Positions 1 to 64,000 of a DNA stretch of 64,000 nucleotides are shown here, in pieces. Numbering within the stretch: position 1 is the stretch's first letter; each line of letters opens with the position of its first letter. Location: assembly GCA_002205965.3 (NCBI GenBank), contig NADL03000450.1:310001-374000 (forward strand). Direction: 5' to 3'. This DNA is from Kappaphycus alvarezii (lineage: Eukaryota > Rhodophyta > Florideophyceae > Gigartinales > Solieriaceae). Made by a program: the position numbers and the translations under genes. The notes beneath the pieces are model-generated. The model had not been told where the DNA came from and searched no databases. It saw only the letters and a list, made by a program, of their open reading frames with translations.

Positions 1-354
1 AACTCGGTTGTTGTCCATGAGGAAGAGGGAATTGTGGCCGGGGTGTAGATGAATGGTGTACCTATAGCTATGACGCAGACATCGGCGGGAGTGGAAGCTG
101 CTACAGGATGGAAGGATGAGAGGATGCTGCGGGAATATTCTAATGTTCGAGGTCTGGGTGAATAGCCGTTTTAACAGGAGCCCGTCGACATCGGCAAAAT
201 GTGGCGGTGTAGGAGCTGTCAAGGTGCGGTCAAGGCGTTTTTGTTCCTCGGCGGAAGTATATGGCAGGAACAAACGGTCCTGCACAGAAAGCGAATAGAG
301 AGCCGACAATGATTGGCAGTCGATATGTACAATATCAAATAAACTTTTGGACAT
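1..354 (-). CDS. Partial unknown protein, N-terminal 118 residues
   Basis: An uninterrupted minus-strand frame runs from an ATG at 354 to the first base of the window, so only the N-terminal 118 codons are visible and the rest lies off the left edge. The protein begins MSKSLFDIVHIDCQ and has a charged middle part (TSAEEQKRLDRTL) and a stretch HFADVDGLLLKRLF. I recognise no domain. There is no signal peptide or clear membrane span in the visible part. The next gene upstream (849-2036) is on the same strand, about 495 bases away, so the two could be parts of one frame-broken gene, but I see no sequence evidence for joining them. Composition looks coding, and no other frame here is as protein-like near the start. 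Function is unknown. Confidence 0.5.
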   Translation of the reverse strand, partial: MSKSLFDIVHIDCQSLSALYSLSVQDRLFLPYTSAEEQKRLDRTLTAPTPPHFADVDGLLLKRLFTQTSNIRIFPQHPLILPSCSSFHSRRCLRHSYRYTIHLHPGHNSLFLMDNNRV

Positions 355-848
355 CGGTTTATATATCCATTTCTATATTGCACGGGCATAGAAATGAAAA
401 AAGAGATTCAGTGTTGATTTGGAGACGCAAAATAGAAATTTTTCCTGATATTGATGCGAATAATTGGAGCATTTGTGAAATCTCTGTAATTTTGTTGAAT
501 TAGAACAGTGGTAGTCTTGCTATTACTGCATTAATATCGAGGGTTTTGTATCAAAATTTGTGAACAGCATAGCAATACACTGTGTGCACAAACTTGAGCC
601 ACGAATTGTTGCACAAATACAGTACGGGTGCTGGCATGGGAGGAAAGTTGACATTTTTATAACTGTTGGGACTGTTTTAATCAACATATTTTATTTTATT
701 ACTGTTTAGAAGGATTTGAAAATTTGAGATGTCTATATAAACCTGTGTCTGAAGCTGCAGCCTGACCAGGGGCATCAACAACCAATTCAACCTTCGATTA
801 CCTGATGTGCGCCCAACAACACACACCTGGTAAATAGACAAAGGTCTG
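355..848. other. Intergenic, AT-rich, nothing recognised
   Basis: About 495 bases between two minus-strand genes. Short AT-rich runs and one TATATAA-like string near 733-743 on the plus strand are present. I found no coding frame, repeat or RNA gene I could support. Confidence 0.4.
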
Positions 849-2036
849 TCAGCGCTGCGAGTTCTTCCAATCTAACAGAAGGTCAAAATCTCTATAAGAT
901 TTGCCTTTCTGTACGATTTCAAGCGTGGTATAATATTCTGTTTTACTCTGATCCTTCGGGATAACGCCCAGTCCCGGAGGTGAACAAAGAGGTAGCTTCG
1001 TCGAATAGGTTATCATAGAGGCGGCTGGGGCCATGTGGATGCGGTCAACAAGGATGGAGCAATTTTCACGGCGGCGGCCAAGAGCACGGGGGCAGTTGTG
1101 TCGGAAAACCAGTTTCGGGATTGCTAAAAGCTCCAGAAGGGCTCGAGTCCTGTGCTCTGCAGAGGGAGCGGATATAAAGCGTCACAAGACTGCGAAGTAT
1201 AAATCGTAAGCCGCAGCTTGGATTGGACGAACAAAAGAGGCGAGAACAGAGAAGGGCCGGAGAGGCGGGAACGGAAGGTGAGGGGTCACTGATATGGTCC
1301 TGAAATTGGATTCACGACTGAGAAACTCATGCGTCAGGATCCATGTCTACATCGGGGGCGGAAATATGTTCAAAGAGACCATAGAAGTTGATTTAGGATG
1401 GTTTAGTAGGGAGCGGGGGGATGGAAGATTGGGCATTGGGAGCACCAAATGTAATACAGCCATCCGTTTGAGGCGGAACAGGGGCATTCTGCTCCGGGAA
1501 ATCAGGGAGAACGGACAGTTTGGCAAGTATTTTGGTATCGATGTCACAAAGGAGGTGGCAAAGGATCGAGCAGGATGGTATTTGCATTTTTCGTTTTGCA
1601 GGACAGAGATTTCGGAACGCAAAACTTTCCATACGGCAACGCGATCATCAGCCGAGATGTCAGTCTCTATATCTAGTGTACCGAAGAAGCTAAGTTTTGG
1701 TGCGTCGAGGTTGTCGGAATGCTGCACGGGGGCGCGGTAGGAGTCGTAGTAAGCATTGACGGTTCTTAAGTCGCGTTCCGCCTGTAGCATGCGCAACCAA
1801 GTTAGCCTTCGCGCTCCTTGGACGTGTGCTGTAATTAAAGGCACTGCTCTTGAATTCGAACAAGAAGTGGCGTTGATGACTTGGAGCAGACAGACGAAGG
1901 CCAACGGGCCCCAAATGAGTAAGTCGTGTAGATCATAAAATTTTAAAGTCAACACTATCCCAGAAATATGATGGGTATCGCAGAGGGGAATTGCCATTGA
2001 GTTCTTCACGAAGTTACCGTGCCGTCCCTGATCCAT
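849..2036 (-). CDS. Unknown protein with N-terminal membrane anchor, frame-broken
   Basis: The start at 2036 gives an N-terminus with one hydrophobic span (DLLIWGPLAFVCLLQVI, about residues 40-56) that would act as a type II signal anchor, followed by soluble sequence including FFGTLDIETDISADDR. Near 1630 the protein-like reading moves to the next frame (CDIDTKILAKLSVLPDFPEQ), then again near 1390 and 1340, each time as if one base were missing. The last part returns to the first frame and reads LELLAIPKLVFRHNC and SILVDRIHMAPAASM before the stop at 849. A TGA near 1182 lies in that frame. The single anchor plus soluble lumenal body would suit a Golgi enzyme such as a glycosyltransferase, but I see no family signature. 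Function is unknown. Confidence 0.45.
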
Positions 2037-2111
2037 CGCTTAGCTACGAACTTTCACACTAATTACTTTCGCGAATTGTGGAAGTGACTAGTTGCGAGTT
2101 AAGGATTTAGG

Positions 2112-3040
2112 ATGGCGAGTGTTGCTACGGGAGCCGAGCGTCCAACCGTGCGACAGACCATCCTGAAGAATATCGAACCCCAAGACTTCAAGGATTGTCT
2201 ATGAAACATTTCGTCACGTTTCTCAGAAAGTGAAATCTATGACAGCAAATCGAGGAGAAGAACCACGATCTCGGCATGACTGTAGCGCTGATATCATACA
2301 AGGCGTGAATCGATGACTCGTATTCGAAAATGTTCCTCCCCGCGAAATAATTCGAAGCTGAGAAGATCGAGGATATCTCAGAAGCGTACTTGAAAAGTTT
2401 GTTCCCAAAAAAGCCTCAATTTAGCTCGAAGACTTTGATTTTTCCCGCATCGATCGGTTAGTAAAGAAAGTCACCATGAAAATGTCTCTTGCCGAGGCTG
2501 ATGACCGTGTATGGACCTTACACTGCTGCTACATCCAAGTACTCGAGAACTCCGTATTTACCAATTTGCCCATGAAATGTCCCATATATGTATCAGCCAC
2601 ATAATGGACAGAGTCAAGCCGGAGTGCTTGAAGTACAGAATGTGTAACATCATCCGATGGAAAAAGGTAGAGAAGTTTGACCAAAAGGACTTTGGAGCGT
2701 TCATGCGCGCGAATTGGCTAAACAAGCTAAAAAGTTGAAGGAGGAATATAGCTCGTCTGGGGCACAATTCCGACGACGAGAGCTTTTCTCTGAGAATGGG
2801 GAAAATTCGAACGTAGGAAGCGTAAGAAGCAGCGGAAAACAAAGAAAGGGCAAAGGAAAAGGGAGAGGAGTCGAGCTCAAAAGAAAATTCCAAAAGGGTG
2901 CCCAAAGGGACGTCTCTGACGACAAACAGACCAAAATAGCCGTGACCGTCGAAAAAAGTCGAAAAAGGAACATGCCGCCGTGTGTGAACCCTCGTTGCAA
3001 TGGAAATCATTATATCAACGAATGTCCTATCAAAAGCGAT
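2112..3040 (+). pseudogene. gag: gag remnant with zinc knuckle
   Basis: The frame opens MASVATGAERPTVRQ and breaks soon after. Gag-like sequence resumes at 2511 and 2714. From 2714 the protein is strongly basic (KGKGKGRG, KRKFQKGAQ) and ends in a zinc-knuckle-like motif, CVNPRCNGNHYINECP, near 2990-3037. Its spacing is CX4CX3HX4C instead of the usual CX2CX4HX4C of retroviral-type nucleocapsids. This segment would package the RNA and form the particle. Frame changes make it non-functional as written. Confidence 0.7.
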
Positions 3041-4467
3041 GATGAGGCAAAAAGGCTGACGGATACTTACAGGGCTAATAAAGAGGACAAGGGAGCGGAT
3101 AAAGGCCACATTCGGCTTCTCGGTGGTCATGCTATCGACTCCATTCTGGTTTGTTTCGCGGCACCGTTTGCGAAAGGTGCTTTGGAAAGCGTAGTACTCG
3201 CAGACCAAGGCGCCGACACCCAACTCAATCCGCCGGCTATCTTCAAAGCTCTTAGAACTGCAATCCTGTGGGTAGCACGTATTTACGTCTGACGCTGTGT
3301 AATTTGTTGATTAATTGAGGTGTGGCTGAAGAGTTGATTGATTGATTGATGAAACAGGATGGCTATTATAGCAGAACTAGCTATCTTAAATACTACTTTG
3401 CAAACAACTCTTCCACAAAAGCTTAGTCAAGCTTTGACTACGGAATATGTAATCGGGTATTGCAGAAAAATAAGTGTAACCAGGATTGCCCAGTATGCGG
3501 TACTGTGGATAGGTCCAAGTCATGTATTTTGCTTTCGGCGCGACAGTAGAGGGCCGGTAGGATGGACAAACACTGTTGGTTATCAGCAGTCGTGCATCTA
3601 TGTTAGGTAGAGCCGGCCCAGTGTATCTCCTATACTTCGAGCAATCGGGGGCGGATTGATCAACGACTGTTTTTATCGTGTCTCTAATTGGGTACGACAG
3701 GCCCAGTGGTGCATGAACTGGATAGGTCCGGCTTTGTACTGCTTCAAAACAACAGTTGCGAGCCAGCAGATAGATACCGACTTTGTGAGAATTGTCGCGC
3801 CTTCTAAATGTAACAGAGAAGGCCCAGTATAGGATAACATACAAAGTAAAAGGTAGGGTATCCGACTTCGAAAAATCAGCTGGAAGACGGTAAGAAATAT
3901 AAAGACTACTAGTTGGGGCGATTCTTTTCTCCACAAAACCACACTCCCAAGACAAAGTTCTTGAAGCCGCTGCACACGTTGCCGGATATACAAGACGGTT
4001 AGAAGGTTGTTTGTCAGAAGACCGTAACGTCAGATGTCCATCTACGCATCAGGAATGGTACTATACTGCTATTTCGCAATGTTTAGTGGCGTTTGCCAGA
4101 GGCTGAAGTTGACTTTGTCATCGTAGGAAGTGGAATGCTTCAAGCTATAGGCTGCGACAATCGTCCCCTCCTGTCTGCTATGTGTGATAAGAACGCGGGT
4201 TTGATCACCATCCCAGATGCTCTCAAGAAAGATGCCGAGATGCGAGGCAAGGGGTGTCACTGGCATACTGCCGCGAAGCTAGAAAAAACGGGTGGAGCTT
4301 TTCATAGTCAAGCAGGTGATGATCCGGATGGCATCGATGAGGGAAAATTTAAATTGAATCTGGCGAGGATTCAGAGGAAGCGTTACAAGAAGCGTTTGAG
4401 AAATCTACCGTCAACTTCAAAGACGCGGGAATGTCGCCGTAAGGTCTCAAAGACCTACGTGAACTGA
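3041..4467 (+). pseudogene. Retroviral-type aspartic protease and linker, degraded
   Basis: Directly after the zinc knuckle, residues VVLADQGADTQL (about 3190-3225) fit the position of the aspartic protease active site, which is normally D-S/T-G-A. Here a Q replaces the S/T, so catalysis would be lost. A 1-kb stretch of broken frames follows, in which fragments such as VHLRIRNGTILLFRNV and DFVIVGSGMLQAIGCD (4050-4160) match the far half of gypsy proteases, where an I-G dipeptide precedes the last strands. The frame 4093-4467 then runs as the linker into the reverse transcriptase. Confidence 0.6.
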
Positions 4468-4521
4468 TCGAAAAGCACAGGTCGGTGTTCGCCAAAGGCT
4501 GGGAAATCCGACCCAGCCAAG

Positions 4522-5159
4522 GTGCCGCCCATGAAGGTAGATTTAATGCCTCAAAAGCGGCCAGTCAAGGTAAAATGGCGTCGGTACCCTTCAAAGCAGC
4601 GTGAATTCCTTAATCAGTATGTTGATAAGCTTGTCGAGATGGGTTTTTTCGTTCCCAATCCGGATGCTGAGTGGCAAGAAGCCCCTCTACTTCTGCCAAG
4701 AAAGTATCCAACAAATTTCGGGTTGCGATTGACCTAAGACCTGTAAACGCGGCTACAATTAAGAAAAAATGGCCGATGGCCCACCTTGATAACGAATTAA
4801 TGGACTTCAATGGAAGTACATATTCTGCTTCCTTAGACTTTGTTCATGGATATTGGCAGCTACTGTTGGACCTGGATTATTGCGGAGTGTGTCGAATTTT
4901 GTGTCCAAACGATACATACTCCTCAAACCGGACGCTGCAGGGACTCACAAGCACCGCAATTAATTTTCAGTCATCGATTGAGCCATTGTTTGCAAAGCTG
5001 CGCAAACATATGAAGGCCTGGATCGACGATTTTAACTTGCACGCACGGTCAGAGGCACAAATTTTGCAGTACCTGGAAACGTTCCTTACTATTTTTAGGG
5101 AACACGGTCTATTTATTTCAATTTTAAAGAGCAGGTTCTATAAGAAAGAGGTAAAATAG
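4522..5159 (+). pseudogene. Ty3/gypsy reverse transcriptase, frame-broken
   Basis: Two overlapping frames, 4522-4737 and 4671-5159, give a continuous gypsy reverse transcriptase: the approach segment LVEMGFFVPNPDAEW, the finger motif FRVAIDLRPVNAAT, the palm motif SASLDFVHGYWQLLLD and the catalytic region AWIDDFNLHA. The usual Y-x-D-D is W-I-D-D here, with both aspartates kept. The frame change near 4700 and the stop at 5157 interrupt it. Sequence continues in another frame into the thumb/RNase H connection. Confidence 0.85.
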
Positions 5160-5954
5160 TGCGGACGAATAATTTCGGCGGACGGCTACAAGTTGGATCT
5201 CGCTAACATGCAAGGCTTGCGCGACATGGTGCAGCCGGAAACTGCCGAAGACCTGTGCCAGTTTGTGGATTGCTGTCGGTGGATGGCAAAATTCATCCCC
5301 GACTTCGTTCAACGCTCTGCACCACTCCTGGAGATACTGGAAATGGCATACAAACGGGTCGGGCGACTCATAAAGCGAGCCATACGCGGACTGTCACCTC
5401 GGGAGTTTTCCTAGGGAGCTAATCATGAATCATCATTCAAGGATATACAGGAAACTCTCCAGAACTCGATCAAGCTTTCGTATTCAAAAGAAGGAAAAGT
5501 CATATGCGTTCAAATTGACGCACCCGAGAAGTTCTGGTCGACCATTGTAAGTCAAACAGACCCAGAGCAGTTAATATTGCCGGTTGAAAGCCAAATTAAT
5601 GAGCATCTCGAGTTCCTCGGATCTGCTTTCAATAAGACTGAGTTGAACTGGAGAAAGTACGAGAAAGAAGGGTTTGAGATTTTCCAATCTTTCGACAAAC
5701 TGGACTATCTGTTCATGGATGATCACCCTGTTTATGTGTTCATGGAACATCGGAATCTTCTCCATATGTTCGCTCCATTATCTCTCGAGCCCACACTAGG
5801 CAGCCATGTTGTCGCAAAAGTTCATCGACGGGCCATTTACCTTTCGAGATTTGACTTCGTGATTCAACACATCGATTGGATCAAAAACATGTTTTCTGAC
5901 ATGCATGCTGACGCGATGGGACCGCGGATACAGGGCATAAGGACTTCGATCTAA
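5160..5954 (+). pseudogene. RT thumb and RNase H domain, degraded
   Basis: After the palm, sequence typical of the gypsy connection follows: GLRDMVQPETAEDLCQFV and CRWMAKFIPDF at 5210-5300. RNase H segments follow: VICVQIDAPEKFWS (the strand carrying the first acidic residue), WRKYEKEGFEIFQSFDKLDY, VYVFMEHRNLLHMF (normally D-H-R/K-N-L) and AIYLSRFDFVIQHIDW (usually the W-x-x-x-L-x-x-F strand). Catalytic residues are partly substituted and there are several frame changes, so the enzyme is dead as written. Confidence 0.75.
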
Positions 5955-5959
5955 GCGCG

Positions 5960-6960
5960 TTTGTAGTCTATCGCTGTTATAACCCGAGATCCTCCCTGCC
6001 CTCGACAGTATCGAGTGGCGAGACATTAATGCAATCCAAAGTGTTCAAGGCAAGCTCAAATCCAAGCTTACACGTCTGAACAAAGACCCAGACGGCCTTT
6101 TGCGTGAAAAGGGGCGGATCTGGATACTGCTTCAGGCGCATGATCTTAAGTTCAAGATAATAAAGGAATCTGATGCCGGCTGTATGAGACACCGTGGTAA
6201 GGATTCTACTCTGAGCGTTATATTAGAAAGCTTCATTCGGAAAGGAACAGACGATGATGTCGCCGCATTAATTCGCGCCTGTCTCCACTGCCTGCTGCTA
6301 ACAGGTCAGAAAATTCCTCGTCCACTGGGCACAGCTCTGCACAGTGAGCGGCCAAATGAGGAGGTGCATCTCGACTACCTGTTTATGGGACGAGTTCGAG
6401 CGCGAGATTTGCTTGCTGATACTACGTGATGACCTATCTGATTATGTGTGGCTCTGGCCTGGCGCGCAGGCCACTGAGGAAGCTACCAACCGGAGGCAAT
6501 TTCTGCTTCGGTAAACTCATAGGGGACACCAGAATGGGTGGTCTCCGACAAGGGCTCAAACTTTAAAAATCAGTTGATGGTGTCTCTGGCCACGGAGTTG
6601 AAGGTTAGTCATTACTTCACGACAGCATACAATCTGTGGGCCAACGGACGATCTAGCGTGTCTATCGCGAGGCATTGAGAGCTACCAAGGCAGTGACGCA
6701 CGAAATGCTCCTAGCGCCAAGAGATTGGCCTGCTGTGAGGGAATGTGTTACCAGTGTCCTTAATCAGTCTCCTCTTAAACGCGTCCGCCTCAGAAATGCC
6801 AACGTGAGAGGTGTCTACCGGATGCCTGTGGAAGTATTCACCGGTCACATTCCGACTGGACCCTGCTGCGCGCTTTGCCGCTCGAGCATTACAGCTAAAT
6901 ACCAGAGCTTGACGTCGTTCAGATGAAACAGCTTATCAATATCGAATGAATAAAGGATGC
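5960..6960 (+). pseudogene. Integrase (zinc-binding and DDE core), degraded
   Basis: The frame 6100-6429 holds a histidine/cysteine zinc-binding region (GCMRHRG and ACLHCLL, matching the HHCC arrangement). The catalytic core follows in shifted frames: EVHLDYLFMG near 6365 carries the first acidic residue, WVVSDKGSNFKNQL near 6535 the second, and a following helix reads HYFTTAYNLWANGR. The normal N-G-x-x-E order around the third acidic residue is altered (ANGRSSVSI). Sequence from 6675 to 6926 resembles the remainder of the core and the linker. Confidence 0.75.
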
Positions 6961-7146
6961 AATGGAAAGCATGCACCGGAGTGTTGTATCTGGCAACAAA
7001 GCGTCGATGAAACGGGTGATCGAGACTCATAATACGAAGACAGGGATCAAGCATGCCAACTTTCAGGTCTGTGACTTCGCTTTTGTGCGCCGACCAACAC
7101 ACAAATTCCACAAGCTGAGCTTCTTATTGCGCAAAAAAGTCAAGTT

Positions 7147-7428
7147 GTGACTTTGAAATCACAGTGGGTGTTTGTTGTTGAATATTTGATTCACGGCAAG
7201 CTGGAGACAGTACACGTGGCACGACTCGCTCTCTATCGCGCTGTAATGGATGTTCAGGAAGTCTATTCTGCCATAATGCGTTACGAATGGCATTCTGAGA
7301 CTTTTTTCCAAGACGAAAAGGAAATTAGAAGTATTCGTGACAATAGAGAGCGCCTAGAGATTCAAATAGAGTGGGAGGGACTTACAGACAATGTTGATCC
7401 GACATGGGAGCCTACCGATCAAGTTTAA
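7147..7428 (+). pseudogene. Integrase C-terminal chromodomain
   Basis: The last frame of the element ends LEIQIEWEGLTDNVDPTWEP (7351-7410), which fits the chromodomain core: aromatic residues, then a hydrophobic strand, W-E-G and a T-W-E-P corner. It is preceded by a GPF/GPY-like small domain (LIHGKLETVHVARLALYR). In chromoviruses this module steers insertion toward marked chromatin. Position and motif place the element in the chromovirus lineage. Confidence 0.75.
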
Positions 7429-7733
7429 GCAGCACTTGCCATGTCCACAATTTGTTTCACCCTCGAAGTATGCTTCACTCGCTCAGGGATTTCGCGCGCT
7501 AAGTGCCAGGCTGTTGATAGCCATAATAGAGACGGATTATTGCTGCCTTTTACTGAAGAAGCTTGGGCCTGGGTGAACGATACTGGGACTGATAGTGGGA
7601 CGGTCGAGTCCAAAAGCGAGATCCACCTTAACAAGAGGGGTGCTAATAATTCGGAGGAGGCGGCGTCTTGGAGAAGAATGGCACAAGATGCTGATAGGTA
7701 CTAATCAACTCATGGCTAGAACCAGATGTGAGG
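7429..7733. other. Region downstream of the gypsy element
   Basis: About 300 bases between the chromodomain stop and the next minus-strand gene. A plus-strand frame of 87 codons (7441-7704) spans it but shows no family features. It may include part of a 3' long terminal repeat, which I cannot confirm without a second copy. Confidence 0.3.
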
Positions 7734-8860
7734 TTATAGGCACGGGTAGTCTGCGGATTCTCGAATGCTTGCAGTCATATGCATTCCAGGCTGCGGTAGT
7801 GGTCGCTTGAGTAAACGCAGAGGAAGTATGACCAGAGGAGATGCGCTTATACACGGTTCCACACCAGGGGACATGCTTGAAGATTGAACGAAGAAGATCG
7901 AGAAGAATCGCGTCGGAAACATATACATTGGGTGATTCTTGTGATGTGCAGTGATGTGATAAATGCACTTCCTTGAGGCTTCATCTTCGGTGCTGTGCTT
8001 CGCTCGGAACTCGGCATATGTAACTTGATTCCAATGTTTGACTCGACGCTTACGAATTTTCATATCGTAGAGGACTTCATCCTTCAGTTCATGAACTAGT
8101 TTATCGTCACTCTTGGCGGCGTATTTCAGCTTGGTTGCAGCCTTGCGTTCTTTGTCAGTCGTCAGCTAGAAGAGGACGGCGGCTTATTGAACAGCGGGAT
8201 GGATGGAGTTTCCATCTGCTCAAGGATCGGCTAGAGCTTCTCATGAAATGCTTCTGTTTCCACACCTTTGATGCGGTCACTCGACGGAAATATCGACATC
8301 ATCGCGGCGACGCTCTTTTGCGGATCATCTGTGGTGGGTTTCAATGACGGCTCATTAGTATATTCTTGAACCACGGCCTTGTCGTCATCGTGGTCTTCCT
8401 CGTCGTCACTATCCAGGTCATGTCCAAGATTTTGGATATTGCAATCGAAATGATATCGACCAGCATGGTTGTTGGTGCGTTTGCGGGAGCGCTTGGTGTT
8501 GGGGTACACCATTATCACGCGGTGCAGAGTCCTCCGCTAGAAAGTCGGATACGTAGGGATTTAGTCATCTTCGATAGAAGTACCAACATGATACGCTCAT
8601 TAGTCCTTGCTGCGACCTATAGTATTCTCGACCAGGACGTAGACCATGTCCAGCGGCATCGGTCCAGCTGACTTCAGTGTTATCGGAACAAGATATTTCG
8701 CGACGGAATGAGTGCGCTTATATCGCCATTCCTGATCCTTGGGCAACGGCACTTCCATCTTCAGTAAATACCAGATGCGGTTGACAGTTCCGACAAGCTC
8801 TGTCGGCATGATAGTGTTCAGCTCGAGCGGGGCGGTGGCTGACTCGGAAGGGGAGTTCAT
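7734..8860 (-). CDS. Unknown charged protein, frame-broken
   Basis: The start at 8860 gives MNSPSESATAPLELNTIMP, then TELVGTVNRIWYLLKMEVPL and a basic patch. The reading moves frame near 8600 and again near 8520, where the segment KRSRKRTNNHAGRYHF is followed by an acidic run (DLDSDDEEDHDDDK). A lysine-rich helix then follows (KLKYAAKSDDKLVHELKDEV, about 8150-8090) and runs into KIRKRRVKHWNQVTYAEF. A final segment in another frame reads YVSDAILLDLLRSIFKHV. No domain is recognised. The mix of acidic and basic low-complexity segments would suit a nuclear or nucleic-acid-binding protein, or a transposon gag-type protein. This is inference only. Confidence 0.4.
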
Positions 8861-9150
8861 CTTGACTTAAGAAGAACGGAAGACTTCAAACAAGCTTGAA
8901 AACAAATGGGTAGAAATAACAAATAGGATGGGAAACAGTAACGGGAAGACCGGGAGGGGCAAAGTATTGTAAGCTCTCGGGTGATTCTTGAGGCGAACAG
9001 TGGGAGGTCCGACTTCTCGAGAATACCGAAGACTAGAGGCAAGAACTGCGCTCAGGTCGATACTACTATGTTAGACTCGGATGAAGTTAAGTTGATGATG
9101 ATACCTCGTGGGAGGAGTGGACCATGTGGCCAGTACACTCAGCTTAAATA
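8861..9150. other. Intergenic, no gene recognised
   Basis: Upstream of the gene starting at 8860 and before the piggyBac relic. A TTAA tetranucleotide at 9144-9147 lies just outside the relic's left repeat, the kind of target site piggyBac elements use. Otherwise I see nothing. Confidence 0.3.
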
Positions 9151-9183
9151 CTATCCCCTAGTGTCTATCCATCATAGCACTTT

Positions 9184-9629
9184 CCTCATATGAGGCACGC
9201 TTTGTCCTCATATGAGGACAATTTCCGTTACATTTTGGAAGGGTAACTGTTTTGGAAGCCCAAAATTTTTACCGGAAAAGTTTTTATGTTAGGTTACAGT
9301 ACACTAATATTTACTGTACATGCGCCCTCGTTTCTGATACCCCCCAAGATAATGCGAACTATTTTTCTTTCCAAAATGAAGTTGTTTTCACAACTTCTTG
9401 CGAAGAGCGGAAGCTGGTGAGGGAAAGTTACTCTAGCCTTAACCGAGGTCAACAATCTTGAAAAGTTTGTTTTGATCGGCCATCTACACTCATGAACTAA
9501 TGCGGAGGGACAAGAAATGCGCTGAGGTAAAAAAAATGTATTGAAAAAGAAGTGCTAGAAGTAGTCCTCATATGAGGACAACGGTCCAATATACACTAGA
9601 CTTTAGGTCGTTTTGGACTATATAGTCCA
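9184..9629. repeat. Perfect palindromes in the 3' part of the piggyBac relic
   Basis: CCTCATATGAGG occurs at 9184-9195, the 18-base perfect palindrome TGTCCTCATATGAGGACA at 9203-9220, and its 16-base core again at 9564-9579. An unrelated 16-base palindrome, TGGACTATATAGTCCA, is at 9614-9629. All are seen directly. Their place between the transposase stop and the terminal repeat suggests subterminal protein-binding sites, but that is inference. Confidence 0.8.
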
Positions 9630-9818
9630 TAAAACAGGCGACATTTTGCAATTTTTCAAACTAAAAATCTTCAAAAAATCCAGAATAACCATTGAAACCC
9701 CTAAAATGCATTTATTGTCATTAGGAGGCGTTTTGAAGCCCAATAAGCATTAAATATATATTTGCAACTCAATTTTACGTCTACATTCAGAACAAGAGAC
9801 AATTATACATATTTTCGA

Positions 9819-11911
9819 TTATTTATATGGGTCTTGAAGTGCTGTAAGACTACTTTGGTGAAATTCGAAGAAAAATTTCCGATCCTTTTCCAAACACAGG
9901 AAAACACCGCAACTACAGCACTTGAAAGAAGACTTGTGCCTACCACCATATGAATTACCATTCAGACGACAAAAGAAACATTCCCCACTCCTGCTACTGG
10001 GAACACGGAGTGAAGTATTCTGCTATCGGGCAGCAAGGTAACAGCAGAATTCTTGTTAGCCCTAGTAGCTTATACTCTAGAATTAACCTTATGCTTCCAA
10101 CCCAAACGTGGCTCTGAAGAATCAGAACCGTTCCCTTGCCTGCTATACAATTGGCGATTTAGTAAAAGCATGAGCCTTGACTAGGCTCCACGCCAACTGA
10201 ACCGTAAACTTCTTATTGCCCCTGACCCGTGTTCTATCAATTCTAGAAAGCAATAGGTAGCTATTCGTACAAGCGCTGTCCAGGAGCAAGAAAAGTAAAC
10301 ACATCCGAGTACGACGATAGGGCATGTTTGAAGTATACACAGCTCTGGGCTGATCCGCAATTTCGACGCCTCCAATGCTAAAATATTAATCGTCTACAAC
10401 TTTTGGGGTAGGTAAACGTTTCGGGGAGAGCTTCAAATACAGCACGAACGCGTCGCCCATTTGACGATGTAATCTTTGGCCTCTCTCGTAGGCGATTCAC
10501 ATTATGTTCATCCCCAAGCTCATAGACAGTAGAAGGCATTTGCAAAGGATCGTTTTCGACCCACGGGTGCTAGAACAGAGCCATTTTTACAAAACTCAGC
10601 GCCAAGCGTGTTCCAATCTAGAAAGATATTTCGACGACCGCTAATTGCAAGGCTCTTTGGAAAGCCAGATACATTTGGACTAACAGTGCCAACTGCTCCG
10701 ATATCTCTTTCGCGAAGCAACCTGAAAAGATTTGGATAGAGAAAATGTTTTCCATGTAGATTTTTTGTACTGCACAGTATCGTTGCATCCTGAAAGGTAC
10801 CTAGGGCGGTCTTCAGTGAGCTTTGCTACAACTGCAGACGAATACGGTAATTTACCCTTGTATTCCATGCCGTGTTACCATGGGTTCCGGTTGGAGTGGG
10901 GGAATGCAGAGTAAAGATATCCGGAATCGCAAAGCGCCCAGATCCTTAATCCGGACCCAGTTGGCTAATTAAGCATCCTAATAGTTTCTCCTGACCTCTC
11001 GTAGTTCATAACCATCATTTCATAAGTGCTCAAATTCACACTTGGCACCCAAACTCTTCTCGCTGTCCACATGATGGCGTCAAACAAAGGCTGCACCTTC
11101 TCAAAGAATGATTCTTTCTTTTTATCTCCCTGCAGGTCGCATGCATGATTGAATCTCTTAATTTTTGAAAGCGAATCATAGACATGAACTTGGTAATGGA
11201 GTGAGATGTTGTACTAGGCTGCTATCCCAGTAATCTTCTATCGATGGACTTCTGTGGACGAACATTGTAAGACATATTCCAATGAAGTATCCGATTTCGG
11301 TGGCTGAATTTCTGTCCATGGGCGACCTACGCCGTTTCATTTCATGTCAGCATAAATATTGGAATGAGTGGCGATTTGTTTCATGATGTCGGTTGTGACA
11401 AAAAATTTGAAGATTCCTAATGGGTTGAACACAAACGGGCCAGCAAAGTAAGTAGGTTCGGCTTACAAGCAGCTGTAGATCTTTTTGGATTAATATTTAG
11501 TAGTGTAAACGATGGGATGCCGTCCGGGAACTGCAACGTGGGCACTTGTTGTTGCTGCTGGAGTGCGTTTGTTGAGCGTCTTCTAGCTGCGACTACAGCT
11601 TGAAGATGAGTTATTGGGACGTTTTCGTCGCCAATGGTAGCTTCAATGCGGTCTGACTGCTGATCATTGTAATTTTCAGCTTCTGTGGACGGATGGTACA
11701 TTTCTTCCGTTTCCCGATAGTTCTTTTCTGAGTCCTTCGAGTCGCAGTACATCGAGAATGCAGCCATTGTGCGAGCGATTGAGGCGGTTTCCGGTGAGGT
11801 TTGGAACGAAAGTTCCATCGTAGAGGTGGTGATGGCAACTTTCAGGGGTATGGGAGAATAAGAGACATCTTTGGGTGAATAATATGGTGGAAATGTCATT
11901 TTTGATGCCAA
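9819..11911 (-). pseudogene. piggyBac transposase, broken
   Basis: Reading the minus strand through several frame changes gives the piggyBac order. It starts with an acidic/glutamine-rich N-terminus from 11911. Next come EIGYFIGICLTMF and SIEDYWDSS near 11300-11230, then VQPLFDAIMWTARRV and LSTYEMMVMNYERSG near 11080-11000 (the place of the first catalytic aspartate, apparently Y here). A TAG precedes GLRIWALCDSG near 10940. LLRERDIGAVGTVSPN and GFPKSLA follow near 10720-10630, and LLDSACTNSYLLL near 10290. The C-terminal cysteine-rich domain (ECFFCR, KCCSCGVFLCLE, FEFH) ends at a TAA at 9819. Stops and a missing catalytic residue make it inactive. Confidence 0.85.
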
Positions 11912-11997
11912 AAAAAGCTCAGGACTGACCTTCTTTTAAATTATTCTACATTTAAGAATTCTGTACATCAATGTCCAAAATATTGTCTAGGGGATAG

Positions 11998-12640
11998 CGC
12001 GCTGTGTTTTTTGTGGGCAGAGTCAGCATGCACGAGAACCAGACATGTTTCTGTTCAGTATGAAGGCCATGTTGTTACACGTGCATTACCGATCGGCCAT
12101 GTCACTGTCAACCAGTACTGTGCGTTGCACCGAAGTTCACCGAATCTCACAATCGGTTCCCTAGTGTCTATTCGACAAGTTTCATCTATTAATTACATGT
12201 GTAATCAATTGATGACATTTTCTAAGAACAAAAAAAATTAAAACATTCTCTTCACGCCTTTTTGGCTTTCCATTTTCCTTCACGTCTCTGCTAGCTGTGC
12301 AAGGTTGCCGTTCAGAGCATTCACACGTTCACTGCCTTGTGAAACCAATTTACTCCTGTGCAATATACTGTACAGTATGTTGTAGCGGATGCGCATGAGT
12401 TTATTTGTGGTGCTATACAATACTGTAGCTGAAAATCAAAAATCAGATGCACCATGCATCATTTACTAAAAGAATAGTGAGCTGACGCACCAAATGTTCA
12501 GAATTAAATACGACTAAATTCGGCAAATGACTTACAGACTGTAATGCAATAGTGAAAATTGCCTTCCAGTTGTGATTAACACTGTTCATATCCTGTCCGT
12601 TGGTCAAGACCCGTGAGAAATAAAATTGGCTGCAAACCAA
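11998..12640. other. Intergenic, no gene recognised
   Basis: No supported coding frame. At 12163-12182 a string CCTAGTGTCTATTCGACAAG repeats the left-end region of the piggyBac relic (9156-9172) in direct orientation, and recurs inverted near 17784-17803. An ATACTGTACAGTAT palindrome is near 12364. Confidence 0.35.
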
Positions 12641-12649
12641 CTCTCAAAG

Positions 12650-13330
12650 GGTCATACACCCCAAATCCTTCACTTCTTCAGGTCACATCTTGATCCCGCC
12701 TCCAGGCCCCCTGTTCATCTTCTTTATCTCGCCCCAAAGTTATCAACCATAACCACCGCACTTTAACGCCACCCCCATCACTCCTAACGAACTACACCGA
12801 CTTTGCACTTCTTCCTTTCTCTATCCGCATTCCCCGCACCCTTTTCTCCCATCACCACCGCTCTTGCAGGCCACTTACTGTTTCCACCATTAGCACCACA
12901 TCTGAAGGCCATTCCCACCGTTTACAATCATCCACACTAAATCTGAAGGCCACTACCACCGTTTTGAACTATCTGCATCGCCTTTGCATACCGCCCGCAC
13001 CGTGGCCAACTATTGCAACACCCCTGCAGGCCTCCCATCCCTCTAAACCCCCTTCCCCGTTCACTACCATCTCCACAGCATTCCAACCCTCCTGTCTTCC
13101 TTTATCCACCCCCAACCGTTTCCAACCATCGCCAACAGTCCGTCTTTACAGGCCTTCCCACCCGTTTCCAAATATTGATTAACGCTTTGCAGGCCCCCCC
13201 TCTTTCACCCCCCTCCCGATTGCAACCTACGTCACTGCTCTTGGAGGCCCGCTCCCACTGTTTCCCACCATTGCCACCGGTTTTCGCTGGCTCCCCGCCT
13301 TCTTCCCCATCCCCCTGACACCGTTCCTAA
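12650..13330 (+). repeat. C-rich degenerate tandem repeat
   Basis: The plus strand is strongly pyrimidine-rich and repeats a loose unit of roughly 50-60 bases built on GCAGGCC followed by CCCACCGTTT and AACCATTGCCACC. Variants can be seen near 12868, 12915, 12950, 13023, 13150, 13190 and 13240. Copies are diverged, so this is an old minisatellite. Plus-strand open frames across it are proline-rich by composition and I do not regard them as genes. It ends just before the SANT-type gene of the Harbinger element. Confidence 0.55.
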
Positions 13331-13414
13331 CCATCGCGACCGCCTTCCTAGGCTACCCGGTCGTCTACAACCCAACCTGCATCCCAACACCCTCCATCTC
13401 GGTCCCCACCACTT

Positions 13415-14650
13415 ATGAATGCTCCAAATCAAGCACCGAGCGGTTCAACTGTCCTCTTAGATGGAACGAGATCTAATATGTCACCCACAACCTCTGATTT
13501 CGCGGTGCCCACACCTGAGAAACAATCACCATCCCACCTTATATCCCGTCTGGATTGCAGTGATACTTGCCTGATCGCATCCTACCTCCCACAAAAAAAC
13601 CCACCATCACCCTTGCAAGCAACCTCGCAAGAAACCTCGAAAGAAGCCCGCAAACAACACCAAAACCCATCTTGCCCGTACAAAAACCCCCAACCGGTCA
13701 GCTCAACAGCACTGCGTCACAGGAAAAAGATCACACCGCGCCATTAGGCAGCATCTCCGCACCTGCAACTATCTCTCCCATCCAGGCACGCATTCTACAC
13801 ACACCGGTAATCAACCTCAGCGCCTCGGCTCACCCTCCCGCTTCGCCATTAGCCTACGACATACCTCCACCTTCGGCATCAGCGGACGACGACGTCACTT
13901 TTGTCTGCGTAACGTCAAAAAAAGAAAAAAAGGGTAGACACGCGAGGTTTTCTCCTGAAGAAAACTTGATTCTTGCGCCGGAAGTGGCGGATACAAAAGA
14001 ACATGTAGCCACATATGGAAATTTTAGTAGAAAATTCGAAGAAGCCACAGAGAGGGCAAATGAAAAACCGCTCATGAGGATGCCTGTGACGGGTAAGTGT
14101 GTCCAAGACCGCTATAGGCGCCTGCAGTCGACTTTCGACAGATCGGACAAAAGGGACCAGCTTCGGTCTGGAGTGGGGGGAGAGATGGGTGAAATGGACG
14201 AGCTATTAATGATGTGTCAAGAGGCGCGAAGTGACGCAAACGCGAGTAGAGGGGCGGAGAAAAGGGCAGAAAAGGAACTTTATGATGAGAAGGAGCGGGT
14301 AGGGAAGGAACTGCAGAGCATAGCCACGAGTAGGGGACAGCGAAGACTGACGAGGACAGCGGGAAAGTGATTTCAGTTGAATCTTCTGATGGACTCTCGC
14401 GTAAATCGCAGCGAGTCGGAGGGTCATCGGGAGAGATGGAGCGATTTGCAATGTACCTGCGTGACACGGATCTTGCGCGCATCGAATTTGACATAGAAAA
14501 GATAGCCTTCTAGAGGGCAAAATTGGAGATGAAGTTAAATTAAAAGGAGAAGGAACGGGAGGAACGATGAGAGACGCTAAAGCAAATCAGGAGCTGGAAC
14601 TGGCAAAGTTCAGATTGATGATGGAGATGTTCGGGAAGAATTTTAAATAA
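13415..14650 (+). CDS. SANT/Myb-like protein of the Harbinger element, frame-broken
   Basis: In Harbinger elements this partner binds the transposon ends and carries the transposase into the nucleus. The N-terminal 170 residues are proline/serine-rich and disordered. The SANT-like region begins RFSPEENLILAPEV (about 13948) and includes KFEEATERANEK, CVQDRYRRLQSTF and SGVGGEMGEMDELLMM, the usual order in this family. A coiled charged tail follows. Frame changes occur near 13570 (one base short), 14330 and 14520. The last frame reads ELELAKFRLMMEMFGKNFK before the stop at 14648-14650. The start at 13415 is chosen because its frame leads into the family-like region with a single shift. Confidence 0.7.
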
Positions 14651-14676
14651 TGAGGCGACTCGCATTGATTCTAGAT

Positions 14677-15787
14677 TTATAGTTCTTCCTGGGTAAAGTA
14701 CAGGTACTCGTTCAACGACCGGGGAGGGCAACCAAAGGACTTTGATGTTTGTTGCGGGTAAACGCAATTGCGGACGTTATTCAGTAGCATAGCAGCAAGG
14801 TACAGAGGCCCGACCGGTGATTCCAATACCTTTATCTTGCGTTTAAAGTCCACTGTAGTAAAGTAGGCCTTGATTTCCTTAAATATCCACTCTATACTAA
14901 CCCGACCCTTTGAAATCCCTCTATTAAACGCCGTTTGATACTGTTGTAAATAATTCCTTTGATACGATACCTATACAAACCACCATCGATTGTAACAGCT
15001 ATCCCCATAGAGGCAGTATCGTACTGCACCAAAATCTAGTGCAGTAGGCATGTAGTCTCAAGTTCGCTGCGACACCACAACGTCCAGTCATGACGTCGCC
15101 CTTCAAGGAGGCCATATGCGTGCATTATAAAACCGTCCGGTGCGGCCACGGTTTGAAACTTAATAGAGTGCTTGCGCTTGTGGTCGCTGTATGCAACAAA
15201 TTGCATTATGTGGGATCCACTTGGGCGTGCAATGCAGATTACGGTTCCATCAATAAATACAACGCAATTCCTGAGACCATTTAATTTATATCGTATGCAG
15301 TCTGCGTACAAGGTAGCGCAATGTTGCATGAAACTCTGAGATATGCCGGCGGTCAAAATGTTTCCCCTCGTTGTCAACAACCACTCCAAACCCTCCTAAA
15401 AATTCCAGACAACTGTCAGGAATGCTTTCCAATCATTTTTCATGGTTGGTCCACCTTGACGGTGTTGCTAATCTTCTTAAAATAATACAACAGACCAGCA
15501 TAGGGTTGGCAGCGTATCGATTGCGTTTAGTTGCAGTCTGTGTGACAGGCGATGCAATGACATCCATCACCTTGGGGATATGCTTCTTCTCGAATCTAAA
15601 GAGACTTAGGCAGTCTCTGTTACTGAATCCGTTGAAATTAAAAGTAAATGTTCGATAAACTGATGCTGTGCAGCATGTTGTCCACATCCTCATGTGGGGA
15701 GATGACTCGGCTTGCAGCGATTGTTAGAGCCGCTGTTGATGCAAAGCTGGATTTCCTATTCTCAGTACGTCGTTTAGAGATAGCCAT
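14677..15787 (-). pseudogene. PIF/Harbinger DDE transposase, frame-broken
   Basis: From the ATG at 15787 the protein reads MAISKRRTENRKSS, then FRFEKKHIPKVMDV and CIILRRLATPSRW, the N-terminal Harbinger helices. The catalytic domain is in 15389-15036: CVVFIDGTVICIARP holds the first aspartate, then DHKRKHSIKFQTVAAPDGF, then GLLEGRRHDWTLW with the family's R-R-H-D. The C-terminal part reads LLNNVRNCVYPQQTSKSF and ends at a TAA at 14677-14679. Several frame changes interrupt it. The catalytic motifs are intact, so the parental element was probably recently active. Confidence 0.85.
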
Positions 15788-15978
15788 GAGGGCGATCTGT
15801 CACTTCTCGAGCCTTTCTACGCACTTCTTTCGAGTAAAATCCTTTAAACGGCCCTTGGTCATCGCAGTGGTTTTGGTTATGTTCAGATGACACTGACATC
15901 GGCGCCGGTGGAGGACGAGCTGTGCAGTAATACTTATATTTCATTGTGCCGTGTACCCAGCGGAAATAGTCCCACTGC

Positions 15979-17640
15979 ATGTATGAGAAACACTATTCAC
16001 TATTTTTGCGAGTCTTGCGTGTTAGTCCCAAGCACAATTTTATTCGAGATTTCTTGAAGCGTAAGCTCTCTGACTTCCAACAGTTAGGTCGCTTATTTAT
16101 TGTTCCCTCGAGCATTATGTGGGCATTGTTCTCGTCCGTGCTGGGTGGTTACAGTTGGGAGTATCAACGTCAGGAGGATCAGAGCCAGTTGTCCACGCTA
16201 TACAGTGACTTTACGAGGAGCATGGTGAATCGGCGGAGTATGCACTGTTAACCAATGACCTTCACAACGCTTTTAATTTGGTCAGCCGCACTGCGATTGT
16301 GACGGAGGTCGAACAGAGATTCCCGGAGCTCTTCCCTTGGGTCTATTACACGTACGCGGTAAACTGGGTTCATCTGTGGTGTGGGATGATATACGGAGCG
16401 TGGCAGGCGTGCAGCAGGGGGATCCGCTGGATCCACTTTAATTCTCCTTTGTGCTGCAAGAAGTGACGCGGGAACTCAAAATCCTCCTGGAAAATGTGGG
16501 CGACACCACAGGCGGGCCTTCCCTACTCCTACATTTGTGGTACTTGACGATGGGTATGTACTGTATTTGGCTTTCATGGAGCCATTCGAACGGCACTACA
16601 GTTCCTCTCCTCCCGGAGGTGCGCAGTTTGGGTTCAGACCTCCGCATCGATAAGTGTGCCGGCTGGTGGCCAATCATCCCGACCCTACCTGGTCAGCAGT
16701 CCCTGCCATATGAGCTTCGGCAGAACTATGACGACGGGACAAAGTGCTCAGCGCTCCCATCGGGTCGGACCTAATCATGGAGCGCGAGTTCACAACGCAC
16801 GTCACTCTCGTTACAGCCTCTCCTCAAATCCCTCTTAATCCTGGAGGATACTCATATAGCTCTCCACCTACTGCGGACCTGCTTTGGTGTATGTCGGATC
16901 AACTACCTCTTAGGTGTAGTTCTCCCTAATTCCACTCTCAAGGGAGCTGCGGAATTCGACACCGCTGTTGAAGACACGCTGCGGCGGATGTTGGGCGGGG
17001 TTCTGGACGCCAACACTTTTCGGGAATTACAACTTCCTATTGCGCCCTTTGAGCCCCGCAAGCCAACATTTCGCATCGGGCTCCGCTCCGCTAAGCTGAC
17101 TGCGGCGGCTAACTTCCTTTCCCCGTGTCCCTCACATGTGCCCTGTGCTCTACCTTCTCCCTGTGCTACCGAACACTGCTCTCCAATCTTACACATCCGC
17201 AGTTCAGGCTCATGACGAGTGGAAGAGCAAGTGGCACCCAAGAAGGTTGTCCAGTTCACGGCTATAGACTCAAGGCAGCGGTTTGGGCAAGGGCAACTCG
17301 CTCGCCCAGTTGAGTAAAAGGCCTTTGACGCCATGCCAAAGGGGGATGAGAGGACCGCTGCATTCGGAGCCTCGTTGTCAGTAGATGGTTGCAAGGGCTG
17401 GCTTTCATGCCAACCGGTTCTAGGCCTGGGCACCTACATCTCGGACCGCAATTATCAGACGTGGTTGCAGTTTCAGGGCACCACTGCTTCCTCCCGCTTC
17501 AAAATGCCACAAGGGGAAATGCCTATGGCACGATTCTCAAAACGGTTGTTTGTCGCAGACCTCTCCAAAGCCCCGGCACCCTGTCCTCGAGCCCCTGGCG
17601 TCGGTGAGAGCAATTCCGTATAGCGCGTGGTTGCTAGACT
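15979..17640 (+). mobile_element. Non-LTR-type retroelement, reverse transcriptase part only
   Basis: Plus-strand sequence encodes a reverse transcriptase: QLGVSTSGGSEPVVHAIQ near 16153, TNDLHNAFNLVSRTAIV near 16255, then GVQQGDPLDPL near 16408. The catalytic box is W-Y-L-D-D-G near 16537, where one base is missing so the two aspartates fall in the next frame. Further on, VLSAPIGSD and GCKGWLSCQPV fit the C-terminal thumb region of the same family. A TGA sits inside the finger region near 16207. No first open frame and no endonuclease domain are visible, so both ends are truncated. It resembles, but is not a close copy of, the element at 58.8-62.2 kb. Confidence 0.75.
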
Positions 17641-19322
17641 TCTATAGAGCGTCGAAGGCTTCCGCAGCGGGACTGGCGTTGCGGACTATAGACAGGCTGA
17701 TGCACAGAGATGCGTAAAAGTAAATGCAGTGTATTTTTTTTGAGAAAATTGTCCAAATACCCGTGTTATCAATTGGTAACATTGGCCTTGTCGAATAGAC
17801 ACTGGCGATGGCATTTACATATCGCCGGGAATACCGTAGGAGCACAAAATGAGTATTGTCCACATTAAGAGCGGATATCAAAACTTGTTTTCCCTTCCTG
17901 AAATGCGCAAGATACCACCGCAACAGTATGAGATGTGCCCTATGACACGCGTACTGTACCGTAGAACTTTAGCGATACTGAACCAACTTGAACTTGTGTG
18001 ACAGTTGCACCTCGTTAATTGCATGGTATTCCTAGAAGGTGTTGTGTTTTCGGAGGTAATCTACTGTATTTTAACAATAAAAAGTAATCGGGGTTCCAGT
18101 GCAGTGGAAATGTCGATTTGAAGTGACAGTTTAATTGGGGTGGCAATGCCGCGCTTGGTAGGATATGTTGTGACAGAAATCAGGAGAACAGCCATCAAAT
18201 TGTGTTTCCAAATTAGACGCGAATTGATTCCGCTGTTTAGCTCGTGTTTGGCTACGCGAACACGTTTTCTTTCCCGCGATCTCCGGTACAGTGTGGTTGC
18301 AGAAAGGCAATCCGGACTAGGAATCTCGGGGATCCTACGCCTTTCGTTAATTAATTGTACAGTACTGTACTGAACAGCACAGACCAGTACAGTACTGTAC
18401 AGTAATGCTCGGCGAGTGGGCAGGTAGGATGCAATACGGTTACCGACGTGGGTATTTGATTACTAAAACCTCTTGTTTGTTTGATGAAAATTAAAGGGTT
18501 TCCTTTCTAATTGTGAATTCTTTACCCGGGAAATTGCAATCGATTTGGATTCTTCTGTGCCACACATATACTGTACACTGAATACTGTACAGGTACTGTA
18601 CAGTACAGTAGTCATCGTGGTTTTGAGCGCGGTTGATAGATTTGAATGCAGTTACCCGCTGGGAGGAGTGTGGAATTGAAGTGGTAAAACTGTACATCAC
18701 TCATATGTACTGTGCTGTACTGTACTGTACGATACTGTACGGTACATTACACGGGAGTGTGACAGTACTACTGTACAGTACCGCACCTACCGCACGCGCT
18801 GTGCCATGAACACAATACGTTCTGTACCGATGGACAACAATCAAGAAAAAGTGAATTACAGTAAATTGAGTAAAGTATTGCTTGAATTTTGTAATATTTT
18901 TGCGCCTTTCCGAATATTCGAACAGGACTGTCGAAGAAATTTAACTTCATCGAAAGTACAGTTGAACCCAGGCCGTCAACTTTCAGGCCATTGTACCCTT
19001 ATTTTACAGCTTTATTGTACCATTTTTGGCGGAAATATAGCGTTTCGGTTCAAATTGTTCAAGCTACTTGACTATGCGCGCGAAAAGCACGGCCGGAGCC
19101 AACATACAACCACCGCCGACGCACTTCTGCTCAACAGACCTGATTTCCTTTCTTCCAACCCCGCTCCACCTACACGTACCTCGCCTCCCCCTCCAACCAC
19201 CTACTCCCCAGCGCTTCCGCAAATTCAATCTGATCTCTGACAAACACCTAAGCTTCCTTTGTGTCCAAAGTCTGCGGAGTTACCTTCCACCAGATATCAT
19301 CATCCGCAACATTGAAAGCGAC
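17641..19322. other. Intergenic with GTAC-type palindromic repeats
   Basis: No supported gene in about 1.7 kb upstream of SCC3. Runs built from TACTGTAC/GTACAGTAC occur at 18357-18404, 18570-18610 and 18691-18783. The 3' end (about 19100-19320) is C-rich and leads to the SCC3 start, so this stretch probably contains its promoter and leader. An inverted copy of the motif at 12163 lies at 17784-17803. Confidence 0.5.
18357..18783. repeat. Three clusters of TACTGTAC/GTACAGTAC repeats
   Basis: The clusters consist of overlapping self-complementary TACTGTAC and GTACAGTAC units with small variants such as GTACGGTAC. The same motif recurs at 37511-37553 and 57998-58020, and in single copies near 12364, 33615, 54040 and 62398. 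It is always outside coding sequence here. Confidence 0.75.
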
Positions 19323-22300
19323 ATGCCCAAGGACAACGATAACAGATCGGAGGATAACGACAACCTCACCAAACCCAACGGAAACCAACCGGACAGTGAC
19401 GTCGACATCACAACCGACACACCCATTCCGGGAGCAGACACCTCTGACCAAGACCAACCCTCCGAGCCGCCCCCATTGAACAAGGAATCTCATGCCGTTC
19501 CCCCGCCAGATGAAACCCTAGATGAACCGAAACACGTCTTTGATGACGACCCCGAGATGGCTTCCTCGGAACCGGACGACAAGCCCGAAGATCCCCCCAC
19601 CCCTCCTCCCAAATCATCTGCTCCTCAGACCCCGCCAGCAGAACCTACCCAATTACCCGAAGACGACATCTTCTCCAAACTCGTCTCCCATCCTGCCAGT
19701 GTCCCGGGCCTTGTCACCGACTGGCTATCTAGCGTTCAAGTCAATGGCCCCGCTTCCGTGCAGAAGCTCTCAATCTCGTCGTCAAGATGGCTCGACCTCA
19801 AGGCTGCAATAGTCCGGGTCCAATAACCCCTGAAATGATAGTGACCAACCAACCTCGTGCATCAATTGAAGGCCTCTCCGCCATGCTTAGCGTTGAGGTC
19901 GATGGAAAAGCTCCAATTACTGCAAAGAATATGTCCGCCAAACGGGTACGGAGGGCATTTGAAGACTTTTGGATGAAAGCATCTGCCGAAAGTCCGCATG
20001 ATGTCTTGTTTGATACTGATTGCTTCGATACGTTAATTTCGTGGTTCGAAGCTTGGCGGTGGCGAGGTCAAGGTCATTGAGGACTGCTGCATCTACAGCG
20101 GCATACCGCGTAGTAGACGGGTTCTTGCAGCATGGGATACGTCTACGAAAGCAATTAGCCAGTTTGCAGAAACAATTAGCTACCGAGAAGAGACGATGTA
20201 GCGCCGCATCAAACAAAGCACGGGTAAGGGGAGGGGCAGGTCATCTCCGAGGGTAAACATCAAAGAGGTTGTCGGAGAAGGCCAAAGATTTGGCCAAGAA
20301 GGTCGATAATTTGACAGCTAACAATCGTGAGTTAAATGAGTTGTCAGATAAGGTGTTTGACCTCGTTTTCATTCTCAAGTATCGGGATGTTTCTTCGGAA
20401 ATTCGCAGCATATCGGTGACCGCTCTGGGCTCGTGGACTGTGACACATCCTGATCACTTCTTGGAAAACAGGCACATGAAGTATCTAGGCTGGCTGCTCT
20501 CGGATAAGGACCCTGCTGTCCGTCGATCGACCTTGGAGATCCTCTTGCGAATGATGAAAAAGAAAGAGTTTTACCAAGATCTACACCTGTTTATGACAAC
20601 CTTCTGCGACCGCGTCGTAGAAATGACTAGAGATAAGGACGACACAGTTGTTGTGGCCGCGATCCGTTTGCTTACATGCCTTGCAGGTCATCAGCTCGTT
20701 GGAGAGGAAAACTGTGAGAAAGTTTGCTCCATTGCTGTTGGAGAGCGACAGCTGGACATAAGACGAGCTGCCGGTGAGTTTCTATCCTGTGTGCTAAGCA
20801 ACGACGAGCGAAATGGATTGTCAAAGAGAGGGAAAAGAAAGCCTACATCTCGAAGTTCGCGCGGAACGAAACCAAAATCTTCCTCCTCGAAAAATGGTCG
20901 TAACCCAAATGAGTGGAGATTACGCCTATTGAGCGCTCCACTCACATACTCAAGGAGCTTCTGTCCTTAATTGGACGAAATGAAAAGGCGGAAAAGGCAC
21001 AGACCTCGCAGTTGACGCCATGTGGGATTCAATGCCAGCACTTCGATGTTGGGAAGCCTTCTCTACCTTGTTGAGAGATGATGGCAGAGGCGGACGAAGT
21101 AGAGGTGCTGCTGCAGGCGTCGGTAACTCCTCTTCTTTTCACCTAGACGAACCGCTGAGTGAACACGAGAGGGCGGTTGTAGCGGAAATACTTCTCGCAT
21201 CTGTCCGTGAGGCCAGTGGCCACGGTGGCGCCGAACGCAAAGTCATCGTCGCTCGTGGTGAGCGCCAAATTCGAGCCCCCGGGACTCGGGTTTTCGCGTA
21301 TGTTTCTGCCCATACTTCCCCGTATTCTCGTTCAGTTTCAAGCAGAGGTGAGAGCACTTACTGCTCTAGTGCAGCTCCCAATGCATTTTCATACAGATTG
21401 CATTGAACAGGAAGGTCACGATGACAACTTCCACGAGATCCTACTGAAAATATTGGATATAATGTCGCGTCACACTGGGTCTCCAAAGCTGTTTAATGCA
21501 TGCGCCAAAACATATCGGGTGTTACTATCAGATGACAATCCGCTCCGATCGGCTGCACTCAAATCAATGCAGCATGGATATGCCACAGCAGCAAAGGAAT
21601 TTGCGACTCTTGTGCGGGCGGACCTTTCAAAAGCAGAACCGATGACAGTCGCCGCTGCAGTCTTGAGAGTTCGATCCTTGAGCGAGCTTGTTCAGCCCTC
21701 TTCCTCAGTTTACGACTCGATTATAAGTATTTTGCAACATCAAATCGAGAAAGGTCCGCTCTCCACACTGAGTGAAGAAGTGACTACTGATGCCGCGAGA
21801 ACTGGAAGTGCCTTGATCATGTGGACACTATCGAAGGTCCGATCCCGCTTAACGGCCTCACTTGACGCTGAAGGACCATGTCAGGATGTTGCGAGAGACG
21901 AAATAGAAGCAGCAAGAAGCAAAGGAGCTGCCATAGTAGACCTTTTAGGGCAGTTATCCTCGTCCGTCTCCGTTTCCCTCCTGACCAGGCTGGTATGCCT
22001 TCAAGGTCTTCTGACAACAGTGGCTCTCTGTCGCGGTGTGGAAAGGTTTGCCGGAAAGTGTCTGAACCTATCAACTGTTGCTACTGACTCCCAAGAGGCC
22101 CCAGAAGAGGCCGCTCTGGATTTGCTTCGAGTCCACTCAAAAACAGAAAGCCTAACGTCAATTGTGAGATCATGCGTTATTTCAGTAGTTGAGCACAACC
22201 GAGGGCTGCAAGACCATACTTTGTACGTTGAATCTCGACGCGGGGTAGAAGGAAACGAGCAATCATCCCTGAAATAGCCGTCAAAGATTTTTTTGCTTCC

Positions 22301-23901
22301 GTAATTCAAGCCTCATACCAGTCCGTGTTATCAGCGAAAATCTCACATCTTCCTGTTCTTGGGCTGCTGCTGAAACGTAAAAAGGCATCTTTACGAGAAG
22401 TCATGACGGGGATTGGACAACATTCGAGCTATGCAAGAAATACTGTGAGGACCCCCCAATGAGGGAATCGCAGCGGATACGATACGAAGTCCTTGCAATT
22501 CGAGAAACGGCACAGATGCAGAACTCTAGCCAACGTGATCAGCTCGAGAGGGAGCTTGGTGACATCATTTTATCTGTTCGGCCAAATGGCCTTCCAAGAC
22601 GAAGAGCTTGCAAGCAATATTGGTTCACCTCATCAACATGGTGCATGAGCCCATAGCAGCAGCCATTGACTTAGACACATCGATTAAGATGTTGGTTACA
22701 GTTGGTCTTCGTTTGTGCCAGATCTCTCCTGATGACGCAAAGGCCTTTCTGGAAAGTTGGAACCAGTGCATGCATCCTTGCAGTGAAAATCCCCGCCAGA
22801 TTCACCAGTTCTTCGTCCCTAGAGTTATTTTCAGATTGTTTGAAAGCAGTTGTCGCTGGTAACCTCGGGGAACTATCGAACTTGTCGAGACGAATCCAAC
22901 AGGGAAAAGCATGGTGTATCGAATTCCTCAAGAAAACGAAGAGGTCCTCTCCCGATGCTTGTGCGTATCGTACATCATCATCATCTCAACGAAATCCTGG
23001 CACTTTACGTCGATCAGGCCGACATCAGAAACGAGTAGATTATTCCCAGCCATCTATCGTTGGAGAAGATAATGATTGTGATGAGGAAAACTGCGTAGAA
23101 TCTTCAGATCCAAATGACGTGATGATCCCGTTGTGGAATCTGATGAAAAGATCACCGTCGCAAAAGATGTTGCCCACGTGTAATGGAATGTGCGAATTCT
23201 CCAAGAGCTCCGACTAAGCCAACAAATTCTCAGCCAGGCAGCCCCGACTTGGACCCAAAAAAGAAATCACTCGCGAATCTGTAACGATATGCTTATCCAG
23301 GGGGGGTTGCTGCCAAAATACAGGGGATCCCTCCGAAGCGATTGAGCAGAACGCTGTGAGCAACAACCGCCACAAGCAGAAAGCTCTGTTGCTGATACTC
23401 AAGATGGTGCTGATGAACAGCTTCAGTAGACCATGACGCAGCTGATGGGACCACGGCCGAGCCTGGAAAGGCGACCTCTAGAACTGCGGGGAAGAGAGGG
23501 AGCAGCCGTAGCGCAGATTCGAGAACGCGAAGGATTCAATAAGTAGAAAATTTTCGGATATATCTCGGAACATCAAAAAAGTTAACACAGGAAATCGCCG
23601 ATCGAGAGGATCCGCCGTGTAAGTCAGGGTAGCGCTCAGGAGGGTAATGGTGCTGCAAGTCGCGAGGGAAACACGTCTGATCCGCACCGTCACCGAGACT
23701 GGAAGCCCGCTCAAGAATAGCACATCCGTCAAGACACGGAGGGCGAGAGTCTCGCCGCAGGATGTCACAAGTCCTATCGCGGAGACAAGGAAAAGGAACG
23801 CGAAGGTGGCGAGCGAAGGTAAGGAAAACGTCAAAGATGGCCACGGCAAGCGCAGTGAGGTACCAGTAGTGAGAAGGCGCAAGCGCCAGAAAAGATGGTG
23901 A
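19323..23901 (+). CDS. SCC3: Cohesin subunit SCC3/STAG, frame-broken
   Basis: SCC3/STAG binds the SCC1 kleisin in the cohesin ring that holds sister chromatids together. An acidic, proline-rich N-terminus (from the ATG at 19323) is followed by EALNLVVKMARPQGCNS and RRAFEDFWMKASAES, the start of the STAG domain. Then come SRSLRTAASTAAYRVVDGF and the signature VFILKYRDVSSEIRSIS, FLENRHMKYLGWLLSDKD, near 20360-20520. HEAT-type helices continue to about 22,430. The last part is poorly conserved and ends in a basic tail (VVRRRKRQKRW) at 23901. Frame changes occur near 19765, 20062, 20805, 20950, 21230 and 22250, most needing one added base. A TAA at 20254 is also in frame. It converges with POL5, leaving 171 bases. 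Confidence 0.8.
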
Positions 23902-24072
23902 TTGTTTGTCTGAGGCTAGTGTTTTACTGCAAGCATTTGCGGGTTTCATCCGGTAGCACACGCCTACGCTATGCCTACTTCAACAGTCGACACTTAGTAT
24001 TTACTTTTTCGCTTTTGGTACTTAAATCATCTACTTTCTCCTCTCGGCAACGTTTCTTGTTAACCATACCGT

Positions 24073-27000
24073 TTATATCCTGAGGATTTTGGACAGCCAC
24101 CGCTTTGGGCTCTTTAGCATTGCAGCGAATCGATTTCGTTCCTGTTTGCGAAATGCAAACTTGTCCAGCTTATTCGATAGAGCTGAGGCAACATCGTAAC
24201 CTTCAGTGATGTAGCCCCCAGCAAGCCCATTGGCGATCACCCTTACCATGTCACCAAACGCCGAGCTGGTCCATTTCTTCGTTACGTCAGTTCCAGCGCA
24301 CTCTCTCTCCACAAGATTTTTGACTTGTTTCCAAAAATCGTTCGCCGCTTCTGGACAGATTTTGGTTGAGTTGTTGCACTGTGTTGATATCATCAACGTA
24401 AGCTCCATTAGAAGGGAGCGCTTTGTTTTCGTGTATGCTCCGACTTGAGCGCACTATCAATTGCCTGTATGAACCTTAGAAGATCTCCGGGCTGCATGTA
24501 TGAACGAACGGAAAGCATCGGGAGTCCAAAAAGGGGTATCTTCTCGTAGCATATTATCCAATGCTTCTTGTAGACTGGGAAGTATCTCGAGTAGGGGTTC
24601 CTAGAGAGTTCTTCTACAACGGACAAAAAGCTTCGAGCCGAACGGGAAATTGTGCGCATAACTGCCATCTCTCCCTTATGATCCCCTTCTGCGTTCTCAG
24701 TAACTCAAAGAACCTGTCAACTATCTCCATGTGGTCTGGACATCCGAAATCTTCCCAACAAAGGCCGAATGAGGAAGTATCAGTTGCTTTGAAACAATAC
24801 TGCTCACCTCTTTCAAGAATCGCAAGTTCTTCGATTCCCCGCCCAAAACAAACTCATACAAACGAACATGCAAGTCCATAAAAATAAGGGGCGATCTCGG
24901 GTCATCATCATCCCATTTTTCCAGGGCTACTCTAAGTATGCGTGAGGCGGTCTCAATGACGTTAGAACACGCGATACTTTGATAAACCGAAAAGCTGCCC
25001 TTTCCTTCCGCGTCTTGGTTATCTTTTTCTCCTCCCTCAGTAGGCTCAAATGGGCACCAAGAACCTTATCAAACTTTGCCAAAACACTTGGATCCTCCTC
25101 GTCAATATCCATACCAACGTCACTCTCGCTATCATCATCGGACCCTCCTGTTCAGCGCTGCCGGGTTTCTCTACTAACTTGATCGCTTCCTGCCCACCAA
25201 CCATGCTCTTAGGAGGTTTCTCCTCAATGTTCTCGCCTCCGTCCTCACTTACTTCTCGTCGTCGCTGCCTTCATCTGGTCCTTCATCGCTTTCGTCTTCC
25301 TCAACCAAATCGGCTCCCTTATCCCCAGTCGCCCCCCAGCCTCCATTTCCCAGTCGCCCCACCAGCCTCCATTTCATCTCGTAATCCTCCTTTCCTCTAT
25401 ATCCTCCCCCTCTTGCAAATAAGAATCTATCGAATCAAACAATACCGCAATAACCTTATCATCTATGAAACGCCCAAGTTCTTGAACTGCTATCACTGCG
25501 ATCTGTCGAAAACTTGATGAATCCCATCCACATATCTCTGCAATTACATGCGCGATGTGTCTGCTGGTTCGATCGGCTCCTTGGCTCTCTCGCCATTGTC
25601 CGGCTCCGCTCCTTTGTCTTGTGTTTTTCCTGTTGACAGAGCGATTCATGCGAGATTCTACTTTTTGCATTAAGCTGACGTAGTTTGACATCAGTTCCTG
25701 CCTCTTCTCTGCACTCTCGGCTGTTACGTCTCTAGGTTTAAACATGTGTATGTACAGAAACTGGGCAATCGTTTTCAAAGCTCCAGATATTGGTGACACT
25801 TCCCCTCTGGAATCTGCAACAGTCAGCTGATCCAATACCTCTAGGGCAACGCTTTGGAGGTCCCTAGGTTCTTTCCTTACCGTAGGAAAAGGTATGCCAG
25901 GAGTGGAAACCCTTGGTACACAAATCAGCTGTCTGCAGCGGATATTTTCCTAATCAAACTAATACAGAACGTCGACTTAGCCTGGAAGGGTTCCCGTTCC
26001 TTTGCTCGGTTAAAAAGTCAACCAGCTGTCGAAACCCTGCACCCAGTACCTCAGGATTCAGGGCAGGCTCTGGCTTTGGAAGCAACCCTAAATAAAACCT
26101 GTCCTCATCGCCACATTCCTTTAGGTTCAGGTGGTCAAAAGAAACAGGAATTTTCGCCTTCTTGACAGAGTGGGATTCATGTTGTTCGAAGAGAGAGTAT
26201 AAAACGACAACCCTGATTACATCCTTCATCATGTACGGATGTTCTCTAGCTATAATGAAAAGCAGGCGAACCGCGTTCGGTCTCTGATATACGTTCTGTG
26301 GCTTCTCAAACTTTCGAGAGTCCGCTCCATGAAGCGGCCTCGCATACCACGAAACAGTGCTTGCAAAGAGATAGGCAATATCTTTGTAGGACATAATGTT
26401 GAGCGACCTTACTAGCAAGTCATTCGGAAAAAGCTTGAAGAGGATACCACCTCGTAAAGCCCACAGAAGGGCTTCGCTCATGAGTCGGGATCGCTCTTCT
26501 TCCTTCTTTGATTCTCCGCACAGATGAGTGAGAATACTCTCTCCCAGGCGCCTCGCAGATTGATTTAATTGTCCCATCACATGTTCTTTTGCCCGCGTTG
26601 CCCGAAGTTGCACTGAGCCATTCCTCCTCTTCTGATTCGCATGCCTGCTTAAGAAAGACGAGCCGTGCTGGAGAGGGAGTTGCCAAAAATGCCACGAAAG
26701 TGTTCATCATCATGGATGTGATCCAAGACAACATTGATTAGTTCCAGAGCCAGGAGCTTCTTCTCAGGCTTCGTGAGCCTCCAGAAGACTTTGAAGACGG
26801 CTTTGGGCCAGAATTTGGCAATGCCACCCCAGTGTCGCACTCCGTTTTCTGTAAGAGCATATTCGACAGACAAGCGCCATCCAAGTGGAACAATGTATTT
26901 GCATGGTTCCTTTTTGTTATCCTCAATGTGAAACATGTCCTCCGCTACTGAAGTAAATCCCCCTTCAAAAGTGTCCATGAGGGCTTTAAGGACACCGTCA

Positions 27001-27718
27001 TCTAATGAGGGTAGAGGGTAACAAATGCCTTGTTGGAAATAAAGCCCTTCTCCTGCAGCAAAAGTGCCAGCTGTAATCCGTCCTCCTTCTCCAAACGAGA
27101 TTCACACCACGCCCACATAGGTTTCATCACAGCGTAATTGTCTCGAATATCACAAGCGCCAAGACGCGCTCCAAGACTCGAATAGCAGCGCATCCAAGTC
27201 TCCATTTCGCGGCATCAGCATCCACCACTGAACGAAGCATTCCAACCATTTCTCGACCGTACTCGGAGAAAATTTAGCACCATGACAACCTGCAACAACC
27301 GCTGCAATAGACGCCAGTGTCCCTAAAGCACGCTCCCGCAGTGCGCCAACATATTCTGTATCAAATGAGCCCTCCGGGCCGTACACGTCCTTGACAGCTT
27401 TGAAACATTCGTCAGATGCCTTCTTGCCCCCTGGGCAACAATTTGACGAGTGAGTGCAGTCAAAATGAGGGAATAATTGAGACGAGCGGCTCCAGATGAA
27501 ACGGAGACTCCCGTGACAAGTCGGCGCATGACATACTTTGCAGGCGCGGTAGTGGTGGTGCACCCGTCGGACAGCGCAGCCGCGATTAAAACGGTTGACA
27601 ATTCGGCAGTGGATTTGAATGGCTGCGGTCGACGGCATTTGTCCAGAGCGTTGAGGGCGGCGCGGGAAATAGGAAGTTTAGAAGTTGGAGCTGGTGTCGA
27701 CGGGGCTGGAGGGGCCAT
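24073..27718 (-). CDS. POL5/MYBBP1A-like nucleolar protein, frame-broken
   Basis: Proteins of the POL5/Myb-binding protein 1A family are HEAT-repeat nucleolar proteins needed for rRNA synthesis and ribosome assembly; despite the yeast name they are not working DNA polymerases. From the start at 27718 the protein reads YVMRRLVTGVSVSSGAARL, the family's N-terminal repeat. Helical segments follow (ALRERALGTLASIAAVV, WRLTKPEKKLLALELIN, LLWALRGGILFKLFPND). After an acidic stretch (DDDSESDVGMDIDEED, 25140-25100) comes VLAKFDKVLGAHLSLLREEK, typical of the family's C-terminal half. The extent of about 1,215 codons fits known lengths. At 27428 one G is missing from a G run. At least seven frame changes occur. 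Confidence 0.7.
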
Positions 27719-29359
27719 GTTGTGTGAAAATGGATGGTCAGTGGCGGTTCTAGACGGGAATCGCGGTGCAGCCTGACGAGTGTTGTCAATCTGGTTTGGT
27801 GCAAGGTTTCAGCGCTGGAACGGCGATGGTTGCAGGTGGACGAGCCGGATTTGATTGATTGAATTCAACGGCAGAAGGCGTCTTGTCTTCGTGAAGTAGG
27901 GAACGGACGCTGATAGCAATACAGGCCAGGCTGTGATGAGCTGTTCTGGTAGTATGGAGGTGTTGTGGCTGATCAGTGGCAGGTAGCCCAAGTGTGCCAG
28001 CAGGAACATGTCGAGCTTTACGCCGTCGCCTTCAGAAAGGGCACGTGGTCTGTTTCATTGGGTAGTATTTTTTCAATTTTAAAATTATAAAATGCTGTGA
28101 CAAGTTGTCGCTCCCTATTGGATGCTTTACCGAATGGTTACTGTGAGCAGTATGACGTCACCATGCCCCTTTCCAACCTTTTCCAGTCCCCACCTCGTAT
28201 CACCACAGCCCTAAGCCTTGCAATGTATACCGTACATCCTGTGTGGTCAATGCCCACTGTCATGCCCATCTCGGTTTCAGCAAATTGCAGCCATCGCATC
28301 ACTACCAAAACTGTGTGCCGAACATTATTCACAATATAGGCCAGGTAGTGTTTGTGTGATGGACCTCCGCTGCCTCTGTTTCTGATCACGCAGGAAGGCG
28401 TAGGAGCCCGCGCTCTCACAAAGCATTGTACATACCCGTTTGCCTTCTATGTCCAGATCTTTTTTTGTGTGTGTGCGCTGACAGCAATTCCCTGAAAAAT
28501 CCTGTTCGAATCCTCTGTGCAAGCATCGTGTGTGTGCCCCTCGTCAGTATAGTCTGAGCTTGCTGACAAATCCTGCCTTACTATGATCGTCAGGTAGATA
28601 AAAATACGAAAATGCTTTACACCTTTGAATATGGGAATAGCGGATAAGCAATCTCTTTAGTAAAACTCCATTTCTAGGGTCCCTCATCACGACTAAACTA
28701 CCTGGAAACCCTTACATGCATTCCAAAAAAACACACTGTTCTAGTTCCCCCAAATGCTTGCAGTGATTGCTGACTCCGTGCCTCCGTTTCTTCTCTTTTA
28801 CCTCTTCTTTCATTATTTCAACCAGCATGATTCCCTTTTTATTTCAAACATTTAGCACTCAGTGCCGTGAGAATGGCCTGTCTTTTGCTTATCGTGCTCA
28901 CTCAATGGAGTACCAGACAATGCATTTCTTCCAAGAAAAAGGAAATGCGTTATATCCATGCTTCTTGTAATCGCTTCTTGAGGTCATCCGACACAAAGTT
29001 GCATTTTTGTTGCATAAAACAAGTTTTGCTTTGGCTCGTCATCAATAAAAAAAACCAGCTTGTCCGGTATTACGCTTTCGTTTTACTGCAACTACTGAAA
29101 CTTCCTCAAGTGCATGGAAGAAAGAGGTTACGCTCTGGTTTTCGCATACCCCTTCCACACACACATCATTCCGGAAACTCTAAACACCCTCGTTTCTCCC
29201 TTCCCTGCCTCTCATCCCCCAGTCCCATCGGGCAGTTACTGTGCAATATACTCCGTGAATCTCCGAAAGATCGCCTTGTAACCCAAAGTCTGGTCAATAC
29301 CCAAAGTACTGTTTGATATTCCTTCCGCTTTCTAAGGTTCATCTCTCATTTGATCTCAA
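27719..29359. other. Intergenic, no gene recognised
   Basis: About 1.6 kb between the divergently placed POL5 and GT61 genes, presumably holding both promoters. Open frames here (for example 28138-28419 minus) show no family features. I see no repeat or RNA gene. Confidence 0.35.
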
Positions 29360-31191
29360 ATGAGACCAATAAAAGCAAGACAACTCTCTGTCCCATCGTC
29401 TCATCACATGAAGAAAAGTCGAAGATGCTCCTTGGGTGCTTCTCATGTTGACATATCTCTACGAGTTATGTCAATAATCGTCATTGCCTTTGCTTTTTGT
29501 GAGTTTTCGGGAATCTCTCAATCTTTTCTGGATGCCTACAACAATCGCTTTATTCCATACGCAGAGTTTTCATCGGAAGGAGCCCTGCCTGGAGCTGAAC
29601 AACTCATCTAGTCTCGCAAACAAACCTCCCTCTCTCAGCAAATCCATACATACATCTAATGTTACTTCTCATTCTCGAAAGAAAACATTATTGGAAAACC
29701 TCTACATCGGATTCGATCCGTCAACACGATGGGTGATTTATGAAAAAAAAGAACTCCGCTTGCCAAGAAAAGGCCCAACCTAGTCCCAGGCTTTCAATTA
29801 GAGATGCACTGGACGAAAGAAAACTTTGATGATAAGGTTTGTCGTATTCATAATGCCTGCATGCGACCTGATGGAACACTCCTTGTGCATGAATGGATGA
29901 AGTCTCAAGAATCCCATCTTCGTTCGTGTGGTGTTCAAAATCTGCGGTACATGAAATCTGAATCGCCTTTAATCGAGACGATGTCAACAGCCACTTTGAT
30001 CTTTTTGGGGTGCGACCAATTCGATACCATATTCCTCATTTCCTACGGATATTTTACCAGTGATTTATGCCTCAGAACTCCTCTTCGCCCACAGTTTACA
30101 GCACCACTAAAATCAAGTCGGTTTGTGAGGCTCCTGGCAAAAAAAGATGCCAAAAGTCGTCAATCAGTGAGAAACTAACCGTCCTTGTACGCCGAACAAA
30201 GGATTGCTATGATGGAGATCTCATCATGGGTACCCAGCTTAGCTTTCCGCTATGCTGCAGGAAATCCATCGATGCATTTCGTCGAACTCGATGTTTAACG
30301 ATACGCAGGGGCTTGTATGCTTCCGATCCGTGTAGCTTTCATCCTAGCAGATATGTTCGTCACGGGTCGGAGTGGTTTGGATATAATAATCCTATGTTTT
30401 CATCACATGGGGTACAGAGAGGCAGTGCTAGGAGGACAGATCGAATGCTGGAACCAAACAAGCGAAAGGGTGTGAAAGAGGGTGACAATTCTGAACAGAG
30501 TCGGATGGGCGAAGCGCGGTGATTTTATTCTGGGCAGAGACGTGGTAAACGTGGAACAAGTAGTTGATCAGGTTGAGCAAGTAAGTCGCGCCAAGCAGAA
30601 TGGGAACCTCAACCTTCGCGTGAACATTGAATATTTTGAGAATATGTCGTTTCCAGAACAAGTTGAAGTCATGCAAAAGCAGACGTGCTAATGGGAGTGC
30701 ACGGGGCAGGGCTTGCAAACATGGTATTTGCAAGACAAGATGTCCCAATCCTAGAAGTACTGCCTTTCGGATACTATGCTGGTCCGTTCAACACACTAGC
30801 CAATGCTCTCTATTTGGAATACTCAAATACAATTGCAGAACCGACTCGGAAAACTTTGCGGATTGTTTGAGGACCTGGCGGACAAACTGCATGACCCTGC
30901 TGTCATGAAAAAGGGATGAAAATGTGGGAAGAGGCCGTTCGCAAAAGAGAAGAAGGAAACTGGTATGCGCTCCAAACGCACAGGTTTACTGGTAAAGACT
31001 TGGTTCCAGTTAAGCTGTGTGCGAGGTCGCAACGGCTGAGGGTGGACGCGGTTCAGGTTGGGAGGAAACTTGTCGAAATGGCCCAAAGACTATGCGGCCA
31101 AGGGAAGAGCGCGCCAAGTAAAATCGCCGTCAAACAATCACGTTTTTTTTTCTATTTGAATCGTCCGCTCGAGTCTGATACCCTCACTTGA
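29360..31191 (+). CDS. GT61-family glycosyltransferase, frame-broken
   Basis: GT61 enzymes transfer sugars such as xylose or GlcNAc in the secretory pathway. The N-terminus has a signal anchor (VMSIIVIAFAFCEFSGIS, about residues 36-53), giving a type II Golgi topology. The lumenal part contains NACMRPDGTLLVHEWMKS (about 29850), then SHFDLFG and YHIPHFL with DILPVIYASELLFAH near 29990-30090 in shifted frames. Next is FHPSRYVRHGSEWFGYNNP, and the family hallmark GVHGAGLANMVFARQDVP is at 30694-30750. A basic C-terminus ends at 31191. Frame changes occur at least five times with similarity continuing across each. The acceptor is unknown; matrix or N-linked glycans are the likely choices in an alga. 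Confidence 0.8.
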
Positions 31192-31758
31192 GCACAACCT
31201 TGTAGCACTATAGGTTTTGATCTCTAAGCATGAAATTGACAGGGTGAAAGCGCATAGGCTAGCTTGGCGGCTTCCACAAAGTTCATCAGTGCAGTATGAT
31301 AACGCATCTTGAGGAGCAGTCTCGCTGGTCGTTATGCACACATTCAACAAAGATTCCAACCGGACAAGCTGCGTAGTTCCTTGGAGCCTTTAAGGCATGA
31401 AATGATTTCCGTTAAAGACGTTGTCTGGTGTCGCTACAATATGTCGAAGATACTGTAAAGTTGAGTAGTCACGTCCAATACAAGGGAGAGAGGTACTTTT
31501 CAACCTGTACATATACAGTAACAGAAAACAGTGGTACTTTGTGGAGTTGATGACGAGAGGCAAACAGCAATATGCAAGGGTGGACCCAACTCAGGTCGAA
31601 CTATTGCGTGAGCAGCAAGCCTATCGATGGTAGCAGCTTCCATGTTTCCACATCGAAACCCTTCCTGACGCCTTCCTTGAGTGAGAGCATGTTTATCCAC
31701 CATACCATTGTAATTAAGCAACATATGTAGCTCTACCGATGACCCTTCAAATCTTATC
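31192..31758. other. Intergenic, probable promoter region
   Basis: About 570 bases between the GT61 stop and the membrane-protein start. A minus-strand frame covers 31500-32105 but overlaps a better-supported plus-strand gene and is treated as a shadow. Nothing else is recognised. Confidence 0.35.
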
Positions 31759-33579
31759 ATGTCCCTCACTTGCCTCCTATCCGAGCATGAGCCTACCTTC
31801 TTTTCCACCGGACCCTCCAAGAGCTCAGCAGTCAATCCAACGATTTCGTAGCCTACATAGCTCCAGGGTCCATAGCTCTCGCGCATCGGGACCTGTGCCC
31901 AAGCACACTTCCATGCGCCTTTAATACCTCTGCCTTTCTCTCCTTTGCTGACTTTCACACCATCAAACGCCGACGCCGTTGCCTCCTTCGCAACCTGTTT
32001 CTTACCTTCCAACTCCCTATTATACTTCTCCATGTCGACCAAACTCCTCAGAACATCCGCGACACGCTCGGATCCCTCGCGTCGTTTTTTTCGATCACAC
32101 TGCAAGCCCTCGGGAACACCTACGTAACGTCGGATACTCCCTCGTTGACCTTTCCCACTATCTCCATCCCTGTCTTTTTCTTCAATGCATATGCGGAGCC
32201 GTCTCGCACTAGCGCGAGTTCCGAGCCAGCCAAGCGAGCACTTTCAGCCCTGTTAGTTTCCTATCAGTCCGCGAATGCATCCCCGCCACCGGTCACTGCC
32301 AGAGCGCTCATCCAGTCTCTTGAGGCCTCCGTTCGTGCCGGGTACATTGATGTTGTCAGCCCTATCACCTTCCAATCCTCAGATTCTACCTCGCACGTTT
32401 GGGATGGCAGTAGGCTTCGCAGAGCTTGCCCTCCCTTAATCGGCGCAAGAGGAAACTACCTATCTACCGCTATTGTCAGCAAACAGAGGACCAATGAGAG
32501 TTTACCGTACGGGTTTGTGATGCAAGATTGTGTCATCCGTATGCTCCGCGGCGCAGTGGAGGAGACGGGACTTTTGGCTGTGAAAAGCCATACGGGGATC
32601 AACAAAGGGTTTGAAGCCTGTGCATGGACTGTGTTTGAAGCGTTGCGGAAGAAGTCAGTCGACGGGACTGAAAAGAATGTGAAGGCGGGTGTGATTGAGG
32701 ATGACCGAACGTATATGTCCACGGAGACGTTTTACTTTGTCGACACCCGACCTACAGTAGTGCGTGGGAAACTAGCGCTGGTACCGTTTTGTGTGACTCC
32801 GGAACTGCAGCTGATTTACATGCTGGTTGTGTCAATGGTGGTATGGCCGATTGGGCTTGGAGGAACAATTGTGTTAATCGTTAGCGCTTTTCTTTGTGCT
32901 AGAGCATGTAGCGTGAAACGGGGGGATAAGTTGAGAATATGGGGCACGAGGTGGAGTGGGGGTGAGGTGCTTGGGCATCTGCGAAGGGTTTTGACAAGTG
33001 TGGGAGTGCTTGTGCTTCCAGTCTTGGGCATGTTGCATATAGTTGACCATCTGTGGACTAGAGGGCAAGTTGGAGTAGTAGGGGCGTTGTTGACAATCTA
33101 CATGCCGGGGTTTTTTAAGTGGGATTCGATTCGGTTGGGGAGGAGAGGGGTGCGAATGGCGAGGGATTCGGTGGAGAAGACGAGAAAGGTGGTGGGGGAT
33201 TTTTCTATCGGTGTTGATTCGGGAGAGGGCGAAAACGAATGAGACGGAGTACTTGGACGGAGAGATGGTAATGGGGAGCGGGGAATATGTTCATGCAGCG
33301 CATGTGCCGAGTGATTTGTTGGAAAGGTGGGGCGAGGATTACTGGTATCATTTGCAAAAGGGCGAAATGATGATTATGGACAAAGGGAGAAGGAGCGAAA
33401 TAGGGAGAGAGGATACGACGATGAGGAGACTGACGGATAGCCGGGATAAGGTTGTAGTTCGTTACCTGCAGCGGATTGATGCAGAGAGGGGAAAATGCTC
33501 CGGGGGTTGCTGTGGTTGCCTCGTGCGATACGATTTTCGCTGGGGTGGGGACGAGGGATGGGATTTTGCGCTGGGGTGA
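31759..33579 (+). CDS. Unknown multi-pass membrane protein
   Basis: From 31791 to 33242 one plus-strand frame is open for 483 codons, the longest stop-free stretch in the window. It has no ATG early on. An ATG at 31759 in the neighbouring frame (MSLTCLLSEHEPTF) joins it if one T is missing from the TTTT run at 31801-31804. The protein has a basic/hydrophobic segment (RNLFLTFQLPIILLHV), a soluble region of about 200 residues, then spans near 32805-32910 (LQLIYMLVVSMVVWPIG, VLIVSAFLCARA), 33000-33045 and 33070-33115. Near 33230 the frame shifts again and continues DGEMVMGSGEYVHAAHVP to a stop at 33579, with a cysteine cluster (CSGGCCGC). About 600 residues in all. I recognise no family. Confidence 0.6.
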
Positions 33580-33760
33580 CAGAGCGGTCGATTGACTAAA
33601 GTACAGTAAAAAACAGTACAGTACGTCAAGTTGGGTGACGGCAAATTCGCAACAATTCCTTCGTCGCATGGATGAAAGCCGTATGATTTACTCCACCATC
33701 CAAGCCATTACCACCAATCGTCCATCCCTCCATCCCTCCATCCTCCCGACAACCGTCCCA

Positions 33761-35204
33761 ATGTCCCCACTTGCCGCCTTTATCTCCCCTCTTCCCTTTC
33801 GCCCCTTCTCCCCTTACACCCGCTGCATCCCGAAAATGTCAACTGCCAACAATCAACCACCATCTGCCGACGACAAAACCCCTACACCTCCCTATCCGAT
33901 ACCACCCCGCAATCACACTCCTCCCTACGTCTAACGGGCAAGAACCTCGAGGTCGGCGACGTCAAAATGGATACAAAACTTATCACCGGCGGCGTTCATC
34001 GCGACGAGTGGACCACAGACCCTCTGAACCGCTCCGTCGTCAATCCCCCGGTGTATCACACTTCCACAGTCGTCTTTCCCAACGTCGCGTCTTTACGTTT
34101 CGCCTCCTCCGACTGGCCTTTCACTGGCATGTGGTACGGTCGTCATGGCAATCCTACCACCTTTGCCATGGAGGAGGCGTTTGCAGCGCTTGAGGGTGCC
34201 GATAATGCATGCATTACCGCATCAGGTGTCGCTGCTGTAAATGCTTCCATATTGGCATTTGTGAAATCCGGAGATCATGTTTTAATCACCGATGCCGTTT
34301 ATGACCCTACTCGCTCCTTCTGCGATGTCTTTTGAAGCGCTTTGGTGTCCAAACAACCTACTATTCACCAACCATCACCGTCCACCAACTGGACCGCTTA
34401 ATCCAGGACAACACAAAGGTCATCTTGATGGAGTCCCCGGCCAGTCTTACTTTTGAAATCATGGATGTACCGGCTCTTGCAAAGTGCGCTCGAGCAAGGG
34501 AGTCAAGTCTTGATAGACAACACATGGGGGCCGACGTTATTTGCCCCGTTCGAGCATGGATGTGATGTGTCTATTAATGCCGCTACCAAATACTTGGGGG
34601 GTCACTCGGATCTTATGATGGGTGTCATCGGCGCTCGAGATCCTGACACTTACCGTGCAGTAAAGAAAAGCGTTGTTGAGTTGGGATGCCCCCCCGGGAG
34701 TGACGATGCTACTTGGCGCTGCGCGGGGTTCGTACCTTAGGGGTAAGGCTCAGACAGCATGGAGAGTGGGCTCAAGATTGGCAAATGGTTAGAGGCAAGG
34801 GATGAGGTTATTCGTGTGATGCACCCTGGCCTTGAAAGCCATCCACAGCACACATGTTCAAGATGCAGTTCAAGGGATGCGCGGGATTGTTTGGCTTTCA
34901 ATTAAGGGAAGGGTTTCCGCAAGGTGCAGTCGATGCTATGTTGGACGGTATGCGACTGCACTCGATGGGTTTTTCATGGGGCGGATACGAGAGCTTACTC
35001 ATGCCGAGTAAGATCAACAACTACCGAACGGTAGATACTTGGAAGTATGGCGATGGATACGGCCAAACCTTTAGAATCAGTGTTGGCCTTGAGGATGTGG
35101 ACGATTTGATCAAGGACCTGGAGGATGGGTTTGAGCGGCTTAACAGTTATCAAATCAGCAAGGATGCTTTAGTTGAAAAAGATAAACAAAATGCTGCAGT
35201 TTGA
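33761..35204 (+). CDS. metC: Cystathionine beta-lyase, frame-broken
   Basis: This PLP enzyme cleaves cystathionine to homocysteine in methionine synthesis. The first 60 or so residues from the ATG at 33761 (MSPLAAFISPLPFRPFSPYT) are hydroxylated and basic with few acids, as in plastid transit peptides. The body starts TKLITGGVHRDEWTTDPLNR and PPVYHTSTVVFP. Active-site features include YGRHGNPTT, an SGVAAVNASI loop, DNTWGPTLFAPF, and the PLP lysine in NAATKYLGGHSDLMMG (about 34575-34620). The C-terminus has GFSWGGYESLLMP and FRISVGLEDVDDLI. The F-S-W-G-G-Y-E-S form favours beta-lyase of the bacterial MetC type over gamma-synthase. Frame changes at 33890, 34332 (TTTT run), 34500, 34710, 34755 and 34853 mostly need added bases. 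Confidence 0.8.
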
Positions 35205-35667
35205 GCTGCCGGAGCAGCAAGTAGCACCCGCGCGACAACAGCCGCATCCGACAAAGTTTTCAGATTATCGGTAAATCCAGGAAACAAAACGTTATCCGTC
35301 TTCATTCTGCGCGTCAGCACTACGCTGCACTGTTACTGGTCACGGAGCATTTGGACCATGTCGATATGTCCAACAACTTGACCTCTACACACGAGACCAT
35401 AGTTGCGATCGCAGCGTAGGACTCCAACGGAGGCACACATACTTTGGAGATCAGAGCCAGGCAATGTAAACAATGTCGTTTCTCACAAAACCTCACGTTT
35501 CCCCGCAGGACAATTTCTGCGTCCCGTTGCACCCTGAGGTCTGTGTTTGGCAATCCATTCCTAATTTCAGCGAGGGCTTTTAATCATCGCCCTCAAGGAT
35601 TCAGAGAGCAGCAGTTCTGCACTTCTCTCACGTACCATCGGAGAAGCATAGCTAGCAATCCATGCGC
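35205..35667. other. Gap between convergent genes
   Basis: The cystathionine beta-lyase and ceramidase-type genes end toward each other here. A minus-strand frame of 77 codons (35320-35553) has five cysteines but no recognisable features. No terminator or repeat is evident. Confidence 0.35.
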
Positions 35668-37214
35668 TCACGTCTTTGCCATAAACATCACTTGCTCCAA
35701 AAGTCTCTCAGCCTCTTGAATAATACGTCCTTCCACTCCGGCCTTCCACACGGAAGGCAATCCGTAGTAGAGAGCAGCGCGTTCAAACTTTCCGCGAAAG
35801 TTACTAGCCAGCAGTTCATCAGTGGGGATATATCCCATGACGTCGTCCGTATAGCCTACAACCCAGTCCGCGCCTCTGCTGCGCAAGGAATGACAATACG
35901 AGACTGTCGGTTCGCCACCCAAAAAGGCAAAGCGCACCCCGCGATATTCGCAGCAGTAATCGGATAGGAGTAGTTGGCAGGTGTTTTTCCATCGGCCTCG
36001 GTTTGTTTCATGAGTGTCTCTGCGGCTCGCTGACCCAAACTGTGAGGATTTCGCGTCAATTGTCGCAATTCGCGCCGACTAAGGCGCGAATGGAACAGCA
36101 GCGGTATGTCATTGTGCATAAAGGCCAAAGTGTCATATGCCATGATTGGTAATTTTGAAGGCGTCACCAATGACAGAATCTGCGATTATCTCTGCTAGGT
36201 CGTTGGAATGCTTTTGCAACAGGTCTGTAGTGCCTCGTGGGTATATGTTCTGATCACCGCCACATCCGGTGAGAAATAACCATGTAGAACCTTGCATCTT
36301 GTCCTCCAAAATGGCGCTTGTGAGGCCCGGATAGTCTCCAGAGTACCGATACTCATTGGTGAGCACAGTAGCATGAGCGGAATAACCATACATGCCTGCT
36401 AGGACTTCACCACGCTCCGCAGTGAACCACAAGACAGGCACATCGTGATCGGTGTCACCCCTCCTCATACCATCAAATTCCTGCTCAAGAACATCCAAAC
36501 GGTTTACTGCAAGCGGTGCACTAACCCGTGCAAAATGTGGCGTGACGGACACAAGCCTGTCCTGCGCAAGGATATCAGAAACAAGATGAAGTAGATTTCG
36601 CAGTAAAATATCTGCGTAGCGGTGAATTTTTGCCCACTCCTCAGCATCGTCAGGAACGAGCGGTGCAAGATTGTGACCGACTACAGGGCCAGAATGTGTA
36701 TGAGTGGTGACGAGACGAACTTGGGCACGGGAGAGGCCGAATTGGGTTTGGAGCGCCTTGTAAATGGAGAGAGAGGTCGCGATGCAATCCGATAAGATCA
36801 AGGGAGATTATGATGAGAGGGGAGGAGGGGTGGAATTTTGAACGCAAGGATATCGCACGAGCGTACAATGGAACGGAAGGGTCAAGAGGGGCGACGTGAT
36901 CCACGGTGCGGTTGCGGGATTCGAAACCACTGAGCCAGACGCGTTCAGTAGGGTGATGTCGAGTTTGGAGAGACCGAGAAGGAAGGGAAATGTTGGGGGA
37001 GGCGGGGGCGGGGAGGGGGAGCAGAGACACGGGTTGTGATGAGGATGAGAAGAAAGAGAATTAGGGTGGTGATGATGGAAATTAGAACTGCGGGGTTTTG
37101 TTGAAGAGTGCGGGATAGCTTGCGAAAAAGGCGATGCAGATGGAGGTAGGAGAAAGAGTGGGACGGAAGTGAGGTGGAGGGGCGAGGGAACAAGGGACGT
37201 CGAGAGATAGGCAT
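35668..37214 (-). CDS. Neutral/alkaline ceramidase-type hydrolase, membrane-anchored
   Basis: Neutral ceramidases hydrolyse the amide bond of ceramide outside the cytosol using a zinc ion. The start at 37214 gives a basic N-terminus and one strong hydrophobic span (AVLISIITTLILFLLILITT, about residues 45-64), a signal anchor. After a proline-rich linker the domain begins LGLSKLDIT. Family motifs follow: VTTHTHSGPVVGHN with metal-binding histidines (about 36700), APLAVNRLDVLEQEFDG, DVPVLWFTAERGEVLAGMYG, SAHATVLTNEYRYSGDYPG, CGGDQNIYP and WVVGYTDDVMGYIPTDELL, ending at a stop at 35668. The layout resembles the shorter bacterial-type members. At about 515 codons it lacks the long C-terminal domain of animal enzymes. 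Frame changes occur near 36970, 36790, 36150 and 35930. Confidence 0.75.
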
Positions 37215-38582
37215 TGCGAGGATTAGGGTCTGGATGAGAAAGGCGGTGCTGTCGTGGATTGGAGTGATGGGAAGGGAGGTTCAAGATAGGTCATTGGAAA
37301 ATTGGGCACCAAGAGGTGGATCATGGAGTAACTCGTAGGTCTTTGTTGGACAGGATACCATGGGCAGGAAGAGTCCCAGTCGCGGGCCAGAAAACGGTTT
37401 ATCGAATGGCGGTAGTTTTGCGCGCTCTCACTTTTCCACCAAGAAAATGTGAAATGCCTGGATTTTGGAAATTGAATCAACAGCCATCTGCTCACGATTG
37501 CGTCGATGATACAGTACGGTACAGTACTGTACGGTACAGTACAGCACGGTACTGCTGTGCTTAATGCCATACCGTGGCATACCCCCTCTATGCTATCCCG
37601 CCGTACGTTTGTCCGTCTGTACATACTATCTTTAGATACCACTACATGTCGACATGTAACCTTAGCTGGAATTTTATTGTTTTTGTATCGAGTACTCTCG
37701 ATACATTCACGTCACACAACTCACAGTGGAACCACTACATGAATGCCGGAACGCAGTGGATAGTACTCAGTACTACTTGATCTGGAATCACCGAATTGTG
37801 ACACGCAGTCAGATCAAGAGGATCGCCCGCTCAGATCGTATAACTGTGGCAAAGAATCTACAACTTTACTTGCATATAAGCTAGTCGGAGGCGCAGTCAA
37901 ACCTCTGGTGAGAGTAGCGAGGGATTTTGCCGCACCCAGCACAGCCACTCAGCAGAGAAAATTTGCGTTCTGCTATTTTGGCAGCTGCTACCGCCACTAA
38001 AGCTATTCTTTGCAATATTGCCGCTATTCCCGCGACACTGCTAACCCTGCACAATTTGCTATCAATCTTGGCCATAACCAACTTATTTTCCGTCAGGGGG
38101 AAAACTTATGTTTTCATGATTGAAAATAAGTTCTTCCAGAGTTTTCAAGTACCCAAGTTTCTAAACGCAACATCCCGACTTTTATACATCCCCACATCAC
38201 ACAGGTTCTATATTTCACATAGAAAATCATGCCATACAGTAGTCCGAGAAAAAAGAATATGAAGCCAGATCCCTAATACAGTGAACGCTAGCAAAAATAT
38301 CAATAGAAAGATATCCCTATTATACCAATGAGCACTCAAATGCGCATCAAATAAAATCAAAATTGGAGAAGAGCTTCTAATGAACATTTAACTGTGCATT
38401 AGAGGCTGAAAAAGTATGTTTTCGGGGTCTCTCTCTCATTAACCTTCATATAATTCAGAACTTACAGTACCAAGGTCTTGTTACCAGAGATCTCAGCTGT
38501 CAAAAGCAACTTGAATTTTTCAATATAGCCCTAACGTTCCAAGAATACAGTCCCTGCTATCTAAGAGCAACCTACTCCATCA
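37215..38582. other. Intergenic with a GTAC repeat cluster
   Basis: Upstream of the ceramidase-type gene. A cluster of GTACAGTAC/GTACGGTAC units lies at 37511-37553. From about 38100 the sequence becomes AT-rich and resembles the transposon-rich stretch that follows. No gene is supported. Confidence 0.45.
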
Positions 38583-39420
38583 ATGACCACCATACCGCTC
38601 CAGAACGATTCTGTTCTAATAGTTGACGGTGCGCAAGGCAACGCAGAACCTACAAGAGGTGGTCCTGCCAATCAAATACCCCCAGATAAAACTGTTTGGA
38701 TAATCCATGAACAGAAGTCCACAACTCCTTCTCGGGACAGAGTAAGATTCATTCGCTCTAAATTTTTGGTATACTTAGCTGTTGATCGTTGTAATACTAC
38801 CGGAACCACCTAAAAATTGTAACCAGATCAGAAGCAGTAAATAGGAGAGTTTGAGAATTCTGCCTTTCGAAGGACACGAAAGATCTTCTATCGTCCTGTG
38901 TATACGTTTGAAACTTTAGATGATGACCGCCATGGAACGAGAGCTATGGATAGCCAGATGAAGATACTAAGTGCAAGAAAGGAAGATCGTGAAGGAAAAA
39001 GTGCTGACGCAATAGCAGACGCCCTTTTTTTGTGTGATGTTAGCCGTTCGATTTCGTCGACGGATAAGTAGGCTGTTAATGTTTCGAAGTTGTTACACGC
39101 GACTTTAGTATAGCACCACCCCTGAATTTGATTCTGCACATTATTTAGATGGACAGTTTCAAATTAATTTAATGCCATTAGAACCAAAATTCCCAACTTC
39201 ATAAAGGATATAAAGTCCGTTCCTGTACACCAGCCACAAAAAAGTGTCAAAGAAGAAATTTAGGGCTCGACTCTATGATAGTACCAATTCCTTTATTGTT
39301 CGGATTCACAAAGAATGTAGTTGAAAAAACACCTCAGTAGTCGGTTTTCGCTTCTTGCCTCTCTAGTACTTGAACACATCGTTTCGGCATACTACTAAGA
39401 AGCTTCTTGATCAAATTTTG
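38583..39420. other. AT-rich region, uncertain fragments
   Basis: A 76-codon plus-strand frame (38583-38813) and an 83-codon minus-strand frame (38888-39139) are open, but neither shows family features. They may be decayed transposon pieces next to the Tc1 relic. Confidence 0.3.
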
Positions 39421-39422
39421 AT

Positions 39423-40340
39423 TCAAATTTTCTCACTCCTCCCGTGCAGTACGTTAAGCTCTTCGACAGAGTTAAACTGATGATTATTGGCATAAAAAGC
39501 CCTGGCAGGAATCCTCCAGATGTTCTCTAAATCTGGGGATCTTGCTGGCCAAGACATTACGTTCCCAATCCATTCAGATGAAATTTGTGAGATATGAATA
39601 GAAGCATTATCCTGCATGAAATACCACCTAAAAGGCATAAAATCGTTAGTGTAGGGCAGTATAAAGGCTTCCAAAATAGATAAGTACTTCTTCGAATCTT
39701 GGTTCCCTTGCAGCAAAGCCAATTTTGAAAATCCGTCACCAGAAAAACAGCCTCACACCATTATACCTCCCCAACGACTCTTTGTTTCGATAGAATAACT
39801 TTTTCTTTACTAATAATGTCATGCAAGTAGTGAAGGAACCTGTCTGGTACGTCAAGATTAATTTTTTTCATCAGAACAGACTTACATTCGTGTTCTGCCT
39901 TTTTTGATGAAACCTTAACCATTCTAAACGCCTCTACTTGTGCTCATTTGTTAAAGGTGGCTCCGTTTTTACCTTTGAGTAGACCAAGCGCTCTGAGTTC
40001 GATAAAATACTCTGAGTCTGGCGCTTTCCGACTGGAAAATTCAGTTCACTTTTGAGTTGAGATGCTGACGCACCAGTGTTAGAGGCACTCTTATGAAGCG
40101 ACCTGACATCGGCTGGCGATAATTTCTTGTTATTTTGGGTGTTGCAGTTATTTCCGTAGCAGTCCAGATTGCTGAGAAACCTTGAGATAACATTCTTGTC
40201 TCAATTCAACCGTTAGGCACTTGCCCGATTGCTCAGTCCCTCCTTCGCCAAAGCCAGGATTGCTCCCTTTTCCTTTTCGTCAAGTTGCTTCCCCTTTCCC
40301 AATTTTTCTGGTGCTGGTTGAGTGTAGGAGTGAAGGGAGT
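39423..40340 (-). mobile_element. Tc1/mariner transposase relic 1
   Basis: Minus-strand sequence gives a Tc1-type transposase in several frames. The helix-turn-helix part (LDEKEKGAILALAKEGLSNR, about 40290-40230) leads to KLSPADVRSLHKSASNTGA and RRLEWLRFHQ. The first catalytic region is C-S-D-E-K near 39880, followed by LDVPDRFLHYLHD. The second is FMQDNASIHIS (about 39610), and the third region is WPARSPDLENIWRIPARAF (39560-39500). The N-P-I-E-N of functional copies is reduced to E-N-I here. Stops and frame changes make it inactive. Terminal repeats were not found by eye. Confidence 0.75.
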
Positions 40341-40559
40341 TTTGAAAGATGCTAGTTGAAGTACTTTACAAGGCAACGCCAATTTCAAACTGCCTTGTTA
40401 AGTAGATTTAGTTAAGTGGTGCTACTATACTGTTGCTCCTTTGTTCTTATTATTTACTGTTAACTCTTACTTCAGTAGCCAATTATCAACGGCCTTTCGG
40501 CCCTTTCTGTCAGTTCATATTCACGTTATGGAAACGTAGGAATAATTGAAAACCGTCCG

Positions 40560-42755
40560 GTCGTTGCCTTTGAACATCAATTTTTAGGAGTGGTGCTATC
40601 CGAAAGTCGCGCACTGTACGTTGGTCGATGAGAGTGGAGAACAAAGTCTCCTTGGGCTTCTGATTACCGCACATCGCGGATACGGGATTATACAACTGAT
40701 TGAAGAATTGATGAGACATGGAGCTGGATCTATGGTGATTATGCCATCTCACCTTTTGAGATGCCATCCATTTTTAGGTAGTTCCTACTTCAGTTGCATG
40801 AAAAATGACAAAGAATCTAGAAATGGACAAGAATACGACGCTAACAGATATGGAAACGCTGAACCGCAGGATAATGATGTCGAAAATGGGTGCGATAATG
40901 CTCCGATGGATACGTCATTTGACTGACTGAATGAATTTGTTATTGAGGACAAACCGAACTCTGGTCCGTTGGAAAAGTCTGCTGTAAAAGCTGTCAGAGT
41001 GTAAGTTCAAAACAAGAAAAGCCGAAAGGTGACCGCGTTGCAGTTCTCGAACGTGAAAAAAGCAATACAGTAATCTGATACGGCCAATGAACACAATACC
41101 GTCTGACCTCTGCAACAGTATTGACAAATGGGTGACGTACAAAGATCGGAGCCTATTACGCACATGTTATTAGTCAAACTTGATGATCAGGGAAGCATTT
41201 TGCTCCTACGAGATGACTTCACAAATGAGAAGGACGTCATTGAGCGCCGCATGAAGCTGAAGTGCTCCATTTTGACTATTGGTCAGCGTGTGCGAATTGG
41301 TTTATGCTCCGCAGTATTGTTGAATTGCTACTCGGGCCGGGCCAATAATTCTTTCAGAAGCGCCGTAAGGGCTCAACTTGGTTTACGAGAAAGTAGTTCA
41401 GTCTGTTCAAGCCCAGCTATCCTTTGAGACTTGATGGATTCGTGGTTCAGCTCTGCTCTATCCACGGAGGCTATGATGCGTGGTTCGATCAACAAGCAAG
41501 CTATGTTTTCGTCCTTGTCCGCCAAGCCCTTAATTTTTTGCAATTTATCAATGTGCTTTACTCGCAAATCAGACCAAAGTGGTTTGCCTGCTATCCGGAT
41601 GGAATAGCAATTGTTACAGTAGATGGGTTGACTTTTGACGACCGAGAAGAAAATTAAGGAACATAAATAGCTACTATGGGGATTAAGACCAGCGTAGCTC
41701 AGTCCAGTATTGAATGGGCTTTAATTACCTACAGTTGATCTTGTTTCCTATACAGTTGGTGACGATGTCTTTAAGAAATACATTCGGAGCAGCACATCGG
41801 CCAGCTTCTTCATCAAATGCACGTTCTATCAGTTAATTATGCTATCTATATTTCAGCCTCGGAGACTGGAAGACCGTATGTCGTGATTGCTAAAGTCATA
41901 CACGAGATAATTAGCGAGTTTTCTCGTGCACTAAGGACAAATTTATATAATGATCTATCCTGGGCACACGAAGAAACTACAACTCTCCGAAGATTTGTGG
42001 ACGCAACAGCAAAAGTGGATTTCGGATGAGCTACCTTTCTGGTGTGCAGTGAACAACTACGTGAAGGAAAAAGGTCTGTTCCCTCCTTCTAAGCGTTTCA
42101 AGCATGGAGTGCAAAGTCTTTATTTAAAAACTAAGGGCGGAGTGGATGGCAGTGCTCAACGCGCTCTATCTTACGATATTCGACTTCGTTGCTTTCATGG
42201 GAACAGAAGATTGTCTCTCAGACCCTGAAAACTATTGCGTTAATTCATTTATTGTTGGAGGATGTCACTGGAACAACTTCTTCTCGAATCAGAGGAATAT
42301 TTCGGTGGAATACATCAATACCACCGAGCTCTTAATGAAGTGCAATCCTTAGCTGGATACGTGTGAACAACTTTAGGGAGCTTCTAATGTACGCAGATCG
42401 AATTGATATTTATAATCTTTCTATGCAAGCAGGCGAAGAACAGGAGCTGTCTGAGCTTTTAAGCACTGAGGTTGCAAGACTGAAAATCTAGCATTGCGGC
42501 GTCGAAACAAAAGGTTAATCTTCTGCAATTACGATGATGGCATCAAAATACGTCTTAATGTCTCTGCGCATCATCAAGGCGGTTACCGGGGGTAATAAGC
42601 ATTGTGCTCTTTGCGGTAGCACTGTACTTAGAGAAGAACAAAATTTAAAATTTTTACATGTAATGCACATTTATGAGCTAGAACACATGCTGGACAGTGC
42701 AAGAGTTGCTGGGCAACCTGACACGAGGATAAAAGGATTGGAAGCTTTTCGATAA
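40560..42755 (+). mobile_element. Unclassified DDE-type transposase relic with GGVDG motif
   Basis: Plus-strand fragments read ITAHRGYGIIQLIEELMRHG and VIMPSHLLRCHPFLGSSY (40670-40790), then FVIEDKPNSGPLEKSAVKAV near 40935. LLVKLDDQGSILLLRDDF (41166-41222) follows. ELPFWCAVNNYVKEKGLF is near 42030, and LYLKTKGGVDGSAQ is near 42120. At the end KHCALCGSTVLR (42598) resembles the cysteine-rich tail of piggyBac-like enzymes. The G-G-V-D step also recalls piggyBac, where it precedes the third catalytic region, but the rest does not match the classical form. I treat it as a distinct, possibly piggyBac-related transposase. It is heavily frame-broken. I cannot name the family with certainty. Confidence 0.4.
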
Positions 42756-43412
42756 GAGGATCATCCAGCGGGAAACGAAGGAGATCCAGATCCGCTGATA
42801 CAGAGCACGAAAGAAACACAGAACATTTGGAGGAAGGCAGAGAAAAGAAGTAGACTGAACATGACGGCTTCAAGAAAGTTTGGGTAGTGTTTAGTAGTCA
42901 TAAAAGTGACAACAGTATGGCCTCTAGTAGTTTCAATATCGTTTAGTAGCATTTTAAGAACAACTTAACTCCTCTGTGGAGCAGTTAATTACGAATTGGG
43001 AAAGTTTAACGCTTCTCTGACAGAGAATTTAGTTCGTCTTCAACTGGCTGGAAAACTGTGAAAGTGTTTTTTTTCCTTTATTTTCTCCACTGAGGTGTTG
43101 GAGCATGCTCAAGCCATGACCTAAGTGAAGGGAAATCTCAGCAACTTGCATATGAGGAATACATAGCCATTTAAATTTTTCGCCACTCAAGTGCTCATTT
43201 GAAATCTGCAGTAGGTATATCGCAAGAAATTATTAGCAACCGCAAAATATAAACGCAATCCTCAACTCAATAATCAAATTAAACCAATGTTAGTACTATA
43301 TTGACAGTTCCTTAGATTCATTCACGGTCAGTGGTCTCTTTGGAATACTCTTGTAAAGATTAAACAGTAATCCGACTCAATCTCTCCCCATACCTTCCTC
43401 TTCACTTCTTGC
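42756..43412. other. AT-rich intergenic, nothing recognised
   Basis: Short open frames only, none with family features. The region separates two transposon relics and is probably decayed transposon sequence. Confidence 0.35.
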
Positions 43413-44420
43413 TCATATAAACGCTGAACTCCTATTGCAGTTCAGAACCCTTCGGGCCATTACCCCCAAGACATTTTCATGAATATTATTAAGGTCTGGA
43501 GAGTACGAAGGCAAAGGTAAAGTTCGAACTGATTTATACTGCAGCCATTCGCTCTTACGAGTAGTATGAATCAGACAAATTCCCTGTTGGGAGATCCAAC
43601 TTTGCGTTTCCCCACACAAATACACTTCAAAAGGAAGTAAACCAGCTACAAAAATGTCGGATGTCGAGTACTTTCTCACCTCAAAACAATGAGCCCCCAC
43701 AAGCCATAGAAGGACATGGCTCCCCAAACCATCAACGAACCCCCAACGAATAAAAGCAGTTAACGTGCATTCTCAAATCGTGCCAGTAGCACATGAATCC
43801 ATCTGTACCATCCAGGTTGAACTTTTTTCATCTGAAAAGATGAATTCTATAAAACATATATTCCCTGTTGCAATTTTTGCCTAGAGAAATGCAGCAATGA
43901 AAGATTTGATCCTTGAAACATCTTCCGGTATACGAGAAACTCGACTGATTTTAGTATAACCTGGACACGCATGACAGATAAGAATATTGGGATGTTTTCG
44001 AAGCTCTTGTGCGCTTTTATTTCCCTTACATTAATCTCGAATGAACATATGCACAAAGGAAGCACTCATTTTGCTCTTTTTATGTGCGGAAGTTGCTCCA
44101 TCTTTTCGTTGTCGCTTCCAAAAGCGAAACAACGTCGTATCGTTTCATTGAAAAATATTTGCAATCTCTCTGAGCGCCATAAATTCATAGTTGAGGGCCA
44201 TTATTTGCATTTTATCAAACTGGCGGAGGTGACCTTTTACTGGTATTTTCTCGATCGCTGCTTTCTCAAGCAAGGGAAACTGTTGTTCTTGCATCAACTT
44301 TTCACTTATTTACCAGTTTTGGACGTCAGTTCCTTGACCATTTCGTTTTACCGCCAGTTATTGCTTCTGTTCCTATTTATTGCTTCTGCTTATTGCGCCG
44401 GCAGAGTGAACTGAGAAAAA
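43413..44420 (-). mobile_element. Tc1/mariner transposase relic 2
   Basis: Minus-strand sequence contains a Tc1-type C-terminal catalytic part. A G-G-S-x-M-V-W-G-like segment near 43720 is followed by QQGICLIHTTRKSEWLQYK (43600-43540), corresponding to the D-N-A-P-x-H box. LPLPSYSPDLNNIHENVLGV (43520-43460) corresponds to the S-P-D-L-N-P-I-E-N-x-W box. Upstream frames to about 44400 look like the N-terminal half but are too decayed to align by eye. It differs clearly from relic 1, so a separate lineage or age is likely. Long plus-strand frames over it are shadows. Confidence 0.6.
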
Positions 44421-44664
44421 TAATTTAAAAATCTTGGATAGAGTCTGGAAAATCATCTTAATAACTTTAAATTAGTAATTAGCGCTTAAAAATATGTTCG
44501 GAATGACAAAGGAGGTACTGATATCGATAAAAGCCGCCTACATTTGTTAGTAAGTCGGAGTGTCGCGTTTGAGTTTAAAATTTGCTCACTGTTTTAGTTG
44601 GTATACAGGGACAACCCCAGTAAATACCGAATGAATTAAAGGGGGTTGGATCTATATTTAAGTT

Positions 44665-44865
44665 TTGGGGATTTCGGAGGTTATTGATTTTTTCCAGCAT
44701 TCTTTCTTGCCCATGAAACGCATCCCAAAAACGTCAAGACTTACCACCGCAAGGTCAGGACCCGCAATACAAGCTCTTCAGGCGAAACAGGCACCTATTG
44801 CCCCATTCTGCGATCCTTCCCTCGACCATGGCTTTCAATTTCAGCCCCTAGTTTTCGATTCTTGA
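44665..44865 (+). pseudogene. Fragment like the endonuclease tail of an RT-endonuclease retroelement
   Basis: The frame reads PAIQALQAKQAPIAPFCDPS, then HGFQFQPLVFDS before its stop. This resembles the end of the restriction-like endonuclease domain of the element at 62.0-62.2 kb, where a lysine-containing helix precedes FEFQPLAFDYLG. It would be the 3' stub of a 5'-truncated insertion. The match is short, so confidence is limited. Confidence 0.35.
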
Positions 44866-45078
44866 CGGGCATCCGCGGAAATGTCTCTTACATCTAGGAG
44901 TTTCTGCCTCCTCAGATGCTACTATTCGCTGGTTTATCTACCAGCGACTCTGTTGCACCCTGTGGTATTCTGTGGCCATATACTTCATATCCCAGACTCC
45001 AAAGCACGTGGACGAAGTGTTTTATCCAGTTTGTTCTCATGTAAATAGTTGTTCAGTCATTGTACACTCCAAATATGA

Positions 45079-46000
45079 ATGAGTAAAAATGTATATTCAC
45101 GACTCGCACCCTCCCTCTGGATCCCCAACACTCAACGAGACTCAAAAATAGCTCGTGCCACTCGTCTTACTTCTTTAGAGCGGTCCCAAATCTGTGCCAG
45201 TTTGGGAAAAGGGAAGAAAATATCTGTAGTCTCAAAGCTACTACAACAGTCAGAGTTGGTAGGCGGAGCTACTACACCGATACAGAAGGGTAAGCGACTT
45301 GAAACCAGCGCACTATCGTAACAAGCGCAAAACCACAGTGAGAGGTGAAAAGCGCTTTATCCGAGCCGCATCTAATATTTGAATGAGCGATTGGGCCTTT
45401 GGTGCCTCAAAAAGCTATCCATACTAGCATGCATTAAAAAACACGAAACTAAGTTCTTAGAGAGCAACAAGTGTAACTCTGATTTTATGCACAAATTTGA
45501 GATAATGCAATGGACGAAATTCTGTGCTGGGCCAGAAATTAATTTTTGCTTTAGTTTCATCGCATCAACAGACGCAAATGTCTTAAGTGAGAAAAGGAAG
45601 ATTGCTTGCAAAATTATTGACATGGTCTTCAAAAGTCGGAGTTGATTTTACCGAGTTAAAAGCATTAAGCGAATTTATTAATGCCATCAGCAATATTTAC
45701 TAAAAACGGTGGGGCAGATTAGCATTTATTCCCTGAACGTTTGAATGCTAAAGTGCAAGCTCCTTACGTGTACAGAGAAGAAATGCTAATTAATTCGAAT
45801 TTCATAAAAGATAACGCTCCTACATGTACTATATACTGTTTGATAGGTTTGCTTCTTGGTGATAGAGTGCCCATTATGACCCGAAAAGCGCGCAATGCTG
45901 ACCTAGATCCTATATCAAATATATAGTGGCTATTGGATAAGGATTTATATACAACTAATTACCAAATTTTAACCCTAATTGTCGAAAGAAGCAGCAGTAG
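45079..46000 (+). mobile_element. Tc1/mariner transposase relic 3
   Basis: A plus-strand frame (45079-45321) holds a helix-turn-helix segment, LTSLERSQICASLGKGKKIS. It is followed in the next frame by KRKTTVRGEKRFIRAASN near 45320-45380, the second DNA-binding helix set of Tc1 elements. KKHETKFLESNKCNSDFMHK (45435-45500) fits the segment before the first catalytic aspartate. FIKDNAPTCT (45800) and NADLDPISNI (45890) correspond to the D-N-A-P and S-P-D-L-N-P-I-E-N boxes. It is decayed throughout. Its orientation is opposite to the other two Tc1 relics. Confidence 0.5.
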
Positions 46001-46269
46001 CATTGCAGTGCTGGTCTTTGTAAAGTAGCAATGGGTCTTTTCGCCCAGTGAATAGTATTGAGTAGCTCGTCAAATAGGACGCACAACAGGACACGGAATG
46101 TTAGATAAATTACTACAAAGAGAAGGATGGTGGGAGACCAGGAAAACGAACCGAATGAGACTAGCACAGTTTTCCATTTCTCTCTATATTATTTGATTTA
46201 CTCTGTCCATCTACATTACATCGAGGGAAAAGTTTGGTCCCCTAAAAACAAGTAAAATACTTTTCGTTC

Positions 46270-47178
46270 TTGTCTCTCTCACAGTTCTTCTCTTTGGGGA
46301 ATTCAGCTTCCCTGAGAAGCGGCAATCTGGATGGACTCCTTATTGAGTTCAATAAACGAAAATTAACTCAATTAAAATCATTCTTCCGCATAGACGGTGA
46401 GAGAAGTCCAAAAATAAAAGCAGGGGAAATTATGGACATCATCGCACTACTCACCGTCGAGCTCTACAGCATCACTAATGACTTGGAAATCCCACACCAC
46501 ATCCATGACTTCATCTAATTTATCCTAGTCCTCTCTCCGGGCAATTTACATGGGGTTTTCAAGCGAAGACAGTACAAAATTCGCTTAAATTCGATAAAAA
46601 AGGATTGATGCTACCAGAATATTGCTTCTCTCCGTATCAATTCCCCTTTTCTAACAAAATAAAGTCCTAATCTCAGCTGATCATCCCTTTCCTAGAGAGA
46701 AACTTCCTTTCCCAAATATTTTCCCCTCCACTTGATTAACCTCTCTCTCTCCTACACTAACTCAATCAACGTTGTAGACCTATTGCATCAGCGTCCACTT
46801 ACTTTGCTTCTGGGCAGCCCATGTACTCTCGTTGCCTCCCTCCGCACCCAAACTCCCAAAACAATCCATCCGACCACATCCCCGTCACTCAAATTTCAAC
46901 CCTTCTCCCTCACCCCCTCTGTATTGCTGGAACTGCGAAAAAATCATTTTCTCAACAAATACCCCTATCCCAAAAATATCCAAAAAATTACCGAAAATAG
47001 TCTTCGTTTTTATTCTAAGAAATACCCGAATCAAGAAACTCAATTCTTGAAACGAGTACTTTTCGAAACTATCGACAATATTTCAAAACTTGACGATAGT
47101 TCTCATCCAGATAGCGCTCATGATACCCGCCCATTTGAAAACCCGGAGACAAACCCCGTCGAAGAATCCAACGCTTAA
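46270..47178 (+). pseudogene. gag: copia gag remnant
   Basis: Frames 46270-46518 and 46732-47178 give gag-like helical sequence. Near 46925-46975 two frames overlap to give a C-W-N-C pair followed by N-H-F-L-N-K-Y, matching a CX2C...H...C zinc knuckle in which the last cysteine has become tyrosine. The rest is low-complexity and charged (PNQETQFLKRVLFETIDNIS). It is not a working protein as written. Confidence 0.55.
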
Positions 47179-47249
47179 CATGCATTCGACCCCTTCTCCT
47201 CACACCAAAATATTCATGATCAGCCTCCCATTTCCATCCCTTTGATAAC

Positions 47250-47695
47250 AATAAAGACGATTCTACGGATTTTTGACCGGGGATCTACCAACAATCCGCA
47301 GTCAGATCCCTTTCCCCCTACCTGCGCCGTAATGTCACAGATACTACCTGTACTATTGCAAATGTACTCCATACCAAAATCTCGAATTTCACACCCTCGT
47401 CCCTTTCTCGCTTTAATGGTGCATGTATTGATATTGGTGCTCAAAAGTCAGTTATAGGAAAAAAGCAGCTGCATGTAGCAAAATGACTGGATGCAAGATG
47501 ACTCCTAACCAGACAAATACCGTCTTTCGCTTCAGTCATGGAACCTTTGCTTCTTTCGGGATTCTTCTAGTTCGCATACCTTGTCCTGATCGATCCTTTA
47601 TAACAATTTGTATGGATTTTGTCACTGCGGATATATCTATGCGATTAGAGCTCGACGTCCTAGACAGGAAAAGAATTGTCGCCGATAACGTCTAA
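47250..47695 (+). pseudogene. copia aspartic protease
   Basis: CIDIGAQKSVIGKKQLHVAK (about 47421-47480) fits the copia protease active site D-T-G-A, with isoleucine in place of threonine. It is followed after a frame change by FRFSHGTFASFGILLVRIPC and LELDVLDRKRIVADN, the second half of the fold. This would release the copia proteins from the polyprotein. Confidence 0.65.
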
Positions 47696-47721
47696 AATCT
47701 CCCCCTAAGCAAGAATTAAAA

Positions 47722-48526
47722 TTGTTCGCTGCCCCTCACTCGAAAGCATGGGCGATTGTACCTAGAATGGGACTACACCTCCGTCCTTTTCTCCCAACGT
47801 CAGTTGCGTCGTCTTCATTACCACTTCTTTCACCCTCCCGACGAAAAATTTATAACCTTATCGCTAGGACACACCCCGATAAGGCAACCCCTGAAACAAA
47901 GCAACTCCTCCAACAAATCACAGATTCATGTCAGACTTGTCAACATTTTTCCCCTCGACCCAATCATTCAAAGTTTCGTCTCCAGACAAAATAGTCTTCA
48001 ATTCCAAGATATCTCTGGACCTCATGTTTCTCCATATCAAAAACGTCCCAAACCCGTCCTCCGTGTCGTAGACCTCAGTACAAAAATTTCGGCAGTCCTC
48101 TTCTTACAAGGTGAATCGAATGAATATATTTGGTACACTTTTCTCCAAATTTGGGCTACCATTTACAATGGTTACCCTGACACCATACGCAATGATCATG
48201 GCTCCGTCTTCACTTCGGCTCGCTTCCAGGACATTGCTTCAATGTCGAGTATCAGACTTGATCTCTCAAATGTTGAAAGCCATAATTCTCTTGGAGCTGT
48301 CGAAAAATACCGCAACCTGTTGCGCAGGATCTACCTCAAAGTCTCCCTAGAATACCCCCAACTAGACCCTCATATCATTCTTTCCCTTTCAGTCAAAGCC
48401 ATGAATGATACCATGAATGCGGATGGGGCAGAAATGGAAACTATTAACTCCCGGCTGCGTATTCAAAAGGCACTTCTATCCAACATTCCTTTTTCCTCTA
48501 CTTTGAACTTGGAAACAGGTCAATAG
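47722..48526 (+). pseudogene. copia integrase with pre-integrase zinc region
   Basis: The pre-integrase part contains LIARTHPDKATPETKQLLQQ and SCQTCQHFSPRP, the H-H-C-C zinc-binding region (47855-47960). The catalytic core in 47756-48526 reads VLRVVDLSTKISAVLFLQGE (first aspartate), IRNDHGSVFTS (second aspartate) and NVESHNSLGAVEKYRNLLRR (glutamate), then LSVKAMNDTMNADG. Only a few frame changes occur, and the core is nearly intact. Confidence 0.85.
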
Positions 48527-48529
48527 GTA

Positions 48530-49460
48530 TTAGTTTATCGTAAGAAGGAGCATATAAAATGGCTTGGACCGTTCAAAATCTTACGCATTGAAGGAAAACA
48601 AGCCTTCACCGACAAGGATGGAACTGAAACTCAATTTTCAGTTAACAACCTTCGTCCGTACATAAGAAACTTGAACCATCTACTATCCGCGGATGACAAA
48701 GTCGCCGTCATTCTACACTCCATGTTAACAACCTTCAATCATAAACCACCGAAGGGATTACCAGTCCACTTCTCAGAAACGCTCCATCCTAAATGTTCTT
48801 TAGATATCTCCCGTAATTTTTGGGCGCTATACGTACAGAATACAAGGCCTCCTGGACCGTAAGGTCTGAACTACTGTTTCAAAGTCGCTTCCCCAAAGAA
48901 AGCTAACATTTTGAACGGTAAATTCGAACTTACCATAAAAATATCGATGCAGACGCACCCTTCTACAAAGGTCGATTCGTCGCGCAAGGGCACCGAGACA
49001 AGGATAAAAACATATTGGTCCATAACTCCCGAAATTAAGACAATATTGAACCAGAGTCATATCTTCATTGGCGGCAATTCTGAAATTACGCATCTGGAGC
49101 AACGATGTCAGCCAGGCTTACCTTCAGCCTTCAGAAGTTCTCTGCCGAAATGTCTACTTAAGACCCCTCCTCAGTTGGGACTCGCAAATGATAAGATTCT
49201 CAAGCTATTCAAGCCCCTTTGCGTTCTACCGGGTGCTGGAGATTACTGGAATCGCACAATGGCTGCACACCTTAAAAAAGACCTCGAACTTTCTCCGTCA
49301 TTGAGTGACATGGATCTGTTCTCCTCAAGTAATTCTAATGGTCTACAAGGCCTGATAGGTGTCTATTTTGATGATTCAATCCTCTGTGGCAACAGGCCGT
49401 TTCTTCGTCTTTCAGGACAAATGATTGAAAACTTTAATTCTAGGGAATCTATGGAATAGT
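48530..49460 (+). pseudogene. copia reverse transcriptase, broken
   Basis: APFYKGRFVAQGHRDKDKNI near 48955 matches the copia approach motif. WSNDVSQAYLQPSEVLCRN (49096-49155) carries the first catalytic aspartate with the typical A-Y-L-Q. GAGDYWNRTMAAHLKKDLEL follows, and GVYFDDSILCG (49359-49391) is the Y-x-D-D box as Y-F-D-D. Frame changes occur near 48910, 49070 and 49190. Confidence 0.8.
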
Positions 49461-50285
49461 CCTCTCACAAAGATCATATATCTCTAAGCTTTCCACTCTT
49501 GCCTGAAGACTCATCTTTTGAGGAGTACCACTCCCTCCGTGCAAAGCTTGCTTGGGCCACTCACACCCGCCAAGATATTTCTCGTGCCGTCGCCTTAGCT
49601 GCCCAGGTTACAAAAAGTCAATTCAATTCAGACAAAATCACAAATCTGAACAAAATAGTGACGCACGTCCAGAAACACCAACATATCTTTTTCGTACTCT
49701 CCCCTGGATATCAACTCTCTCTGCATCACTGTATACTCTGATAATGCCTTCTCCAATAATACTAATCTTACCTCTCAGCTAGGTTTTATTATCCTATTAC
49801 TGGACGCTTCGAGCAAGTATCTTATACTCCACTTTCCCAGCAAGAAGAGCCATTGCATCTTTCGCTCTGTTCTAGCAGCTGATATACTTGTGTTCACGGA
49901 TGCCTTTAATTTGCATATACACTTCGAATAGACCTCCAACAATTCCTTCACTGAGACATTCCTTTGAATATGCTTGCAGACTCAAAGTTCCTCTCTCAAT
50001 TCATTACAAAATGCTCTTCAAGCGCAGAAAAAAAGGCTTATGATGGATATCACCGCTGTCAAACATGCTTACGATCGCAACGATATTTCAAATGTTGGGC
50101 TTGTGCGCACAGCTGCGAATCCAGCTAATGCCTTCACCAGGGTAAACCGCTGCTCCGCCTTGACTACAATCCTGGAGAACCAAATTGGTCGCTTTCCATT
50201 GAGCAATGGGGCATACATAAAAACCATACCTCTGTACCTCCTGAGTCTCACGACCAGAATTCCGGGGAGTGTTAATCATTCCTAG
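49461..50285 (+). pseudogene. copia RNase H and 3' end
   Basis: KLAWATHTRQDISRAVALAA (49543-49600) is the conserved stretch after the copia reverse transcriptase (L-x-W...T-R-P-D-I). Broken RNase H sequence follows to about 50,285, ending with VGLVRTAANPANAFTRV, which corresponds to the usual final N-x-A-D-x-L-T-K region. Confidence 0.65.
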
Positions 50286-51435
50286 GTTACCCAGCGATTC
50301 GACACAATCAGGTACAGTATAGTAGTTTGAGTTGTCAAATACTGTATGTGGGTGACTTAGCCCTACACTATGTACATTCAAATAGGGTGATGATGCAATT
50401 CCCCTTTTAGGCTCCCCTTATAGGTAGCGCTTCCTCTATTAGGTCCATCCTACTGGGGCGGAGTCTGCTTCCTATCGTATTATCCTTGTTGCTAGTTGGC
50501 TGGTAGCGAAACGTTAGAATTTACATTGTTTCACGGGCCTCGGTCTCCTACAGACCTCGCCCTGTTATCTTAATCAATGTAGTTCTGTCTTTGCTACCTA
50601 CCTAGAGTAAAATAAATACCGAGGTTCGGCCGAGTAGCGGCCTGAACAGCCACCGGTTCACAAAGTTCAATCCAACCGGTCAAGTCAAAGCAAAAGGGCT
50701 CTGTTATCCCGACAGAAACCCGTGCTTATTAAAAATGCACTAGACTGTGTACGGATCAGTTTACTGGCTTTAGTGCGCTAGAGCCCTCTGTTACTCAAGT
50801 GTTGGTGCAATAGCCCTTTCAATGGCCAGTATGCAGATTCCAAGAATCTTCTTTTGTGCCATCTTGACCTCGGGAAGCTCAAGATCCTGTAGTCACTTCC
50901 TAAGCGAATAAATATTTCACTGCCCAATGCAGTGGGGGACATCGCTGAGCGGGGTGTCCATTGCGCGGGGTGCCCATTTGCGTTAGCCAGCAACAAACTC
51001 CTTTATTCTCTCCTTTCTATTGAGCTCATGACTATGTCTACTATTATCGAGATCATCTATTCCTGCGACACGGCAATAGAGTGTGTTGTACTCTGCAAGT
51101 GCAACTTGTACACCATTGGCAACCCGGCTACCAGGACTAACAATGCTGTCGAAGTTCTACTGGATTCTACCGTTCTCGGTTCCATCGCCTCTTCTGTTAT
51201 TCTACGGTTTACTGTCCAGAATTCTGCAGACCTACCACAGCTCTCCGGATCTATTCTGCTCTCTATTTTAACTGAATTCAAGGGATCTAGCTCTACTACT
51301 CTATAAATAGAGGTTGTGCGCTTCTGGCTCTTTGTTCTCTGTACTGGTTCTCAGTACCTGGGCCTCATTGTTTATTCATTGCTCATCTGATTTTAGTTTT
51401 TCGATTGAATTCCCTACCCACCCTGGATCCCAACC
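50286..51435 (+). other. Non-coding stretch after copia; possible LTR/promoter
   Basis: No supported gene in about 1.15 kb. The string CTCTATAAATAGAG at 51299-51312 is a strong TATA-box-like site inside a short palindrome, followed by pyrimidine-rich sequence as in an LTR leader or a gene promoter. Related GGGCTCTGTTA/AGAGCCCTCTGTTA strings lie near 50697 and 50779 in opposite sense. Without a second copy I cannot call an LTR. Confidence 0.35.
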
Positions 51436-51891
51436 TTACATACCTGCTGGATTATCGCCCTTGTGTAGGTCCTTGACCTTGTCGCCGATTCTCCTTGCAC
51501 GGTAGACAGCAGCGGTCGCGCGGTGCGCAGTGACATAGCGGATTGCTGCGAGGACAGGATTTTCGGCGAAGGCGTCGGGAGACGTCCCGCTGTAGCAGTC
51601 TATTCCGTCAAGTGTTGTACGACAGCGATCAGTAAAGGGGAGGTTTTCAGCAAAGAGTTTGCCAGCAATGCAACCGAGGGTATGGATTACACGTTTTCCT
51701 TGCTGTAAAGCTGTCTTACATTCAACATCATTGAGCTTGGCCCAGTGGGCCCAACCGTATGCAGAGGTTCGCTGTAAATCAAAAACGAAGGGCAAAAAAA
51801 AGTTTTTGTTAAAAAAAATTCTTACAGTGACCCCTTCTGAGCCCCCTCCAACTTGGTCACACCGTTTATCTAAATGCGTCACACGCGTCAT
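51436..51891 (-). CDS. Small unknown protein, cysteine-containing
   Basis: The 151-codon minus-strand frame starts at 51891 and is uninterrupted. After an N-terminal part with a phenylalanine-rich hydrophobic patch (FFNKNFFLPFVF) it reads AYGWAHWAKLNDVECKTALQ, HTLGCIAGKLFAENLPFTDR and AAIRYVTAHRATAAVYRARR. Four cysteines (V-E-C, L-G-C, D-R-C, I-D-C) lie within 45 residues and could form disulfides or bind metal. It is divergent from the MIT-domain gene at 52005, leaving 113 bases. No family is recognised. It could also be a chance frame next to a possible LTR. Confidence 0.35.
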   Translation of the reverse strand: MTRVTHLDKRCDQVGGGSEGVTVRIFFNKNFFLPFVFDLQRTSAYGWAHWAKLNDVECKTALQQGKRVIHTLGCIAGKLFAENLPFTDRCRTTLDGIDCYSGTSPDAFAENPVLAAIRYVTAHRATAAVYRARRIGDKVKDLHKGDNPAGM

Positions 51892-52004
51892 GTCGCCTCG
51901 TCGGAGGACAAGACACGGCAGTTCCCGTCACTGAACACGTTCTGCTTGTCCAAGCTCGCCCCATATTTCCTTGGAAGTCTCTGCACCAGACCGCGCAATC
52001 CGCA

Positions 52005-53548
52005 ATGAACTTCTTTAACCGGAATAGTGCCCCAACTCCCGACTCCCCAACCTCCCCTCCTCCCTCTGAGCCACCACTTCATCCCCTCCCGTATCAATGG
52101 ATACACCCACCGCACCCTCCACAAACCCCTCCAGTGCTCCTCCTTCTAGCGATCCGCCCAAAAAGTTTCGTTTCCCCCGATTCAGAAACCCCTTGCTGGC
52201 AGAAACAACCAATCCTCTGACAATTCCCATGAAAACTCTGTCCCCAACACCGATATAAAGACCCCTACTCCGGAGCAACTCGCACGCCGTGCCGCACGTC
52301 GCGCTGAACGTCAACGTCTCCATGACGAATGGGTTGAAAAGAACCATGAGCGTCGAAAACAAGCCGTCCTCCAGAATCGTCTCTACGAACCACTTCCCGA
52401 ACCACCTCATATCAATTCCGATTCCGAACACGACGATAATGAAGAGGAAGAACCTGAAGCCGTCGCAATGCCGCCTCCGACGCAACTGCCACATTTTGAT
52501 GGTCCACAGCCAGTAGGGATCAGTAACGCAGAAGAACGCCCGCAGCATGCGAGTACCGAGAGTGGAGTAGATCCAGGACCGTATCTGCCTCCACGACCGG
52601 AAGTTTATGACGGAAATCAGGAGGGTGCACATATGGCTACACCTGCTGGTGCTCACATGGCTACACCTGCTGCCGCACACATGGCTATACCTGCTGGAGC
52701 TCAGGTTACGGCAGGTCAAGGTGGGGCTGGGATGCCTATGCCGACAGGTCCGCCTAGGGACCTGATGGCTGAGGCGAGAATGGCTGATATGTTTGGCAGG
52801 GAGGCGTTTACTGGCGTGAAGGGTGTGGCGGGCAGGAGAAGGCGCCATGGCTGGGTATTCAGGAATGAGCAGGGAGGGGAGATGGGACAGATGTATGGCA
52901 GAGGGGACGGTGTGGGTCGCGGAGCGCCGCAGGGACCCGCACAAGTTGGATGGGGGGATGCATACGGCAGTGTTCCTGGTCATCACATGCAGCGGAATCC
53001 GATGATGGGTCGTAACAATCCCGCTTCGGATATTGATTACACATTATCCGAGAAGATTCGAAGGGGGAGAGAACTAGGCCGATTGGCTGTGTCACAAGAG
53101 GAGCAGGGGAATTTGGGAGCAGCAGAGTCTGGATACATGAAGGCGTTGGAACTATTAATCCCCGCGACAAGGAGTTGGAAGTGGGAAATGAGCTGAGTAA
53201 AACGCAAGGATGACGATGAAGATGAAGGTACAAAGGGAGGCAGCCGCGATGTTGGATCGCGTTGAGGAACTCAAAGTGTTTTTGAAGGCCAATGGGCCGG
53301 CAGTGCCGAACGAAATACCGGTGGTACCAGGAGCGGCACCGTCACAGCCCAGAGGGAGAGGCAATCAGGGTGGGGGCTGGAGTGACGGAGGTGGCCGTAC
53401 CACTGGTGGAGGGATACCGGAGGACCTGCCGCCGGACTTGGCAAAATTGTCGATCGGCGGGCCACCAAAAGTGAGTGAGCAAGGTGCAAAGAAAGCACAC
53501 ACAACCTGCCACCGCCGCCACCGCCGCCGCCATTCTTTGATGGGATGA
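52005..53548 (+). CDS. MIT-domain protein, copy A, frame-broken
   Basis: MIT domains are three-helix modules that bind ESCRT-III tails in membrane remodelling. The protein starts MNFFNRNSAPTPDSP, has a basic patch (PPKKFRFPRFRNP), a charged helix (LARRAARRAERQRLHDEWVE) and an acidic run (SDSEHDDNEEEEPE). A repeat of GAHMATPA-type units follows at 52625-52700. The MIT domain is RGRELGRLAVSQEEQGNLGA through ALELLI (53065-53155), then REAAAMLDRVEELKVFLKAN (53240-53300) in the next frame. A glycine-rich linker, the helix EDLPPDLAKLSI and a polyproline run end the recognisable part. Unlike copy B, I find no RING finger downstream. Divergent from the small gene at 51891. Confidence 0.65.
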
Positions 53549-54281
53549 ATCGCGTAACTTGTAAGCAATTACGTCGCTTTGCCAAGGTCTGCTTTCAATG
53601 CCAATTACGGAATGATGGGCCTTTTCTTCAAGAATATCAGAGATTTTCATCGTGTGTGTACCGTTTCAAAAACCGTAGCTTGCAGCGATGGCGTGGTTGC
53701 GCTGTTTCGCTCCACCAAGTAGCTCGACAGATGCCGTAGCGGGAGTGCAATCCTGGCTTTTCGCTGGGGAAACGATGCCAGTCTGTGATTCTGAGATGAA
53801 ATTTTTGAAAGGAACATCAGTCCTCGTACCGGGAGGAAGGCTGTGGTTGTGCATTTGAGAAGGCCATCTCCAACACTATGCTCAGTAGACAGAGCAGAAA
53901 TAAAGGGTTACTTGGACCGATTTCGTCCACAGTTGAAAACTTGAATTTTTCTACCAGCAATGCAGTGAAGGGACCGAAATCTCATCCAGCAATATCACTG
54001 CTGTTTACAGCAAGGTTGCATCCCGTAATCATGAGCTAGTACTGTACAGTAAACAGTGCACCCTAATTGGTCTCTTGGTCTTTCCACTGCGAATTATTGA
54101 GGGTCATCATAAACCAATGATCCTATTTTATCATTTCCAGCCTTGGGTTCTTTTCGGCTATCTCAACTCACTGTCTAGTCCTACTGATCGCTTAGGTCAG
54201 CAGTGCCCGCTGATTCTTTCCGGCATTTTCAACAGTCTCATTCGTATCCCCGCCCCCTCCCCACAAGTTATTTCATCTGAA
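53549..54281. other. Spacer between the two MIT-domain copies
   Basis: The first 200 bases may contain a diverged C-terminus of copy A (a frame to 53739 has several cysteines). After that I see no gene. A TACTGTACAGTA unit lies near 54040. The last 50 bases before 54282 are the presumed leader of copy B. Confidence 0.35.
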
Positions 54282-56022
54282 TGAATTTCTTTAACCGCCA
54301 CAGCGCCACGACTACCGAATCCCCAACTCTGTTCCCCCCCGCAAACACCGGCTTCATACCCTTCCCCCGTCTCTCCTATGGGTACCACAGCGACTCCCTC
54401 CACTGACCGTCCCGAAACCCCCCTCCCTCTGGTGAGCACCCCAAAAAATTTCGTTTTCCCCGTTTCCGAAAACCCCTTTCCACAAAAAGCAACCCTCCCT
54501 CTGACAAATCCCCTGACACCTCAACCGCAACTCATGTACCAATCCTCACCCCGAGAAAATCACACGCCGTGTCGCACGACGAGCCGAACGTCAGCGTCTC
54601 CATGACGAATGGGTTGAAAAGAACCATCAGCTGCGAAAAGAAGCAGTCGCTCAGAACGTCCCTTCGAACCACTCCCCGAACCTCCTCATATCAATTCCGA
54701 TTCCGAACATGACGACCATGAAGATGAGGAGCCAGAAGCAGTCGTCATGCCGTCTCCGACGGAAAAGCCCCAGGCCACAGAGATAGGTTATGTGGAAGAG
54801 CGCTTGCAGAATGACAGTGGCGAGAATGGGATAGAAGGGGGAACTTTGTTGCCAGCGAGATCGGATGGAGCTCAAGTTGCTGCAAGTCAGGCGCAGATGA
54901 AATGCCTGTACCAGCAGGGCCGCCCAGGACCTGATGGCAGAGGCGAAAATGGCCGAGATGTTCGGAAGGGAGGCGTATACTGGCCTGAGAGAGGACGTAG
55001 GATCCGGGAATGGTACCATGAAGGGTATGCGGGAGCGAATGGGAAGAGGAGGATGGACAAATACTGGGAAGGCGAGGGAGGGGACGCAGAGTATTGCGGG
55101 GACCCACGCATGTAGGATGGGGAGATGCTATGGCAGTGTTCCGAGTCAGCCTATGTATGGGAATCCGGTTGTAGTTACGCTAATCCTGCTTTGGATATCG
55201 ATTACGTGTTTCGGAAAAGATTCGAAGAGGGAGAGAACTAGGAAGATTGGCTGTGTCACAAGAGGAGCAGGGGAATTTGGGAGCAGCAGAGTCAGGATAT
55301 ATGAAGGCGTTGGAACTACTAATCCCCGCCACAAGAGAGTTGGAAGTGGGCAGTGAATTGACAAAAATGCAAGGATGGGCGTCAAGAGGAAGGTGCAAAG
55401 GGAGGCAGCCTCGATGTTAGACCGGTTGAGGAAATCAAGGTTTTTTTGAAGGCAAATGGGCCTGCAGTACCAAACGTGTTGCCGCGATTCCGGAATGGTT
55501 CCTTCGCACCCCAAGGGGAGAGGCAGTCAATATGGGGGCCAGAGTGACTGTGGCGAGAGTCCTGGAGAGGTCGCGCGAGGCGCGGGTTAAGAGGGAACTA
55601 GATAAACAGAAGGAAAATAGCGCATCCCGGAGCTAGGAGCTCAGTCAATGGTACATTCGAAAAAGAAATCAAGCATAGGAAAGGCATCAACAAGCCGCCA
55701 CCGCCACCCCACCGCCATTCTTTGGTGACAATGAATCGGGCGACTTCCTTACAGCGGATAACAAATCGCAAGAACGTTGTGTCCGATGCTTCGGCAGGTT
55801 TCACTCGGTTGGAGTCTAGAATAATCTCTAACCTAGCTCCAAATCCACGCGGGTTGGAAAGGCCAATTGTTTCATGTGTAACGCACCAGCAACGCTGGTT
55901 GCGCCCTGTGATCACGCGTTTTGCTCAAGCTGCGGGAGCAGGCGTGCAGTGTGTTTGAAAACTGTCCGGTTCCTGGTTGCAACAAACCTCTGAGCATGGA
56001 GACCTTTTCGGAGATTCAGTGA
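54282..56022 (+). CDS. MIT and RING-finger protein, copy B, frame-broken
   Basis: This is a tandem duplicate of copy A, 2,277 bases downstream, sharing the start MNFFNRHSATTTESP, the basic patch (PKKFRFPRFRKP), the helix with LHDEWVEKNH and the MIT domain (55225-55320 and 55385-55455, near-identical DNA). After the polyproline stretch it continues DNKSQERCVRCFGRF and then a RING-type zinc finger: NCFMCNAPATLVAPCDHAFC then SSCG, with CPVPGCNKPL in the next frame (55870-55990). The stop is at 56022. RING fingers usually act as ubiquitin E3 ligases. A MIT plus RING layout would place ubiquitination at ESCRT-III-coated membranes, which is inference. Frame changes occur about every 200 bases. Confidence 0.6.
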
Positions 56023-56240
56023 CGGCGCATGGCTCAGTGTAGCCATATATGCAAAGGCAGTATTTACAGGACTCCATAGGAGTGTTGCTCTGATTATTGT
56101 GTGAAGTGCTAAATCTAACTGGTTTGTCTCACAAAGTTCTTCGCAGCGTCCATGAAGTTAATCAGCAGTGACAGTAACTTTTTCTCGTATTCTGTGGTGG
56201 AAGCGACAGCGTTTGAATAGAGAAGATGTTCTATTCTCAG
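56023..56240. other. Gap between convergent genes
   Basis: About 220 bases between the stop of the RING-finger gene and the stop of the GT14 gene, which point toward each other. Nothing else is recognised. Confidence 0.35.
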
Positions 56241-57802
56241 CTATGTTTTCGGATATGCTGTTTTCGGATAGTTGTAGCCTTGAAGCGCCAATGTTTTCTT
56301 CGTGAGGTCATCAAAATGAGAGACTATTCTGTCGTAGAATATACTGCGCTCAGCAGCGTGCTCAAGGAACAAGACATCGCTCTTGTTCACCCTGCTCCAC
56401 TCATCTCCATGTCAATTCTTTTCATTATGGAGAGTCAGCCTTCCCAAATTTACGCGCGAATAAGCTTCTGGTCTCGGCAATATACTCCCATCTGGCAAAT
56501 GGTGATAGACCCTCATCAAGATAATATGGATGCTGTCCGGACCGGCGATTTTTCAAATACCAAACTACCTTGCGGAACGCATCGGGCACGATTGTTGTCT
56601 TCCAAAAGGGATGGTTGTACAAAATATCCGCAAAGTAGTGCTCTGCCACAGAAAGCACATGCGCGTGATTGATAAGCATTCTCTTTGCGAATGGGCTGCG
56701 GATCAAGAAATCCACAAAGGGCCGTGATAAAATCATCCAAGCCTCCGCTTTTGTAAAACTGTATGCTCGATGCTGCTCCATAGGGTTTTCCTTGAGTCCT
56801 CTTAATAACCGAAGCTGATTCTGCGGACTCTGGTATCCCAAAGCAGCTGGATCCCAGTGCATGTTTCGCACTCGAAATGAGTAAGGCACCCACTCCTTTC
56901 GAGGGAAGAAAGTCACAAATTCAGTCTACCCACTGGCACGCCGAGGTCTCGCAAGTAACTTTGCCTGATTTTCCGGCGAAACGAGGTAGTCCGCACCGCT
57001 CAGGTTGATGAAGTAGTGCCAGCCATCGTGCTTTTCCAAGGCCAAGGTCAATGGCGGCTAAAGTATTCACCACCCATAGAGATAGCCTTGTACGTTACCA
57101 TCTCACTCTCCATCACGTACATATTCTTCGATATTCCTCGCGCGACGCAATCATTTGGTCAACGCCCTTCCTGCTCTCCTCGGGTACTTTCTTACCACAT
57201 GGACCACGTAAACGTTCCGCGGATGATGGATCCTTTCAAACAACGAGGCAACAAAGGTACCGAGTCGTTGCCCACTTGCACAAAATACGCCACTGAAACC
57301 GACTCTCGTTTCGCACTCTCTGCGGCACTTTCCCGTTTCACACGCCACACGGCATCATACTCCCGCTGACATGCCTCTTCCGAAAACGCTGATTCAGTCC
57401 CTCCGTCTTGATATGTAATCGACAACTTGACGTGATCCTCGCTAGTACCTAGCCTTGGATACCACAAACTTGCTCAAAAAACAGGTACCACGTCAAATGC
57501 AACAACTGCATACACCGCAAAGCATACCAAAAGAACATAAAGAAGGGAAGTACAGGTTTTCGCTGCTGCCGTATACGCAGGTAAAGACTGGCAAGAAATG
57601 TTTTCGCCTTCTTGGTAGATGTTCGAAGCAGAGTGGAAAGGGAGATGGCATTGAGCGATGCTTGAGACGCGGACCTGTCATTCCGGGCAGCACGTAGTAG
57701 TGCAGTACAGGAGAAGCAAGGACTTAGAAAGTTAGGCGGTCTTGACGTCAAGAACGGAGCGTGCGGAGGCAATGCCAAAGCGATATCGCCATCAGCGGGC
57801 AC
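56241..57802 (-). CDS. GT14 (core-2/I-branching type) glycosyltransferase, frame-broken
   Basis: GT14 enzymes add branching GlcNAc, xylose or glucuronic acid in the Golgi. The tentative start is 57802. A hydrophobic segment, LPFFMFFWYALRCMQLLHLT (about residues 83-102), gives a type II anchor. The family's first strand, VSVAYFVQVGNDSVPLLPRC, is near 57310, then HHPRNVYVVHV near 57220 in another frame, and EMVTYKAISM near 57100. The hallmark WHYFINLSGADYLVSPENQA is at 57020-56960. A TAG near 56925 takes the place of an expected glutamine codon before TFFPRKEWVP. ADILYNHPFWKTTIVPDA carries the usual late motif. After a one-base loss at 56427 the end reads IMKRIDMEM and stops at 56241. Confidence 0.8.
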
Positions 57803-58603
57803 GCTGCACGAATTACGAATGCGAACAATCCGACGAGAACTGACCGATGATCAGTAAACGAAAATGTCGAAATCGCATGTAGTCACATTCGACCTTGTCA
57901 CTGTACGGGCCTCTATGGGCAAGGATCGCCGCTGCTCAAGTAACTCAAAAATACGTGTAGGTGCCCGATTTGGCGCGCGATAGGTTCAGCGACTCCATAC
58001 TGTACGGTACGGTACTGTACACTACTATGTATGATGCATTTGATCCTAAGGTTTTCCCAGTGATGGATACACATACGTACAGTGTACTACATTATGTATC
58101 TCTAATGCCTACTATACTGTCAGACTTTCAGTTGTGTTCACTATATAGTATAGTGAACATAACTGGAAAGCCTGTATTTTACCGTTTTGCCCCCTATGTT
58201 TAGTATAGTGAACATTGGACCAGCGACTGTGCCAGTTCCTACTTGTACTTGACGGTTGCAGACTTTTAAAAACTTGTAACTTACAAGTTGTAAGTGTAAT
58301 CGGACTGCGTTTTTTCGCGGACCGGCCTTCGACGACCTGTTGTCTCGGTGAGCGCGCTTTCCGTCGACGGAACAACGCGGGCGAGGCGGTTCAACGAACA
58401 ACACACGACGACGACGAGAAGGGTGTGAACCCCTCAACTCGCCACGCCCGCCGTCGGTATTATTGGAGGCATCGACGCTCAGAGCGACGAGCACTGTAGG
58501 GCGTTAAAAATAATGGTAAAAGACTAAACCTAAAAAACAAGCCGTTGAATTAACAGTACTCTCCTCCCGTCGATTCACAGTAAGGGCCGTTTCCGACCGT
58601 TTT
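57803..58603. other. Intergenic rich in short palindromes
   Basis: No supported gene. It contains a GTAC-type cluster at 57998-58020. A hairpin with 11-base arms (TGTTCACTATA, 58135-58145; complement 58149-58159) has a third arm copy at 58205-58215. A perfect 19-base palindrome, AACTTGTAACTTACAAGTT, is at 58271-58289. This stretch lies between the GT14 promoter and the retroelement's inverted duplication. Confidence 0.6.
58135..58289. repeat. Hairpin arms and palindrome cluster
   Basis: TGTTCACTATA at 58135-58145 and its reverse complement at 58149-58159 form a hairpin with a 3-base loop. Similarity of the arms extends outward to about 20 bases with mismatches. A further TATAGTGAACA copy is near 58205-58215. 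AACTTGTAA-C-TTACAAGTT follows at 58271-58289. All are visible directly; function is unknown. Confidence 0.75.
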
Positions 58604-58790
58604 GTCTCGAGTGGGACCGTGGAGCGCACAGAGATGCTGGTGATGCCCCGGATTTCTCGGCAAGCCAGGCAGCGGCACCGCGTGCAGCATGGGGCGGGAG
58701 GCAGTGTAGTGAGGCGGCCGGTGAGGACGTCGTCACCTGGAGGTCCTTGAAGGAGAATTTCAGTTGAGCTGGAATGCGGTAGAACCGCGG
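58604..58790 (-). repeat. Inverted duplication of an ORF1 segment (left arm)
   Basis: These 187 bases are the reverse complement of 59267-59455 inside ORF1, with about 95% identity: a few substitutions and small indels, including a G lost from a G run. The minus strand here therefore still reads LKFSFKDLQVTTSSPAAS. Both arms end at a CCGCGG hexamer on the inner side. The arms are about 476 bases apart, so a transcript covering both would form a long hairpin including the ORF1 start. Confidence 0.85.
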
Positions 58791-58870
58791 ACACTCTCGT
58801 ACGACTCTCTCTGTGCTTTCTTTCTTCTTCTTCCTCCGTTTATTCTCCAACAAGGACTACCACGCCCCCC

Positions 58871-59824
58871 ATGCTCCCTCTTTCTTACGCGGCTGTGGCG
58901 GCGGCCGCTGCGCCGCCTCAAGTCCCTACCGCTACCCTCGTGGAGATCTCCCCCACCGACGTCCCTGAACTCTCCACCCTTCTTCCACCCCCCACCGACC
59001 CGCCGCTTACCCTCGCAGAAGCTGAGGTCATCATGGCCGACCCTACCCTCCGCGCCGACCCCCGTCGTTCCGAGGCCCGACGCCTAGTCTCTTCCGTCGG
59101 GCCCATTCAGAATCTTTGCCCACGCACTGGCCTCCTTCCACCCCCGAAAAATATCATCTCCATTGGCATTTCCCCATCCGCTGACCCCAGCCGTGCTTTC
59201 TGCTCATATGACCACGCGCAGAAGGCCCTCCTCGCTGCGGCGGCTGACATCTCCAAACCGACCCTGCCGCGGTTCTACCGCATTCTAGCTCAACTGAAAT
59301 TCTCTTTCAAGGACCTCCAGGTGACGACGTCCTCACCGGCCGCCTCACTACACTGCCTCCCGCCCCATGCTGCACGCGGTGCCGCTGCCTGGCTTGCCCG
59401 AGAAATCCGGGCCATAACCAGCACCTCTGTGCGATCCACGGTCCCACTCGAGACGCGTCGAGCCCTCCGCGACGCTCTCGTGGCATCTCGCCAGGCCCTC
59501 GAGAACGCCCTCAACGAAAGAAGAACGCCACCCGAGCCATCCTCACGGCTCCCGACCCAAGCCCCAAGACCCGATCGTCAACACCTCGACCTCCACCGCA
59601 CCCCAGGCCCCCTCCGTGAGCGCCACCCGGCCGCTCCTTCCCCCATCCTTCCTCCAGCGTCCCAGGCCCCCAAACGCCCTTCCGCCACCCCGCCTACATC
59701 GTCGCCCGCCATAAGACCCAAGGCACCCCGTCCGAGGACGAGGATGCCACCCTTAACTCGCCCGGTGGCTCCCCGTCGGCCACGAAGCGTCGCTGCGCGG
59801 CAGCGACCCCGCCAGCAGATGTGA
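58871..59824 (+). CDS. ORF1 protein of the RT-endonuclease retroelement
   Basis: An uninterrupted 317-codon frame, rare in this window. It begins MLPLSYAAVAAAAAPPQ, has a conserved-looking middle part (RFYRILAQLKFSFKDLQVTT, AASLHCLPPHAARGAAAWLA) and a long arginine/proline-rich basic tail (APRPRTRMPPLTRPVAPRRP) suited to RNA binding. No zinc knuckle or RRM is evident. In non-LTR elements ORF1 proteins coat the RNA. It could instead be the N-terminal part of a single long ORF2 reading, since ORF2 follows within about 100 bases. The segment from 59267 to 59455 is duplicated in inverted orientation upstream. Confidence 0.6.
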   Translation: MLPLSYAAVAAAAAPPQVPTATLVEISPTDVPELSTLLPPPTDPPLTLAEAEVIMADPTLRADPRRSEARRLVSSVGPIQNLCPRTGLLPPPKNIISIGISPSADPSRAFCSYDHAQKALLAAAADISKPTLPRFYRILAQLKFSFKDLQVTTSSPAASLHCLPPHAARGAAAWLAREIRAITSTSVRSTVPLETRRALRDALVASRQALENALNERRTPPEPSSRLPTQAPRPDRQHLDLHRTPGPLRERHPAAPSPILPPASQAPKRPSATPPTSSPAIRPKAPRPRTRMPPLTRPVAPRRPRSVAARQRPRQQM

Positions 59825-59929
59825 ACGACCCTGAACCATCGAAGCACTCCGCACCTTACACCCCCGCGCCCCCGCGCCCGATCACACCCATCCAACAGAC
59901 TCCCTCCCACCGCCGCCTGTTGTTACAAG

Positions 59930-62223
59930 AGAAGCCGTTGAGAACGCCGTCCGCGCCTTTCCCGGGATACGGCGGCCGGCCCTGATCGTACGCCGGCGCG
60001 CTGGTTCCATCTGCTCGTGCAGACGCCAGTAAGCCCGGAAGCCGGTATTACGGGCAAGGGGGTGCTTACGCAACTCGTTTCTCGGATCGCGAGAGGTGAC
60101 CTGCCAACCTCAGTCCTGCCGCTCCTGGCTGCAGCAACCCTGCTACCTCTGCGGCCCAAACCCAACAAGATTCGGCCCATCGCCGTAGGAACGATCCTCC
60201 GCAGAGTGGTAACGAAGACACTCCTCCCACCCGCCATTGATGATTCTCGTCAATTTCTGGCCCCCTTCCAATTGGCTAACGGCATCAGGGCTGGGATGGA
60301 CGCCATCGTACACGACACGCGCATGCTGCTCCGTCGCTTCTCTAATCGCAAGGATACCGCCACTGTTCTCGTTGACGCGAATAACGCCTTCAACCGCGTT
60401 GATCGCCAGTCAATGCTAGACCAGCTGCCCACGCGCGCCCCAAGTCTCGCCCGGTTCATCAACATGATTTATGCACGCTCGCAACCACCGTTGATCGTGC
60501 CGAATCGTGACAAAACGACCATCGCGAGTGCTCAAGGCACACAGCAAGGCGACCCTGCCAGCATGCTCCTGTTCTCGCTGACGATCCAGCCCCTCATCCG
60601 CCGGATTGCAGAAAACACGGGCATCGTCCTCAACCAATGGTACGCCGATGATGGTACATTGATGGGGTCCCTCCCCGACCTCCGACAAGCCCTCCGCATT
60701 CTCCGCGACGAGGGACCCACCTACGGCTACATCTCAATCCGGGGAAAACGCGCATTCATTGGCCAACGGTCCTACGCCCACAGCGCGAGGCTTTTCTCCA
60801 GGAATTTCGCCTCGCTGAATGCTCCCCGGACGGATTCGAGCTCCTCGGGGCTCCGCTCGGAAACCGGCATTTCACGACTGCCTTTCTACGAGACAAGATT
60901 GAGGGGTGCCGCCGAACTCTCCAACTCCTGCCCATGGTTGACGACCCGCGCGCGCGGTTTCACATGCACCGCCTCTGTGCGTCGGCCTGTCTGGTGGACC
61001 ACGCCTTCAAGCTGGCTGACCCACGGGAAGCCCGTACTGCTGCCGAGGCTTTTGATAATCTGCTACAAAGTCCTTCACCGAGCTTCATGGCGTTCAACTC
61101 AGCGACAACGCGTGGTCGCAGGCTACCTTGCCCATCCATCAGGGCGGTCTTGGGTTCACCCTCATCTCACCGTTCCTAGATGGCGCAGCTGCCTCGAGTA
61201 TCATGGATGCAGCCCGGCACGACTGCGGTCCGCAGCCCGTATCGGGCCCCGCTCCACCGCGCTCACCGGCGCCCGCTACCGCCGTGACAAGCTTTCCTTC
61301 TCGGTCAAGCCGCCGTCACATTCGAGACTTCCTCCTGCACATCCCTGGAATGGCCTACCCCGTTGACCTGGGTTCCTTCGACCCGCTCCCTCTTGCTACT
61401 GCACACACACGTCCAAACTACCTAAAACGTGTGCAGCAGGAGGCGCTGGCCAAGGTTCACTGGCGCGACGACCACTGGGCTAGATCTCCGAACCCGGACC
61501 GACACACGAATGCAGATGTACGGCAACGCATACGCGGTCTAGCGCTACGCAAAGGCCCCGGTGCTGCCTTTCTTTACGCACATCCCTCGGCTGACACGGA
61601 GGTATCCGCGGTACACTGGAAAATAATGCTTCGCCGATACTTGGGACTGCCCGTTTATGATGACTCGCTTCCGGAACTGCGAGCATTGTAAACGCCAAAT
61701 GGAAAGATTAGGCGACCACGCTGTAGACTTGTGCCCGTCTGGTTCGGTCGCAAACACCGCCATAACTCACTTCGCAACGTCATCGCTGGCCGTATCGCCC
61801 GTGCCGCGGCCTGGATTGCCAGCTCGAGGTCCCACTCCTCATGCCCGCCACCGACCTGCGACCTGCTGACATACTGGTTCACCCACCAGCAGCCCTCAAG
61901 GCACTGTCGCCCGCCCGATCGCCTGCGATGTTACCGTAGTCTCTCCATTCAAGGACGATGTCAGAACAAGAGCTACAAGGGAAGTGGGCGGTGCTGCCGC
62001 AATTGCAGACCGCAACAAAGTGACGACCTGGAGAGAAAATTGTCGCGTCGACTGCCCCCGCCCTCCGATAACTCTACGCAGGCCCGATTTCGAATTTCAA
62101 CCGCTGGCCTTTGATTACTTGGGTTCCCCTTCCCCGAAACCGTCCGCTTCATGGCGAGACTGTTCCCTCGCATTGCTGAGAAATTCCACACGGCAACAAC
62201 AGTTATCCGTAATCGGATTTTAG
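59930..62223 (+). pseudogene. ORF2: reverse transcriptase plus restriction-like endonuclease
   Basis: The reverse transcriptase frame (60017-61366) is long and clear: LPLRPKPNKIRPIAVGTILR, FQLANGIRAGMDAIVHDTRM, VLVDANNAFNRVDRQSMLDQ, GTQQGDPASMLLFSLTIQPL and WYADDGTLMGSL (60638-60673) with intact Y-A-D-D. After about 60,800 the true reading moves between frames (DDPRARFHMHRLCASACLVD; HQGGLGFT). The cysteine/histidine motif CEHCKRQMERLGDHAVDLCP is at 61677-61735. The endonuclease follows in pieces: KHRHNSLRNVIAG, RPADILVH, ACDVTVVSPFKDD (catalytic D) and GGAAAIADRNKVTTW (lysine), then FEFQPLAFDYLG. Broken as written, but all catalytic motifs are present. Confidence 0.85.
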
Positions 62224-63157
62224 GCGCATTAGTAGCACAATCTGGTCGTCGATGCGCAATCTATTTAAGTCGCGCATGTCGCTGCACGTGGCCGACGTGG
62301 ACCACCTGGTAGCACTTAGCTAGCAGTATAGTCGGATCCTGCAGCGGACACCCGTTTTACCGATGCCATAAAGTTACTCTCTCGTTTCAGAGACTACAGT
62401 ACAGTACCAACACAGCTATCACGTAGCTACCTGGCTCCCAATGTAAGGAGAACTGAAAGCAGTCTCCGTTCTAGATTCTCTACATGTCTAGAGATTACTG
62501 TAATAATAGAGTGCCTACTACAAGCATACCGTACTTGGTTGCTTGTTATTGGGATATCTAATTCTGTACCCGAAATGATTGCTCCTTGCCATCTTTACTT
62601 CATGTATTAAAAGAGGCGTACAAGCCTGGCTGACAGTGTAAGCTAACATAGTTGAAGTTAGTCGCTGCCCAGCTTGGGAGTACGCGCTAGGATCGATGTT
62701 TCAAAGGTAGACCATATGGTCGACGAGATTCGTTGCCGCAGGTGGTCAAGGGCCGCCGCTGGTGTACAGAAAAGTCGTCGCGATATCAATTTCGCATGGG
62801 TCTCAATCACCCCAGAGGTTGACTTACAAGGCGCGGCGAAAGATTCGAAAGCGAGCGGGACAAAGTGAAAACGAGGTTTGGAAAAGTAGCGTCTGGGTCA
62901 GGTTAAACGCAACTCTCACTGAGGCAATGAGTGCATTCGGAAATAAACTGATAGCCAACCGGACAAATTTTGGCGCGGTCCTCCTCCGATTCGAAAATAC
63001 GAACGCCATTTGATGCGTCAAATATTGGCGCCAAACGGACGATCCGGAACACCCAATACATAAAACCTTGAGCTTTCTCTGCTTCCTTCCCTTCCTTGCA
63101 AATAGCAAGCACTCCGTCGTTTCGTTATCTCCCTTCCGCAGAGGTCGCAACACCAAA
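62224..63157. other. Intergenic, no gene recognised
   Basis: About 930 bases between the retroelement and the SANT-type gene. It includes a CTACAGTACAGTAC string near 62397 and CTAGAGATTACTGTAATAATAGA near 62489. Open frames on both strands from 62674 to 63243 lack family features. The final part probably holds the promoter of the next gene. Confidence 0.35.
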
Positions 63158-63898
63158 ATGCCCCTCGCACCAACTCCGGAGGCCAGTGACCTTTTGGCAA
63201 CACCGGCACTCTCTCCAGTGGTCACGAGCTCCCCGACATCCACAAAGATGCCAATTCTTCACCAAAGACCATAACGTCGCCAATGAAATCAAAAGAGTTT
63301 AAAGGCAAAGGTCGCAGTGGTAACCCCAACTACAGCAAAATTATGTTTCCAACATGCTTGATATTATCGAATGTGTAGAACCATTGGTGCTAAATGTGGG
63401 CAATGGTAGCTGATGAATTCAGGATGTGGTCAATTCAGAATTTTCGCCCTTCCCGTGACCAGAACTCACTGAAGAACAAATTTGACAAACTTTGCTACGC
63501 AAAGAAGTCTACCAGGGATCCGACGTGCCCTCACATGTACGTAGAGCAAAGTGCATTGCGCAAAGTATTCAAGGCACGATTGCCGCGAAGCTCGTGGACG
63601 ACGATAGCGACAATGAAGGAGACCCACAGCAGCCAAATGGTGAGAAGTATTAAGACGGTGCAATGACAGGAATTGGTGCGCGAGAAGGGAAGCGTCCGAT
63701 TGCCATGACTGGTCTACATGGTAAGAAGCAAGAGGAGAGGACACTTTGGTTCGCAGTGTGAAGTCCATGACTGAGTTTATGGGAGTAATTGCAAGGTCTA
63801 CCACTCCTGAGCAAGACAATGGCACGATATATCATGAACAAGTGATTGCAAACCTTGTCCGTAAGCCCGACAGCTACAGCCACAAAAAGGACTTTTAG
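63158..63898 (+). CDS. SANT/Myb-like protein, frame-broken
   Basis: The ATG at 63158 starts MPLAPTPEASDLLATPALSP. A one-base shift near 63250 leads to SPKTITSPMKSKEFKGKGRS, then GNPNYSK and, in the next frame, VSNMLDIIECVEPLVLNVGN (63348-63405). EFRMWSIQNFRPSRDQNSLK and NKFDKLCYAKKSTRDPTCP complete the three-helix SANT-like domain. This type usually reads W..V...F, then a basic R-D-x-x-S-L-K-x-K-F helix, then K-x-P-T-G-D-P. A downstream segment reads STTPEQDNGTIYHEQVIANL and stops at 63898. Such proteins often accompany PIF/Harbinger or similar transposons, and a transposase may lie beyond the right edge. Confidence 0.6.
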
Positions 63899-64000
63899 TC
63901 GTCAGAGTAGGATACACACTCTACAGTGGTCAAATATTCGACCGGAGATGGTACGAAAGTTGTTATTCTGCCAATGTAACACGAGTTCTGAGCAAATTGG

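What the first reader, a model, noticed from the sequence alone, without database searches (positions are those of the whole stretch)
19323..37214. All conserved genes share the same defect: reading frame lost by missing single bases
SCC3, POL5, GT61, the membrane protein, cystathionine beta-lyase and the ceramidase-type gene all change frame every few hundred bases while family similarity continues. At 20062, 20805, 22250, 27428, 31803, 34332, 34710, 34853 and 56427 I checked the junction, and each needs exactly one added base; 34755 needs two. Three (27428 G run, 31803 T run, 34332 T run) are in homopolymers. A few changes elsewhere (21230 in SCC3 and some POL5 junctions) go the other way or need two bases. 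Independent loss of so many essential genes in one locus is unlikely; loss of bases in the assembled sequence, as in unpolished long-read consensus, explains it best. Automated gene calls here would be fragments.
Basis: partly seen in the sequence, partly recalled or inferred. Interest (0 to 1): 0.75.

Follow-up and report, generated by a model that had tools for sequence, protein, structure and literature searches.

The report
Missing bases in a rough assembly
Housekeeping genes in this stretch of red-algal DNA look broken because single letters are missing about every 200 bases, which is almost certainly an error of the assembled sequence and not biology, so gene calls here would be fragments.

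Summary
The window looks like nuclear DNA of a red alga. Frameshift-aware alignment to one intact relative per gene shows SCC3, POL5 and cystathionine beta-lyase (CBL) continuing through 45 frame changes in 9698 nt, about 1 per 216: 43 are missing bases (40 single, 3 double), 2 extra. Simulated intact genes gave no shift in 24 runs; spiked controls show no strong bias towards losses.

In-frame stops are 0-2; CBL matches its relative at 399 of 429 residues past the leader; spacing is near random; slippery motifs are not enriched; no intron-sized gap occurs. This argues against neutral pseudogenes, programmed frameshifting and introns. Bases lost in the consensus fit best.

Losses are uneven: densest at 22230-26000, while one 483-codon ORF (31791-33239, no known homologue) is uninterrupted. 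GT61, the ceramidase, 31803 and 56427 could not be tested well. SCC3 shows excess lineage-specific changes that I cannot fully explain.

Verdict: assembly artefact, low interest. No reads were available, so this is inferred.

The parts
19323..23898 (+). SCC3/STAG cohesin subunit gene, read in changing frames: 18 frame shifts (16 with one base missing, 1 with two missing, 1 with one extra) against P0002
   Evidence: Pfam SCD and HEAT_SCC3-SA; tblastn; frameshift-aware alignment covering residues 1-1535 of P0002
24038..27718 (-). POL5 / DNA polymerase phi-like gene, 21 frame shifts (20 with one base missing, 1 with two extra, the latter in the poorly aligned acidic repeat part) against P0013
   Evidence: Pfam DNA_pol_phi weak, 15.6 bits, below cut-off; relative P0013 with PF04931; alignment of residues 1-1229 of 1242
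22230..26000 (.). stretch with the densest shifts: 29 in 3632 coding nt against 16 in 6066 elsewhere
   Evidence: p 0.0003, 0.002 and 0.053 at three penalties, region chosen after seeing the data
30673..30741 (+). 23-residue match to the end of the GT61 glycosyltransferase domain; gene not testable for shifts
   Evidence: E 8.6e-5, 23.2 bits, cut-off 27
31791..33239 (+).
33761..35201 (+). cystathionine beta-lyase (metC-type PLP enzyme) gene, 6 frame shifts against P0014 (4 with one base missing, 2 with two missing)
   Evidence: Pfam Cys_Met_Meta_PP in two frames; relatives; alignment
36136..36807 (-). piece of a neutral/alkaline ceramidase-like gene; neighbouring frames at 35671-36185 and 36653-37060 look like its continuation by eye only
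   Evidence: Pfam Ceramidase_alk E 4.3e-4, 19.5 bits, cut-off 32.1; no PDB support; translations

Best explanation
The alga's genes are most likely intact. The assembled sequence lacks single bases at near-random positions, about one per 216 nt in the coding sequence tested, because it is a poorly polished consensus of error-prone reads. Shown here: many losses, very few gains, conserved protein on both sides of the shifts. Inferred: that the losses arose in sequencing or assembly, and that the data are long reads.
For: 43 of 45 shifts are losses, 40 of one base net; same pattern in three unrelated neighbouring genes; 0-2 in-frame stops; CBL 399 of 429 residues identical to a relative past the leader (sum of segments), and at 302 outgroup-invariant sites 5 window-only against 3 relative-only changes; segment lengths near exponential, CV 0.98; no slippery motif or intron-sized gap; relatives of the same length class are intact in the protein database; controls clean. 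In a published long-read draft most indel errors were false deletions (PMC12007338, passages).
Against: No reads were seen. The losses are not enriched in homopolymers, whereas the passages of PMC12007338 tie deletion errors to homopolymers and report under 0.05% errors, ten times rarer than here. Losses are uneven. SCC3 has twice as many window-only as relative-only changes, 103 against 53 of 919 sites, and 44 against 21 of 447 with four outgroups, also far from shifts: substitution errors, hidden paired shifts or relaxed evolution are possible. A natural 8:1 deletion bias would not be rejected by 43:2 (p 0.11; 3:1 is, p 0.0003).
Confidence: 0.92

Rival explanations
1. True pseudogenes: the whole locus decays neutrally, for example a dead duplicate, a degenerate haplotype or the genome of a reduced (parasitic) alga.
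For: Deletions outnumber insertions in neutral DNA too; an 8:1 bias is not excluded. SCC3 carries excess window-only changes. Uneven density of losses.
Against: Too few stops: with 5, 8 or 10 substitutions per indel 9.2, 14.7 or 18.4 stops are expected for 45 indels against at most 2 seen; with 3 per indel 5.5, which is not rejected (P 0.087); the true ratio is unknown. CBL protein is conserved. Three neighbouring unrelated genes share the same defect.
Confidence: 0.05
2. The DNA is as given and the cell copes: missing bases are restored by insertional RNA editing, or ribosomes change frame at each site.
For: One-directional, mostly single-base losses at scattered positions in conserved genes are what insertional editing of Physarum mitochondria looks like (recalled, no call).
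Against: Spacing near random and down to 14 nt; slippery heptamers near 2 of 43 losses, 1.7 expected; no enriched context beyond an uncorrected best 5-mer, 6 of 43. I know of no nuclear case (recalled); a paper search for insertional RNA editing with Physarum, frameshift and nuclear found 0 papers.
Confidence: 0.01
3. Introns produce the frame changes.
For: Eukaryotic genes can change frame at introns.
Against: Bases are missing, not extra. The longest window stretch without a counterpart is 6 nt in SCC3, 24 in POL5 and 0 in CBL.
Confidence: 0.01

Closest known systems
Gene-fragmenting false deletions in long-read draft assemblies (e.g. PMC12007338; passages seen)
   Same: Mostly short false deletions that shift frames and make intact genes look like pseudogenes.
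   Different: Here about 0.46% per base in the coding sequence tested, against under 0.05% there, and without homopolymer enrichment.
Neutral pseudogenes
   Same: Frames lost while similarity continues.
   Different: Hardly any nonsense codons, CBL protein still conserved, all three genes tested affected alike.
Insertional RNA editing of Physarum mitochondria (recalled)
   Same: Genes lack single bases at many places.
   Different: Here apparently nuclear genes of a red alga, sparser, spacing near random; no RNA evidence was available.

Membership tests
Consensus deletion error (assembly artefact) | Indels far outnumber nonsense changes in conserved genes | tested here: met
   45 shifts, 0-2 in-frame stops depending on the shift penalty up to 30; 6 at the strictest, where shifts are suppressed
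Consensus deletion error (assembly artefact) | Unrelated genes affected alike | tested here: met
   SCC3 18, POL5 21, CBL 6 shifts; three genes tested only
Consensus deletion error (assembly artefact) | Losses concentrated in homopolymers (common long-read type) | tested here: not met
   Runs of 3, 4, 5 or more at 21, 9, 3 of 43 losses against 19.4, 6.9, 2.1 expected
Consensus deletion error (assembly artefact) | Accurate reads contradict the assembly | not testable with these tools
   No reads held
Neutral pseudogene | Nonsense and missense changes accumulate with indels | tested here: not met
   Few stops; CBL 5 against 3 unique changes; SCC3 103 against 53 speaks partly the other way
Programmed -1 ribosomal frameshifting | Slippery heptamer at the shift | tested here: not met
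   2 of 43, 1.7 expected
Insertional RNA editing | Transcripts carry bases absent from the DNA | not testable with these tools
   No RNA reads of this organism

The most novel reading that the evidence does not exclude
The DNA really lacks these bases and the alga restores them at the RNA or ribosome level, which would be a nuclear insertional-editing or frameshifting system acting on several housekeeping genes.
Probability: 0.01. Interest if true: 0.95.

Novelty: not a real feature. Interest (0 to 1): 0.1.

Why it matters
It is a data-quality warning. Gene predictions, pseudogene counts and gene-loss claims based on this assembly would be wrong, and searches by open reading frame would miss or fragment its proteins. 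As biology it is ordinary.

Tried and rejected
Introns: rejected because bases are missing and no intron-sized gap exists. Slippery motifs: no excess. A shared 5-mer at the shifts: the top one is seen at 6 of 43 losses (1.1 expected), the best of many without correction, so not taken as a motif. Homopolymer cause: no enrichment. Pseudogenes: see rivals.

RVT_1 (58.5-62.5 kb), rve and RVT_2 (46-50.5 kb) matches each lie in one frame, but rve and RVT_2 are below the cut-offs and the stretches are short, so shifts could not be counted. The tandem duplication at about 52.0-55.7 kb has 42 gaps in 1265 aligned columns, 34 of 1 nt, 4 of 2 and 4 of 3. That is more than the coding rate predicts, so real divergence is mixed in and it proves nothing. 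The 96% identical inverted repeat (188 nt) has one gap, too short to use.

Rfam at gathering scores and a bacterial-code tRNA scan found nothing. A PDB search of the ceramidase piece gave only a chance-level match, and one of the 483-codon ORF none. The organism behind P0014 (GFKZ) was not found in the papers.

Full report
What the window is. Pfam finds the stromalin and SCC3 HEAT domains, a weak DNA_pol_phi match and Cys_Met_Meta_PP on separate open pieces. The SCC3 search listed 7 relatives: the best is unnamed (78% identity), the one with a name is Chondrus crispus (39%) (only the 7992 candidates sharing most words were scored). The CBL search gave 877 proteins, 120 listed; among the best are Gracilaria, Agarophyton, Gracilariopsis and Chondrus, and at the top an unnamed EukProt transcript protein, P0014, identical at 422 of 477 aligned residues. 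The window is therefore most likely nuclear DNA of a red alga, probably a florideophyte (placement of those genera recalled). The POL5 search gave one relative, P0013. P0002 and P0013 both report a longest contig of 9201 bases, so the two genes are probably neighbours and intact in that relative; this is inferred from equal lengths only.

Noticed in passing
52004-53386 and 54280-55548: Tandem duplication of about 2.2 kb spacing, 75-77% identical between copies, with a 348-codon open frame in copy 1 (52150-53196); a MIT-domain match is weak and below cut-off.
   Followed up: partly
58604-58790 and 59267-59454: Inverted repeat of 188 nt, 96% identical, inside a G+C-rich stretch (59-60% at 58-62 kb).
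   Followed up: no
59942-61366: 474-codon ORF with a reverse transcriptase domain (RVT_1, E 6.8e-11) in the G+C-rich stretch; a retroelement that appears less interrupted than the genes.
   Followed up: partly
47720-49459: Weak rve integrase and RVT_2 matches in one frame, suggesting a Copia-type retroelement.
   Followed up: partly
18706-18745 and 37510-37552: Short tandem arrays of TGTAC and TACAG-type units, one on each side of the gene cluster.
   Followed up: no
19323-23898 and 24038-27718: SCC3 and POL5 are convergent neighbours; the best relatives of both report a longest contig of 9201 bases, hinting at conserved order.
   Followed up: no
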